A stretch of DNA of 53,867 bases from Methylococcaceae bacterium (GTDB lineage: Bacteria; Pseudomonadota; Gammaproteobacteria; Methylococcales; Methylococcaceae), in contig SCQD01000193.1 in assembly GCA_004299145.1 (NCBI GenBank), forward strand, positions 1 to 53,867. The letters run 5' to 3'. The notes beneath the pieces are model-generated. The model was not told the origin of the DNA, ran no database searches, and saw nothing but the letters and a program-made list of their open reading frames with translations. The position numbers and the translations under genes were made by a program. Within the stretch, counting starts at the first letter, position 1. The number at the start of each line of letters is the position of its first letter. Below are positions 1 through 53,867 of the stretch, piece after piece.

Positions 1-230
1 ACAACTTCTTGCCTGACCGCATCGAACCGGCCGAAGACACCAGCCAAGCGCGCTGGCTGCTGCCGCTGGCGGAAGGCGCGGCCATGGACGAATTGGCAGG
101 AGAAGCCATGCGCCTTACCGTCAGCATCGACCGGGCCGATATGTCGCGAACGCAAAGCCGGCTGTTTCAGGTGGGAACTGCGCCGGGCAGCGATCCGCCG
201 GCGGAGGCGTGGGTAACGGTGGGATATTGA
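1..230 (+). CDS. C-terminal end of an unidentified protein (truncated by window edge)
   Basis: The reading frame is open from base 3 and stops at 228-230, giving about 75 C-terminal residues. The segment is acidic to neutral, with no motif I recognise; it contains WLLPLAEG near its start and ends AWVTVGY. I do not recognise the family. It lies upstream of cas4-cas1, cas2 and a CRISPR array on the same strand, so it could be the last gene of a CRISPR effector module, separated from the adaptation genes by a toxin-antitoxin pair. That is position-based inference only. The missing upstream sequence would settle it. Confidence 0.5.
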   Translation, partial: NFLPDRIEPAEDTSQARWLLPLAEGAAMDELAGEAMRLTVSIDRADMSRTQSRLFQVGTAPGSDPPAEAWVTVGY

Positions 231-244
231 AGATGGAATCTTCC

Positions 245-278
245 CGCTCACTCCCAAGCTCCCGCTTGGGAGTGAGCG
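245..278. repeat. Perfect 14-bp inverted repeat
   Basis: Arms CGCTCACTCCCAAG (245-258) and CTTGGGAGTGAGCG (265-278) flank a 6-base loop. It lies between the end of the first gene and the end of the convergent antitoxin gene, so it could act as a two-way transcription stop. It has no T-run on either side. It resembles the dispersed palindromic elements found elsewhere in this window. Confidence 0.6.
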
Positions 279-289
279 AAACGAGCGAA

Positions 290-616
290 CTACCTCCCCA
301 CCGGCGCCCCATGCGCCGCCATTTCCACTTTCAGCGCGTTTTTGAGGGCGGCGAAGATGGCGGCAAGGTTGTTCATGGTGGGGTTACCGGAAGGCGAAAG
401 CATCCGGTGCAGACTTTTGGAGGGGGTGTGGATTTCCTGGGCCAATTGCTCGAAACCGAGGGCGCCGTTGACCAGGTCGCGCAGGATCAGCTTGGCGGTT
501 TCAGGCTCGCCGTTCAAAAACAGCGTCGCCGCCTCATCGAGCATGGCTCGGGCGAAGTCGGGATCGGCTTGGATGCGCGCGGCGATGGTTTCTTTGAAGT
601 CTCGGGTAAGAGCCAT
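290..616 (-). CDS. HigA-like antitoxin (addiction module antidote, XRE-type)
   Basis: A protein of 108 residues beginning MALTRDFKETIAARI. The C-terminal half (FEQLAQEIHTPSKSLHRMLSP, then NPTMNNLAAIFAALKNAL) reads as a short helix-turn-helix of the putative addiction-module antidote family (COG3636 type). Members bind DNA, repress their own operon and neutralise a RelE/HigB-fold toxin. The ATG at 614-616 starts 10 bases after the toxin stop, so toxin and antitoxin form one minus-strand operon with the toxin first, as in higBA. The pair points away from the plus-strand cas genes. It sits between them and an upstream gene, so it may be a later insertion. Family is fairly secure from sequence; toxin pairing rests on adjacency. 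Confidence 0.8.
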   Translation of the reverse strand: MALTRDFKETIAARIQADPDFARAMLDEAATLFLNGEPETAKLILRDLVNGALGFEQLAQEIHTPSKSLHRMLSPSGNPTMNNLAAIFAALKNALKVEMAAHGAPVGR

Positions 617-626
617 GCGATTCACC

Positions 627-962
627 TCATTTGCTGATCGCGGCGCGCTTGCGCCGTTGATAGTCATTCCACAGAGCAACAGCCCGGTCAATGTCGGCCT
701 GCTGTTCCTTTTTGCTGCCGCCTCCCAGCAATACGATGAGTTGCAGCCCGTCTTTGGCCAGATAGATGCGCCAACCCGGACCATAGTCGATTTTGTATTC
801 GCCGATACCGCGGAACCACTCCACGCGCGACAGGTTGCCCTGTTGCATCCGCAAAACAGCGGTGGCGACTTTCGCGGCGACATCCGCCGGCAGCTTGTCG
901 AACCACTCCCCATAAGGGCTGGCGCCATCTTCAAGCAACAGTTCGACAACTTGATAAGCCAT
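627..962 (-). CDS. HigB/RelE-fold toxin (addiction module killer protein)
   Basis: A protein of 111 residues beginning MAYQVVELLLEDG. It has the arrangement of COG3657-type addiction-module killers: WFDKLPADVAAKVATAVLRM, GNLSRVEWFRGIGEYKIDYGPGWRIYLAKDG, a hydrophobic strand LIVLLGGGSKKEQQADI, and an end rich in basic residues. Such proteins are usually ribosome-dependent or free mRNA endonucleases. Catalytic residues cannot be assigned confidently by eye. The start at 960-962 is 48 bases from the divergent cas4-cas1 start at 1011, so the two promoters must share this short interval. The antitoxin follows 10 bases downstream. Confidence 0.8.
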   Translation of the reverse strand: MAYQVVELLLEDGASPYGEWFDKLPADVAAKVATAVLRMQQGNLSRVEWFRGIGEYKIDYGPGWRIYLAKDGLQLIVLLGGGSKKEQQADIDRAVALWNDYQRRKRAAISK

Positions 963-1010
963 GATGCGATGGTAACACATAGGTAGACATAACCCCCAGG
1001 AATCACCACC

Positions 1011-2436
1011 ATGGATACCCCCACCCCCGATGTTCCCCTTCTGCGCATCATGGCCCTGCACGCCCTGGCCTATTGCGAGCGACTGTTTTACCTGGAAGAA
1101 GTGGAAGAAATCCGTCTGGCGGATTACCGCGTCTACGCCGGTCGCACGCTGCACGAAACCCTGCCGGAGGACGAAGGCGACATCACTTGCGCTACCCTGG
1201 AAAGCCCCACCTGGGGCTTGAAAGGCAAGGTGGATTATCTGCGCCACCGCGACGGCGGCATCGTGGCCTTCGAGCACAAGCGCGGGCGTTCCAAGGGGGA
1301 AGGCGCCTGGGATTCCGACTGCCTGCAAGTCACCGCCTATGCCGTGCTGCTGGCCGAACACCTGGAGCGGCCCGTACTCGAAGGCCGCATCCGCTATCAC
1401 GCCAATAACAAAACCGTGCGCGTGCCCATCGACGAAGCCGCCCTGGCCGCGCTACGGCAAGCTATCAGCCGCGCCCGCGCACTGGCCGCCAGCCTGGAAC
1501 GCCCGCCGGTGGCGGACAACGAACACCTGTGCGCCAAGTGTTCGCTGGCGCCGGTGTGCCTGCCGGAAGAAGAACGCCTGTCCGCCGCCATGGAAAACGA
1601 CGGCGGGCCGCTGCTGCGCTTGTTTCCGGAAAACGACGAGCGGCTGGTGCTGCACGTCACCGAGCCGGGCAGCCGGGTGGGCAAGCACGGCGAGGAAATC
1701 GTCGTCTTCCATGGCTTGTCGGAAGAAGCCACCCGGCTGGCGCTGGCGCGCCGTTTGGCGAAAACCAAAGTCGCCAACCAACTGCATTTTCTGTTGCGCG
1801 GCAGTCGCAGCCGAGGCGTGCGCGGCGAGCTGGACGCCGCCATCCAGGCCATGCGCGCCGAACTGCGCGGCCTGGAACGCGCCGGCGACGCCGACGTGCT
1901 GCGCGGCCACGAAGGCATGGCCGGCCGGCTGTATTTCTCCGCTTTGCCCAAGCTGTTGGACGACGGCGAGGCTCACATGCGGTTCGACGGCCGCAGCCGC
2001 CGACCGCTTCAACGCCGCCTTGAGCTTCGGCTACAGCCTGCTGTATCGGGATGTGATGGCCGCCATCATCACCGTCGGCCTGGACCCGGCCTTCGGCTTT
2101 TTCCACCAGCCGCGCAGCGCCGCCTATCCCCTGGCGCTGGAGGTGATGGAGCTGTTCCGCACCCTGCTGTGGGATATGCCGCTGGTAGCCTCCGTCAACC
2201 GCCGCCAGTGGCGCGAGGAACACTTCGCCGTCACCGGCCGCCAGGTGTGGCTGTCCCCGGAGGGGCGCAAACTGGCCATCGAACTGTACGAAACCCGCAA
2301 GCAGGAACAATGGCGCCATCCGGTGCTGGGCTATTCCCTGAGCTACCAGCGCGCCGTGGAGCTGGAAGTGCGCCTGCTGGAAAAAGAATGGAGCGGCGCT
2401 CCCGGCCTGTTCGCCCGCCTGAGGCTGCGCGGATGA
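1011..2436 (+). pseudogene. cas4-cas1: cas4-cas1 fusion, frameshifted in the Cas1 domain
   Basis: The N-terminal Cas4 part (about residues 1-200) has the expected RecB-like nuclease and iron-sulphur features: [22 protein letters not shown] (the E..K of the catalytic site), QVTAYAVLL and the [10 protein letters not shown] cysteines. The Cas1 part follows, with the conserved glutamate in [11 protein letters not shown]. The frame breaks near 1995-2005: one frame reads FDGRSRRP, and the continuation [15 protein letters not shown], the catalytic histidine GFFHQPR and the C-terminus are in the next frame, ending at 2436. The local GCCG-rich sequence fits loss of about 10 bases by slippage, or a sequencing error. 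The Cas4-Cas1 fusion is typical of type I-U (I-G) adaptation modules, where it selects PAM-proximal spacers and integrates them. The start at 1011 has AGGA 9 bases upstream. As read, the integrase is inactive. Confidence 0.85.
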
Positions 2437-2741
2437 GCGTCCGCCCGGAGCACAGCAGCCGCCACTGGTATCTGGTGAGCTACGACATCCGTAGCGCCAA
2501 GCGCTGGCGCGCCGCCTACAAACTGCTGTGCGGCCACGGCGAGCGGGTACAATATTCCCTGTTCCGCTGCCGCTTGAACCGCACGGAACTGGAAGCGCTG
2601 CGCTGGGAGCTGGAACAGGTGCTGGCCGAAGAGGACGATCTGTTGGTGATCCATCTCTGTCCCCGCTGCGCGGGCGGTGTGGAAGTGCGCAACGCCGACG
2701 AGGACTGGAACCAGCCAAGCCCGCGTTTTAAAGTGCTGTGA
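2433..2741 (+). CDS. cas2: CRISPR-associated endonuclease Cas2
   Basis: A protein of 102 residues. It opens with the Cas2 hallmark beta-strand [21 protein letters not shown], then has [21 protein letters not shown] and [13 protein letters not shown], matching the ferredoxin-like fold of Cas2. Cas2 bridges two Cas1 dimers in the spacer-integration complex. The start overlaps the Cas1 stop in an ATGA arrangement (2433-2436), which implies translational coupling. Because of the upstream frameshift, cas2 happens to be in the same frame as the start of cas4-cas1, so a ribosome that does not shift reads through a scrambled segment into cas2 without a stop. The cas2 sequence itself looks intact. Confidence 0.92.
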
Positions 2742-3024
2742 AGCGGGGATGCGCAAAGGCCCGCGCGGAACGGCCACGCAACGTTCCGGCATGGATCAGC
2801 CGGTGGCGCAGCCGAAATGCGGGCGGTGTTCGGTCCAAGCCTTGCCCCATCGGCGATGGCGGGTTTACCCCGGCGGCAAAGATGCCTGCTCGGGAAAAAT
2901 GGCTGAAAACATTGAAAATTTTCCATCCATCCCATGGCCTGTATACTGCTGCCCGGCGCAACCCGCCACATGCCTGCCGCGACGCGGTTTTTTCGCCGCG
3001 AAAACAACGGGTTGCAGGAACAGA
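2742..3024 (+). other. Intergenic region between cas2 and the CRISPR array (possible leader)
   Basis: No gene is supported here. The part nearest the array has A/T-rich tracts (AAAAATGGCTGAAAAC at about 2895-2910, then TTGAAAATTTTCC), and a GCGGTTTTTTCGCCGC inverted repeat at 2983-2998, roughly 25 bases before the first repeat. A leader adjoining cas2 would be usual, but the array orientation is not proved. The first repeat carries a variant base, which would favour a leader on the other side. Confidence 0.4.
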
Positions 3025-3343
3025 CCGAAATAATCTCCGATGCCGAAAGGCGTTGAGTACGGTTTTCCCCAGTTTCGCCTCATGGTAACTATCACCGAAA
3101 TAATCTCCGATGCCGAAAGGCGTTGAGCACTGGCTTCCGATGTCGATCATCATTATCTGTCCCGCCGAAATAATCTCCGATGCCAAAAGGCGTTGAGCAC
3201 CCCAGCCCACCGGTGATGACATCTACACCCGCATCCGAAATAATCTCCGATGCCGAAAGGCGTTGAGCACACATTGCGCGATGCATTACTGACTTTGGGA
3301 GGCAGGGCCGAAATAATCTCCGATGCCGAAAGGCGTTGAGCAC
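3025..3343. CRISPR. CRISPR array, five 36-bp repeats and four spacers
   Basis: Repeats lie at 3025-3060, 3095-3130, 3165-3200, 3235-3270 and 3308-3343. Each starts CCGAAATAATCTCCGATG and ends GAAAGGCGTTGAGCAC. Spacers are 34, 34, 34 and 37 bases. Repeat 1 has GAGTAC instead of GAGCAC at its end, and repeat 3 has CAAAAGG instead of CGAAAGG. The GCC/GGC bases around GAAA can form a short stem-loop. Adjacency to cas4-cas1 and cas2 assigns it to this locus, probably type I-U. The small size agrees with a broken Cas1. I cannot match the spacers to targets by eye. Confidence 0.97.
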
Positions 3344-3377
3344 GATTTATACCCGGAAACAGTATCAACGGGTTCTC

Positions 3378-3405
3378 TTGCCTTGCCGGTCGATTCTTAT
3401 ATAAT
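3378..3405 (+). promoter_or_regulatory. Likely sigma-70 promoter of argD
   Basis: TTGCCT (3378-3383) and TATAAT (3400-3405) are separated by 16 bases, close to the sigma-70 optimum. Transcription should start near 3411-3413, about 60 bases before the argD start and only about 10 bases before a terminator-like hairpin. Confidence 0.6.
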
Positions 3406-3420
3406 CGCCCCCAATGCTAT

Positions 3421-3450
3421 GGGCAGTCTTCGTGACTGCCCTTTGTTTTT
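3421..3450 (+). terminator. Terminator-like hairpin in the argD 5' leader
   Basis: GGGCAGTC (3421-3428) pairs perfectly with GACTGCCC (3434-3441) around a TTCGT loop, and TTTGTTTTT follows immediately. This is a textbook intrinsic terminator. It lies after the predicted argD promoter and before the argD ribosome site, so it could attenuate argD or define a very short RNA. It may also stop transcription arriving from the CRISPR locus. Confidence 0.7.
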
Positions 3451-3473
3451 CCGTCTGTTGCCATAGGAGCACC

Positions 3474-4646
3474 ATGAACGATTGCGTAATGCCCACTTAT
3501 GCCCGCCAGCCGGTGGCTTTCGAAAAAGGCGCAGGCGTTTGGTTGTGGGATGAAAACGGCAAACGCTATCTGGACGCTATCGCCGGCGTCGCCGTTTGCA
3601 GCCTGGGACACGCCAACCCGGCCGTGCAACAAGCCTTGTTCGAGCAGGCAGGGCGCTTGGTGCACACCTCCAATATTTTCCGCATCCGCCGTCAGGAACA
3701 ACTGGCCGGCGAACTGATCCGCCTCAGCGGCATGGACAACGTGTTTTTCTGCAATTCCGGCGCCGAGGCCAACGAAGCCGCTCTCAAAATCGCCCGCCGC
3801 CACGGTCACGAAAAAGGCATAGAGCGGCCGGCGACCATCGTCATGGAAAACAGCTTTCACGGCCGCACCCTGGCAACTTTGAGCGCCACCGGCAATCCCA
3901 AGGTCCAGGCCGGCTTCGAACCACTGGTGGAAGGCTTTATCCGCGTACCCCACGACAACGTGGCCGCCATTGAGGCGATCACCGACCCCAACGTCGCCGC
4001 CATACTGGTGGAACCGGTGCAGGGCGAAGGCGGCGTGCGCGTGCCGGCCGCCGATTATCTCAACCGCTTGCGCGCGCTGTGTGACCAGCGCGGCTGGCTG
4101 TTGATGCTGGATGAAGTGCAAACCGGCATAGGCCGTACCGGCCGTTTTTTTGCCTACCAGCACAACGGCATCCTGCCCGACGTGTGCACGCTGGCCAAAG
4201 CCTTGGGCAACGGTTTTCCCATCGGCGCCTGCATGGCGCACGGTACGGCGGCGCGCCTGCTCACCGCCGGCCAGCACGCCACCACGTACGGCGGCAATCC
4301 TTTGGCCTGCGCCGTGGCGGCGACGGTATTGGCCGAAATGCAGCGCTTGAACCTGCCCCAGCGCGCCGCACAACTGGGCGAACAATTGTTGAACGACTTT
4401 CGCCGGCGTTTGCACGGCATTGCCGGCGTAGTCGACATTCGCGGCAAAGGCCTGATGCTGGGCATAGAACTGGATCGTCCTTGCGCCGATCTGGTCGGCT
4501 TGGCGCTGGAACGCGGCTTGTTGATCAACGTCACCGCCGACAAAACCATACGTCTGCTGCCACCGCTCATCATGAGCGACGAGGAGGCGCGCCAACTGGT
4601 TACCACGCTCGGCGATTTGCTCAGCGACTATTTATCCACCCCATAA
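3474..4646 (+). CDS. argD: Acetylornithine aminotransferase
   Basis: A class III PLP-dependent aminotransferase of 390 residues that converts N-acetylglutamate semialdehyde to N-acetylornithine in arginine synthesis. Seen: N-terminal MPTYARQPVAFEKG, the WLWDENGKRYLDAIAGVAV region, CNSGAEANEAALKIAR (cofactor phosphate site), SFHGRTLATLSATG, LMLDEVQTGIGRTG with the PLP-contacting aspartate, and the Schiff-base lysine in LAKALGNGFPIGA. The ATG at 3474 is chosen because GGAG lies 6 bases upstream; an upstream in-frame ATG at 3414 would run through the terminator hairpin. argF follows 21 bases later, so the two probably form an operon for consecutive parts of the arginine pathway. Succinyldiaminopimelate side activity is common in the family. 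Confidence 0.95.
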   Translation: MNDCVMPTYARQPVAFEKGAGVWLWDENGKRYLDAIAGVAVCSLGHANPAVQQALFEQAGRLVHTSNIFRIRRQEQLAGELIRLSGMDNVFFCNSGAEANEAALKIARRHGHEKGIERPATIVMENSFHGRTLATLSATGNPKVQAGFEPLVEGFIRVPHDNVAAIEAITDPNVAAILVEPVQGEGGVRVPAADYLNRLRALCDQRGWLLMLDEVQTGIGRTGRFFAYQHNGILPDVCTLAKALGNGFPIGACMAHGTAARLLTAGQHATTYGGNPLACAVAATVLAEMQRLNLPQRAAQLGEQLLNDFRRRLHGIAGVVDIRGKGLMLGIELDRPCADLVGLALERGLLINVTADKTIRLLPPLIMSDEEARQLVTTLGDLLSDYLSTP

Positions 4647-4667
4647 TCCTTTGATCGCCATCCGGCC

Positions 4668-5573
4668 ATGAATCCTCGGCACTTTATCAGCTTGTTCGAC
4701 TTAAGCAGCGCGGAATTCCGTGCGCTGTTACAGCGGGCCATTACGTTAAAACAACAAAAGGGTCTTTACGAACCGCTAAAGAACAAGACCCTGGGCATGA
4801 TTTTCGAAAAGTCTTCGACGCGCACGCGCATTTCTTTCGAAGTCGCCATGGTGCAGTTCGGCGGCAGCGCCATCTTCCTCTCACCCCGCGACACCCAGTT
4901 GGGCCGCGGCGAGCCCATCGAAGACAGCGCCAGAGTCATGTCCCGCATGGTGGATTGCATCATGCTGCGCACTTTCAGCCACGAGACGGTGCAAACCTTT
5001 GCCCGTTATTCGCGCGTGCCGGTCATCAACGGCCTCACGGACTTGATGCACCCCTGCCAGGTGCTGGCGGACATGCAAACCTATTTTGAACATCGCGGCG
5101 ATATTCAGGGCAAAACCGTGGCCTGGATCGGCGACGGCAACAATATGTGCAACTCTTACATCGAAGCCGCCGTGCTGCTGGACTTCAAGCTGCACATCGC
5201 CTGCCCTGCGGGGTATAAACCGGACGCGGCCATCACCGCGCAAGCCGGTGAGCGGGTTTCCATGCTGCGTGATCCCAAAGCCGCCGCCGCCGGCGCTGAT
5301 CTGATCGTTACCGATGTCTGGGCCAGCATGGGGCAGGAAGAAGAACAGGAAAAGCGCCGCCAGGCCTTTGCCGACTACCAGGTGGATGCCGCTCTCATGG
5401 CTTTGGCCGCCCCGGACGCCATTTTCATGCACTGCCTGCCGGCCCATCGCGGCGAAGAAGTCAGCGCCGCCGTCATCGACGGGCCACAAAGCGTCGTGTG
5501 GGACGAAGCGGAAAACCGCTTGCACGCGCAAAAAGCCCTGCTGGAACTGCTGCTGGCAGCCAGCCCATCCTGA
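4668..5573 (+). CDS. argF: Ornithine carbamoyltransferase
   Basis: A 301-residue protein that makes citrulline from ornithine and carbamoyl phosphate in the cytoplasm, normally as a trimer. The carbamoyl-phosphate site [13 protein letters not shown], the [11 protein letters not shown] segment, the ornithine-side [11 protein letters not shown] loop and the catalytic-cysteine motif [12 protein letters not shown] are all present. Length matches the family. It is immediately downstream of argD with no promoter obvious in the 21-base gap. It is distinguished from aspartate carbamoyltransferase by the SMG loop and the HCLP motif. Confidence 0.96.
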
Positions 5574-5605
5574 GGGCACAGCTGAAAACCAAAGCGGCTG
5601 CGCGG

Positions 5606-5635
5606 TAGTTCGCCATCGTTGTTTCCTGCTAGAAT
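5606..5635 (+). promoter_or_regulatory. Possible promoter of the SH3-domain gene
   Basis: A good -10 (TAGAAT, 5630-5635) has only a weak -35 (TAGTTC, 5606-5611) 18 bases upstream. A start near 5642 would leave the ATG at 5647 almost leaderless, which favours the GTG start at 5677. Confidence 0.4.
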
Positions 5636-5676
5636 CCCGCACCAAAATGCAACTTCAATACTTAAGGAAATACCCG

Positions 5677-6348
5677 GTGAGAAAGTTGATCCTCGCAGCC
5701 TGCCTGCTTTGTCCGATGGCCGCCCATGCCGCCGGTCAATCCGTTTTCGTCAGCGATAAACTGGAAGCCCAGTTACGCAGCGGCCCCAGTCTGCAACACA
5801 AAATCATCCGTGCGCTCAACTCCGGCGTAGCACTGACCATCGTCGAAGAAGACAAGGCCGCCGGTTATACCCACGTCACCAACGACAACGGCGTCGACGG
5901 CTGGATACTCAGCCGCCACTTAATCAGCCAGCCCCCTGCCCGCACCCAGCTGGAAAACACCACGCAAAAAATGGAAAGTCTGGCCCAGGAAAACAAACAA
6001 CTGCGCGGCGAACTGGATAATCTCAAAAAACAATTGGCGGAAGCCGGCGAAGCCAAAGACAGCACCAGCCTGCAAGTCGAACAGTTGAACAGCGAACTGA
6101 CCGCCATCCGCCAAGCCTCATCCGGCGCCGTCGCCCTGCTGCAAGAACGCAACCAGTTACAGGAAGAACGCGCCGCGTTGAAAAACGAGCTGGAAAATCT
6201 GAACCGGGAAAAAGAAACCCTGGCGGAAAAAGACTCTCAGGATTGGTTCATGAAAGGCGCCGGCGTGTTGTTCGGCGGCATGCTGCTGGGCATCATTCTC
6301 CCCAAACTGGCTGGCCGTAAGCGCAGGGGCTGGGATACGGGGTACTAA
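5677..6348 (+). CDS. TIGR04211-type SH3-domain membrane protein (YgiM-like)
   Basis: A protein of 223 residues with four parts in order: a signal sequence (LILAACLLCPMAAHA), a bacterial SH3 domain (about residues 25-90; VSDKLEAQLRSGPS, then GWILSRHL), a long heptad-rich coiled coil (about 95-190), and a C-terminal transmembrane helix GAGVLFGGMLLGIILPKLAG followed by a basic tail. This layout is that of the YgiM/TIGR04211 family, likely anchored in the inner membrane with SH3 and coiled coil in the periplasm; function is not established. The GTG at 5677 is chosen because AAGGA lies 8 bases upstream and it begins a proper signal peptide; ATG at 5647 is the alternative. It follows argF but has its own likely promoter. 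Confidence 0.85.
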   Translation: MRKLILAACLLCPMAAHAAGQSVFVSDKLEAQLRSGPSLQHKIIRALNSGVALTIVEEDKAAGYTHVTNDNGVDGWILSRHLISQPPARTQLENTTQKMESLAQENKQLRGELDNLKKQLAEAGEAKDSTSLQVEQLNSELTAIRQASSGAVALLQERNQLQEERAALKNELENLNREKETLAEKDSQDWFMKGAGVLFGGMLLGIILPKLAGRKRRGWDTGY

Positions 6349-6409
6349 GGATTTGGCCGGAAATAACACGCCTGAATCGGAGCAATATCTCCATAATCAA
6401 GCCAACCTT

Positions 6410-6467
6410 GTAGGGTACGCTGTGCGTACCTTCGAGGGCATCGAACGGTACGCACAGCGTACCCTAC
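6410..6467. repeat. Long hairpin repeat (REP-like)
   Basis: GTAGGGTACGCTGTGCGTACC (read here as two overlapping pieces, 6410-6430) is the exact inverse of 6447-6467. The 16-base middle also pairs (TTCGA with TCGAA), leaving a GGGCA loop. A half copy with one change lies at 32701-32725. It resembles dispersed palindromes mobilised by REP-associated tyrosine transposases; no such transposase is in the window. Confidence 0.85.
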
Positions 6468-6573
6468 ATCGATAAACACGGTCGGGAAGTTGTTTTCAGC
6501 CATATTCCAAGGCGAGTTTTCTCATTTGAACAAGTTCCCCCTGCCCCTTTCCCACAGACAACCTGAGATCCCC

Positions 6574-8274
6574 ATGACCCACAACGCCCCCACCCGCACC
6601 TACTCCGCCCCCGTGGTAGACGGCATGGAACGCGCGCCCAGCCGCGCCATGCTGCACGCCGTCGGCTTTTCCGACGAGGATTTCAAAAAGCCGCAGATCG
6701 GCGTGGCCTCCACCTGGAGCATGGTCACGCCCTGCAATATGCACATCGACAAGCTGGCGCTGGAAGCCGCCAAAGGCGTGGATCATGCGGGCGGCAAAGC
6801 GGTGATATTCGGCACCATCACCATTTCCGACGGCATTTCCATGGGCACCGAAGGCATGAAATATTCGCTGGTGTCGCGCGAAGTGATCGCCGACTCCATC
6901 GAAACCGTCATCGGCTGCCAGGGCTTCGACGGCCTGGTCGCCATCGGCGGCTGCGACAAAAACATGCCGGGCTGCATGATCGCCATCGCCCGCCTCAACC
7001 GTCCGGCGGTGTTCGTCTACGGCGGCACCATCCTGACCGGCTGTCACGGCGACAAGAAGCTGGACATCGTTTCCGTGTTCGAAGCCGTGGGCCAGCGCGC
7101 CAACCAAAAAATCGACGACGCCGAGCTGCACGCCATCGAATCCAAGGCCATTCCCGGCCCCGGTTCCTGCGGCGGCATGTACACCGCCAACACCATGGCT
7201 TCCGCTATCGAAGCGCTGGGCATGAGCCTGCCCGGCTCTTCCGCCCAGGCTGCGATATCCGCCGACAAAATGCAGGATTGCGAGCGCGCCGGGGCCGCCG
7301 TGCTGGAATTGCTGAAACAGGGCATACGTCCGCTCGACATCATGACCAAACCCGCGTTCGAGAACGCCATCACCGTGGTCATCGCCCTGGGCGGTTCCAC
7401 CAACGCCGTGCTGCACCTGCTCGCCATGGCTGATGCCTGCGGCGTGGACTTGTGCCTGGACGATTTCAACCGCATCGGCGCCAAAGTGCCCATGCTGGCC
7501 GACCTGAAACCCTCGGGCCGCTACGCCATGGCCGAACTGGTCAACATCGGCGGCATTCAGCCCATGATGAAAATGCTGCTGGCAGCGGGCCTGTTGCACG
7601 GCGACTGCCTCACCGTCACCGGCCGCACCCTGGCGGAAAACCTGGCGTCGGCCCCGGATTACCCCGCCGATCAGGACATGATCCGGCCTTTGAGCAACCC
7701 CATCAAAAAAGACAGCCACTTGGTCATCTTGCGCGGCAACCTGTCGCCGGAAGGCTCGGTCGCCAAAATCACCGGCAAAGAAGGCCTGAAATTCACCGGC
7801 ACGGCCCGCGTGTTCGACTGTGAAGAAGCGGCTTTGCACAGCATCCTGGATGGCACGGTGCAAAAAGGCGACGTCATCGTCATCCGCTACGAAGGCCCCA
7901 AGGGCGGCCCCGGCATGCGCGAAATGCTCTCGCCCACCTCCGCCGTGATGGGCAAAGGCCTGGGCAAAGAAGTCGCGCTCATCACCGACGGCCGTTTTTC
8001 CGGTGGCACCCACGGTTTCGTGGTGGGCCACATCACCCCTGAAGCCTACGTCGGCGGCCCGCTGGCCGTGGTGCGCGACGGCGACATCATCACCATAGAT
8101 GCTGAAACGCGCGAACTGACCCTGCACGTATCGCAATCCGACATCAATGCCCGCCTGTCCTGGTGGAAAAAGCCCGCCCCCCGCTACACCAAGGGCGTAT
8201 TGGCCAAGTACGCAAAACTCGCCAGTTCGGCCTCGGAGGGCGCGGTGACGGATAAAAATCTGGGAGAGATTTAG
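6574..8274 (+). CDS. ilvD: Dihydroxy-acid dehydratase
   Basis: A 566-residue iron-sulphur dehydratase that makes the 2-oxo acid precursors of valine, isoleucine and leucine. Seen: N-terminal [12 protein letters not shown], the cluster-ligand motif [10 protein letters not shown], a further conserved [14 protein letters not shown] with cysteine, [12 protein letters not shown], and the C-terminal [11 protein letters not shown] and [16 protein letters not shown]. Length matches the family. The ATG at 6574 is chosen by homology to [11 protein letters not shown]-type starts; the frame is open further upstream to 6490 but without a convincing ribosome site, and the site at 6574 is itself weak. The REP-like hairpin lies just upstream. 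It stands alone, not in an ilv operon. Confidence 0.95.
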
Positions 8275-8340
8275 GCACTGGATTTTCTTGGCAAACTTTG
8301 CCAAACTCGGCTTTGATTTTGCCGTAGCAAGGTAACGCCC

Positions 8341-8592
8341 ATGACGACTATGAACATTTCCCTGCCCGACACCATGAGAGATTTTGTCGACGCTCAAGTG
8401 CGGGAACACGGTTACAGCACGTCCAGCGAATACGTGCGCGATCTGATCCGCACGGATCGAGTCCGACAAGGTGAACAGCGCCTTGCCGCCTTGATGCGCG
8501 AAGGACTGGAGTCCGGCCCCGCCATACCGGTCGATGCGGCCTATTGGGCCGACAAGCGAGCGGAATTCACGCAAAAACATTCGCGTCAGTGA
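8341..8592 (+). CDS. ParD-type antitoxin (ribbon-helix-helix)
   Basis: A protein of 83 residues. The N-terminal MNISLPDTMRDFVDAQV and YSTSSEYVRDLIR form the ribbon-helix-helix DNA-binding region of the ParD/CopG family, and the C-terminal part is the toxin-wrapping tail. It acts as a dimeric autorepressor and neutralises a ParE toxin. Its stop (8590-8592) is one base from the toxin start at 8594, which is the classical antitoxin-first parDE order. It sits between ilvD and gltB. Confidence 0.85.
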   Translation: MTTMNISLPDTMRDFVDAQVREHGYSTSSEYVRDLIRTDRVRQGEQRLAALMREGLESGPAIPVDAAYWADKRAEFTQKHSRQ

Positions 8593-8593
8593 T

Positions 8594-8920
8594 GTGATCA
8601 AGCCCATACGGGTTCGTCCCCTCGCCGACATCGAGATGGACGCCCACGCCGACTATATCGCCCGTGACAATCTCGGAGCGGCCTTGCGTTTTTTGGACGC
8701 CGCACAGGCCGCCTTCGATCAAATCAGCGACCATCCCTCCATCGGCTCACGCCGCTACGCCTATTCGCCTTTGCTGGAAGACCTGCGCGTGTGGGCGGTT
8801 CCCGACTTCGAAAACTACCTGGTGTTCTACCTGGAACGATCCGACCATGTGGACGTGTTGCGCATCTTGCACGCGGCAAGAGATATTCCGGCAGCGCTTA
8901 GGGAAACCTCGCCGTCTTAA
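8594..8920 (+). CDS. ParE/RelE-family toxin
   Basis: A protein of 108 residues beginning with GTG at 8594 (MIKPIRVRPLADIEMDAHADYIA). It has the ParE-family pattern: DIEMDAHADYIARDN, FDQISDHPSIGSRR, LEDLRVWAVPDFENYLVFYL and DVLRILHAARD. Characterised ParE proteins poison DNA gyrase, but family membership alone does not prove that target. It is coupled to the preceding antitoxin by a single-base gap. Earlier in-frame ATG codons lie inside the antitoxin gene and are less likely. Confidence 0.85.
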   Translation: MIKPIRVRPLADIEMDAHADYIARDNLGAALRFLDAAQAAFDQISDHPSIGSRRYAYSPLLEDLRVWAVPDFENYLVFYLERSDHVDVLRILHAARDIPAALRETSPS

Positions 8921-9115
8921 GCTTCGCGTACTTCGTGGTGAGCAAATCGCCCCAGATTTAGACCTAAAATTTGCCTCCCCCCCGCGTAGCACTTACAATT
9001 CTCGGGTTTTATTGACGCCGCGCCGGTTGATCTTATTCCCCACAACCACGCCGGTTTGCTAAGAATGCCGCCTGGGGCCAAAATACCGCCCCCTCGCGTA
9101 AGTCCAGAGATAACC

Positions 9116-13750
<4,635 letters not shown>

Positions 13751-13812
13751 GTATCTGCGACCACGAAATACGCAAAATTTTGAACCATACCGATTTAAGC
13801 TTTCGGGCAACA

Positions 13813-13833
13813 CGCGGCGTGAGCCGCTCCTAC
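13813..13833. repeat. Short REP-like palindrome in the gltB-gltD gap
   Basis: GCGGC (13815-13819) and GCCGC (13823-13827) form a stem around GTGA, in a block whose complement reads GTAGGAGCGGCTCACGCC. That resembles REP sequences common in gammaproteobacteria. It ends 15 bases before the gltD start. Confidence 0.5.
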
Positions 13834-13848
13834 GTGAGGTAGCACAGC

Positions 13849-15288
13849 ATGGGTAAACCCACCGGTTTCATGGAGTACACGCGCCTGGACCGCACTTATG
13901 ACGCGGTGGAAAACCGCGTCACGCACTACAAGGAGTTCGTCATCGCCCTCAGCGACAACCAGGTTCGCACGCAAGGCGCGCGCTGCATGGATTGCGGCAT
14001 CCCTTACTGCCACAACGGCTGCCCCATCAACAACATCATTCCCGAATGGAACGATGCGGTGTATCAGGGAGAGTGGCGCGACGCGCTGGAAATCCTGCAC
14101 AGCACCAACAACTTCCCCGAATTCACCGGCCGCATCTGCCCCGCGCCTTGCGAAGCCTCCTGCACCCTCAATCTGGACGACGCACCGGTCACCATCAAGA
14201 CCATCGAGTGCGCCATCGTCGATAAAGGCTGGGAAATGGGCTGGATCGAACCGCAGATCGCACCGCACCGCAGCGGCAAAAAAGTCGCCGTGGTCGGCTC
14301 CGGCCCCGCTGGCCTGGCCTGTGCCCAGCAATTGGCGCGCGCCGGCCACGACGTGATGGTATACGAGAAAAACGACCGCATCGGTGGCTTGATGCGCTAC
14401 GGCATCCCCAACTTCAAGCTGGACAAAAGCCTGATAGACCGCCGCATGGCGCAGATGGAAGCTGAAGGCGTCGAATTCCGCACCCAGGCCTGCGTCGGCA
14501 AGGACGTATCGGCTCAACAACTGGTCGCCGATTTCGATGCCGTAGTATTGGCCGGCGGTTCAGAAAAACCGCGCGACTTGCCGGTACCGGGCCGGGAATT
14601 GAAAGGCGTGCATTTCGCCATGGAATTTCTCACCCAGCAAACCAAACGAGTATTGGGCGATGCCATCCCCGAGAACGAAGTCATCGACGCCAAGGGCAAG
14701 CACGTGGTGGTGATCGGCGGCGGCGACACCGGCTCCGACTGCATCGGCACCTCGGTGCGCCAAGGCGCGGCCTCCGTCACCCAGTTGGAACTGTTACCCA
14801 AGCCGCCGGAAAAAGAAAACAAGCTCAGCACTTGGCCCAACTGGCCCAACAAAATGCGCACTTCCAGCTCGCACCTGGAAGGCTGTGCACGCGACTGGTC
14901 GGTGGAAACGCTGCGCTGCGACGGTGAAAACGGCCGCGTTACCTCCATTCAGTGCCGCCGCCTGGAGTGGAAAAACGTCGATGGCCGCTGGGAAAAGCAC
15001 GATATCGCGGGCAGCGATTTCACGCTGCCAGCCGATTTGGTGTTCCTCGCCATGGGCTTTGAACACCCCGTGCAGGAAGGACTGCTGGCCGAGTTGGCCG
15101 TGGCGGTGGATGGACGCAAGAACATCGCCGCCAATACCGACGATTACCACACCTCGGTGGATAAAGTCTTCGCCGCCGGCGATATGCGCCGCGGACAGTC
15201 CCTGGTGGTATGGGGTATCCGCGAAGGCCGCCAGTGTGCCCGCGCGGTGGACGAGTACTTGATGGGCAGCTCGGATTTACCACGCTAA
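13849..15288 (+). CDS. gltD: Glutamate synthase (NADPH) small subunit
   Basis: A 479-residue protein that passes electrons from NADPH through FAD and two 4Fe-4S clusters to the large subunit. The N-terminal cluster motifs are [14 protein letters not shown] and CPAPCEASC. The FAD-binding [20 protein letters not shown] and the NADPH-binding [15 protein letters not shown] segments follow, and the C-terminus carries the FAD contact [21 protein letters not shown] (given here in overlapping parts: [14 protein letters not shown] and GIREGRQCA). Length is standard. It ends just before a bidirectional terminator. Some dehydrogenases share this subunit's fold, but the adjacent gltB settles the assignment. 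Confidence 0.96.
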
Positions 15289-15302
15289 TTCATCTTTGCT
15301 TT

Positions 15303-15333
15303 AAAAAACGGCACTTTAAGGTGCCGTTTTTTT
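15303..15333. terminator. Bidirectional terminator between gltD and the EAL gene
   Basis: AAAAAACGGCAC (15303-15314) pairs with GTGCCGTTTTTT (15321-15332) around TTTAAG. The A-run and T-run make it a terminator on both strands, for gltD from the left and for the minus-strand gene ending at 15339. Confidence 0.9.
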
Positions 15334-15338
15334 AAAGC

Positions 15339-17495
15339 TTAATGCACCGTACATATCAGAAGCTTTTGCTCAATCAGCTTTTCGGCGCTCTCGGCAGGCA
15401 TCGGACGACCAAATAAATAGCCTTGTCCATAATCGCAGCGCCAAGTACGCAGCAAATCCGCCTGCTGTTCAGTCTCAACCCCTTCGGCAACGACTTTGAT
15501 ATTTAACTGATGCGCCAGCTTGATGGTCGACCGCACGATATCGGCCGTCTTTTTGCTGTCCAATATCAACGAAATAAAAGCCCTATCCAGCTTCAAGGTG
15601 GTAAACGGGAATTTTTGCAGGTAATTGAGCGATGAATAACCCGCGCCAAAATCGTCCATGGATACCTGCGCCCCCATACTCACCAAACGTTGCAAAATAC
15701 TCACCGCCAACTCGGCGTCCTCAATCAATGCGGTCTCGGTAACTTCCAGCGAAAGATTGGCCGGGGGTAATCGGGTTTGCCGCAATACCTGTTCGATGTG
15801 CTCGATCAGCAATGGCCGCGTCAACTGACGACCGCACAAATTGACGTGCATAACCATTGTTTGATAGTCGAACATATTCGACCAAGCGCACGCTTGCAAG
15901 CTGGCATGCTGCAACACAATATCGTCGATGTCTACAATCAATCCCGTTTCCTCGGCCACGTCGAGAAATTCATCCGGCGCAATCATTCCTTTAAGCGGAT
16001 GTTGCCAGCGCATCAAAGCTTCAAAACCGTGTATGCCTCCATCGGATAATCTGACGATGGGCTGATAATAGGGAACAATATCCCCGTCGCTGACTGCCAG
16101 CCGCAACTCCGTTTCACATTCCAAACGCTTGCGCAACTCGATATACATGGACTCGTCAAAAACCACGACTTCATTGTTGCGGCGCTTTTTGGCACGGGTA
16201 ACCGCCATCAGGGTATCGCGCACCACGATTTCCGCTTCCGTATAATTTTCCGGCCCCATGGTCATGCCGCTAGTAACGCCAAACTGAACGGTTCTCCCAT
16301 CTATGGTAAATGGTGTTTGTAAAGCGCGTGAAATCTCTTTCGCCGCCTGTACTGCATACTCGACATTGTCCACCCGGCTAAGCAGAATGGCATAACCATC
16401 GCACTCGAAACGAGACACCGGAGTCGCCTCAGCCACCGTTGCCAGCAAGCGTTCGGCAAATGCTTTTATAAGCCTGTTGCAAAAATCGTAGCCAAAAGCG
16501 TTTTTTACAGCGGAAAATCGATCTATATCCACATAAATCAAGGCAAACCGACTGGAAGTGCGAGTGCAATCCAGGATGGATTGCTGTATTTCCTGCTGCA
16601 GCAAATGACGGCGCATTAAGCCGGTAACCTCATCGAAGTTGGCCTGCTGCATCAGTTGCTGTTCGCTCAGCTTGCGCGCCGTAATATTGCTCAGCGAGCC
16701 CGCCACACGGATAGGCTGGTTTTTTTCGTTCCGCTCGGCAATGCCGCGCGACAGCACCCACAAATAATGGCCTAATTTGTGGCGTATCTGGTATTCGCAA
16801 TAAAAATGTGAGGTATGCCCTTTCAGGTGGCTGGAAATCAGATCGGTTACCTGGTTGCGATAGTGTGGGTGAATAATCTCAAACCACGAATCGGGACTGG
16901 GGGGAAATTCATTGCCGCTGTAACCCAGAATCTGATGCCAGCGCGGCGAGTAAAATACCTGTCCGGTACGCAAATCCCAATCCCATAACCCCTGCTGCGT
17001 GCCGTGCAACACCAAACTATAACGTTCCTCGTTCTCTCTCAGCGCTTTAGTAATCTTCCATTTATGCAAAATGGAGCGCACGCGCAAGCCCATGGCATCG
17101 AAATCGAGGGGGTTAAGCAAATAGTCGCTCATACCCGCGTCCAGCAGTTGTTCTATGAGATCAGCATTGCCTGTATCCAGGATGGCGACCAGCGCGGAAT
17201 TACGGGTGGCCGAACCCTGCCGTATGGCTCGGCAGGTTTGGCAACAGTCGGAACCGGTGCTACCGGCATCCAGAATAAACAAATCAGGCGCCTTGAAATT
17301 GGCATGTTTGAGTGCTTGCTGACTATCGTCGAATTCCAAAACCGAATAATTGCTGTATTCCAGCATGGACCGCACCATAAACCGCCTGGCAAAATCCGCG
17401 CACACGAGAAATACCACCAACGACTTGGTCGGCAATATAGAGTTTGCCGGTATTGCCGGCAAACTTTCGCTAACCGTCGCAAGGAGTGCACTCAT
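15339..17495 (-). CDS. Receiver-PAS-GGDEF-EAL protein, probable c-di-GMP phosphodiesterase
   Basis: A protein of 718 residues with four domains. The N-terminal receiver-like domain (about 25-145) keeps the phosphoacceptor in LFILDAG but has LLNPLD where the conserved lysine should be, so it looks degenerate. A PAS domain (about 155-285; YSPRWHQILGYSG) follows. The GGDEF domain (about 295-450) has RFECDG in place of GGDEF and is probably catalytically dead. The EAL domain (about 465-705) is intact: GFEALMRWQHP, NLCGRQL, EVTETALIED, DDFGAGYSSLNYL, KLDRAFI, EGVETEQQ and GYLFGRPM. I infer a c-di-GMP hydrolase. It starts 18 bases after the receiver-phosphatase gene, in the place HsbD occupies in Pseudomonas HsbR-HsbA-HsbD sets, though HsbD is a cyclase. 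Confidence 0.9.
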   Translation of the reverse strand: MSALLATVSESLPAIPANSILPTKSLVVFLVCADFARRFMVRSMLEYSNYSVLEFDDSQQALKHANFKAPDLFILDAGSTGSDCCQTCRAIRQGSATRNSALVAILDTGNADLIEQLLDAGMSDYLLNPLDFDAMGLRVRSILHKWKITKALRENEERYSLVLHGTQQGLWDWDLRTGQVFYSPRWHQILGYSGNEFPPSPDSWFEIIHPHYRNQVTDLISSHLKGHTSHFYCEYQIRHKLGHYLWVLSRGIAERNEKNQPIRVAGSLSNITARKLSEQQLMQQANFDEVTGLMRRHLLQQEIQQSILDCTRTSSRFALIYVDIDRFSAVKNAFGYDFCNRLIKAFAERLLATVAEATPVSRFECDGYAILLSRVDNVEYAVQAAKEISRALQTPFTIDGRTVQFGVTSGMTMGPENYTEAEIVVRDTLMAVTRAKKRRNNEVVVFDESMYIELRKRLECETELRLAVSDGDIVPYYQPIVRLSDGGIHGFEALMRWQHPLKGMIAPDEFLDVAEETGLIVDIDDIVLQHASLQACAWSNMFDYQTMVMHVNLCGRQLTRPLLIEHIEQVLRQTRLPPANLSLEVTETALIEDAELAVSILQRLVSMGAQVSMDDFGAGYSSLNYLQKFPFTTLKLDRAFISLILDSKKTADIVRSTIKLAHQLNIKVVAEGVETEQQADLLRTWRCDYGQGYLFGRPMPAESAEKLIEQKLLICTVH

Positions 17496-17513
17496 ACATC
17501 CTTATTCCTGCTG

Positions 17514-18659
17514 TTAATATTCTGTCGGCAACTCAGGCAAAATCTCCAAAAACGTAATATCGTCCGTCGGTTCGGCGCCATCGGTAAATTGGCTAAGCGC
17601 CATGCAGATCCTGTCGAAACGTTCGTCCATGTCGTCGCACGCTTTAAGATACGTATCCAGGCGGGTTCGGCCGAATTGTTTGTTCTGAAGGTTTTTCGCC
17701 TCGACCAAGCCATCGGTAAATAAATAGACGCGATCATAATCGTCCAATTTGACTTCGCCCCACTGCGTGCTGATTTGACTCTTGGTCAAGCCCAATGAGC
17801 AGCTGTTGGACGGCAAGGATTGCAAACAATGCGCTTTCTGGCGCCAAATCAATACATCCGGCTGTCCTCCATTCCATATTCGCAAGCGCCGGTCCTGATG
17901 ATTCAATTCAATGATAGTTGCCGCGCAAAACACATTGTCAGGCAATTGATCGCACACCAGATTGTTAAGGCTTACCACGATTTCGTCCATGGACAGTCCT
18001 TGATTAACCGCTTCCGTAAAACATTGCGTGATCGGCAATGAAGCAATCGAAGCGGCCAGACCGTGGCCGGTAATATCCCCCATAAACAGGTATTGGTGTG
18101 CATGGGGCAATTGCTCGACCAGCAATATATCCCCACTCAGCTTACTGGCCGGCCTGAAGTAATGCTTGATGTTGGAATAGTGTTGGCGGCAGGGCTCGGC
18201 GATGGTATCCAAAATCTCCTCGGCCAGCTGATAATGTTCAAGTTCGCTTGCGATTTCCTGCTCGCGATGTCGCTGCCTGGCAATGCGCAGGCGCAATTTA
18301 TTGATAAGCATTGCCTGACTTAGTTTTAGCTTACATACGCTGTCTATACAGGGTTTCGTTATCACATCGTGCGCATAGCGTATGCAATTTGCCAGCACTT
18401 TTTTCTGTACCGCATTGGTAAGCAGCGTAATATAGGGTATGCGCTGTCTTATATGCATGGTCCGCAGCGATTTTATCGTCAGTGAAGGCTGTTCCATACA
18501 GCCCATGTCGACGATGGCGATATCCGGTTTTTCGCTTTGGCACAGACGCACCAAATCGGCTTCGTCGGCCGCCACCAGTAACGCTACATCTTGTTGGTTG
18601 AATAATGCCCGCCATACTTGGGCATCGCGTTCATCTTTTACGAGTGATAGCGCTTTCAT
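17514..18659 (-). CDS. Response regulator with PP2C-type (SpoIIE/RsbU) phosphatase, HsbR-like
   Basis: A 381-residue protein. The N-terminal receiver (about 1-120) has the phosphoacceptor region PDIAIVDMG and a conserved lysine in DVITKPCID. A linker helix region (about 125-165) leads to a PPM/SpoIIE phosphatase (about 170-380), with metal-ligand motifs SGDILLVEQL, MGDITGHGLAASI, YLFTDGLVEA and TDDITFLEI. Such proteins dephosphorylate STAS-domain anti-anti-sigma proteins. A STAS protein is encoded 256 bases upstream on the same strand, so it is the likely substrate. There is no obvious serine-kinase domain in this protein, unlike Pseudomonas HsbR, so the opposing kinase must be elsewhere. Confidence 0.88.
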   Translation of the reverse strand: MKALSLVKDERDAQVWRALFNQQDVALLVAADEADLVRLCQSEKPDIAIVDMGCMEQPSLTIKSLRTMHIRQRIPYITLLTNAVQKKVLANCIRYAHDVITKPCIDSVCKLKLSQAMLINKLRLRIARQRHREQEIASELEHYQLAEEILDTIAEPCRQHYSNIKHYFRPASKLSGDILLVEQLPHAHQYLFMGDITGHGLAASIASLPITQCFTEAVNQGLSMDEIVVSLNNLVCDQLPDNVFCAATIIELNHQDRRLRIWNGGQPDVLIWRQKAHCLQSLPSNSCSLGLTKSQISTQWGEVKLDDYDRVYLFTDGLVEAKNLQNKQFGRTRLDTYLKACDDMDERFDRICMALSQFTDGAEPTDDITFLEILPELPTEY

Positions 18660-18729
18660 ATCCGGCTACTCCTGGAGATGGAATGTTGATTAACCCCCTG
18701 GAATCGCGTTTGCGAAACTGGTTCAAACA

Positions 18730-18885
18730 CTAAAAAATGGGCGTGGAATGGCGAAAGCGATGTTGCTCCAGCCAGCCACGCCCATAGCCGTACCAGCCGT
18801 CATAAACGTGAATTCGATCTCCATAAAAACAAACAAAAACAAGCACTGCGAAAAATAGCGCAGTCGCTAAACAATACGTGCCCAA
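18730..18885 (-). CDS. Possible small membrane peptide (51 residues)
   Basis: In the 256-base gap between the STAS gene and the receiver-phosphatase gene, the minus strand holds a frame from a TTG at 18883-18885 to a stop at 18730-18732. The product would have a hydrophobic helix (CLATALFFAVLVFVCFYG) and then an aromatic, charged tail (VYDGWYGYGRGW, ending RHSTPIF). The composition looks like a real membrane peptide rather than noise. There is no ATG and no good ribosome site, so this remains a weak candidate. Confidence 0.3.
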   Translation of the reverse strand: MGTYCLATALFFAVLVFVCFYGDRIHVYDGWYGYGRGWLEQHRFRHSTPIF

Positions 18886-18915
18886 CGCGCACGCCCCATC
18901 AAGAAACCAACATGC

Positions 18916-19254
18916 TTAATCAGGCAAGGGCGCCGCCTGCAATCCCGGAATATCGAAAAATCGATTGAAATGAGCAATCAGCAATACTTGCCTCACGGTT
19001 TCCGAGGCATTAACGATGGTGATGGCCCGGCGATCCTCGTTGACGAAATGATGCAATACCATGAGCATACCCAGCGCCGCGCTGTCGATGAATGTGGTAT
19101 TAGCCAGATCGATAATATAGTGAGCATAGCGCCGCCGCTCGCACACCCGGCGAAATTCACGCAGCATGCTGAAACAAAAATCATCGTGAATTTCCACGTG
19201 CAAGGTTTGCCCCTCATTGTGCACGTAATGTCTTAAAGTACCTTGACTGCTCAT
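18916..19254 (-). CDS. STAS-domain anti-anti-sigma factor (HsbA-like)
   Basis: A protein of 112 residues that is a single STAS domain. The phospho-site loop is TTFIDSAALGMLMVL, with the serine following an aspartate as in SpoIIAA/HsbA. Upstream of it, HYIIDLANT forms the usual core strand. Phosphorylation state normally switches binding between an anti-sigma partner and another effector. The ATG at 19252-19254 gives a domain of standard length; a longer frame to 19326 overlaps the upstream gene. The gene lies 28 bases after the small 80-residue gene and before the receiver-phosphatase gene. Cognate sigma and anti-sigma genes are not in the window. Confidence 0.88.
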   Translation of the reverse strand: MSSQGTLRHYVHNEGQTLHVEIHDDFCFSMLREFRRVCERRRYAHYIIDLANTTFIDSAALGMLMVLHHFVNEDRRAITIVNASETVRQVLLIAHFNRFFDIPGLQAAPLPD

Positions 19255-19282
19255 GAGCTTGTACCTGTGGTTGGGCGCACCC

Positions 19283-19525
19283 TCAAGCGGCGTAGTCGAC
19301 CAGGTAGTCTTGCATGACTTGTTCATCGTAACGCACTTGCAGGATTCGGATTAATCGGTTGATTTCCTGTTCTTCCGCCTTGGATGCAAAATCATTGTCG
19401 ATGTATTTTTGTAGATTTCTCATGTGATTTCTGTAGTCGTTTTCCGTATGAAAAGTATCGTCTTCACGCAGAAATGCATAGCAGTTTTGAATGGCGATGC
19501 GTACCACCAGGAAACGTATATTCAT
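19283..19525 (-). CDS. Small hypothetical protein in STAS operon
   Basis: A protein of 80 residues, MNIRFLVVRIAIQNCYAF at the start and a helical, acidic remainder (EEQEINRLIRILQVRYDEQ). No signal sequence, no metal motif; I do not recognise the family. It has a good ribosome site (GGAG, 7 bases before the ATG), and its stop is 28 bases from the STAS start, so it probably heads this operon. The helical composition would suit a protein-binding partner of the STAS/phosphatase switch, but this is a guess. Confidence 0.65.
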   Translation of the reverse strand: MNIRFLVVRIAIQNCYAFLREDDTFHTENDYRNHMRNLQKYIDNDFASKAEEQEINRLIRILQVRYDEQVMQDYLVDYAA

Positions 19526-19639
19526 TTTCTTTCTCCAGTCCAGTGCAATACCCGATTAATGTGAGCAGCGCCTCTTGATCGGCAGATATTTACCCAAGAT
19601 CGCTTGGTGTATAGATTAGTTGCACGAAGGAAAATAATT

Positions 19640-19659
19640 AATACGCCGATCGGCGTATT
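19640..19659. promoter_or_regulatory. Perfect 20-bp palindrome, possible operator
   Basis: AATACGCCGATCGGCGTATT reads identically on both strands with no loop, more like a dimeric regulator's binding site than a terminator. It lies in the 281-base gap between the end of the NarL-type regulator gene and the start of the small gene at 19525, about 115 bases upstream of the latter. The rest of the gap shows no gene. Confidence 0.45.
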
Positions 19660-19806
19660 TTGACTACCTGTTTCTAGGTATAAGACGGATAAAGACTGAA
19701 AGCCCTGCCAAAATCGACGGGATGACTACCGGGATACTGGTAGAGCTATAAAAACAGGCCATGATAAATCAAGGCAAAGCCTTGCCCTGGAACCACAATC
19801 CCCGGC

Positions 19807-20442
19807 TCAACAATCGACCAAACCTTCCCGAATGGCATATTTGGTCAACTCGACGATATTGTGCAGCCCCAGCTTGAGCATAATGTTACGGCGGTGAACT
19901 TCCACCGTACTGGGCGCTATGTGCAAATGCAGCCCAATTTCCGGCGCGTGCATGCCTTCCGCCAACAATTTGAGCACCTCCTGCTCGCGCCGTCCCAGTG
20001 GAACCGGGGCGAAAGGGTCGCGCTTGCCGGTTTTGTCGATTAAAGCATTGGAGGCTTCCGCACACAGATAAGTTTGATTGTTTTGCACCGCCCGAATGGC
20101 GCGCAGCAGTTCCGTGCTGGCGGTGGATTTGACGATATAGCCGTGCGCTCCGGCCTCGAGCATGCGCACTACGTAGCGCTTATCGAGATACACCGACAAA
20201 GCGATGACTTTTACCGCTGGATGCGTATTGAGCAACTGCCGGGTGGCGTCGATACCATTCAGCACCGGCATGCCGATGTCCATGAGGACGATATCCGGCA
20301 AATGCTGATCCGCCAATGCCAGCGCTTCGCTGCCATCGCCGGCTTCGGCGACGACCTGAATATCCGCCTCATTTTCCAGTAACGCGCGTAAAGCGCCACG
20401 TATCAAGCAATGATCATCGGCCAACAATATGCGCACAGCCAT
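19807..20442 (-). CDS. NarL/FixJ-family response regulator
   Basis: A 211-residue protein. The receiver (about 1-120) has the acidic pair in LLADDHCLIRGAL, the phosphoacceptor in IVLMDIGMPVLNGI and the lysine in HGYIVKSTAS. The LuxR-type helix-turn-helix (about 145-205) has LGRREQEVLKLLAEGMHAPEIG and STVEVHRRNIMLKLGL (given as shorter parts: LGRREQEVLKLLAEGM; STVEVHRRNIMLKLG). It starts 2 bases after the histidine kinase stop, so the two are translationally linked partners. Targets are unknown. Confidence 0.93.
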   Translation of the reverse strand: MAVRILLADDHCLIRGALRALLENEADIQVVAEAGDGSEALALADQHLPDIVLMDIGMPVLNGIDATRQLLNTHPAVKVIALSVYLDKRYVVRMLEAGAHGYIVKSTASTELLRAIRAVQNNQTYLCAEASNALIDKTGKRDPFAPVPLGRREQEVLKLLAEGMHAPEIGLHLHIAPSTVEVHRRNIMLKLGLHNIVELTKYAIREGLVDC

Positions 20443-20444
20443 GC

Positions 20445-21146
20445 TTAGCGCTCCTGTTGAGCCGCCAATTCCAACGGCACGCGCAGCGTGGCGATGACGC
20501 CTCGCCCCGGCTCGCTGTTTATCGTCACCCCCCCGCCGATATAACCCAGGCGCTCTTTGATGCGGCGTATGCCGAATCCCTTACCTGCCTCCGCTCCGGC
20601 GGGATCGAACCCTGTGCCTTCGTCGGATACGGTAATCGCCATACTATGTTCCTCGCGTTGAAATTGGATATTGGCTCTGGCGGTATTGGCGTGTTTGACG
20701 ACATTCATCAACAACTCCCGCAAGGCACGAAATAACAGAGAACCGATGGAGTGCTCCAGGGGCTTGGGTTCGCCATCATCCTGTATGGCAACGCTTAAGC
20801 CATAATATTTGTTCATGTCTTCGGCCAGCCATTCGGTGGCCGACAGCAGACCACACTCGATTAATGAAGGAGGATTGAGTTGATGGGCTATCAAACGGGT
20901 GCTGTGTATGGCTTGATCGATAAACGCAATGATCTCCGCCAGCGAGCCTTTGACGCTTTCATTGTGCAGGCTCATCTCCAGGGTGGTGAGCTTGATTTTG
21001 GCAATGGCCAGCAACTGGCCGAGATTATCGTGCAGTTCCTGAGCCAGTTTGCGTTGTTCGCGCTCCTCCGCCATGGTCACTTCGGACATCAATGCGCGAA
21101 GTTGCCTGGTATGCTCTTGAATATGCTGTTCGAGTTGATCATTCAT
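20445..21146 (-). CDS. Cytoplasmic NarL-type sensor histidine kinase
   Basis: A HisKA_3-type kinase of 233 residues. The phosphorylated histidine is in KLAQELHDNLGQLLAIAK. The ATP-binding region follows: LRELLMNVVKHANTA (N box), VSDEGTGFDPAG (G1) and GFGIRRIKERLGYIGG (G2). There is no membrane segment and no recognisable sensor domain, so it is cytoplasmic and probably gets its input through another protein. The start at 21146 is chosen because AGGAG lies about 7 bases upstream; an in-frame ATG at 21227 would add 27 residues. It follows the CheR_N-like gene and precedes its regulator. Confidence 0.88.
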   Translation of the reverse strand: MNDQLEQHIQEHTRQLRALMSEVTMAEEREQRKLAQELHDNLGQLLAIAKIKLTTLEMSLHNESVKGSLAEIIAFIDQAIHSTRLIAHQLNPPSLIECGLLSATEWLAEDMNKYYGLSVAIQDDGEPKPLEHSIGSLLFRALRELLMNVVKHANTARANIQFQREEHSMAITVSDEGTGFDPAGAEAGKGFGIRRIKERLGYIGGGVTINSEPGRGVIATLRVPLELAAQQER

Positions 21147-21236
21147 GGCTGCTCCTGACTCGGTAGTGCTCACCAACGCGGGTGATGTGAGCAGATCATT
21201 GAAGAGACTGACGGGCTTTACCGCCATGGCGTGGAG

Positions 21237-21671
21237 TTAAAGCAGCGGCATTGCCTGAACGGCGGAGGATTCACTGTCCAAGAGCTGCCATTCATCGGCT
21301 GTCGGCTCGATAATGTTGGCATTGACATTCATGACTTTTCCATTCAGCAGCCCGTTAAATAGCAGGTAATCCTCATCGGCATCGCGCTCCAGCAAGATGC
21401 AATAGGCATCGATTCGATCGATATTGCGTACTTTCATACGTTGGCGGATACGTCGCAGTATATGGCTGCGCGCCTCGCTGGATAATGCGCAGCCGCCACG
21501 TATCAACAATGCATCGAGCATCGTATCGAAGGCGTGATCGGCGGACTGAATGGCAGAAAACTGAGATTGCACGCGGGGAGATGAATCGAACGATGCGCCG
21601 GCTTCGGCGTTCTCCATGGCCGCACCCATACCGGCAATAAGGCTGGGGGAGATTTCGGAAATCTGTGTCAT
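21237..21671 (-). CDS. Small helical protein, CheR N-domain-like, in two-component operon
   Basis: A protein of 144 residues. After a low-complexity N-terminus, residues about 60-125 (ALLIRGGCALSSEARSHILR, RIRQRMKVRNIDRIDAYCIL, LERDADEDYLLFNGLLN) resemble the all-helical N-terminal domain of CheR methyltransferases, but the catalytic domain is absent. The ATG at 21671 has AAGGTG just upstream. It precedes the kinase on the same strand, with the 21227 alternative kinase start only 9 bases away. I infer an input or adaptor role for the kinase. Identification as a CheR-like fold is tentative. Confidence 0.6.
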   Translation of the reverse strand: MTQISEISPSLIAGMGAAMENAEAGASFDSSPRVQSQFSAIQSADHAFDTMLDALLIRGGCALSSEARSHILRRIRQRMKVRNIDRIDAYCILLERDADEDYLLFNGLLNGKVMNVNANIIEPTADEWQLLDSESSAVQAMPLL

Positions 21672-21747
21672 ATATTCACCTTGATGGCCGATGGAGCCTG
21701 TGCGGCAATGTATATCAAACATTACCGCACCATCATGGTGCTTTGCA

Positions 21748-24700
21748 TTACCGGGAATCAGGTATTTTTCGCCCTTCCAAATCCGCTTCGCCCTGCAAAT
21801 ACAACTGCCGCAGCTGGTCCAAAGTCTCTTGCGACGGCGCTTGCCACATCTGCCGTTCCGCCGCTTCCAGCAGGCGTTCGGCCATAGCTTTGAGCGCCCA
21901 GGGATTGCTTTCCTGCAAAAACGCGCGCGTTACCGGGTCGAACACATAGTGCTCGGCGGTTTGCTGGTACATCCAGTCGTCCATGATGCAGGCGGTGGCG
22001 TCGTAGCCGAACAGGTAATCCACGGTGGCGGCCAGTTCCAGCCCGCCTTTGTAGCCGTGGCGGCGGATGCCGTCCAGCCATTTGGGATTGACGACGCGCG
22101 CACGGAATACGCGCAGGGTTTCTTCTTTCAGGTCGCGCACCACGGCGCGGCGCGGGTCGTGGCTGTCGCCGAAGTAGCGGCGCGGTTGACGCCCGGATGC
22201 ATCGCGGATGGCGGCGATCATGCCGCCGTGAAATTGCAGGTAGTCGTCGGAATCGAAAATATCGTGTTCGCGGTTATCCTGGTTGTGCAGCGCCACTTCC
22301 ACCCCGGCCAGACGGCGGCGAAAATCGGCGCGCGCATCGACGCCGGCCACGCCGGCTCCGTAGGCATAACCGCCCCAGTTGACGTAAGCCTCGGCAAAAT
22401 CGGCGCTGTCTTGCCAGTTTTTTTCCTGAATCAGCGGCAAAATGCCGGCGCCGTAGCTGCCGGGCTTGGCGCCGAACACGCGGTAGCGGGCGCGGCGTTC
22501 GGCGCTGGCCGGCGCATCCCCCTGGGCCAGCGCTGCTTGCAACTCGGCCAGATAGTGCTTGCGCGGATAGTTGGATTCCGGGTCTTCGTCCAGCGCCACC
22601 ACCCGTTCCACCGCCTGATCGATGAGTTCCACCAATTGCGGAAAAGCGTCGCGAAAAAAACCGCTGATGCGCACGGTCACGTCGATGCGCGGCCGTCCCA
22701 GTTGTGCCAGGGGCAAAGGGTCGACCCCCAGCAGCCGCCCGCTTTCCGCCTGCCAGCGCGGCTGCACGCCAAGCAGGGCCAGCACTTCCGCCACATCGTC
22801 GCCGTGGGTGCGCATGGCGCTGGTGCCCCATACGCTGATTGCCACGCTGGCTGGGTAATGGCCGGTTTCCCGCCGATGACGGCGGATCACTTCCTCCGCC
22901 AATTGCCGGCCCACCCGCCAGGCGGATGGGGATGGCAAGGCGCGCGGGTCTACCGAATAGAAATTGCGCCCGGTCGGCAGAATGTGCGCCATGCCGCGCG
23001 TCGGCGCGCCGCTGGGGCCGGCGGGCACATAACGGCCATCCAGACCGCGCAGCAGATGGTCGATTTCCTGGTGGGTGCGGTTGAGGTTGGGGACCAGGTC
23101 GCGGCAGATGAAAGTGAGTACCTGAATGATGGGGGCAATATCGCCGTCATCGTTGGGTTGTGCCCTGGCGGGATGGGGTTTAAACCCCGTCCGGCACGGG
23201 TTTACTCGTTCCCACGGGCTCCGTGGGAATGCCTCCTCGGCGCGCTGCGCCGCGTAAGCCATGACTTTTACTTCCGCGACATCGGGGGGCATGGCAGATA
23301 CGGGGCGCGGCGCGCCCAAACTGCGTTCCCACGCGGCGCGTGGGAACGAGGAAATATCGCCGTCGCCGGTGAGCGGTGCCCACCCTACGTGTTCAACCAC
23401 CTCTGCGACACAACGCTCATCAAATCCGCATGCCGCCAAATCCGCCAGCAAGCGCATCGCCAAATCCTGCAATGCCTGCAAGGCATCGGCGCGCGTAACC
23501 AACGGCCGGTCGGCCCAAGCCTGTAAAGCTTGCGGCGCGCTGTCCAGGCGCTTGCCTTTGTCCTCCAGCAACTGCGCCATATCCAGCCCGAAACAGCCGG
23601 CCAGCGCATCCGGCAGCGCGGGAATAGCCTGATTGGGCAGCCGCGTCAGCGCATAAAGCATGTCCAGCAGCGCCTCGCCTTGCGGAGCCTGGCCATAGTG
23701 ATGCAGGCCACCGCGAATTTGCGCCGCGCCGATTTCGCACAAATAGCCGTCCAGGTGTTCGATCAGGTGGGCAAAATCCACCCCGTCCATCTCGTCCAGA
23801 TCGTGATGGTGGTGATGATCGTCGCCGTGGTCATGGTCATGGTCATGGTCATGGTCATGGTCATGGTCATGGTCATGGTCATGGTCATGGTCATGGTCAT
23901 GGTCGTCAGCATGATCATGCTCTTCGTGCTCATGCGCCAAAATCACCGCCAGATCGGTATCCAAATTGGCATCGTGCACCAGTTCCCAGACTTGTTCGCG
24001 CAGCAGCGGCAGCTTGCTGGGGTCCAGCAGTTCCAGTTGGTAGTACTCGTCCACCAGCCGTTCCAGTTTAGCGAGCGGACCGTAGGTATCGGCGCTGGTC
24101 ATGGGTGGAGTGAGGTGGTCCACCACCACGGCGTGGGCGCGGCGTTTGGCTTGGGCGCCTTCGCCGGGATCGTTGATGATGAAGGGATAAAACAGCGGCA
24201 TATCGCCCAGCAGCGCGTCGGGAAAGCACTCTTCCGACAGGCCCACGCCCTTGCCCGGCAACCATTCCAGCGTGCCGTGCTTGCCCAGGTGCACGATGGC
24301 GTCGCCGCGCCAGCCGTCACGCAGCCAGCGGTAAAACGCAAAGTAATGATGGGTGGGCGGCAGATCCGGCTGGTGATAGATGGCGTCCGGGTCCATGCCG
24401 TAGCCGCGCGGCGGCTGCAATACCACCAGCGCGTTGCCGAACTCCAGGCCGGCAAACACCAACTGCCCGCGATGTACATAGGCCTCGCCCGGTGGCGGCC
24501 CCCACTGGGCGGTCATTTTGTCTTGCAACGCCTGCGGCAATTCGGCAAACCAGCCCGCGTACTCGGTGGCGCTCACCGTACCGACAGCGTTGCCGCACTG
24601 GGTTTGCGACAGGTAAGCTTCGTCGTAGCTGCACCTATCCAGCAGGGCGTGGATGATGGCGTCCCCCGAAGCGGGAACGCCGTCGATGTGGTAGCCCGCC

Positions 24701-25974
24701 GCCTGCATGGCTTGCAGCAGGCTCAACAACGAAGCCGGCGCGTCCAGCCCCACCGCATTGCCCACCTGATCGGCCTTGGCGCCGGAATTGGTGAGCACAA
24801 ACACGATGCGCTTGTCGCAGTTTTCATGAAAGCCGCAGTAACCTTGTTCTCCCTCTCCCTGCGTAGGATTGGGGTGAGGGAAACCCCGCAGCCGCGCCAG
24901 GCGAACGGCAATGCCGGCGGCACGCTGGACGCGCTCAAGCAACGGCTGGTATTCCACCAATTCGATGCCGTCGGACGCGCGCTTGGTTTTGAACGAAACA
25001 GGCACGCCGATCACCCGCCCGTCGAATTCGGGCAGCACCACGTTCATGGCGGTGTCCAGCGGATCGAGTCCCCGGCTGGAAGCGCGCCATTCGCTCTCGC
25101 TCATGGCGCTGGCTATCGCCTGCACCATGGGCACGTCCAATTCCGCCAGCGCCGCCACCGACCAGCCGCCCGGCGTCGGCCCGTCGCTGCACACTTCGCC
25201 CATGGCGAAAGCAGTGGTATTGATCAGCGCCGCCACCCTGCCCTGCTCCTGGAAAAAACCCAAGGCCACGGGCCGTCCGCTCTCGTCCAGGCTGCGCAAC
25301 GACGCCGTATACACCGGCAAAGCTGCATAGCCGTGGTTTTCCACCGCTTCCACCAAGGCGTCGACAAAAGCGGTATTGCCGCTCAGCCAGTGCGCGCGGT
25401 AAAACAGCATGCCGATGACAGGCCGGCCATCGGCATAGTAGTCGGCCCATTGCCGCAAACCGGCGCCGTTGGGCAGTTCAGGATGGTAAATGCCGTGTTC
25501 CGGCATGGCTTCCGGCGCTTCATAGCCATAACCGGTCAACAGCAGGTGGTCGGCCAGCATGCGCAGGCACTGGGCCAGATTGAGCACGCCGCCGTATTGA
25601 AAATACGCCAGCACATCGTGCAACAACGCGGCCGGCACGCTGGAAATGCCGGCCAGTTCCGGGTTCATGTCCCCTGCCCCGCTCAGCGCCAGCACGTGGC
25701 GGCCCTGCTGCGCCGCCAGTCGCGCCAGTTCGGTCAAGCCCGGCGTCGCGCCCAGCTTGCCCAACAAGCGCAGCACGATGACACCGGCATCGCGCAAATC
25801 GCCATCCAGCAGCGTCGCCACTTCGGGCTTGGCGGTCAGGCTTTGCAGGCTGTGGCCGGATACCGGCGGAAAATCGGCGGGTAAAGTATCGACGGCGCGG
25901 CGCAATGCGATCAAATCGCTATCGGCGTGGGTCAATAGCGCGATGCCGGGCAAGCGGCTGGTGGTTAAAGTCAT
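21748..25974 (-). CDS. cobN: Cobaltochelatase subunit CobN
   Basis: A protein of 1408 residues, the large subunit of the ATP-dependent chelatase that puts cobalt into hydrogenobyrinic acid diamide in aerobic B12 synthesis, working with CobS and CobT (not in the window). Seen: LVVLQPPRGYGMDPDAIYHQ in shorter form (QPPRGYGMDP), HLGKHGTLEWLPGK, TSADTYGPLAKLERLVDEYY (given in full, 20 residues), GRNFYSVDPRALPS, GTSAMRTHGDDVAEVLALLG and the YGAGILPLI region. Unusual insertions: a His-Asp tract at about residues 692-715, repeat-encoded peptides at about 875-940 (FPRAAWERS, FPRSPWERV) and about 362-377 (FPHPNPTQGEGE). It starts 32 bases after cpdA. The B12-dependent radical SAM proteins of the downstream cluster may use its product. 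Confidence 0.93.
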   Translation of the reverse strand: MTLTTSRLPGIALLTHADSDLIALRRAVDTLPADFPPVSGHSLQSLTAKPEVATLLDGDLRDAGVIVLRLLGKLGATPGLTELARLAAQQGRHVLALSGAGDMNPELAGISSVPAALLHDVLAYFQYGGVLNLAQCLRMLADHLLLTGYGYEAPEAMPEHGIYHPELPNGAGLRQWADYYADGRPVIGMLFYRAHWLSGNTAFVDALVEAVENHGYAALPVYTASLRSLDESGRPVALGFFQEQGRVAALINTTAFAMGEVCSDGPTPGGWSVAALAELDVPMVQAIASAMSESEWRASSRGLDPLDTAMNVVLPEFDGRVIGVPVSFKTKRASDGIELVEYQPLLERVQRAAGIAVRLARLRGFPHPNPTQGEGEQGYCGFHENCDKRIVFVLTNSGAKADQVGNAVGLDAPASLLSLLQAMQAAGYHIDGVPASGDAIIHALLDRCSYDEAYLSQTQCGNAVGTVSATEYAGWFAELPQALQDKMTAQWGPPPGEAYVHRGQLVFAGLEFGNALVVLQPPRGYGMDPDAIYHQPDLPPTHHYFAFYRWLRDGWRGDAIVHLGKHGTLEWLPGKGVGLSEECFPDALLGDMPLFYPFIINDPGEGAQAKRRAHAVVVDHLTPPMTSADTYGPLAKLERLVDEYYQLELLDPSKLPLLREQVWELVHDANLDTDLAVILAHEHEEHDHADDHDHDHDHDHDHDHDHDHDHDHDHDHGDDHHHHHDLDEMDGVDFAHLIEHLDGYLCEIGAAQIRGGLHHYGQAPQGEALLDMLYALTRLPNQAIPALPDALAGCFGLDMAQLLEDKGKRLDSAPQALQAWADRPLVTRADALQALQDLAMRLLADLAACGFDERCVAEVVEHVGWAPLTGDGDISSFPRAAWERSLGAPRPVSAMPPDVAEVKVMAYAAQRAEEAFPRSPWERVNPCRTGFKPHPARAQPNDDGDIAPIIQVLTFICRDLVPNLNRTHQEIDHLLRGLDGRYVPAGPSGAPTRGMAHILPTGRNFYSVDPRALPSPSAWRVGRQLAEEVIRRHRRETGHYPASVAISVWGTSAMRTHGDDVAEVLALLGVQPRWQAESGRLLGVDPLPLAQLGRPRIDVTVRISGFFRDAFPQLVELIDQAVERVVALDEDPESNYPRKHYLAELQAALAQGDAPASAERRARYRVFGAKPGSYGAGILPLIQEKNWQDSADFAEAYVNWGGYAYGAGVAGVDARADFRRRLAGVEVALHNQDNREHDIFDSDDYLQFHGGMIAAIRDASGRQPRRYFGDSHDPRRAVVRDLKEETLRVFRARVVNPKWLDGIRRHGYKGGLELAATVDYLFGYDATACIMDDWMYQQTAEHYVFDPVTRAFLQESNPWALKAMAERLLEAAERQMWQAPSQETLDQLRQLYLQGEADLEGRKIPDSR
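23175..23348. repeat. Cluster of three palindromic repeats inside cobN
   Basis: GGGGTTTAAACCCC (23175-23188), TTCCCACGG/CCGTGGGAA (23209-23229) and CGTTCCCACGCG/CGCGTGGGAACG (23324-23348) lie in about 170 bases of the cobN frame. They are read in frame as a Pro/Arg/Trp-rich insertion not expected in CobN. The last two are copies of one element in the same orientation. Confidence 0.85.
23829..23900. repeat. Hexanucleotide microsatellite (GGTCAT)x12 inside cobN
   Basis: Twelve exact copies of GGTCAT, followed by a partial unit. On the minus strand each unit encodes Asp-His, producing an alternating His-Asp tract. Six-base units keep the frame, so length change by slippage would alter only tract length. 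Confidence 0.97.
24845..24890. repeat. Repeat-derived segment inside cobN
   Basis: The sequence TTCTCCCTCTCC...GGGGTGAGGGAAACC belongs to the same CTCACCCC/GAGAGGG-rich repeat class as the segment in the SGNH gene near 29.8 kb. It is translated in frame as FPHPNPTQGEGEQ. Confidence 0.6.
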
Positions 25975-26006
25975 GACAAGAAAAGATTGCGATCATTCAC
26001 CATGGT

Positions 26007-26837
26007 TCAATATCCCCCCGCATCGACGTCCAGGCTTGCCGGCACTTGCGGCAAGCGCGCCACGTGCGTGTCCAGCGTGCCGTCAGGATGCAGGTAAAGC
26101 CAGCGCCAGCCGGGCGCTGAGCGGTCAATGGAAAACTCTTCGCTTTTGGGCGTGAACTGAAAACAGGTGGAAGGCGTGGCCAGCAAGCGCAGACTGCCGA
26201 GATAGCCATCGAACTCCTGGTGCACGTGTCCCCACAGCAATAAACGCACTTGCGCGTTTTTCCCCAGCAGTTGCAACAGGTTTTCCCGGTTGTCCGGCGC
26301 CAGGGCCATGGTATCCAGCCACTCGCTGTATACGGGAACGGGCTGGTGGTGCATCACCACCACGGTGAATTTGTCGGACTCCCGCGCCAATTTACTCGCC
26401 AGCAAAGCCAGTTCCGAATCTTTAAGATGGCCGGCGGCATTGCCGGGAATGGAGCTGTCCAACAGGATAATCTGCCAGTTACCCGCCGGAATTTGCCGCT
26501 GATAATAAACGGCGTCTCGATTCAGCTCGGTTTTCATGAGCGCGGGTTCGTCGTGATTGCCGGGCAGGCAGTAACAAGGCAGTTGCAATGGCGCCAGCAG
26601 GCTGCGGAAGCGCGCGTATGATTCCTGAGTGGCTTGCTGCACGCAATCACCGGTGATCAGGACAAAGTCGGCGGGCCAGTCACCGCTTTGTTGCGCCAAC
26701 GCCAACACCTGCTGCAACGTTTCCGCCGTATCCAGGCCCATGAAACGCTGCTCCGGGTCTGCCAGCAAATGCGGATCGGTGATGTGCAGCACTTTGATCA
26801 CACGGGTTGCGCTCGCGGCCTCGGTCCGGCAAACCAT
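26007..26837 (-). CDS. cpdA: 3',5'-cyclic-nucleotide phosphodiesterase (CpdA-like)
   Basis: A class III metallophosphoesterase of 276 residues. All metal-binding blocks are visible: ITDPHLL, VLITGDCVQQ, LPGNHDEP, VVVMHHQPVPV and LLLWGHVHQEFDG. The pattern matches CpdA/Icc enzymes, which hydrolyse cAMP and help set CRP-dependent expression. The second ATG (26835-26837) is preferred because AAGGA lies 8 bases upstream; the ATG at 26844-26846 is too close to it. The gene is divergent from the MBOAT gene across 123 bases and is followed by cobN after 32 bases. The link to cobN is positional; a broader calcineurin-like phosphatase role is possible. Confidence 0.85.
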   Translation of the reverse strand: MVCRTEAASATRVIKVLHITDPHLLADPEQRFMGLDTAETLQQVLALAQQSGDWPADFVLITGDCVQQATQESYARFRSLLAPLQLPCYCLPGNHDEPALMKTELNRDAVYYQRQIPAGNWQIILLDSSIPGNAAGHLKDSELALLASKLARESDKFTVVVMHHQPVPVYSEWLDTMALAPDNRENLLQLLGKNAQVRLLLWGHVHQEFDGYLGSLRLLATPSTCFQFTPKSEEFSIDRSAPGWRWLYLHPDGTLDTHVARLPQVPASLDVDAGGY

Positions 26838-26960
26838 AAAAACCATCCTTAAATAAATTTTTTCCGTAAGATAGATGAGGGAGCAGCCATCTGTCCAACG
26901 CTTTATTTGTCCAAGGTCCTTTGCAGCGACGTCTTTAAATACACGCCCTGAATCTTTTCC

Positions 26961-28457
26961 ATGTTGTTTCCAACCGTCGAATACGCGCTGTTTTTTATCG
27001 TAGTACTGTGGTTTTCCTGGGGCTGCATCGAACATCCCCGCCTGCACAAAGCCCTATTGCTGGTGAGCAGTTATGTGTTTTACGGTGTATGGGACTGGCA
27101 CTTTCTCCCTTTGCTGTTCGGACTTTCCACCTATGCGTGGCTGGCGGCGCGCGTCATCGCCCTTGGGAATGCGGGCAACACCGCCGCTGGGAGCGCGGGC
27201 GTCCCGCCCGCATCCCGGGGCCGCGGCCATCTTGGCCGCACGAAGGGGACGCTTGCGCTCCCAACCTTGCTGCTGGGCATCGCCGGCTGCCTGGCGACGC
27301 TGATTTATTACAAATACCTGCTGTTCCTCGGCCTCGCACTGTCGAATCTATCGGCCTGGGCGGGGCTGTCGTTTACGCCTGAGTTACCGACGGAATTTCT
27401 GCCGCTGGGCATTTCGTTCATGGTATTCCACGCCATTTCTCTGCTGATGGACGTCTACCGGGGCAAGCTGAACCAACCGGGCCCGCTGGTGGATACCCTG
27501 CTGTACGTGGCGTTTTTTCCGCAATTGATCGCCGGCCCCATCCTGCGAGCATCGCGATTCCTGCCGCAACTGCGCCACCCGCCCGACCCCGCTAGAATCC
27601 CGGTCAGCCGCGGGTTTTTATGGATACTGGTGGGACTGTTCAAAAAAGTGGTCATCGCCAACGCGCTGGCGACCGGGCTGGTGGACGAGGTCTTCGCCGC
27701 GCCCGCGCTGTTTTCCTCGCTGCAAGCGTTATGCGCGGTTTATGCCTACGCGGTGCAAATTTACTGCGATTTTTCCGGTTACACCGACATCGCCATCGGC
27801 TGCGCCTTACTGCTGGGCTACCGCTTTCCGGCCAATTTCGCCAATCCCTATACCGCCACCAGCCCACAGGACTTTTGGCACCGCTGGCATATTTCATTGT
27901 CCACCTGGCTGCGCGATTACCTATACATCCCGCTCGGCGGTTCCCGGGGCGGACCGTGGCGCACGCGCCTCAATCTGCTCGTCGCCATGCTGCTGGGCGG
28001 ACTATGGCACGGCGCAGCCTGGACCTTCGTGGCCTGGGGCGGCTGGCACGGCCTGCTGCTGGTGTTGCACCGGATATGGAGCGAACTGGCGCCGGTGCGG
28101 GATGCGGTTTGGCGCCGCAGCCGCTGCTGGCGCTGGATCAGCCGGCTGCTGTGTTTCCACGCGATTTGCCTGGGCTGGATATTGTTTCGCGCCACCGATT
28201 TCGGCAACGCGGCGGCGATGGTGCAACGCATCGCCGCCGGCGACGGCGTGTTGACCGGGCTGAATCAACCATGGCTGCCGGCGCTGCTGGTCGGCTTCGG
28301 TTTGCAGTTTGTGCCGCTACGGGCGTTGGCGCGAATGGAACTGGGGCTGGTCCGGCTGCCGCCTTTGCTGCGCGGCTGCGCCATCGGCGTGATGCTGTTG
28401 TTGATTGAAATACTGGGCCCGGTCGGCGTGGCGCCGTTTATTTATTTTCAGTTTTAA
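26961..28457 (+). CDS. MBOAT-family O-acyltransferase (AlgI-like)
   Basis: A polytopic inner-membrane protein of 498 residues. It has the AlgI/DltB pattern: N-terminal LFPTVEYALFFIVVLWFSW, LGISFMVFHAISLLMDVYRG, FFPQLIAGPILRA, YCDFSGYTDIAIG and the catalytic histidine in LGGLWHGAAWTFVAWGGWHG. Such proteins pass acetyl groups across the membrane to an extracellular SGNH partner for polysaccharide O-acetylation; an SGNH-like gene lies downstream. Residues about 70-98 (NTAAGSAGVPPASRGRGHLG and on) interrupt the membrane region and come from a repeat insertion. No other alginate genes are nearby, so the acceptor is unknown. Confidence 0.9.
   Translation: MLFPTVEYALFFIVVLWFSWGCIEHPRLHKALLLVSSYVFYGVWDWHFLPLLFGLSTYAWLAARVIALGNAGNTAAGSAGVPPASRGRGHLGRTKGTLALPTLLLGIAGCLATLIYYKYLLFLGLALSNLSAWAGLSFTPELPTEFLPLGISFMVFHAISLLMDVYRGKLNQPGPLVDTLLYVAFFPQLIAGPILRASRFLPQLRHPPDPARIPVSRGFLWILVGLFKKVVIANALATGLVDEVFAAPALFSSLQALCAVYAYAVQIYCDFSGYTDIAIGCALLLGYRFPANFANPYTATSPQDFWHRWHISLSTWLRDYLYIPLGGSRGGPWRTRLNLLVAMLLGGLWHGAAWTFVAWGGWHGLLLVLHRIWSELAPVRDAVWRRSRCWRWISRLLCFHAICLGWILFRATDFGNAAAMVQRIAAGDGVLTGLNQPWLPALLVGFGLQFVPLRALARMELGLVRLPPLLRGCAIGVMLLLIEILGPVGVAPFIYFQF
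27183..27262. repeat. Palindromic repeat inserted in frame in the MBOAT gene
   Basis: GGGAGCGCGGGCGTCCCGCC and CGGGGCCGCGGCCATCTTGG, with a closing CTTGCGCTCCC, form an element bounded by GGGAGCG/CGCTCCC inverted ends. Related sequence is near 36459. It is read in frame as a hydrophilic stretch rich in Gly, Pro and Arg within a membrane protein. Confidence 0.75.
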
Positions 28458-28530
28458 GCCCATCACGATGCAGCGCGGCGCAAAGACAGCAAAAAAATCC
28501 AAACATGCAACGACCCACTTTTCATAACAA

Positions 28531-28956
28531 TCAACGATGTGCCAGCGAGGCTATTTCATCCAGTAACTCAGGATGCCTGTCCAGAAGCCGTAGTAGCAGA
28601 ATCGTGGACTTATGCGGCTGTGTTTTGCCGCGCTCATATTCGGAAAATGCCGACGCACCGCCGCCGAACAGATTGCCTGCATCGGCTTGTCTGAGACCAA
28701 GCCGCTTACGAGTCGTACGCAGCCATGCCGACTCTTCCGCATCCACCCGTTCGGCGAATGCATCGATTTCAGCACTATGCCGTTCGGCTTCTCCATCGCC
28801 TGCAATAAACTCGCATTCGCCACATACCGGACAATGCCAACCCCGGACGCTGGAGATCACCAAAGTTTTACCCTTGTACTGAAATGACAGGTCACGTTGC
28901 GACAGTAACAGTTCGGTGCCATCGTCACATTGCAAACAAAAAGCAGGACTACGCAT
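28531..28956 (-). CDS. mqsA: MqsA-family antitoxin
   Basis: A 141-residue protein. The N-terminal part has two zinc-ligand cysteine pairs (CLQC and CPVC), as in MqsA, and the C-terminal part is a helix-turn-helix (RTTRKRLGLRQADAGNLFGG, then AFSEYERGKTQPHKSTILLL). MqsA binds and neutralises MqsR and represses the operon. The ATG at 28954-28956 is 2 bases after the mqsR stop. The toxin-first order matches E. coli mqsRA. The pair is on the strand opposite to, and between, the MBOAT and SGNH genes. Confidence 0.92.
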   Translation of the reverse strand: MRSPAFCLQCDDGTELLLSQRDLSFQYKGKTLVISSVRGWHCPVCGECEFIAGDGEAERHSAEIDAFAERVDAEESAWLRTTRKRLGLRQADAGNLFGGGASAFSEYERGKTQPHKSTILLLRLLDRHPELLDEIASLAHR

Positions 28957-28958
28957 GG

Positions 28959-29261
28959 TTAAAGTTCCTTGAATTGAATCACCACCGCGCCATCTTGCAA
29001 GGTGATTTTGATATAAGCGGTTTTCCCGTTGGCACACGGCGCGTGATAGACATCCTGCCAAACCCGGTGGTCAGCATGAGTCGTCATGCTTTTGAACAAC
29101 ATCCCAGGTTGCAGTCCCAACACGACAGCCAGAGTCTCAGATTCGTTCAGCCCCATACGCCTGGCACCTTGCCGCGCCGTCGCGGTAAAAGCCGCCAAGC
29201 GGCTTTTCATAACCACCGCCTTGATGGCATTCAGTTCGTAATGGGCTGTGCGTTTTTCCAT
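28959..29261 (-). CDS. mqsR: MqsR-family mRNA interferase toxin
   Basis: A protein of 100 residues beginning MEKRTAHYELNAIKAVV. It has the MqsR features ARRMGLNESETLAVVLGL, FKSMTTHADHRVWQDVYH and a C-terminal TAYIKITLQDGAVVIQFKEL (20 residues). MqsR is a RelE-fold ribosome-independent endoribonuclease preferring GCU sites in E. coli. Length matches the family. It directly precedes mqsA, giving a complete module. Confidence 0.92.
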   Translation of the reverse strand: MEKRTAHYELNAIKAVVMKSRLAAFTATARQGARRMGLNESETLAVVLGLQPGMLFKSMTTHADHRVWQDVYHAPCANGKTAYIKITLQDGAVVIQFKEL

Positions 29262-29420
29262 GCCGGCGATTCTATGGAATCCATAAATTTCTGTCTATAC
29301 CCCACAAATCCAGGGTAACGCATCAAGGCGGTGAAAAATTATAGAATTTTCGCCAAATTAACGATCTTCCATTTGAGTTTTTTCATGGAAACACACATTT
29401 ACCCGATTTCTGTTTGAATC

Positions 29421-30671
29421 ATGACTAAAGCATCCAGGGAAAACAGCAGGGTTTTGGCGCTTACTTTATTGGGATTTATTTTATCGGTCTTGTTGCTGGA
29501 AACCCGTGGTCTGCTGGCCTGGGCCGAACGCTTGGAAGTGGGTGACTTCCGCACGCAAATGCTGGAAGCCGGCGGCGTTCTGGCGACGCTGACCGAACCC
29601 ACGGGCATACCCGCCACGCGCTCCCTGCTGCTGGAAGCACTGGCAAACCACCGGCAGGCTGAATCCGCGCCGGTAAAAAACACGGCGGCAACCGCACCAC
29701 CTCCGCCCCCCCCCAATGCTGTTGAAATAAAAAACCCTACCCAGGAACCTGCGGTCGGAGACAGCTCCTTCTCCCTCAGGGAGAAGGTTGGGATGAGGGG
29801 AGTAAATGGCCGCGGCTTTTTTTATCTCCCCCTCACCCCAACCCTCTCCCGGGGGGAGAGGGAGCCGGAAGTCACCGGTTCCTGGGCTCCATTCGGCGCG
29901 GGCAACGCGCTGGAGTCTCTCACCCCGAGAGAAGACAGGGCGAGGGCAGAGGCGCTGAATTTTCCGACGACATCAGTTAATACCGCCCCCCCCGCAATCG
30001 AAGCGGCGCCGCCCCTCGCCAACGTCGCAACGCCGCCCGGCACGCGGCCCATAACGGTGATCGTGGTGGGCGATTCCATGATGGCGGTGGGCTTGGCGCC
30101 CTATCTAATCAATGAATTATCCGCCATACCCGGCATCACGGTCGTCAAAGCCGTGCACTCGGGCACCGGACTGGCCAGGCCCGAAGTTTTCGACTGGCTG
30201 ACACAATACCCGTTGCTGATCGGCAACGCCAAACCGGATGTGATCATCTGCGCCATCGGCGCCAACGATGCGCAAAACTTCATGCTGGGCAAAAAAGCCG
30301 TGGCGTTCGGCAGCGATGAATGGATACAGGAATATCAGCGGCGGGTGACGGCATTTGCGGAAACCATGGCGCCGGGCAACACCCCGGTATTGTGGATGTC
30401 CTTGCCCAGCATGCGCAGCGAAAAGTTTTCCAAACACGTTTTGCAACTCAACGGCATCGTCAAAGACGCGCTGTCGCGCAAGCCGAATATTACCTGGCTG
30501 GAATCCAATCCCCTGCTGGGCGGTGGAGCAAGCACCTACCTGGAGTTCCAAGCGGACGGCCAGCAAAAGCTGGAACGATTGCGGCAAGTCGACGGCGTGC
30601 ACTTGAGCCTGGCGGGAGCGGGACGGGTAGGCCGGCCGATTCTCCAGTGGGTGCAACAGTGGCGGCGCTAA
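29421..30671 (+). CDS. SGNH/DUF459-type hydrolase, probable O-acetylation partner
   Basis: A protein of 416 residues: a cytoplasmic tip, a signal-anchor helix (LALTLLGFILSVLLLETRGL), a Pro/Ala-rich linker, then an SGNH domain (about 210-416). The domain has block I with the nucleophile in VIVVGDSMMAVGL, block III in ICAIGANDAQNF, and block V with the D..H pair in RQVDGVHLSLAGAGRVGRP (19 residues). It would be anchored in the inner membrane with the hydrolase domain outside. With the MBOAT gene upstream it makes an AlgI/AlgJ-like acetyl-transfer pair, now separated by mqsRA. Residues about 107-175 are encoded by palindromic repeats and enlarge the linker. Confidence 0.82.
   Translation: MTKASRENSRVLALTLLGFILSVLLLETRGLLAWAERLEVGDFRTQMLEAGGVLATLTEPTGIPATRSLLLEALANHRQAESAPVKNTAATAPPPPPPNAVEIKNPTQEPAVGDSSFSLREKVGMRGVNGRGFFYLPLTPTLSRGEREPEVTGSWAPFGAGNALESLTPREDRARAEALNFPTTSVNTAPPAIEAAPPLANVATPPGTRPITVIVVGDSMMAVGLAPYLINELSAIPGITVVKAVHSGTGLARPEVFDWLTQYPLLIGNAKPDVIICAIGANDAQNFMLGKKAVAFGSDEWIQEYQRRVTAFAETMAPGNTPVLWMSLPSMRSEKFSKHVLQLNGIVKDALSRKPNITWLESNPLLGGGASTYLEFQADGQQKLERLRQVDGVHLSLAGAGRVGRPILQWVQQWRR
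29740..29945. repeat. Palindromic repeat block inserted in frame in the SGNH gene
   Basis: The block has CTTCTCCCTCAGGGAGAAGG (29770-29789), CTCACCCCAACCCTCTCCCG (29832-29851) and two modules shared with 34268-34333: module A (29856-29877) and module B (29885-29921, 37 bases). It is translated as a hydrophilic linker (for example LPLTPTLSRGERE and APFGAGNALESL). Confidence 0.85.
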
Positions 30672-31567
30672 AGTATTTCCGCCATGGTTTCCAGGCCATG
30701 GCCTCCCCCTGCGACGTCCAGCTTTACGCCAAAAACCGCGCCGACGCCAAGCGGGCAGCGGATTTCGTCATCGCCGACGCCCGCCGTCTGGAAGCCCGCT
30801 ATTCGCGTTACCGCAGCGACAGCCTGCTGTCCACCATCAACGCCCAGGCGGCGCTGGGCGGCAGCATTACCGTGGATGAAGAAACCCAGGGCTTGCTGAA
30901 TTACGCCGCCACCTGCTACCAGGAAAGCGACGGGCTGTTCGACATCACTTCCGGCATTTTGCGCCGCGCCTGGCGCTTTGACCGGCACGAGCTGCCGCAA
31001 GAGCACGAGATTCAAGCGCTGCTGGACAAAGTCGGCTGGCACCGGCTGCTCTGGCAACCACCGCGGCTGACGTTCAACACGGCGGGCATGGAAATCGATT
31101 TTGGCGGCGTGGTCAAGGAATACGCCGCCGACCGGGCGGCGGCGCTGTGCTGGGAAGCCGGCATCCGCCACGGCGTCGTCAATCTGGGGGGAGACATCAA
31201 GGTCATAGGGCCACACCCGGACGGCAGCCCCTGGCGCATCGGCATCCGCCATCCGCGCGACCCAAACGCCGTCATCCAGACCTTGGCGCTGAGCGAAGGC
31301 GGGCTGGCCAGCAGCGGCGACTACGAACGCTGCATCGTGCTGGACGGAGTGCGCTACGGCCACGTGCTCAACCCCCAGACCGGCTGGCCGGTGCGGCACC
31401 TGGCCGCAGTCAGCGTGATCGGCGCGCTGTGCGTCATCGCCGGCAGCGCCTCCACCATCGCCATGCTCAAGGAAGCCAACGGCCCGGCCTGGCTGGCCAG
31501 CCTGGGCTTGCCGCATTTGTGGGTGGACGTGCACGGCAACGCCGGTGGATCGTTGGCGGCGCAATAA
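30659..31567 (+). CDS. apbE: ApbE-family FAD:protein FMN transferase
   Basis: A protein of about 302 residues that covalently attaches FMN to a threonine of target flavoproteins, using FAD and magnesium. Seen: FQAMASPCDVQLYA, EARYSRYRSDSLLSTIN, LFDITSGILRRAWRF, MEIDFGGVVKEYAADRAA, GVVNLGGDIKVIGP, ASSGDYER and HVLNPQTGWPV, all family signatures. No lipoprotein signal is present, unlike most ApbE. The GTG at 30659 overlaps the end of the SGNH gene and covers the conserved N-terminal region; ATG at 30698 is a shorter alternative. No target flavoprotein (RnfG/NqrC-type) is encoded nearby. Confidence 0.9.
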   Translation: MAALKYFRHGFQAMASPCDVQLYAKNRADAKRAADFVIADARRLEARYSRYRSDSLLSTINAQAALGGSITVDEETQGLLNYAATCYQESDGLFDITSGILRRAWRFDRHELPQEHEIQALLDKVGWHRLLWQPPRLTFNTAGMEIDFGGVVKEYAADRAAALCWEAGIRHGVVNLGGDIKVIGPHPDGSPWRIGIRHPRDPNAVIQTLALSEGGLASSGDYERCIVLDGVRYGHVLNPQTGWPVRHLAAVSVIGALCVIAGSASTIAMLKEANGPAWLASLGLPHLWVDVHGNAGGSLAAQ

Positions 31568-31606
31568 AAAAGTCCCGGCATCCTCGCGGGGGAGGATGCC
31601 GGGACT
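31561..31606 (-). terminator. Terminator of the minus-strand secreted protein gene
   Basis: AGTCCCGGCATCCTC (31571-31585) pairs perfectly with GAGGATGCCGGGACT (31592-31606). On the minus strand the stem is followed by TTTTTATTGC, so it ends transcription of the gene at 31651-32439. On the plus strand no T-run follows. Confidence 0.9.
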
Positions 31607-31650
31607 GCCGGCGCTCTCAAGCCCGATGATCGGGCCGTATCAGGTCAGTA

Positions 31651-32439
31651 TCAGGGCGTCGGCCAATAGCCTTTGATCGGCAGTTTGGTGTCGATGTCGT
31701 CATCGGACGGTTCGCTGGCTACGTCATAGGTCGTTTCGCAAGTGGTGGGCAGCGGATTGGCCGTCAAATCACGGTTTACCGTCAACGTCGTCCAGTAAGG
31801 AGCGGTTGCGTAGTTGCTGGGCATCACGCCGCCATCGTTGAACAGCGTGGTCGGGTGACCAAACCACAAATCGACCCTGGCATCGTCATTGCTGTTTTGC
31901 GTCTTTTTACACCAATTGGCCACGGCGATACGCACTTTCAGGCTTTTGGCGCAAGAAGTCGGCTGGAACTTAATGCCGGAGACTTTGAACTGCGTCAGGC
32001 CGACCAAATCCGTCTGCAACTTGCCGTTGGTGAATTGCAGCGCCAGCACGTTGCCGTTGGCATCAGGCACCTCTTTGATCGCCTTGAAAACGTTGGTGTC
32101 TTGCACGCCGCCGGGGCTGAGACCGACCACCGCACCGCCGACCGCACCCTGAATTTCAGTGGAAAGATCGTCGATCACCGTTTCAGTCGTGGTGTTGTCG
32201 GTATTGGTGACGATTTTGTGCGCTACCGCATCAGCCGAATTGGGGAACACCGCGCTCTGGGCGATGACGGGAATGGTGGTATCGCCTTCCGCCGCCGCGC
32301 AACCGTGCCCGATCGTGAAAGCGGTATACAGCGTTTTGCCTTCTGTGGCCTGATCCTTGACGCCGGTATGGGCCAAAGCCAGCGAACTGCCGCCGCACAA
32401 CATGGCGACCATCGAGCACAGGGTGATTTTTTTCAACAT
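31651..32439 (-). CDS. Secreted protein, possibly YcnI/DUF1775-like copper-binding
   Basis: A 262-residue protein with a clear signal peptide (MLKKITLCSMVAMLCGGSSL, then ALA). Predicted cleavage after ALA leaves a mature N-terminal histidine (HTGVKDQ). The segment LYTAFTIGHGCAAAEGDTTI resembles the conserved VPHGC region of YcnI/DUF1775 proteins, which bind copper through an N-terminal histidine. Four further cysteines are present, including SCAKS and WCKK. It has a strong ribosome site (TAAGGAGG) and its own terminator, so it is probably a single, well-expressed gene. The family assignment is tentative. In a copper-dependent methanotroph such a protein would make sense, but the host is not proved. 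Confidence 0.6.
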   Translation of the reverse strand: MLKKITLCSMVAMLCGGSSLALAHTGVKDQATEGKTLYTAFTIGHGCAAAEGDTTIPVIAQSAVFPNSADAVAHKIVTNTDNTTTETVIDDLSTEIQGAVGGAVVGLSPGGVQDTNVFKAIKEVPDANGNVLALQFTNGKLQTDLVGLTQFKVSGIKFQPTSCAKSLKVRIAVANWCKKTQNSNDDARVDLWFGHPTTLFNDGGVMPSNYATAPYWTTLTVNRDLTANPLPTTCETTYDVASEPSDDDIDTKLPIKGYWPTP

Positions 32440-33012
32440 GCAATCCTCCTTAGGGACTAATAGCGAGTATTTTCAATATTTTCAGCGACCGAACCGGAAC
32501 GAGCGGCGCTAGTGAGCGCCATGCCATACCTGAAGGCCTCAAAGCGGTCACGTGGAGGTTTACAGCATGAACAGTGCCAAATGGCGCCAGAGCTTATGGC
32601 GTCCGGCTTTGCAGGGTGCAAGCACTTATTGTCGGCGGGAAAACTGCGTGAAATGACACACTTGCTGTGTGAAACAACTCAGACATTCAGACTGAGCGTC
32701 GAACGGTACGCACAGCGTACTCTACCCCAGTACCCATAACGCTGTCTTAGCCACTAAGTTCGCTGGCAAACGCGGACGATATTTGCTTAGGTACTCATCT
32801 TAGGCCGGATTTTTGCCTTGCTCGACCTCAATGTCGCCGGGGAAAGCAAAAACAATCCTTATTAGACACTAAGATATGAGCACAACATTAGGTAATAAGA
32901 TTGATAGGAACAACCCTGCGTGCCTATTTGCCAGAGCAGCAACCGTAAAAAACCGTTGCCACGTATAGCCTGGCTTTACACCCACGGTAGCACCGTTATA
33001 CTTATAGCCATC
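32440..33012. other. Gene-poor intergenic region with repeat fragment
   Basis: About 570 bases with no supported gene. It contains a small hairpin (GGCGCT/AGCGCC, 32505-32520) and, at 32701-32725, a half copy of the 6410-6467 palindrome with one change (TACTCTAC for TACCCTAC). The remainder shows no feature I can support. Confidence 0.6.
32701..32725. repeat. Half copy of the 6.4-kb palindrome
   Basis: GAACGGTACGCACAGCGTAC is identical to 6443-6462, and the next five bases differ at one position. The other arm is missing, so this is a decayed or solo copy. Confidence 0.85.
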
Positions 33013-33291
33013 ATGATCAAAACATTTCGCCACAAAGGATTGAGAAATTTTTTTGAAACCGGCGACAAGTCGGGCATACAAGCTCGCCATGAAAGTCGTC
33101 TAAGGATGCAACTGGCGAAATTGGATGCGGCAAAACATCCTGAAGACATGAACTTACCCAATTGGCGGTTACACCCACTGAAAGGAGACTTACATGAGCA
33201 TTGGGCAGTCTGGGTCGACCGTCATTGGCGCATGACTTTTCGATTTGACGGTGAAGATGCCGTACTGATCGATTATCAGGACTACCATTAG
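33013..33291 (+). CDS. higB: HigB-type toxin
   Basis: A 92-residue RelE-superfamily protein, beginning MIKTFRHKGLRNFFETGDKS. The sequence has the HigB pattern: LRMQLAKLDAAKHPEDMNLP, LHPLKGDLHEHWAVWVDRHW and RMTFRFDGEDAVLIDYQDYH. Characterised HigB proteins cut mRNA on the ribosome. It precedes higA by 11 bases, in the usual toxin-first order. It differs clearly from the toxin at 627-962, so the two modules are independent. Confidence 0.92.
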   Translation: MIKTFRHKGLRNFFETGDKSGIQARHESRLRMQLAKLDAAKHPEDMNLPNWRLHPLKGDLHEHWAVWVDRHWRMTFRFDGEDAVLIDYQDYH

Positions 33292-33302
33292 GAACCTACT
33301 CC

Positions 33303-33596
33303 ATGGCACGCATGCACAACCCGCCACATCCCGGCGAAGTCTTGAAAGACGGGGTTTTTACCGATACGGCTACTTCCATTGCCGGCTTTGCCAAGCGAAT
33401 CGGCGTGACCCGCGTGGCGCTGTCCCGCGTACTGAACGGCAAGGCGGCAATCAGCCCTGACATGGCCTTACGCCTGGCTGACGCGCTGGGCGGCAGCGCC
33501 GAAAGCTGGCTACACATGCAGGCCAATTATGATCTGTGGCAAGCCAGACAAAAGCCGCGTACAGCCATCGAGCGTATATCAACTATCGCGCTTTAA
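33303..33596 (+). CDS. higA: HigA-type antitoxin (XRE family)
   Basis: A protein of 97 residues beginning MARMHNPPHPGEVLKDGVF, the typical HigA opening. The helix-turn-helix follows (SIAGFAKRIGVTRVALSRVL, NGKAAISPDMALRLADALGG), then SAESWLHMQANYDLWQAR. It represses its operon and neutralises HigB. Its stop overlaps, tail to tail, the stop of the minus-strand RHH antitoxin gene by 4 bases. Confidence 0.93.
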   Translation: MARMHNPPHPGEVLKDGVFTDTATSIAGFAKRIGVTRVALSRVLNGKAAISPDMALRLADALGGSAESWLHMQANYDLWQARQKPRTAIERISTIAL

Positions 33597-33838
33597 GACC
33601 AGCAATTCTCATTTTGGCCCCTGGGAGAAGACAAATCGGCTGGCCCTCCCGAAAAACAACCGACTAAATCACCGGCTTGGTCAAGCGCCGAGATAAACGG
33701 CGTAGCCGACTTGCGTTGCCGCAGGTACATATCCAGCGCCCGCCGAACCAGCTCCGATTTACTAAGATGTTCTTGCGCGCTGGCCTGAAGAATTGCAGCT
33801 TCAAGCTGCGGAGGAATTTTGATGGTCAAAGTATTCAT
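33593..33838 (-). CDS. Orphan ribbon-helix-helix antitoxin, altered C-terminus
   Basis: A protein of 81 residues from the ATG at 33836-33838. MNTLTIKIPPQLEAAILQAS and LSKSELVRRALDMYLRQRKS form a ribbon-helix-helix. The later ALDQAGDLVGCFSGGPADLS is typical of antitoxins paired with PIN-domain (VapC-like) toxins. The last residues (SPRGQNENCWS) do not look like the usual NPxYMxGYG end, and there is no toxin gene downstream: HigA converges on it. I infer that the toxin and the antitoxin tail were lost, perhaps when higBA inserted. Confidence 0.72.
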   Translation of the reverse strand: MNTLTIKIPPQLEAAILQASAQEHLSKSELVRRALDMYLRQRKSATPFISALDQAGDLVGCFSGGPADLSSPRGQNENCWS

Positions 33839-33952
33839 GAAAAAACAATACCAGGCGGCAACGGGTATTACCATCATATTAAAAAAACCAGTATCTATTC
33901 AGCTCCCTGGCGTCGTGAGTTACGCCGGTGTTTTGGGTATCAAGGCGGAACC

Positions 33953-34102
33953 ATGGAGTGCGGCGGCCTTAGACGCCGCTGTCGCTTTCAGGCAGCCTTA
34001 CTTGGTCCGCTTCGCGGCGGCTGTCGAAGCGTTGTGTCGGCGTTTAACTCCGTGCTTCGAAAGCCATGGCGCCGTTGCGCTACGCTTGCCGGCGCACTCC
34101 AT
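33953..34102. repeat. MITE-like element with short inverted ends
   Basis: ATGGAGTGCG (33953-33962) is matched in reverse by CGCACTCCAT (34093-34102), enclosing 130 bases rich in GCCGC/GCGGC inverted motifs. No gene lies within. It could be a small non-autonomous mobile element. Confidence 0.5.
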
Positions 34103-34267
34103 AATCGCGCGGCTTCCCGTCACCGCGCACGACGCGGCGTGCGGTAAATGTGCTGAATAGTTACAAAAACCATAAAAACCATGACGAATTTTCACACCAC
34201 AAAAAACCGCCCCGTTCCAGTCAAGCAACGGGGCGGTTCAATCAACCCAAGGCTAAGGGGCGTGGTG

Positions 34268-34333
34268 CGGTGACTTCCGGCTCCCTCTCCTCTCGGGAGA
34301 GACTCCAGCGCGTTGCCCGCGCCGAATGGAGCC
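34268..34333. repeat. Second copy of the SGNH repeat modules, order swapped
   Basis: 34268-34289 is the reverse complement of module A (29856-29877), and 34297-34333 is the reverse complement of module B (29885-29921). Read on the same strand, the order here is B then A, against A then B in the SGNH gene, with a 7-base gap in both. It lies between repeat debris and the end of phoR. Confidence 0.9.
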
Positions 34334-34355
34334 AAGCAACGCCCCCAAACCCGAC

Positions 34356-35651
34356 TCAATCCCTGACCACCCGCTTCGCCGGAAAACAGCAACTGAAACA
34401 ACTGCCCTGCCCCACCTGGCTGGCGATTTTCAGCTCGGCATCGTGGCGCAGCAGCACGTGCTTGACGATGGCCAGCCCCAAGCCCACGCCCACCTTGCCG
34501 CGCACGGCGGAATCCACCCGGTAGAAGCGCTCGGTAAGACGAGGAATGTGCTGCTCGGCAATACCTTCGCCGGTATCGCGCACGTCCAGCCGCACCGCAC
34601 CGCCTTCTTCGTCGCGCCAGACAAGATCGACCTGGCCGGTCGCGGGCGTGTACTTGATGGCATTGACCAGCAAATTGGAAAACGCGCTGCGCAACTCCTG
34701 CTCATCACCCCACAAAGCGGCATTGCTGGAAAGGTGCAAAGCCACGGCGGCGTGCTCCGTGCCCATGCGCGCCACGTCGTCGTAAATTTCACGCAATAAA
34801 AAAGCGACGTCCACCTGCTTCAACCGCTGATGGTTTTGCGTGGTCGACTCCAGGCGGGTCAGCGACAACAAATCGTCGATCAGCCGCTGCATGCGCCCGG
34901 CCTGCTCCTCCATGCTGGTCAGCGCCTTGCCGTAGCGCTGCAAAGCCGGATCGTCGGCATCGGCCAGCGTTTCCAGATACCCTTTCAGCACCGTCAACGG
35001 CGTGCGCAACTCGTGCGACACGTTGGCGACAAAATCGCTGCGCACCCGCTCCATAAAACGCAGTTGCGAAACATCCTGCGCCATGACCAACCGCATGTCC
35101 TTGTCATAGGGCACCAGACGGATTTCCAGCATCAATTGCGGATCGTTCGGCGAGCGGATGTTGACCGTATGGGCGCCGCCGTCGCCGGTCTGCAAAAATT
35201 CCACAAACTTGGGGCTACGCACCAGATTGGCGATGAGCAGGCCGATATCGCTTTTCTTCAGGCCCAGCAAATTTTCAGCAGCGGCGTTATACCACTGGAT
35301 TTCATCGTCCTCGCCCAAAATAACGATGGCGTCGGGCAAAACGGCAAAGGCATTGCGAAACCGCTCCACCATGCGCACCAGGCGCTTTTTCCGGCGCTTG
35401 CTGCGGCGCCGCAACTGATGAAACTGGTAGTAGATTTCATCCCAGACGCCGCTGCCGCTGGGCGGATAATCGCCGCTGCCGCTGGACAACTGCTTCAGCA
35501 AGCCGTGCAAAGAAAACAAATGGCGCAGCAAATAACCAAGCACAAACACGGCCAGCGCGGCCCATACCTGATTCAACAGCCAGCCGGCGGTCAAAACCGC
35601 CGACAAATACAGCGCCAGCCAGTCCAGTTCACGCCGCCAACCGTGCCACAT
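34356..35651 (-). CDS. phoR: Phosphate-regulon sensor histidine kinase PhoR
   Basis: A 431-residue kinase. Two N-terminal membrane helices (about 8-45; WLALYLSAVLTAGWLL, AALAVFVLGYLLRHLF) are followed by a PAS domain (about 95-200), the phosphorylated histidine in SHELRTPLTVLKGYLETL, the N box NLLVNAIKYTP, and the G boxes DTGEGIAEQHIP and VGLGLAIVKH. It phosphorylates PhoB under phosphate limitation, with the Pst transporter and PhoU as inputs elsewhere. The start at 35651 lies one base after the phoB stop, so the two are coupled. Length and order match gammaproteobacterial PhoR. Confidence 0.94.
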   Translation of the reverse strand: MWHGWRRELDWLALYLSAVLTAGWLLNQVWAALAVFVLGYLLRHLFSLHGLLKQLSSGSGDYPPSGSGVWDEIYYQFHQLRRRSKRRKKRLVRMVERFRNAFAVLPDAIVILGEDDEIQWYNAAAENLLGLKKSDIGLLIANLVRSPKFVEFLQTGDGGAHTVNIRSPNDPQLMLEIRLVPYDKDMRLVMAQDVSQLRFMERVRSDFVANVSHELRTPLTVLKGYLETLADADDPALQRYGKALTSMEEQAGRMQRLIDDLLSLTRLESTTQNHQRLKQVDVAFLLREIYDDVARMGTEHAAVALHLSSNAALWGDEQELRSAFSNLLVNAIKYTPATGQVDLVWRDEEGGAVRLDVRDTGEGIAEQHIPRLTERFYRVDSAVRGKVGVGLGLAIVKHVLLRHDAELKIASQVGQGSCFSCCFPAKRVVRD

Positions 35652-35652
35652 T

Positions 35653-36345
35653 TCAGGCGGACTCCGAAAAGCGATAACCGAAACCGCGCACGGTTTGCAC
35701 CAGATTTTCCCGTGCAAAATCGGCCAGGGTTTTGCGCAAGCGGCGGATGTGCACGTCCACCGTGCGTTCATCGATATAAGTCGTGCGTCCCCACACCTGG
35801 TCCAGCAATTGGCTGCGGCTGTAAACCTTGTCGGGATGGGTCATGAAAAACTCCAGCATGCGATACTCCGTGGGGCTGAGCGGCAAAGGCTGATTGTCGA
35901 TGATCACGCGGTGCTGTTCCATATCCAGCAAAATCCCGCCCAGCATGATGCGGGCATCGCCGATGGGCTTGCCGACCCTGCGCAGCACCGCCTTGGCCCT
36001 GGCGACCAGTTCGCGCGGAGAGAACGGCTTGGTCACATAATCGTCGGCGCCGGTTTCCAGGCCGCGCACCTTATCCTCTTCCTCACCGCGCGCCGTCACC
36101 AGAATAATGGGGATAGCCCGGTAGCGCTCATCGCGCCGCAAGCGCTTGGCCCATTCCATGCCGCTGAGGCCGGGCAGCATCCAATCCAGCACGATCAAAT
36201 CGGGCGGCATATCATCCAGCAGCATTTGCGCCTGCTGGGCGTTTTCGGCGCACTGCACGCCGAAACCGGCCTGTTCCAAAGCCATCACGAGCATATCGCG
36301 TATGGCGATTTCATCTTCCACGACCAAAAGTTGAGCTATAGACAT
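35653..36345 (-). CDS. phoB: Phosphate-regulon response regulator PhoB
   Basis: A 230-residue OmpR-family regulator. The receiver has the acidic pair in LLVVEDEIAIRDML, the phosphoacceptor in LIVLDWMLPGLSGMEW and the lysine in DDYVTKPFSPRELVAR. The winged helix has LSPTEYRMLEFFMTHPDKVY (20 residues), RTVDVHIRRLRKTL and VRGFGYRFS. Phosphorylated PhoB binds Pho boxes to activate phosphate-uptake genes. It starts at 36345, heads the phoB-phoR operon, and has no other Pho genes beside it. Confidence 0.96.
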   Translation of the reverse strand: MSIAQLLVVEDEIAIRDMLVMALEQAGFGVQCAENAQQAQMLLDDMPPDLIVLDWMLPGLSGMEWAKRLRRDERYRAIPIILVTARGEEEDKVRGLETGADDYVTKPFSPRELVARAKAVLRRVGKPIGDARIMLGGILLDMEQHRVIIDNQPLPLSPTEYRMLEFFMTHPDKVYSRSQLLDQVWGRTTYIDERTVDVHIRRLRKTLADFARENLVQTVRGFGYRFSESA

Positions 36346-36458
36346 CGGTGACTCAGAATAAGCATGAAGACATGGCGGGGAAGTATAAGACAGCAGGGTA
36401 ACAGGAATGTGACAGTGCGGCGGTGGGCGGCAATTCACATTTTGGCGCTGGCGCCCCT

Positions 36459-36515
36459 GGGAGCACGGGCATCTCTTGCCCGCACGGCACGTCCACCAGC
36501 GCTGCATTTGCAGCG
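36459..36515. repeat. Dispersed palindromic repeat copy
   Basis: GGGAGCACGGGCATCTCTTG with TGCCCGCACGG, then CGCTGCA TT TGCAGCG at about 36496-36511, gives two adjacent small hairpins. The first is related to the element in the MBOAT gene near 27183. It lies in the 233-base gap between phoB and the methyltransferase gene, which otherwise shows nothing. Confidence 0.6.
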
Positions 36516-36578
36516 AACAAGGCCGGTACCCCGCGTTTTTCCGCCTCGACCGCGATTTAAAAAAGATCAATCAGGCAT

Positions 36579-37385
36579 TTATCGTTTTCTTGCCGTGACC
36601 AAGATATAACCCAAATTTTTGCTCATGTATTCCAGCGCGTAAATCCAGTCTTCCACCGTTTTTTCGGTTATGCTGTTCTTCAATGATTGTTTGTGCATCG
36701 CCAGCGCTTTTTTGAACTTTGGCACCAGCGGCGCCATCACATGGCTCGTGATATCCCACAACTCAACCAACTCAAAACCAGCGTCCTCCAAAAGGCTTGG
36801 ATAATCTTCCTTTGATACAAAATCAGAATGTATGGCGCTCTCTGCAAACCGCTTGAATTCTTGTGCCATGGGCGACAGCAGCGTCATATCCGTCAACAGC
36901 AAAGTCGCACCGGGTTTCAGAATTCGGCTGGCTTCGGCAAGCGCTGCGCGGTGGCCCATGTGAAAAATCGACTCAAAAAACCAACCCCCATCATAAGTCT
37001 GGTCGGCGCAGGGGAGATGCAGAGCATCGGCATGCATGAATTTCACCCAACCCTCAAGCCCCTCAGCCTTGGCCTTTTGGGTTGCGCTTTGTTGCTGGAG
37101 TTTGCTGATGGTCACCCCGTCCACATAACATTTCCTGGTCTTGCTAAGTTTGATTGCCGACACCCCCAGGCCACAACCCAAATCACAAAAGCGCTGGTTG
37201 GGCTGTATCCGCACCCTGTCGATCATCAATTGCGCCAGCTTGTCCGAACCGCCGGCAAAATCGGCATCGGCATTGCTCTCGTCCCAATACCCCCAATGCA
37301 CGTATCCCCCGAACATCTCAGGGATCAATTGAACTTCGGGGGAATCGTACATTGCGGCTATGGCTTTTAAATTCAAATCATGCAT
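36579..37385 (-). CDS. Class I SAM-dependent methyltransferase (RebM/UbiE-like)
   Basis: A cytoplasmic methyltransferase of 268 residues. VHWGYWDESNADAD near the start, the SAM-binding motif I FCDLGCGLGVSAIKLS, VDGVTISKLQQQSA, the post-motif HADALHLPCADQTYDGGWFF (20 residues) and EASRILKPGATLLLTDMTLL match small-molecule methyltransferases of the RebM/rifamycin O-methyltransferase type. It starts 73 bases from the divergent P450 gene and is at the edge of the AT-rich cluster. I infer tailoring of the cluster product. Sterol-type or ubiquinone-type methyltransferases are alternatives; substrate cannot be read from sequence. Confidence 0.82.
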   Translation of the reverse strand: MHDLNLKAIAAMYDSPEVQLIPEMFGGYVHWGYWDESNADADFAGGSDKLAQLMIDRVRIQPNQRFCDLGCGLGVSAIKLSKTRKCYVDGVTISKLQQQSATQKAKAEGLEGWVKFMHADALHLPCADQTYDGGWFFESIFHMGHRAALAEASRILKPGATLLLTDMTLLSPMAQEFKRFAESAIHSDFVSKEDYPSLLEDAGFELVELWDITSHVMAPLVPKFKKALAMHKQSLKNSITEKTVEDWIYALEYMSKNLGYILVTARKR

Positions 37386-37458
37386 TATTGGTCACCTGTT
37401 TTATTTTTGAAGACAATTGGTTATATGATTAATTAGTTACAAACTAGAAAATAATAAT
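37386..37458. promoter_or_regulatory. AT-rich divergent promoter region of the cluster
   Basis: The 73 bases between the two divergent starts are mostly A and T, with TATGAT, ATTAATTAG and AATAATAATATG. They must hold both promoters. I do not see one clear -35/-10 pair. The P450 start has no strong ribosome site. Confidence 0.45.
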
Positions 37459-38655
37459 ATGAACAAAACCCTCTTCACGCCGGAACAATTTTGGACACCG
37501 GAATTTCAGGTAAACCCACATCCAACATACCATCACTTCCGCGACTCATCACCATTAGAATATTTATTTTTACCCGATGGCGCCGTCTCCGGCATTAAAG
37601 GGGATATGCGAGAATGGGCATTTATGAAATATGATGATGTTTACAATGCATTCCGAGACCACGAAACGTTTGTGTCGAGCCGCAATCCTCTCTATAACAT
37701 ACTTTTCCCAAGACTTCCCTTAAGCCACGACGACCCACCGCGCCATACACATTTTCGACGCATGCTGAATAAATTTTTTACGCTTAAAAACATTGAATCG
37801 CTGACCCCGACCATTAAAAATATTGCCAATACTTTACTGGATAAAATTACCAGCCGGGAAATCGATATCATGCAGTCCTTCGCCGCAGCCTTTCCAATGA
37901 TTGTTACGGCTCACCTATTGGGGATACCGGCTGAAAATTTTGCAGCATTCCGACACTGGGCAGGGGTATTCATTATCATAAATTCACTGTCGCCTGAAGA
38001 GCAACATAAAAATAATCAAGAAATAATGGCGTTCTTCAATCAGATCATGGAGGCACGTCGTAAACGTGGAGCGGATGACATGATTACAGCTTTTGTAAAA
38101 GCAGAGGTTGATGGGAAGCCGTTGGAAGATTGGGAAATTTGGGGGTTATGCGCCCTTCTTTTTGTTGCCGGCAGTGAAACCACCACGAACCTTATCGGAA
38201 ATACACTGAACATTCTTGCGGAACGCCCAGAATTATGGCGACAGCTACGCGAAAATCGCGGCTTGGTCAATGCAGTCATTGAAGAGACCTTGCGTTATGA
38301 AAGCCCAGTCCAGCGGATTCAACGCCAAACAAGCCGAGAAGTCGTCATTTCCGGCGTAAAGCTTCCCGCGAAGGCAAATATTTCGCTCTTCATTGGAGCT
38401 GCAAACCGTGATCCGCGCGTATTTCCCGACCCGGATGAATTCCGGCTTGATCGTAAATCGCGCAATTATTTAAGCTTTGGCGCAGGCATTCATGCTTGTA
38501 TCGGCGGATTACTCGCGCGCACCGAGACCAGCATCATGCTCAATGCCTTGCTTGATCGATTTTCCAACCTCCAGCGCGGCTCTGAACCGACAATTCGTCA
38601 AACAACAAGCCTTTTATCGTGCGGCTTTCAACAATTGCCGTTGCTCTTTAGGTGA
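37459..38655 (+). CDS. Cytochrome P450
   Basis: A soluble bacterial-type P450 of 398 residues. The I-helix oxygen-activation motif is LLFVAGSETTTNLIG, the K-helix ExxR is VIEETLRYESPVQ, and the haem loop with the cysteine ligand is FGAGIHACIGGLLAR. The substrate-region HDDPPRHTHFRRML segment is standard. It needs a ferredoxin and reductase, not encoded here. It is the first plus-strand gene of the cluster, AT-richer than the genes to its left, and divergent from the methyltransferase. I infer oxidation of a peptide or terpenoid-like intermediate. Actinobacterial-type CYP families are its closest look-alikes; exact family not assigned. Confidence 0.93.
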   Translation: MNKTLFTPEQFWTPEFQVNPHPTYHHFRDSSPLEYLFLPDGAVSGIKGDMREWAFMKYDDVYNAFRDHETFVSSRNPLYNILFPRLPLSHDDPPRHTHFRRMLNKFFTLKNIESLTPTIKNIANTLLDKITSREIDIMQSFAAAFPMIVTAHLLGIPAENFAAFRHWAGVFIIINSLSPEEQHKNNQEIMAFFNQIMEARRKRGADDMITAFVKAEVDGKPLEDWEIWGLCALLFVAGSETTTNLIGNTLNILAERPELWRQLRENRGLVNAVIEETLRYESPVQRIQRQTSREVVISGVKLPAKANISLFIGAANRDPRVFPDPDEFRLDRKSRNYLSFGAGIHACIGGLLARTETSIMLNALLDRFSNLQRGSEPTIRQTTSLLSCGFQQLPLLFR

Positions 38656-38960
38656 TCTTACCCCCCGCTACTCTGCGCACATCCTTTCTGAACCTGTCAA
38701 AGTATGATCATAAGGCAAGCGGGGCGCGGGTGCCCTACTGCTCAAACGGAAACCAATCAATGCTATCATCAAGTCTCAGCCTTGCTTTGCATACAGCTCC
38801 CATGCCTGGAATAAGTCAGCAGTTTGGCTAATGCACGGGTGTGAAGCGATGAGCAGCCAGCGAAGATCGACGCACATGGTCGGAACTGACGCCAAGGCGG
38901 AAAAACGGGTAAAGTTGATGGGCAACTTTCCAAAAATCAAAATAAAAGCGTAACGAAACT
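38656..38960. other. Intergenic region, no gene seen
   Basis: These 305 bases between the P450 and the first radical SAM gene hold no supported gene. I looked for a third precursor-like sequence (SLRD, GFEAGRASD) on both strands and found none. No clear terminator is visible. Confidence 0.6.
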
Positions 38961-40943
38961 ATGGATATATGCTTGGTTGCTGTGCCCGATATGCCATTAT
39001 CAAGGCCATCCATTGCCTTGAGTATTTTAAAGTCCAGCCTGATAAATGCCGGATTTGAAACTGGCGTGCTATACGCCAACTTGGAATTTGCGGAACAGAT
39101 AGGCATAGAAAACTACTGGTTTATCAGCACTTACGCAGACTTTCTTGACCAGGTTTGCGAGTGGTTATTTTCGCAAAAAGCTTTTCCAGATTTTCACAGC
39201 GATGATAATACTTACTTCACGCTCGTTGAACCCATGCTGCGTGAGCTGGTCCATGACGATAACCTTCTAAATTTTTATCTCAACGGCCAATCGATACAGT
39301 CATATTTCACCAATTTGCGAAGCAACGCAGCGGCCTTTATCGACAAAATAGCTGCTGACATAGTCGCCGCAGCCCCCCGCATCGTCGGCTGTAGCTCTAC
39401 TTTCAGACAACATTGCGCCAGCCTGGCGCTGTTAAGACGAATACACGAACTAAACCCCGACATTATTACCATGATGGGCGGCGCCAATTGCGAAGGAGTC
39501 ATGGGGCAAACCACCCACAAAAACTTTACATTCGTGGATTATGTGGTATCGGGAGAGGCGGAATTACTGCTGCCTGAGCTTTGCCGAAATATACTGAAAC
39601 AAGGGCGCAATATCCCGGAGTATTTACTGCCATCTGGCGTACTAGCCCCCTTGAGCCGCAGCTCTGCGCCGGTTCGCAACATAGGGCGCGCCGTAGTACA
39701 GGATTTAAGTCAATCTCCGATTCCTGATTTCACGGACTTTTTTGCGCAACTGGATAAATATGGTTTTAAAGATTGTATCCATACAGCATTAATGATCGAA
39801 ACTTCCCGTGGCTGCTGGTGGGGAGACAAACACCAATGCACATTTTGTGGACTCAATGGCGGTGACGCCAATTTTCGCAGCAAAACAGCGCAGCGCGTGC
39901 AGCAGGAACTTGCCGCATTGTCAGAAAAGTACAACATCAGGAATTACCTGACAGCTGATAATATTTTGGAACACCGCTACTTTAAAGACCTCATTCCCGC
40001 TCTAGGCCAAACTGAACCCAAGTATGCCTTTCTCTTTGAAGTCAAATCCAACCTTAGTCGGCAACAAGTGCGCCAGCTAAAAGAAGCCGGTATTCACAGC
40101 ATTCAAGCCGGCATTGAAAGCCTGCATACTGAACTACTGAAATTACTCGATAAAGGCGTAACTGCAAGACAAAACATCGAATTGCTCAAATGGGCACTGG
40201 AATACCAGATTGATATTTTCTGGTTCATACTATCGGGAATCCCGGAAGCACAAGAAAAATGGTACGCGGAAATCGTCGAACTTCTCCCATTACTTACGCA
40301 CTTTCAACCGCCAATAAATATCAGCAAGCTTTATTACACGAGATTCAGCCCATACCACAACAATCAAAACCATTATGGCTTAAAGCTTGCCCCTGCACCA
40401 AGCTACCAGTACATATATCCTATTCCCCCAGACGATTTGGCCGACATAGCCTATTTTTTTGTCGACCTCAACAAGACTGACTATAACTTGCTACATAGTA
40501 AAACAACACACAATTTAAAATCAATTTACGAAACTTGGCTTGCCGCATGGACAGCCGATAATCGCCCCAAATTATCAATGACAATTACCGACGAGGCAAT
40601 TAGCATCACCGATACGCGGCCATGCGCTATACAGCAAGAAATCACCTTAATAGGATTAGCAAGGGATATCTATCTGATTTGCGATACGGCAACATTGTTG
40701 CCTAGAATCATCGACGAATTAAGCAAGGGAAGCCATGCTCATATTCCACCGTTGCAGATTGCGCTCGAACTGGATACATTAGTCAAACTAAAAATCATGG
40801 CAATGATCGAAGGACGCTACTTGGGGCTTGCGGTGCGAGAACACAATGACTTAACGTATACAGCATATCCAGCCGGAAACATCGATAAAGCAAAAATACA
40901 TCTGAAGTTTTTATTGAACAACCTTACGCACAAGACAACCTAA
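38961..40943 (+). CDS. B12-binding radical SAM RiPP-maturation enzyme, copy 1
   Basis: A 660-residue protein. The N-terminal Rossmann-like B12-binding part (about 1-230) begins MDICLVAVPDMPLSRPSIAL, with RIVGCSSTFRQHCASLALL, MMGGANCEGVMGQ and FVDYVVSGEAELLLPEL. The radical SAM core starts in ETSRGCWWGDKHQCTFCGLN: the cluster cysteines C285, C293 and C296 have C-x7-C-x2-C spacing. GIHSIQAGIESLHTELL follows in the barrel. The C-terminal 180 residues include DTRPCAIQQ. This is the pattern of the RiPP-maturation radical SAM family TIGR03975, whose members are thought to be B12-dependent C-methyltransferases. Two paralogues lie downstream. It has no adjacent precursor gene and a weak ribosome site. 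Confidence 0.9.
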   Translation: MDICLVAVPDMPLSRPSIALSILKSSLINAGFETGVLYANLEFAEQIGIENYWFISTYADFLDQVCEWLFSQKAFPDFHSDDNTYFTLVEPMLRELVHDDNLLNFYLNGQSIQSYFTNLRSNAAAFIDKIAADIVAAAPRIVGCSSTFRQHCASLALLRRIHELNPDIITMMGGANCEGVMGQTTHKNFTFVDYVVSGEAELLLPELCRNILKQGRNIPEYLLPSGVLAPLSRSSAPVRNIGRAVVQDLSQSPIPDFTDFFAQLDKYGFKDCIHTALMIETSRGCWWGDKHQCTFCGLNGGDANFRSKTAQRVQQELAALSEKYNIRNYLTADNILEHRYFKDLIPALGQTEPKYAFLFEVKSNLSRQQVRQLKEAGIHSIQAGIESLHTELLKLLDKGVTARQNIELLKWALEYQIDIFWFILSGIPEAQEKWYAEIVELLPLLTHFQPPINISKLYYTRFSPYHNNQNHYGLKLAPAPSYQYIYPIPPDDLADIAYFFVDLNKTDYNLLHSKTTHNLKSIYETWLAAWTADNRPKLSMTITDEAISITDTRPCAIQQEITLIGLARDIYLICDTATLLPRIIDELSKGSHAHIPPLQIALELDTLVKLKIMAMIEGRYLGLAVREHNDLTYTAYPAGNIDKAKIHLKFLLNNLTHKTT

Positions 40944-41159
40944 AATGGCAAGGCTGATGAGCAAAATGCCGTTAACAATCAAGGAAATACCTTGGACGGC
41001 CTGCAGGCCAAACACGGAAAACAGACATACATTGCCACCATATAAGACAAGCACATGATCATGCAGGAGTCCTCCGTGCCTTCATAAGGCTATTGCGCCC
41101 AGCCACCGCAGCCATTAATCCGTGGACTTTCTTCGCTGCATAACCTAACTATCGAAGCC

Positions 41160-43223
41160 ATGCCTCTTAAAACCCAAAAAAAAGAATTGATACATGCCTT
41201 ATGGCTGTACTGCCTACTGTCCAGCGCTTCATCCTATGCATACGATGAAGCCGCCCTGGAAGATGAACTCAAATACTTGAGAGCCGAAGGTTATATGCGC
41301 ACGGAAGTGTTTTCCGCCAGCAAAAAAACGCAGAAGCTTGAGAATGTGGCTGCTGCAATTTTTGTTGTTTCGCAGGACGACATCAAACGCAGTGGTGCCA
41401 CTCACATTGCCGACGCACTACGCATGGTTCCCGGTCTTGATGTAGGCAAGACCAACTCTGATCAATGGGCAGTCAGCGCTAGAGGATTTAGTGGTATTTA
41501 TGCAACCAAGTTATTAGTTTTGGTCGATGGGCGCAGTATTTACACGGATTCGAACGCTTCCGTCAGATGGGAGGATTATGACCTGCCGGTGGACAATATC
41601 GATAGAATCGAAGTGATACGTGGGCCGGGCGCTGCCTTGTGGGGAGCCAACGCCGTAAATGGCGTAATTAACATTATAACCAAACACTCCAAAGACACGC
41701 AGGGCGGTCAACTTACTTTAGGTGGCGGCAGCTATGACAAAAAAATCGGCAGCTTTCGTTACGGGCTAAAACTTACCGATAACCTGTATGGCCGAATTTA
41801 CGCCAAAGGCAACGAAAGAGGCGATTTGCCTTTACTGAGCAATCCAGATTTAAAGGTGGGCAACTGGGGTAATGAGCGCGCTGGCGTGCGATTGGATTAT
41901 GACAAGGGAAATGACCACGTCATGGTGCAAGCGGAAGGATTTACTGTGGATTATAATCGCCTTATTTCTGTCCCTTCATTATCGCCAGCCGCCACTCTTA
42001 TAAAGCCATATAATTATGGCGACACCGGTGCACATGCCTTATTTAACTGGAAAAGAAACTTTTCCAAAACCTCTGATATAGAAACAAAAGCTTATTATGA
42101 CACTGTAGAATATAACTATGGAGTTTTAATTCAGCGCCAACGCACAGCAAATATAGAACTAAAAAATCACTTTGCCTGGAGTTTACACGACTTTCAATGG
42201 GGACTAGGTTACCGGCACGTGCATTTTGATAACAACTCACCTGAACCATTTGCCTCAAGATACCCTGGCGCCATTCGTGAAACTCAATTATTTAGCGCTT
42301 TCGTCCAAGATGAGTTAAATTTCTTCGACAAGCAAGTACAAGTAACCCTTGGCTCCAAGCTGGAACATTTTACTTACACAGGACTTCAAGTCCAACCCAA
42401 TATTCGGGCATTGTGGCATATAAATGAGAAAAATACGTTGTGGGGCGCAGTTTCGCGTGCAGTGCGCAATCCAGACTATGCTGAAGATGATATTATTGTA
42501 CACAGCACAGTTTTGCCTACTGAACAAACCGGAGCCCCACTTCCTGTAGTTATTGGCTTCCTTGGTGACAGCGACCTAAAACCCGAAGGCTTGATTGCCT
42601 ATGAATTAGGCTATCGATGGCAAGCCCACAAACGGTTTAATATTGACTCGGCGCTGTTCTATCATGTATACGATAATCTATTGTCTTTTCGCCTGAACGA
42701 CACCCCATACCTGGATACTTTTAACAATACCCCATTTCTTTTTAGCCCATTGAAAATGAGTAACGCGGCCAAAGCTGAAGGCTATGGCTTTGAAATCGCT
42801 TCAAATTGGCAGCCCTTTAACGACCTATCCCTGCATTTGGCCTACACCTTTCAGAAGATGGATTCTCGTAGCGCATCTTCTGCTCTTAGCAGCATTTTCC
42901 TTCCCGCCATCGAAAGAGATAACCCCCAACAACAAGTTTCGTTGCGCTCAAAATGGAATGTTACATCTAATTTAAATTTTGATACTTGGCTGCGATATGT
43001 AGACACCATCCATACTTACCAGCCGCTTCAAGTATTAGGGATACCAGAGTACGTAACTTTAGATTTGCGCCTTGCTTGGCAACCCATTAAAAATTTAGAA
43101 CTGGCGGCTGTAGGACAAAACTTACTCGACCATCAACATCCAGAATTTACGTCGGGTGCATTGGCCGGAATAGAAGCTCAAACACAACGTAGCTTCTATT
43201 TGCAGGCCAACTGGAAATTTTAA
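41160..43223 (+). CDS. TonB-dependent outer-membrane receptor
   Basis: An outer-membrane protein of 687 residues. A signal sequence (ALWLYCLLSSASSYA) is followed by the plug domain (about 50-165: VVSQDDIKRSGATHIADALR, LLVLVDGRSIYTD, IEVIRGPGAALWGANAVNGV, INIITK) and a 22-strand-type barrel ending in aromatic QANWKF, as needed for outer-membrane insertion. It is in the middle of the biosynthetic cluster, between a radical SAM gene and a precursor gene, and shares the AT-rich composition. I infer uptake of the cluster product, for example as a metal- or nutrient-carrying molecule, or self-recognition. It resembles vitamin/siderophore receptors; the ligand is not readable. Confidence 0.93.
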   Translation: MPLKTQKKELIHALWLYCLLSSASSYAYDEAALEDELKYLRAEGYMRTEVFSASKKTQKLENVAAAIFVVSQDDIKRSGATHIADALRMVPGLDVGKTNSDQWAVSARGFSGIYATKLLVLVDGRSIYTDSNASVRWEDYDLPVDNIDRIEVIRGPGAALWGANAVNGVINIITKHSKDTQGGQLTLGGGSYDKKIGSFRYGLKLTDNLYGRIYAKGNERGDLPLLSNPDLKVGNWGNERAGVRLDYDKGNDHVMVQAEGFTVDYNRLISVPSLSPAATLIKPYNYGDTGAHALFNWKRNFSKTSDIETKAYYDTVEYNYGVLIQRQRTANIELKNHFAWSLHDFQWGLGYRHVHFDNNSPEPFASRYPGAIRETQLFSAFVQDELNFFDKQVQVTLGSKLEHFTYTGLQVQPNIRALWHINEKNTLWGAVSRAVRNPDYAEDDIIVHSTVLPTEQTGAPLPVVIGFLGDSDLKPEGLIAYELGYRWQAHKRFNIDSALFYHVYDNLLSFRLNDTPYLDTFNNTPFLFSPLKMSNAAKAEGYGFEIASNWQPFNDLSLHLAYTFQKMDSRSASSALSSIFLPAIERDNPQQQVSLRSKWNVTSNLNFDTWLRYVDTIHTYQPLQVLGIPEYVTLDLRLAWQPIKNLELAAVGQNLLDHQHPEFTSGALAGIEAQTQRSFYLQANWKF

Positions 43224-43499
43224 CCACACTGGACTAACAGCGCAAGAGTGAAATCCCGCACAAAAACCTTAACTCATCGATACTGTCGCCATAAAAACCA
43301 TACGAGAGACACAGCATTTTGCATCAATTACTCATGCCAGGTAACGCTTCCTCCAACCTTATCTCAAATAGCCGCAGTTAAATTATTCTCCTCTAAACGC
43401 ACTATTCACCACTTTATCAGTGTGTTAGTATTCCATTTCAGGGTTCTTAGCATTTGCTATAAACCCTGATCCATTCTTACAACTATAGGAAAACAACTA

Positions 43500-43718
43500 A
43501 TGAGCACGACTAGCATTGATGATTTGATCCAGAAAGTATTGAGTGATGCCTCACTACGTGATCGCCTACTCGCCGATCCTAAAGGCGTGCTGGAGGAAGC
43601 TGGATGCGAAGCCACTCCAGACTTGGTAGACACAATTTCCAAAATCGATCCAGAGGATTTGGTTGCCTTGGTGCGTGGATTTGAAGCCGGCAGGGCCAGC
43701 GACAAAATTGCGGCCTAA
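43500..43718 (+). CDS. RiPP precursor peptide A (Nif11/NHLP-like)
   Basis: A peptide of 72 residues with the ordered helical leader typical of the Nif11/NHLP (Os1348-like) class: DDLIQKVLSDASLRDRLLAD, PKGVLEEAG, then CEATPDLVDTISKIDPEDLV and the end GFEAGRASDKIAA. It has one cysteine and no Gly-Gly site. It aligns without gaps to peptide B at 46465, with 42 of 72 identical positions by my hand alignment, and the last 13 residues are nearly identical. AGGAAAA lies upstream as a ribosome site. It follows the receptor gene and is followed by a hairpin and a decayed copy of the same gene. The radical SAM paralogues are its likely modifying enzymes. Confidence 0.8.
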   Translation: MSTTSIDDLIQKVLSDASLRDRLLADPKGVLEEAGCEATPDLVDTISKIDPEDLVALVRGFEAGRASDKIAA

Positions 43719-43742
43719 TTTGTCGATAAGCATTGGCTGGAT

Positions 43743-43791
43743 CGAACCGCAGCAATCATAAGATCACGCATCCCAACTTTACTGTGGTTCG
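43743..43791 (+). promoter_or_regulatory. Hairpin after precursor A
   Basis: CGAACCGCAG (43743-43752) can pair with CTGTGGTTCG (43782-43791), ten pairs with one G-U. Equivalent hairpins follow the decayed precursor (44038-44055) and precursor B (46707-46747). It has no T-run and could stabilise the precursor mRNA or limit read-through. Confidence 0.55.
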
Positions 43792-43813
43792 TTCCTTAAA
43801 CAAGTAAACGACG

Positions 43814-44010
43814 ATAAATACAAACGGCACCGAAGCACTCATCAGAAAACTGCTGAGTGATATCTCTTTGCGAAATCGCCTACCCCCCCCTAAGCAGCAC
43901 TGAAAGAAGTAGATTGCGAGGCTACTCTGGATGCCAATCTCACCCCAGATGATTGCTCGCCTTGACACAAGGATTTGAAGCCCAGGACCAGCGATCGAAT
44001 TTCAACCTAA
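43814..44010 (+). pseudogene. Decayed third precursor peptide gene
   Basis: This segment aligns with the precursor B gene. It matches at NTNGTEALIRKLLSD-SLR, at a CEAT-like block and at the C-terminal GGATTTGAAGCC...CCAG...GATCGA coding region, and ends in a stop at 44008-44010 matching the B stop. The initiator is ATA instead of ATG. A run of C at 43882-43889 carries an indel, and TGA stops the frame. It lies 95 bases after precursor A and is followed by a relic of the cyclase-like gene. It cannot make the full peptide. Confidence 0.85.
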
Positions 44011-44037
44011 TTTTGAAGCTGGCTAATGGTTAAGACG

Positions 44038-44055
44038 AACCGCAAAAACGCGGTT
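44038..44055 (+). promoter_or_regulatory. Hairpin after the decayed precursor
   Basis: AACCGC (44038-44043) pairs with GCGGTT (44050-44055) around AAAAAC. It occupies the same position as the hairpins after precursors A and B. Confidence 0.5.
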
Positions 44056-44093
44056 ATGGTTTGCCCCCCCTGAACCTTATTTAAAGTAGCTTT

Positions 44094-44147
44094 CGACCAA
44101 CCACACCATAACGAGCAAATTGGCACAGTATGCTCTGAAGACTGCGC
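44094..44147 (+). pseudogene. Relic of the 5' end of the cyclase-like gene
   Basis: This 54-base segment aligns with 46781-46842, the start of the intact cyclase-like gene: CAACCA...GAGCAAATTGGCACAG...TGCT..GAAGACTG.GC in both. No continuation of the gene is visible after about 44150, and the next gene is a radical SAM paralogue at 44294. I infer deletion of a cyclase gene from a duplicated precursor-cyclase-radical SAM unit. The rest of the 44148-44293 gap holds no gene. Confidence 0.7.
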
Positions 44148-44293
44148 TTGCTCTTAGATGAACCTCTGCATAACAAGGCTTTACAAAGCCTTAATCCAGT
44201 CGCTCAGCAGCAACAGCCCCACGAATAACTTACCTGCGCGTGCTCTGCCCCTCCCCTACCAAAGCGACATAGCCGTAAAATAAGACTTAGACT

Positions 44294-46282
44294 ATGGATA
44301 TATGTTTAGTAGCAGTCCCTTTTATGCCATTACAAAGACCATCGATTGGCTTGAGCATTTTAAAGGCTAGCTTAGTAAATGCCGGATTCGATGCCGAGGT
44401 GATATATACCAATATTAAATTTGCTGAGCGCATTGGTATTGAAAACTACTGGCTAATCTCTACTTACTCAAATATTGACTATCTTGGCGAATGGATCTTT
44501 TCGCAAACTGCTTTTCGTGATTTTTACGGTGACGAAGCTGGATATTTTGATTATGCGGAAAACATACTACGCGAAACCATCAACAATGACGAACTGATGG
44601 CCGTTTACCTAAACGGCCAATCTATGCGTGAGTATTTCACAAATTTGAGAAGCATCACAACCACATTTATTGATGCAATGGCCGAGAATATTCTCGCACA
44701 CCACCCGCGTATCGTAGGATGCAGTTCCACACTCCAGGAGCATTGCGCCAGTTTGGCACTGTTAAGGCGAATTCACGAACTAAACCCAGATATTATTACC
44801 ATGATAGGCGGCGCGAATTGCGAAGCTGTCATGGGACAAATCACCCATAAAAATTTCCTCTTTGTTGACTATGTAGTATCTGGCGAAGCCGAAATGCTGT
44901 TGCCGGAGCTTTGCCGAAATATATTGCAACTGGGACGTGAAATCCCAGACTCAGCACTGCCGCTGGGTGTACTGGGCCCCATGAGCCGATTCTCTATGCC
45001 GGTACGCAACATAGGACGCGCCGTAGTACAGGATTTAAACCAGTCTGCTATTCCAGATTACTCGGATTATTTTGCGCAACTAACTGATTCTTCTTTAAAA
45101 AACTATGTCGACCCAGCCCTGATTATTGAAACATCCCGGGGCTGCTGGTGGGGAGACAAACTACGGTGTTCATTTTGTGGGCTCAATAGCGAGGAATCAC
45201 AGTTTCGCAGCAAAACAGCGCCACGTGTACAACTAGAACTTATCTCTCAAACTGAAAGATACCAAATCAGCAATTATCTAACGGCTGATAACATATTGAA
45301 TCAACGCTTTTTTAAAGACCTCATCCCCAGCCTGGGCAACACTGAGGCAAAATATTCATTTTTCTTTGAGATAAAAGCCAACCTTACACGCAAACAGGTT
45401 AGCCTGCTAAAAGATGCCGGCATACACTGCCTTCAGCCCGGCATAGAAAGCCTGCATAGTGAGTTGTTAAACCTGCTTTATAAAGGCGTCAGCGCCAGAC
45501 AAAACATTGAACTGCTCAAGTGGACACTTGAATATCGAATTGACACTTGCTGGTACATACTAACGGAAATCCCAGGTGCGCGCGAAGAATGGTACGCGGA
45601 GATGGCGAAAATCCTCCCGCTGATCGCTCACCTTCAGCCACCCATGGGTTTTAGTAAGATATGTTTTTCTCGCTTCAGCCCCTATCATAATGAGCCAAGC
45701 CGGTTTGGTTTAGATCTTGTGCCTATGCCGGGTTATCAGCGTATTTTTCCCATGAGCACTGACGATTTAGCCGATTTTGCTTATTATTTTATCGATCTTA
45801 ACGAAATAGGCAGCAAACATCGCCATAGCCTAGCCATGCAAAACCTGCGAGCCAATTATGCAGTGTGGAAAACGGCATGGACAGCCAATGCAGATAAAGC
45901 ACGCACTAAATTATCGATGATTATCGACGAAACGGCAATTACCATCACAGATACGCGGCCATGCGCCATACAGCAACAGATTACCTTAACCGGGCTGCCG
46001 AAGGCAATTTATAGCATTTGTGATACTGCGGCATCATTGCCAAAAATCCTTGACGAACTAAGCAAAACATATGGCATGGATATTGCGACGACGCAACTGG
46101 AACATGAACTTGAGGCGCTACTCAAATTAAAAACCATGATGCACATCGACGGGCGTTATTTAAGCCTTGCTGTACGCGAACATGAGAACTTGTCATATGC
46201 CCCATACCCTGGAGGAACCATCGATGGGGCAAAGATACATTGGAAGTTTTTTTTGAACCGGCTTAAAGCTAAGGAAACTTAG
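44294..46282 (+). CDS. B12-binding radical SAM RiPP-maturation enzyme, copy 2
   Basis: A 662-residue paralogue of the genes at 38961 and 48786. The B12-binding half has MDICLVAVPFMPLQRPSIGL, RIVGCSSTLQEHCASLALLR and MIGGANCEAVMGQ. The radical SAM cysteines are C284, C292 and C295 in SRGCWWGDKLRCSFCGLN. The TIM-barrel segment GIHCLQPGIESLHSELLNLL and the C-terminal DTRPCAIQQQITLTGL are shared with the other copies. Compared with copies 1 and 3 it has LRCSF instead of HQCTF and STYSNIDYLGEWIF near the start. It lies between the decayed precursor unit and precursor B and is followed by a likely terminator. Three diverged copies suggest modification at different sites or of different peptides. 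Confidence 0.9.
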   Translation: MDICLVAVPFMPLQRPSIGLSILKASLVNAGFDAEVIYTNIKFAERIGIENYWLISTYSNIDYLGEWIFSQTAFRDFYGDEAGYFDYAENILRETINNDELMAVYLNGQSMREYFTNLRSITTTFIDAMAENILAHHPRIVGCSSTLQEHCASLALLRRIHELNPDIITMIGGANCEAVMGQITHKNFLFVDYVVSGEAEMLLPELCRNILQLGREIPDSALPLGVLGPMSRFSMPVRNIGRAVVQDLNQSAIPDYSDYFAQLTDSSLKNYVDPALIIETSRGCWWGDKLRCSFCGLNSEESQFRSKTAPRVQLELISQTERYQISNYLTADNILNQRFFKDLIPSLGNTEAKYSFFFEIKANLTRKQVSLLKDAGIHCLQPGIESLHSELLNLLYKGVSARQNIELLKWTLEYRIDTCWYILTEIPGAREEWYAEMAKILPLIAHLQPPMGFSKICFSRFSPYHNEPSRFGLDLVPMPGYQRIFPMSTDDLADFAYYFIDLNEIGSKHRHSLAMQNLRANYAVWKTAWTANADKARTKLSMIIDETAITITDTRPCAIQQQITLTGLPKAIYSICDTAASLPKILDELSKTYGMDIATTQLEHELEALLKLKTMMHIDGRYLSLAVREHENLSYAPYPGGTIDGAKIHWKFFLNRLKAKET

Positions 46283-46406
46283 TCGATCAACCGGTCATTC
46301 TGCGCATTCCCAGCCTCCAGTATGGAAAAATGCCCCCAACATTTCTGTTTACAACACCCTTCTCCCTGCTGTTGCATTGTTCATCCGCTATGATATCCTC
46401 CCCAGA

Positions 46407-46433
46407 CGGGGCGATAACCATGCCCCGTTTTAC
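46407..46433 (+). terminator. Probable terminator between radical SAM copy 2 and precursor B
   Basis: ACGGGGC (46407-46413) pairs with GCCCCGT (46423-46429) around a 9-base loop, and TTTTA follows. It would end the upstream message or attenuate read-through into the precursor B gene at 46465. Confidence 0.6.
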
Positions 46434-46464
46434 CTAAATAACTAATCTACAGAAGGAAACAATC

Positions 46465-46683
46465 ATGAATACAAACGGCATCGAAGCACTCATCAGTAAA
46501 CTGTTGGGTGACGCATCTTTGCGGGATGGCCTTTTTGCAAACCCCAAAGCAGCACTGGAAGGGGTCGGCTATGAAGCCACCCCTGATTTGATTGACGCTA
46601 TTGTTAACCTCAACCGGGATGATTTGCTTACCTTGGCACAAGGATTTGAAGCCGGCAGGGCCAGTGATCGAGTTGCAGCCTGA
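46465..46683 (+). CDS. RiPP precursor peptide B (Nif11/NHLP-like)
   Basis: A peptide of 72 residues paralogous to precursor A, with IEALISKLLGDASLRDGLFA, NPKAALEGVGYEATPDLIDA, then NRDDLLTLAQ and the end GFEAGRASDRVAA. It has no cysteine, so the product cannot depend on cysteine chemistry. AAGGA lies about 8 bases before the ATG. The gene is preceded by a terminator-like hairpin and followed by a hairpin, the cyclase-like gene and radical SAM copy 3, in one direction. The conserved C-terminus is the best candidate for the core, but the cleavage point is unknown. Assignment as a precursor rests on the leader pattern and the context. Confidence 0.82.
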   Translation: MNTNGIEALISKLLGDASLRDGLFANPKAALEGVGYEATPDLIDAIVNLNRDDLLTLAQGFEAGRASDRVAA

Positions 46684-46706
46684 TTTTGAAGCCGGCTGAT
46701 GGCCAG

Positions 46707-46747
46707 GACGAACCGAGCAAACACTTTCTAGCTTGACTGGGTTCGTC
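46707..46747 (+). promoter_or_regulatory. Hairpin after precursor B
   Basis: GACGAACC (46707-46714) is the exact inverse of GGTTCGTC (46740-46747), across a 25-base loop region. It separates the precursor from the cyclase-like gene and may uncouple their expression levels. Confidence 0.6.
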
Positions 46748-46798
46748 CCATCCCTCCTGAGTTCTTGATTTAATCGCACCTGTCAACCAACCACCATC

Positions 46799-48769
46799 AT
46801 GACTACCGAACAAAATGGTACAGGGTGCTTGGAAGACTGTGCCGAATTGTTCGGTCAATCCCGGCAAAACGAAGCGCTGCAAACCATGCTCAAGTTGCTG
46901 GGTAATGACAGTCCCGCAGAAAAACTTGCCATTGCTGTGAGCGGGGTTCTTGAGACAAGCCGTTGCACCGAAAGCCCCCCCTCTTCCAACTCACCATTCC
47001 TGAGTTCTGCTCTTCAGCGATTTCAGCTTTTCCTGGCGGCGGCAATACATAGCACTGAACAGCCGTTCGGCATGACGCCGGTTTTTTTTTCCGACAGCCA
47101 GCCGTTTTGCCCAGCGCCACTGGAATGGTTGGCACAGGCACGAGCCAGTACGATGACTTCCAGCGCCAAATTACCGGCTAACGTCACAGCCACACTGGAC
47201 CAGATTTTTGCAACGACGTATCCCCTGCTTGTTTTACCCCCGATTTTTCTTTTTCCTGCGGATTCTCCCCTACTCAGCTATGCCATGGGCTTATGGTTTC
47301 CACTGTGGGGGGAAACCATGAAAGCCGGGGTTGCTTTGGGCTTCCTGGTTCGCCTGACCCAGGAAGCGCTAACGCTTTTTTGCAGCGCCAGCGTCGGCGG
47401 TAGCCGCGCAACGCCCCACCTCCTCAGCCATATCGCACTGGAAAGCGGCTGCGATGAAGGCCGGTTACGCACAGCTTGGGCCTGCGCTTTTCACCCTTTA
47501 TATGGTCTTAGCCAGCTTCAACATCTATTGGGTCAACGCACGGTGCTGGCGCACATCCGAACTAAGATCGCAGATTATTTATCGGCGTGCGCGACACTAC
47601 CGGAACCTATTCGGCTACACGTGCAGCAACTGGAAAACGATTGCTCAAAAGCCTTGGACCGTGCGCTTGCAGCGGCCCACTTTGCGGGTCTTTTTCCGAT
47701 GCCCGTTTTGGGCCACCAAAGAACAACGCCCCAGTTCTCTCAGTTAGTCCCTATCACTAACCTGAACGAAGCCATACGCCGAGAACGGGACCGCACTATC
47801 CGTCTGGCGCGCGACGGCTTGCTGGAAGACCTGACTTTTCACGAAGGCTTGGACATTCAGCGCTGGGGCGCCTGGTGTGAAGCGCCCCGCTACGGGCGGA
47901 TTTTTCCGGTGGGCTATGGCCTGCTGGCGCTGGCCGCCGAGGGCAGCGAAAACCCCACCGTTACCACCGCCATCGACGCCCTGCTCGACGCCCGCAGGGT
48001 GGACGGCTATCGCTATTTCGAGGATTGGACCGGCATTCCTCCTGGTCCCGACGATCTCGGCATCGTGCTGCAACTACTCCCTTATAGTCTGCGCCGCGAC
48101 GAACTGCGTGCCGCACTGCGCTTTCCGATGGAACAACTTTTTTATCATACCGGCGCCGATGGCTGCATCCCCACCTGGATGACGCAAAACCTGCATGAAC
48201 CACCCGCTGAAGGCTCCGTAACCTGGGACCCCAGAGCCTGCCTGGGCACCATGCTGGGCGCCATACTGGGCTTGGTGCGCGCTTCATGGCCGCTGCCGGA
48301 AGGATATTTGGACCGGGCCATTTCGTACATTACCGATACCTATGAAAACGCACCGGACCATGGCGCGCCCTATTACCCGGCATCGTATCTGCGCTTGTTG
48401 ATGGGAGAACTGCGCATGCATCTGGACAACAATAGCTGCGCCCCAGCTTGCATGGTTGGATTTGACCAAGTCCTTGAAAGCATAAAAAAAGAAATTCTAA
48501 CCACTTGGCGTGCGGATGGCGGCTGGGGCAGCCCCCTGACGACGGCTTTTCACCTGGGTACGCTGGCGGCCTTGCATACCCAGGGCATAGATGCCAGCCC
48601 GGCGTATCTGTACCTGTCCGCCAAACAAGAGCCCGACGGCCTGTGGCCGCGAGAGCCCATCTATGTCGCCACGGGCAAAGACGGCGCTCCTTTTAACTAC
48701 GGCAGCCGCTCGGTCACCACCGCGTTCTGCTTGCGTGCACTAACCCTGGCTAAAACTGTTTGGCCCTAA
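46799..48769 (+). CDS. Squalene-cyclase-like alpha/alpha-toroid protein
   Basis: A protein of 656 residues without signal or membrane segments. The C-terminal half (about 340-650) has repeats of the prenyltransferase/squalene-cyclase type, such as WRADGGWGSPLTTAFHLGTL (20 residues), PDGLWPREPIYVA and YGSRSVTTAFCLRAL. A central EDWTGIPPGPDDLGIVLQLL lies where squalene-hopene cyclases have DXDDTA, with the first Asp replaced. The N-terminal half is poorly conserved by eye, and it is locally GC-richer than its neighbours. The gene lies between precursor B and radical SAM copy 3, and its relic follows the decayed precursor, so it belongs to the unit. It could be a terpene-type cyclase, a peptide cyclase or a toroid binding protein. 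I saw no LanC zinc motif. Confidence 0.65.
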   Translation: MTTEQNGTGCLEDCAELFGQSRQNEALQTMLKLLGNDSPAEKLAIAVSGVLETSRCTESPPSSNSPFLSSALQRFQLFLAAAIHSTEQPFGMTPVFFSDSQPFCPAPLEWLAQARASTMTSSAKLPANVTATLDQIFATTYPLLVLPPIFLFPADSPLLSYAMGLWFPLWGETMKAGVALGFLVRLTQEALTLFCSASVGGSRATPHLLSHIALESGCDEGRLRTAWACAFHPLYGLSQLQHLLGQRTVLAHIRTKIADYLSACATLPEPIRLHVQQLENDCSKALDRALAAAHFAGLFPMPVLGHQRTTPQFSQLVPITNLNEAIRRERDRTIRLARDGLLEDLTFHEGLDIQRWGAWCEAPRYGRIFPVGYGLLALAAEGSENPTVTTAIDALLDARRVDGYRYFEDWTGIPPGPDDLGIVLQLLPYSLRRDELRAALRFPMEQLFYHTGADGCIPTWMTQNLHEPPAEGSVTWDPRACLGTMLGAILGLVRASWPLPEGYLDRAISYITDTYENAPDHGAPYYPASYLRLLMGELRMHLDNNSCAPACMVGFDQVLESIKKEILTTWRADGGWGSPLTTAFHLGTLAALHTQGIDASPAYLYLSAKQEPDGLWPREPIYVATGKDGAPFNYGSRSVTTAFCLRALTLAKTVWP

Positions 48770-48785
48770 CAGAGAGGATTTGATG

Positions 48786-50786
48786 ATGGATGTATGCTTG
48801 GTAGCCGTTCCTTACATGCCTTTACAAAGGCCATCGATTGCCTTGAGTATTTTAAAAGCTAGCTTGGCAAACGTAGGAATAGATACCGGCGTACTGTATA
48901 CCAATATTGAGTTTGCTGAACGCATCGGCATAGAAAACTACTGGTTTATTTCCACGTTTTCGCACCTCGACTTGCTAGGCGAATGGCTATTTTCTCGAAA
49001 AGCGTTTCCCGATTTTCACAGCAACGAGGATGTTTACTTTGAAACCGCAGAGAATATACTCCGGGAAGTGGTCGACAACGACAGACTTTTGAATTTTTAT
49101 CTCAAAGGCCAGTCGATACACTCATACTTCACCGGCCTTAGGAGTATTGCCGCCACTTTTATCGATGACATGGCGGCCAACATCGTTGCACACGCCCCGC
49201 GCATCGTGGGCTGTAGTTCCACCTTTCAGGAACACTGCCCCGGCTTGGCACTGTTAAAAAAGGTTCATGACCTAAACCCCGATATTATCACCATGATGGG
49301 CGGCGCGAATTGTGAAGGCACGATGGGGCAAGTCACCCATAAAAATTTTCTATTTGTTGATTACGTGGTTTCAGGCGAAGCTGAAATTCTGTTGCCGGAA
49401 CTTTGCCAAAAAATATTGGTATCAGGGCACAATATCCCTGACTCGTTACTACCATTGGGCGTGCTTGGTCCGATGAGCAGGCAATCGTCAAAACCCATGC
49501 GCACCATTGGACGTGCGGTTGTGCAAGATTTTAACAAATCACCGATTCCTGATTTCAGTGACTATTTCGAACAAATAGGAAAATCCTCCATCCAGGAATA
49601 TCTTAGCCAAGCATTGGCTATTGAAACCTCCCGAGGCTGTTGGTGGGGCGACAAACACCAATGTACTTTTTGTGGACTGAATGGTTCAGACGCCATGTTT
49701 CGTTACAAATCGGCGCAACGGGTACAGCACGAGCTTGAAATACAAACAGGCAAATATGGCATAACCAACTATCTGTCCGCTGACAACATACTGGGACTCA
49801 GCTACTTTAAAGATTTAATCCCCTCCCTGGCGAAAAACACCACGAAATACTCCCTATTTTTTGAAATCAAGTCAAACTTAAGCCGCAAACAAATGCAGAT
49901 GCTAAAAGAGGCCGGCGTGGACTGCGCTCAACCAGGCATCGAAAACCTGCATACCGAATTACTAAAGCTAATTAATAAAGGCGTCACTGCAAAACAAAAT
50001 ATTGAAATACTAAAGTGGGGACTGGAATATAAAATTGATATTTTCTGGTTCCTGTTACTGGATATTCCCGGTGGACAAGAGGCATGGTACAACGAGGTAG
50101 CGGAGATTATTCCACTGATCGCCCATCTTCAGCCCCCCATGAGAGTAAACTGGGTAGAGTATTGCCGTTTTAGTCCTTACCACAACGAACAAAACCGATT
50201 TGGATTAAATCTAGCTCCATATCCTTGCTATACCTTCATTTACCCAATGAGCAAAGAGGATATATTCGATTTTGCATACCTTTTTATCGATCTTAACGAT
50301 ACAGAAAAAAAACAACGCCACAGCGAAGTCATGAAAAAACTAAAATCCAATGCTATGGCTTGGCAGTGCAATTGGGATTACTCCGCCAATCACCCCAAAA
50401 CAGAATTAACCATGGCCGCTGATGATGATGCATTGCAAATCATCGACACACGGCCATGCGCCGTACAAAAACACATCGTTTTGACCGGTTTACCGAAAAG
50501 GGTTTACGAAATTTGCGACACTTCCGCATTACCCCAAAAAATCCATGAAACGCTGAACAACGAAGGATATATGGATATCACCCCCGCTCAGTTGGATATC
50601 GAACTCGGCACACTCATCGACATGAAAATCATGCTGAAAGTCGACGACCACTATCTCAGCCTCGCCGTCCGCAAACACCCTGAACTTTCCTACGCCAAAT
50701 TTCCCTCCGGCTGCATCGAATACAGCAAAATACATAGCAAGTTTTTTGTAAAACCCGATCAGGAACCCGCAAATAAGGCCATTTAA
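48786..50786 (+). CDS. B12-binding radical SAM RiPP-maturation enzyme, copy 3
   Basis: A 666-residue paralogue of copies 1 and 2. The ATG at 48786 aligns with the MDxCLVAVP starts of the other copies and has GAGG 8 bases upstream; TTG at 48780 and ATG at 48783 are in frame but less likely. The B12-binding half has RIVGCSSTFQEHCPGLALLK and MMGGANCEGTMGQ. The radical SAM cysteines are C285, C293 and C296 in SRGCWWGDKHQCTFCGLN. The C-terminal part has DTRPCAVQKHIVLTGL. It starts 16 bases after the cyclase-like gene, so the two are co-transcribed with precursor B. It is the last gene of the cluster. Confidence 0.9.
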   Translation: MDVCLVAVPYMPLQRPSIALSILKASLANVGIDTGVLYTNIEFAERIGIENYWFISTFSHLDLLGEWLFSRKAFPDFHSNEDVYFETAENILREVVDNDRLLNFYLKGQSIHSYFTGLRSIAATFIDDMAANIVAHAPRIVGCSSTFQEHCPGLALLKKVHDLNPDIITMMGGANCEGTMGQVTHKNFLFVDYVVSGEAEILLPELCQKILVSGHNIPDSLLPLGVLGPMSRQSSKPMRTIGRAVVQDFNKSPIPDFSDYFEQIGKSSIQEYLSQALAIETSRGCWWGDKHQCTFCGLNGSDAMFRYKSAQRVQHELEIQTGKYGITNYLSADNILGLSYFKDLIPSLAKNTTKYSLFFEIKSNLSRKQMQMLKEAGVDCAQPGIENLHTELLKLINKGVTAKQNIEILKWGLEYKIDIFWFLLLDIPGGQEAWYNEVAEIIPLIAHLQPPMRVNWVEYCRFSPYHNEQNRFGLNLAPYPCYTFIYPMSKEDIFDFAYLFIDLNDTEKKQRHSEVMKKLKSNAMAWQCNWDYSANHPKTELTMAADDDALQIIDTRPCAVQKHIVLTGLPKRVYEICDTSALPQKIHETLNNEGYMDITPAQLDIELGTLIDMKIMLKVDDHYLSLAVRKHPELSYAKFPSGCIEYSKIHSKFFVKPDQEPANKAI

Positions 50787-50864
50787 GATCACGCCGACAG
50801 CCTTGCCTGTCTGTCGTATCTTTGAGGCTTTGCCTTACCAGCAGCCTGCGAACACACCCGCTGT

Positions 50865-50968
50865 TCGAGCGGTTGCTTTCCGGTTAAATTACCGGGCATT
50901 TCCGGCCCCTTGCCGGCCCTGCGTGTTCACTGGAGCAGTATCCCGATGAAACATCACATCGACCCCAA
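50865..50968 (+). repeat. 104-bp direct repeat, left copy
   Basis: Bases 50865-50968 are identical to 53764-53867 at the window edge. The repeat covers the leader and first codons of the Rpn gene and probably extends beyond the window. It marks a tandem array of nuclease-ATPase units about 2.9 kb long. Confidence 0.97.
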
Positions 50969-51806
50969 AATCGACTGCGTTTTCAAAGCCTTGCTCGGTT
51001 CGGAAGCCAACCGTAATTTACTGGTCCATTTCCTCAACGCCGTGCTGAAGCAGGACTTGAGCGCGCCGATCACCGAGGTCGACATCCTCAACCCCTACAA
51101 CGACAAAGAGTTCCTCGCCGACAAGCTGAGCGTGGTGGACGTTAAAGCCAAGGACGGCCAAGGGCAGCTGTTTCAAGTCGAAGTCCAACTGCTGATGTAC
51201 CGCAACCTGCCGGCACGGATTATCTACACCTGGGCGGACATTTACAGCCAGCAACTGCAAAGCGGTGAGGATTACCACAAGCTCCAGCCGACTTATGCGA
51301 TTTGGCTGGTGGCGGAGGACATCGTGAAGGACGACGAGCAGTACGCGCGGGAATATAAACTGAGAGACGAAAACGGACGGACGTTAATCGAGCATGGCGG
51401 CATATGGTTGTTGGAGCTGAGCAAATTCAGGGCGGACATGGTCGAAACCGAACGACAGCGATGGCTTAAGTTTTTTAAAGACGGCGACAAGCTCGACGAC
51501 AACCGGTTGCCGGAGTGGATGAATACCGAAGAAATGAGGCAAGCGATGGGTACGTTAAAACTGTTTTCAGAAAAAGAGCGCCATTATCACGAATATCAAG
51601 CCCGGCAGAATTACCTTCGGGAACAGCGCACGATTCAGTGGGAGTTGGAACAAGAGCGCCAGGAAAAACTGGCGGCGTGGCGGGACAGGCAAAAAATATT
51701 GCAGGAAAAAGAAGCCGCATTGCAACGGGAAGAAGCCGCTTTGCAACGGGAAGAAGCCGCTTTGCGGGAAATCGAACGGTTAAAAAGCCTGCTGAACCAG
51801 CCATAG
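50946..51806 (+). CDS. Rpn-family PD-(D/E)XK nuclease/putative transposase
   Basis: A 286-residue protein. It begins MKHHIDPKIDCVFKALLGSE, the Rpn-family opening, with LLVHFLNAVLKQDL. The catalytic core has the aspartate in LSVVDVKAKD and the ExQ of QVEVQLLM, a variant of the PD-(D/E)XK motif. TYAIWLVAEDIV and GGIWLLELSKF follow. The C-terminus is a charged coiled coil made of EAALQRE heptads. Rpn proteins are recombination-promoting nucleases, related to PDDEXK transposase-like families. The ATG at 50946 is chosen from the conserved MKHHIDPKID start. It is the first of a tandem set with an AAA-ATPase gene. Confidence 0.9.
   Translation: MKHHIDPKIDCVFKALLGSEANRNLLVHFLNAVLKQDLSAPITEVDILNPYNDKEFLADKLSVVDVKAKDGQGQLFQVEVQLLMYRNLPARIIYTWADIYSQQLQSGEDYHKLQPTYAIWLVAEDIVKDDEQYAREYKLRDENGRTLIEHGGIWLLELSKFRADMVETERQRWLKFFKDGDKLDDNRLPEWMNTEEMRQAMGTLKLFSEKERHYHEYQARQNYLREQRTIQWELEQERQEKLAAWRDRQKILQEKEAALQREEAALQREEAALREIERLKSLLNQP
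51711..51770 (+). repeat. 21-bp tandem repeat encoding coiled-coil heptads
   Basis: The unit GAAGCCGCTTTGCAACGGGA plus one base repeats nearly three times (51711-51731, 51732-51752, then a partial). Each unit encodes EAALQRE, one heptad of a coiled coil. Length change would shorten or lengthen the coil without shifting the frame. Confidence 0.95.
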
Positions 51807-51811
51807 CCCCG

Positions 51812-51940
51812 ATGAAACATCACATCGACCCCAAGATCGACTGCGTTTTCAAAGCCTTGCAAAGCAGGGGAGCAGCCGTAGCGCTCACAGCGCGCTACGG
51901 ATTGACCGGATCAGGAAAGTTATTTTCAACCAAATTCTGA
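51812..51940 (+). pseudogene. Chimeric relic: Rpn start joined to ATPase end
   Basis: The first 48 bases repeat the Rpn start (MKHHIDPKIDCVFKAL), then the sequence jumps to ALTARYGLTG, which is near the C-terminus of the ATPase protein at 51968-53728 (53630-53655 region). The result is a 42-residue frame ending at 51940. I infer that a whole Rpn-ATPase unit was removed by deletion, leaving its two ends joined. It is unlikely to be functional. Confidence 0.85.
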
Positions 51941-51967
51941 ACGCCCCCCCTTATTCGAGTCACGCCG

Positions 51968-53728
51968 ATGAAATTTCCCTATGGCCTTAGCGATTTCGCC
52001 ACGCTCATCGAAGAGCATTATTTTTACCAGGATCGCACCGACCGGATTCCATTACTGGAGGAGGCCGGACGGCAACTGGTATTCATCCGCCCGCGCCGCT
52101 TCGGCAAGAGCTTGCTGCTGTCGATGCTGGAGCACTATTACGACCTGAACCGGGCCGGACAATTCGAGGCTTTGTTCGGCCAACTCGCCATCGGTACAAA
52201 TCCAACGCCTCTGCGCAATCGGTATTTCGTGATGAAATGGGATTTTTCGCTGGTGAAATCCCAGGGCGAAGTGCGGGAAATCGAAGCGGCTTTGCATCGG
52301 CATATCAATCTGTGCGTCGAACACTGCGCCGAACGCTACGGACTAACGGTGCACGTCGACACAGACGACGCTATCTACTCCTTTGGCGCTTTGCTGAACG
52401 CCATACAAGCGGCCCGCCATAAACTGTATTTATTGATCGACGAGTACGACAACTTTGCAAATGAAGTGTTGATGTCCAGGCAGGGACACTACGAAGCTTT
52501 GCTGTACGGTGAAGGCTTGCTAAAGACGGTGTTCAAGGCGGTGAAGGCTGCCGCCGGCGGGCAGGGGCTGGACCGGGTATTTATTACCGGCGTGTCGCCG
52601 GTGGTAATGAGCGACATGACCTCCGGCTACAACGTGGCCCAAAATATTTACCTGGACGCCGAGTTCAACGATTTGTGCGGGTTTACCGAGCGGGAAATCG
52701 CCGGCGTGCTGGAGCATATGGCGGGGGAAAACGCGGCGTGGTCGGCAACCCAAGCGCTGGACACCATGCGCACTTTTTACAACGGCTACCGCTTCTGCGA
52801 TCAAGCCGGGGACGGCATTTACAATCCGACCTTGAGCTTGTATTTCCTGAAACATTTGCAAAAGCACGGCGAATATCCCGACCAGATGCTGGACGAGAAC
52901 CTGGCGATGGACCGCAACAAGCTGATCTACATCTCGCGCCTGCCCCACGGCGAAGACATATTGATCAAAGCCTTGAGCGGCGGCGATGCACTGGCGATTG
53001 CGCAATTGGCGCGGCGCTTCGGGGTGGAAGACGTGCTGAACGCGGTCAAAGACCAGACCTTCATGGCGTCCTTGCTGTATTACTTCGGGGTGTTGACCTG
53101 GGACGGCGTCACGCTTTTTGGCGATTGCCGGCTGAAAATTCCCAATCTGGTGGCAAGATCGCTGTATGTGGAGCGCATGCAGGATTTGTGGCTGCCGGAA
53201 TACGAGGACAAAGAAGCGATACGGGAAATCAGCCAACGCTGCTGCCGCTACGGCGAGTTACAACCGCTGTGCGATTTCATTGAGCAGCGTTACTTTAAAA
53301 TACTCTCCAACCGCGACTACCGCTGGAGCAACGAGCTGCTGATCAAAATCGCCTTCATGACGCTGTTGTTCAACGACAACCTGTACATGATGGTGTCGGA
53401 AACCGAGGTTGATCACGGTTACGTCGACTTGAGCCTGATCGTCCGGCCCGACAAGCGCCAGTATCAAGCACTGGATTTATTGCTGGAATTCAAATACCTG
53501 AGCCTGCAAGACTTGGACCTGTCGGGACAAGAAATAGCAACCAGCCCGCGCGATGCCTTGGTCAAACTTCCTGCCGTAGCGGCCAAACTGGGAGAAGCCG
53601 GGGAGCAGGCGCAGCGCTACGGCGCGGCGCTCACGGCGCGCTACGGCTTGACCGGATTGCGCTGCTACGCGGTGGTGGCATTGGGATTCGAGCGGGTGGT
53701 GTTTCACACGGTGGAGTGCGCCGACTAA
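51968..53728 (+). CDS. AAA-ATPase-like protein with C-terminal PD-(D/E)XK nuclease domain (DUF1703 type)
   Basis: A protein of 586 residues. The N-terminal part has DFATLIEEHYFYQDRTDRIP (20 residues), an atypical Walker A in FIRPRRFGKSLLLSML, a Walker B-like LYLLIDEYDNFANEVLMS, and VFITGVSPVVMSDM, the pattern of the AAA-ATPase-like family PF09820. The C-terminal part has a nuclease-type core, DLSLIVR and LDLLLEFKYLSL with the ExK, as in PF08011. Such genes are often found in many copies in a genome. Function is unknown; a selfish or defence role is possible. The start at 51968 aligns with the usual MKFPYGLSDF opening. It follows the Rpn gene in the same repeat unit. Confidence 0.9.
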   Translation: MKFPYGLSDFATLIEEHYFYQDRTDRIPLLEEAGRQLVFIRPRRFGKSLLLSMLEHYYDLNRAGQFEALFGQLAIGTNPTPLRNRYFVMKWDFSLVKSQGEVREIEAALHRHINLCVEHCAERYGLTVHVDTDDAIYSFGALLNAIQAARHKLYLLIDEYDNFANEVLMSRQGHYEALLYGEGLLKTVFKAVKAAAGGQGLDRVFITGVSPVVMSDMTSGYNVAQNIYLDAEFNDLCGFTEREIAGVLEHMAGENAAWSATQALDTMRTFYNGYRFCDQAGDGIYNPTLSLYFLKHLQKHGEYPDQMLDENLAMDRNKLIYISRLPHGEDILIKALSGGDALAIAQLARRFGVEDVLNAVKDQTFMASLLYYFGVLTWDGVTLFGDCRLKIPNLVARSLYVERMQDLWLPEYEDKEAIREISQRCCRYGELQPLCDFIEQRYFKILSNRDYRWSNELLIKIAFMTLLFNDNLYMMVSETEVDHGYVDLSLIVRPDKRQYQALDLLLEFKYLSLQDLDLSGQEIATSPRDALVKLPAVAAKLGEAGEQAQRYGAALTARYGLTGLRCYAVVALGFERVVFHTVECAD

Positions 53729-53763
53729 GTGTCTGCCTCAAAATAACTTTGTAAAACCCCATC

Positions 53764-53867
53764 TCGAGCGGTTGCTTTCCGGTTAAATTACCGGGCATTT
53801 CCGGCCCCTTGCCGGCCCTGCGTGTTCACTGGAGCAGTATCCCGATGAAACATCACATCGACCCCAA
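53764..53867 (+). repeat. 104-bp direct repeat, right copy
   Basis: Identical over 104 bases to 50865-50968, and cut by the window edge, so it is likely longer. It starts 35 bases after the ATPase stop and shows that another Rpn unit follows. Confidence 0.97.
53845..53867 (+). CDS. Start of a second Rpn gene (truncated by window edge)
   Basis: The first codons, ATGAAACATCACATCGACCC, are identical to those of the Rpn gene at 50946, in an identical leader. Only seven residues (MKHHIDP) are visible. Confidence 0.8.

Follow-up and report, generated by a model that had tools for sequence, protein, structure and literature searches.

The AT-rich island at positions 36579-50786 of the window (the whole 53,867-nucleotide stretch of contig SCQD01000193.1 that was analysed) raises the question of which kind of product its genes could make and whether they act on one peptide. 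Its G+C content is 47.3%, against 59.8% on the left (22.0-36.5 kb) and 54.9% on the right (3 kb), and all the genes named in the initial annotation are present, among them the P450, the methyltransferase and the TonB-dependent receptor. The host appears to be a methane-eating bacterium, and the cluster was probably acquired laterally by this Methylococcales methanotroph. The features are the following:

36579..37385, minus strand: P0009, class I SAM-dependent methyltransferase (Methyltransf_11, 56.3 bits), divergent from the operon
37459..38655, plus strand: P0008, bacterial cytochrome P450 (PF00067, 142.3 bits)
38961..40943, plus strand: rSAM1, putative B12-dependent radical SAM C-methyltransferase (TIGR03975, 681.9 bits)
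41160..43223, plus strand: TonB-dependent outer-membrane receptor (NF053590, 497.7 bits)
43500..43718, plus strand: precursor peptide 1, 72 aa (NF038399, 47.6 bits), proposed core FEAGRASDKIAA
43814..44008, plus strand: third precursor copy, a broken pseudogene (blastn to precursor 2; ATA start, internal stops)
44294..46282, plus strand: rSAM2, TIGR03975 paralogue (664.9 bits)
46465..46683, plus strand: precursor peptide 2, 72 aa (NF038399, 44.4 bits), proposed core FEAGRASDRVAA
46799..48769, plus strand: P0006, orphan protein whose C-terminal half is distantly squalene/oxidosqualene-cyclase-like
48786..50786, plus strand: rSAM3, TIGR03975 paralogue (656.4 bits; ORF listed from the TTG at 48780)

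The three radical SAM proteins match TIGR03975 along its full length (profile positions 1-606 of 606) with 656-682 bits, the curated cut-off being 281.85 bits, while the next NCBIfam family reaches at most 52.4 bits. Assignment to a non-RiPP family, which the initial annotation had allowed for, was rejected on these scores. PF02310 (B12-binding) and PF04055 (Radical_SAM) are above cut-off in all three, and the C-x7-C-x2-C motif that had been noticed is found in each of them as C285-x7-C293-x2-C296 inside SRGCWWGDK. Pairwise identity is 61-64% within the trio and at most 44% to anything else found, and a tree of 112 sequences joins the three in one clade (support 100); judged by these comparisons, the trio is a private expansion. 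rSAM1, rSAM2 and rSAM3 are all intact, with dN/dS of about 0.12-0.15 and dS near saturation.

The AF2 model of rSAM1 (pLDDT 88.1) gave as its best fold matches mostly B12-radical SAM enzymes: OxsB (Z 20.6), AprD4 (18.7) and MgmA (18.6), followed by TsrM (18.3), TokK (18.1) and CysS (17.7). Two of the top matches, AprD4 and OxsB, are not methyltransferases, and this counts against a C-methyltransferase reading. The C-terminal domain of the model consists of three strands, three helices and then two more strands. Its likeness to PqqD is at the level of shuffled sequences (hhalign against 15 PqqD sequences 1.5%, score 16.2; shuffle maximum 17.9), so leader binding by this domain is putative. No PqqD chains appear among the 50 fold matches listed for rSAM1, and Pfam searches with the C-terminal fragments for an RRE or PqqD gave two weak, unrelated matches only. 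PoyC-kind enzymes methylate unactivated peptide carbons, which results in rare residues such as tert-leucine. Family assignment and the predicted fold make C-methylation of a peptide the most likely activity of rSAM1-3.

The two homologous 72-residue peptides, described initially as having Nif11/NHLP-like leaders, share 58% identity, and both exceed the curated cut-off (40 bits) of NF038399, the Os1348 family of NHLP clan precursors. The pair also aligns with NHLP precursors by hhalign (96.3%, E 1.8e-9, score 50; maximum of 20 shuffles 14.9), the conserved leader being N-terminal in both. Between the two genes dN is 0.25 and dS 2.56 (dN/dS 0.10, with dS near saturation); dN is 0.14 for residues 59-72 and 0.28 for residues 1-58, on few sites. 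Neither peptide contains a double glycine, and in an alignment (A3) whose only invariant columns are L54 and G60, G60 is aligned with the second glycine of the leader GG, so that the aligned boundary reads RG or QG. The best reading of the sequences is a putative core of about 12 residues, FEAGRASD(K/R)(I/V)AA, nearly identical in both precursors. When plasmids were searched with precursor 1, the best match (E 0.4) was a single record with the annotation universal stress protein. A third copy, overlooked in the initial annotation, lies at 43814-44008; it is 69.6% identical to precursor 2 (blastn, E 7.5e-23), with ATA replacing the start codon and internal stops in the translation.

As for the remaining genes, at E<=1e-20 P0008 matches PDB chains with 357 distinct sequences, led by 9lw0, 'Cytochrome P450' (1.9e-73). 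The closest solved chains to P0009 are MitM (7.9e-38) and 3bus, 'Methyltransferase' (2.2e-32), which we take to be RebM. The receptor scores 497.7 bits with NF053590 (TOL_0244 family), under the cut-off of 645. We infer from gene position that the P450, the receptor and the toroid-like protein P0006 may act on the same peptide.

P0006, called squalene-cyclase-like in the initial annotation, gave no Pfam match at E<=10 and no NCBIfam match at E<=0.01. The likeness is distant and limited to its C-terminal half: residues 330-656 align with squalene/oxidosqualene cyclases (hhalign 76.5%, E 2.2e-5; the score of 45.9 compares with at most 24.7 in 100 shuffles), with values of 72-77% over 242-272 columns confined to this half. 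The AF2 model of P0006 alone had a pLDDT of 37 and was left out of fold searches. A cyclase-profile HMM run on nine proteins gave P0006 a score of just 3.0 bits (E 0.016). PDB sequence searches with the C-terminus gave hints only: at E 0.3-3.2, drimenol synthase, lanosterol synthase and squalene-hopene cyclase were listed along with antibody light chains. Oxidosqualene cyclases use DCTA instead of DxDD. P0006 contains no DxDD, its sole DD (418-419) being in GPDD (416-419), and no D-x-T-A string; among the cyclase templates, L171 has DVDD, while L185 and L188 have no DxDD. Relatives of P0006 were found neither in genome contigs, in a search reaching close relatives only, nor in viral contigs, plasmids or 301 genomes of the order, nor at E<=0.1 among the ORFs of 80 comparison loci. 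Among 398 genomes of the phylum, 27 gave matches at E<=0.1, P0006 itself included (best other 0.0059); these were short, partly with stops, and were taken as noise. A role as lanthionine cyclase was rejected, there being no LanC match in Pfam.

The 80 comparison loci around TIGR03975-type genes comprised 73 from the contig scan (best 80 of 579 confirmed relatives) and 7 from relatives; most of their radical SAM proteins were grouped as TIGR03975-type without individual scoring. Two are identical (L039 and L086) and two share a contig end (L040 and L106), which leaves 78 distinct loci; all four named here contain PoyD. In this set, where contig ends make absences lower bounds, NHLP/Nif11-like precursors, counted with a purpose-built HMM, occur in 45 of 80. 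This number, the curated model score and the rSAM1 structure model support the initial proposal of a RiPP system with TIGR03975-type C-methyltransferases. The PoyD epimerase, assigned by BLAST clustering with three members checked against TIGR04517, is also present in 45 of the 80 (43/78 distinct). The 25 loci of the 80 with neither PoyD nor an NHLP-like precursor show that a TIGR03975-type enzyme alone is no proof of a RiPP. A PoyD-type locus was discarded here, PoyD being absent from the locus and the genome (no TIGR04517 match at E<=0.001; the same search was positive in two of five relatives, G033 and G052). Matches to the precursor pair occur in 3 of 311 genomes of the order, including this one, the other two scoring 23.6 and 20.8 bits, and the 9 Os1348-like neighbourhoods (9/21 other genomes of the class with matches) hold no relatives of rSAM1-3. 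For the initial annotation, it would count as contrary evidence if the peptides never occurred together with these enzymes in other genomes; in none of the other genomes searched did the precursors lie next to TIGR03975, which leans against the initial annotation. The enzyme type is already known; the genomes and sequence sets searched held no second instance of the gene combination.

Among known systems, the PoyB and PoyC enzymes of polytheonamide-type proteusin clusters are presumably of the TIGR03975 kind. These clusters resemble the island in their NHLP-clan leader and in the Cx7Cx2C motif of their radical SAM C-methyltransferases, a motif that PoyC carries according to the available text of PMC11285071. 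Unlike them, the island has no PoyD and no GG site, and its core is about 12 residues where theirs is long; it has in addition the P450, the TonB receptor and the toroid-like protein. Like the island as read here, the bottromycin cluster depends on B12, carries a P450 and has a short core; it also uses YcaO enzymes. Its three radical SAM C-methyltransferases and O-methyltransferase, as given in the available part of PMC11285071, have a counterpart in the three such enzymes and the methyltransferase of the island. The bottromycin core is N-terminal with a follower (same source, available part), whereas in the island it would follow an NHLP leader at the C-terminus, and the island proteins run against Pfam and NCBIfam include no YcaO. 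The pos and pfl clusters of Pseudomonas share the leader family (PosA is the Os1348 peptide of strain Os17, for which NF038399 is named), and the available portions of PMC12636437 and PMC7726476 describe, as in the island, no double-glycine site, no nearby protease gene and a short modified C-terminus. In place of TIGR03975 enzymes, they have a HEXXH dioxygenase and a nitroreductase, which is MNIO-fused in pfl, together with an acetyltransferase. Finally, an Anaerolineales cluster (L091) likewise combines TIGR03975, a squalene-cyclase-like domain and NHLP/Nif11-clan precursors. Unlike P0006, the toroid-like part in L091 forms one protein with a flavin amine oxidase, and the two proteins do not align directly (0.6%); unlike the island, which lacks a C39 transporter, it has Nif11 precursors with GG and a C39 ABC transporter.

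We consider it probable that the island is a laterally acquired RiPP cluster, in which B12-radical SAM C-methyltransferases of the PoyB/PoyC type act on peptides with an NHLP/Os1348 leader and the P450, the methyltransferase and P0006 serve in tailoring. Each of the two similar precursors would consist of a leader of about 60 residues and a C-terminal core of about 12. rSAM1-3, putatively derived from local triplication of one gene, would bind cobalamin and a 4Fe-4S cluster; a 5'-deoxyadenosyl radical would take hydrogen from unactivated core carbons and methylcobalamin would donate the methyl group, as with PoyB and PoyC. Ile/Val 70 may be the likeliest target, since it is the only beta-branched core residue, the residue type methylated by PoyC. 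The P450 would probably oxidise, and the MitM-like methyltransferase O- or N-methylate, the same peptide, which toroid-like P0006 probably binds or converts further, and the leader would be cut off by a protease encoded outside the island. Two observations speak against this reading: the boundary shows RG or QG where a double glycine would be expected, and the scanned island proteins include no recognisable protease or exporter.

Alternatively, the 72-residue peptides could be stand-alone leader-like accessory domains, the radical SAM enzymes modifying another peptide or protein. Past the leader, the tail comprises just about 12 residues, which are more alike between the two copies than the rest, and PoyD epimerases have a similar N-terminal domain: the PoyD of L129 scores 33.8 bits with NF038399, below 40, and PoyD aligns with the precursor pair at 85.9% by hhalign. 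However, NHLP precursors match the pair better (score 50, against 35 for PoyD), L070 shows a short core, of 10 residues after GG, beside a TIGR03975-type enzyme, and no further precursor-like ORF is present among the small intergenic ORFs listed, so that we find this explanation unlikely.

It is also rather unlikely that the island is composite, with a separate RiPP module alongside P0006, the P450 and the methyltransferase as genes for making or tailoring an isoprenoid that might be joined to the peptide. The cyclase alignment of P0006 would fit this, as would its G+C content of 57.5%, unlike the rest of the island, which indicates that P0006 may have joined separately. On the other hand, P0006 is flanked by precursor 2 and rSAM3, reads in their direction and is separated from rSAM3 by 16 bp, the scanned island proteins include no recognisable prenyltransferase or isoprenoid synthase (Pfam, NCBIfam), and the cyclase motifs are missing, although two templates lack DxDD as well. 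A decaying remnant that no longer yields a product seems the least probable of all. In its favour, one of the precursor genes is broken, the same models recognise neither a protease nor an exporter in the scanned island proteins, and no homologous cluster was found; against it, all three enzymes and the remaining two precursors are unbroken and show low dN/dS.

Within the preferred reading of a RiPP cluster with tailoring genes, the position of P0006 inside the operon, together with the separate case of a toroid fused to an oxidase in Anaerolineales, points to a possible recruitment of a terpene-cyclase-like fold for RiPP biosynthesis; a literature search, mostly of non-subscription papers, found no report of this. 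We regard it as very unlikely that P0006 founds a family of toroid enzymes which derive from terpene cyclases and act on RiPP peptides, possibly through cation-driven cyclisation of the C-methylated core or isoprenoid attachment to it, with the L091 fusion as an independent case and a new peptide class as the outcome.

With its three sister enzymes, two precursors and a nearly identical core of about 12 residues, the island would offer a small, testable system for how target sites are divided among paralogous B12-radical SAM enzymes. If a toroid RiPP enzyme and uptake by the neighbouring receptor prove true, the peptide would be a signal or a metal carrier of methanotrophs.

The window is one entire contig (G000:C229) of a 4.6 Mb genome, and the host of the island is presumably a methanotroph within the Methylococcales. 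The genes of the island are arranged as follows, P0006 being an orphan protein encoded between the second precursor and the third radical SAM gene (rSAM3):

36579-37385, divergent from the + strand genes, methyltransferase
37459-38655, + strand, P450
38961-40943, + strand, radical SAM protein rSAM1
41160-43223, + strand, TonB-dependent receptor
43500-43718, + strand, precursor 1
43814-44008, + strand, broken precursor (third copy)
44294-46282, + strand, radical SAM protein rSAM2
46465-46683, + strand, precursor 2
46799-48769, + strand, P0006
48786-50786, + strand, radical SAM protein rSAM3

When the island proteins were scanned with Pfam/NCBIfam, none could be identified as a C39 peptidase, an ABC exporter or a protease.

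The three radical SAM proteins scored 656-682 bits against TIGR03975 over the whole profile (cut-off 281.85), the second-best NCBIfam family reached 52.4 bits at most, and Pfam identified B12-binding and Radical_SAM domains in all of them. This family is rare in the order, with 8 of 301 genomes above cut-off, the host genome counted. The predicted structure of rSAM1 (mean pLDDT 88.1, prediction with 11 other rows) had OxsB as its top fold match (Z 20.6, 393 residues, 3.2 Å), followed by AprD4 (Z 18.7), MgmA (18.6), TsrM (18.3), TokK (18.1) and CysS (17.7); since AprD4 is a radical SAM dehydratase, the reaction of rSAM1 is not fixed by the fold alone. The Cx7Cx2C spacing in the three proteins is that of PoyC; the available text of PMC11285071 gives this motif for PoyC and names Ile3 and Val5, 10 and 21 of polytheonamide as its methylation sites. 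A tree of 112 sequences grouped the three window proteins in a single clade (support 100), to which the protein from G011, a genome of the same genus, was not sister. Their mutual identity is 61-64%, and at most 44% to all others among the matches listed. Pairwise dN/dS values were 0.24/1.63, 0.29/2.43 and 0.28/2.21, ratios that are rough because dS is near saturation; the copies are old and retained. Local expansion is common in the radical SAM family, given that at least three Cx7Cx2C proteins were present in 9 of the 70 comparison loci (regions around TIGR03975-type genes) where such proteins were counted.

Both 72-residue precursors are above the cut-off of NF038399, the model for Os1348 family NHLP clan precursors. 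In hhalign the pair matched NHLP-type precursors found in the comparison loci at 96.3% (score 50, the highest of 20 shuffles being 14.9) and, more weakly, the leader-like N-terminal part of PoyD epimerases at 85.9% (score 35, the highest of 20 shuffles being 16.8). In an alignment of 11 divergent sequences, where L54 and G60 are invariant, IDPEDLVALVRG of the window precursors aligns with the LSxxELxxVAGG leader end of the others, so that the core was placed at FEAGRASDKIAA and FEAGRASDRVAA, the proposed cores. The two peptides are the same in 9 of 9 columns from G60 to D68 and at A71 and A72, and differ at positions 69 (K/R) and 70 (I/V). Between them dN is 0.14 in residues 59-72, lower than the 0.28 in 1-58 (few sites), with dN 0.25 and dS 2.56 for the whole pair. 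The near-identical core and this lower dN suggest that both precursors give one product, not a library. The third copy is a pseudogene. In the available text of PMC12636437, PosA (the Os1348 peptide of Pseudomonas Os17) has no GG, and its modifications lie at a short C-terminus. The leader type and the missing GG are common to PosA and the window precursors; these traits, the short modified C-terminus included, are thus not new.

The PoyD-type epimerase (TIGR04517) was found in 45 of the 80 comparison loci (78 distinct) and an NHLP/Nif11-like precursor in 45, both together in 35 and neither in 25. No PoyD was detected in the host genome by a search that was positive in two of five relatives. 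The N-terminal domain of PoyD-type proteins resembles NHLP/Os1348 leaders (hhalign 89% to NHLP precursors), and one of them (L129:184-1707) scored 33.8 bits in NF038399, under the cut-off. Of the 80 loci, three held relatives of the window receptor, two of its P450 and four of its methyltransferase (phmmer E<=1e-3). A locus of Candidatus Anammoxibacter (L088:1-14901) encodes three radical SAM relatives, a TonB-dependent receptor, a methyltransferase and two 57-residue peptides that are homologous, have short tails and end in VAGANG(S/L)FYP; the one peptide tested against NCBIfam gave no match at E 1e-6. The locus appears to be an independent instance of the plan of the window cluster. Single TIGR03975-like genes form a Colwelliaceae clade (L115, L126, L132, L134, L135, L139, L141), in whose fetched regions neither precursor nor PoyD was recognised, and perhaps these enzymes act on a non-RiPP substrate.

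The island has 47.3% G+C, against 59.8% in the 14.5 kb on its left and 54.9% in the 3 kb on its right; its genes have 44-51%, with the exception of P0006 (57.5%), and PhoR, PhoB and three more genes on the left have 59-65%. The phoR-phoB region of G011, the sole other genome of the host genus in the comparison, is 77% identical to the window up to position 36345, where similarity stops. The next gene in G011 is an 858-residue ORF, which we take to be clpB-like, and the island is absent at that place. Directly adjoining the island on the right (50910-53728) are a PDDEXK_2 transposase-family protein and an AAA-ATPase/PDDEXK_9 protein (Pfam). The G+C contrast, the end of similarity at 36345 and the transposase-family neighbour make lateral acquisition of the island likely. 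A second AT-rich stretch (15339-21722) encodes an EAL/GGDEF/PAS protein, a SpoIIE-type phosphatase, a LuxR-type response regulator, a histidine kinase and a CheR_N fragment; one gene in its 15.3-17.5 kb part also has 51% G+C.

P0006 had no match in Pfam (E<=10) or NCBIfam, none over its full length in PDB, and no homologue in genome_contigs, viral_contigs, plasmids, the order/phylum genomes or the ORFs of the 80 loci. Its C-terminal half (330-656) matched a profile built from 19 cyclase-type sequences (squalene-hopene and oxidosqualene) with 76.5% probability and score 45.9 (best of 100 shuffles 24.7), shuffles being the fair measure because E-values refer to one template. The full-length protein scored 47.7 (14 controls, 12-21), the N-terminal half gave no alignment to this profile (0.06%), and a plain cyclase profile HMM gave 3.0 bits only. 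The stretches RADGGWGS, QEPDGLWP and YGSRSVTTAF resemble QW motifs; there is a GPDD and no DxDD, which is also missing in two of three cyclase templates inspected. The sole further such protein among the 80 loci, from Anaerolineales (L091:9263-11419), fuses a flavin amine oxidase to a squalene-cyclase-like domain (PF13243 22.4 bits, where the cut-off is 26.1; hhalign 91%). The cluster around it also encodes three Nif11 precursors, a TIGR03975 protein (670 bits), two more B12-radical SAM proteins, HlyD and a C39 ABC transporter. Direct alignment of P0006 with this fusion protein gave no match, so shared ancestry is not supported.

No other genome searched was found to combine TIGR03975 with Os1348-clan precursors; the radical SAM triplication was not found elsewhere among the matches listed, nor the orphan toroid-like P0006 in the collections searched. 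None of the three appeared in the available text of the literature surveyed, including PMC7726476, PMC12636437, PMC11285071 and PMC9062424. The kinds of enzyme and of leader in the window cluster are already known.

Bottromycin has a short core and involves a P450. Its cluster, in the available text of PMC11285071, includes three radical SAM C-methyltransferases and an O-methyltransferase; the window cluster is similar in gene composition but has no follower and, among the island proteins scanned, no YcaO. Class B radical SAM methyltransferases form a carbon radical on the substrate and take the methyl group from methylcobalamin (PMC11285071, available text). Each radical SAM protein of the window would generate a substrate carbon radical, which would then accept methyl from methylcobalamin. 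Beta-methylation is predicted first at I70/V70, because this is the sole beta-branched residue of the proposed core, and would give tert-leucine or 3-methylisoleucine; the remaining core residues would be candidate targets of the other two enzymes. I70/V70 is at best a tentative choice for the specific methylated residue; the cluster as a whole is probably a RiPP C-methylation pathway.
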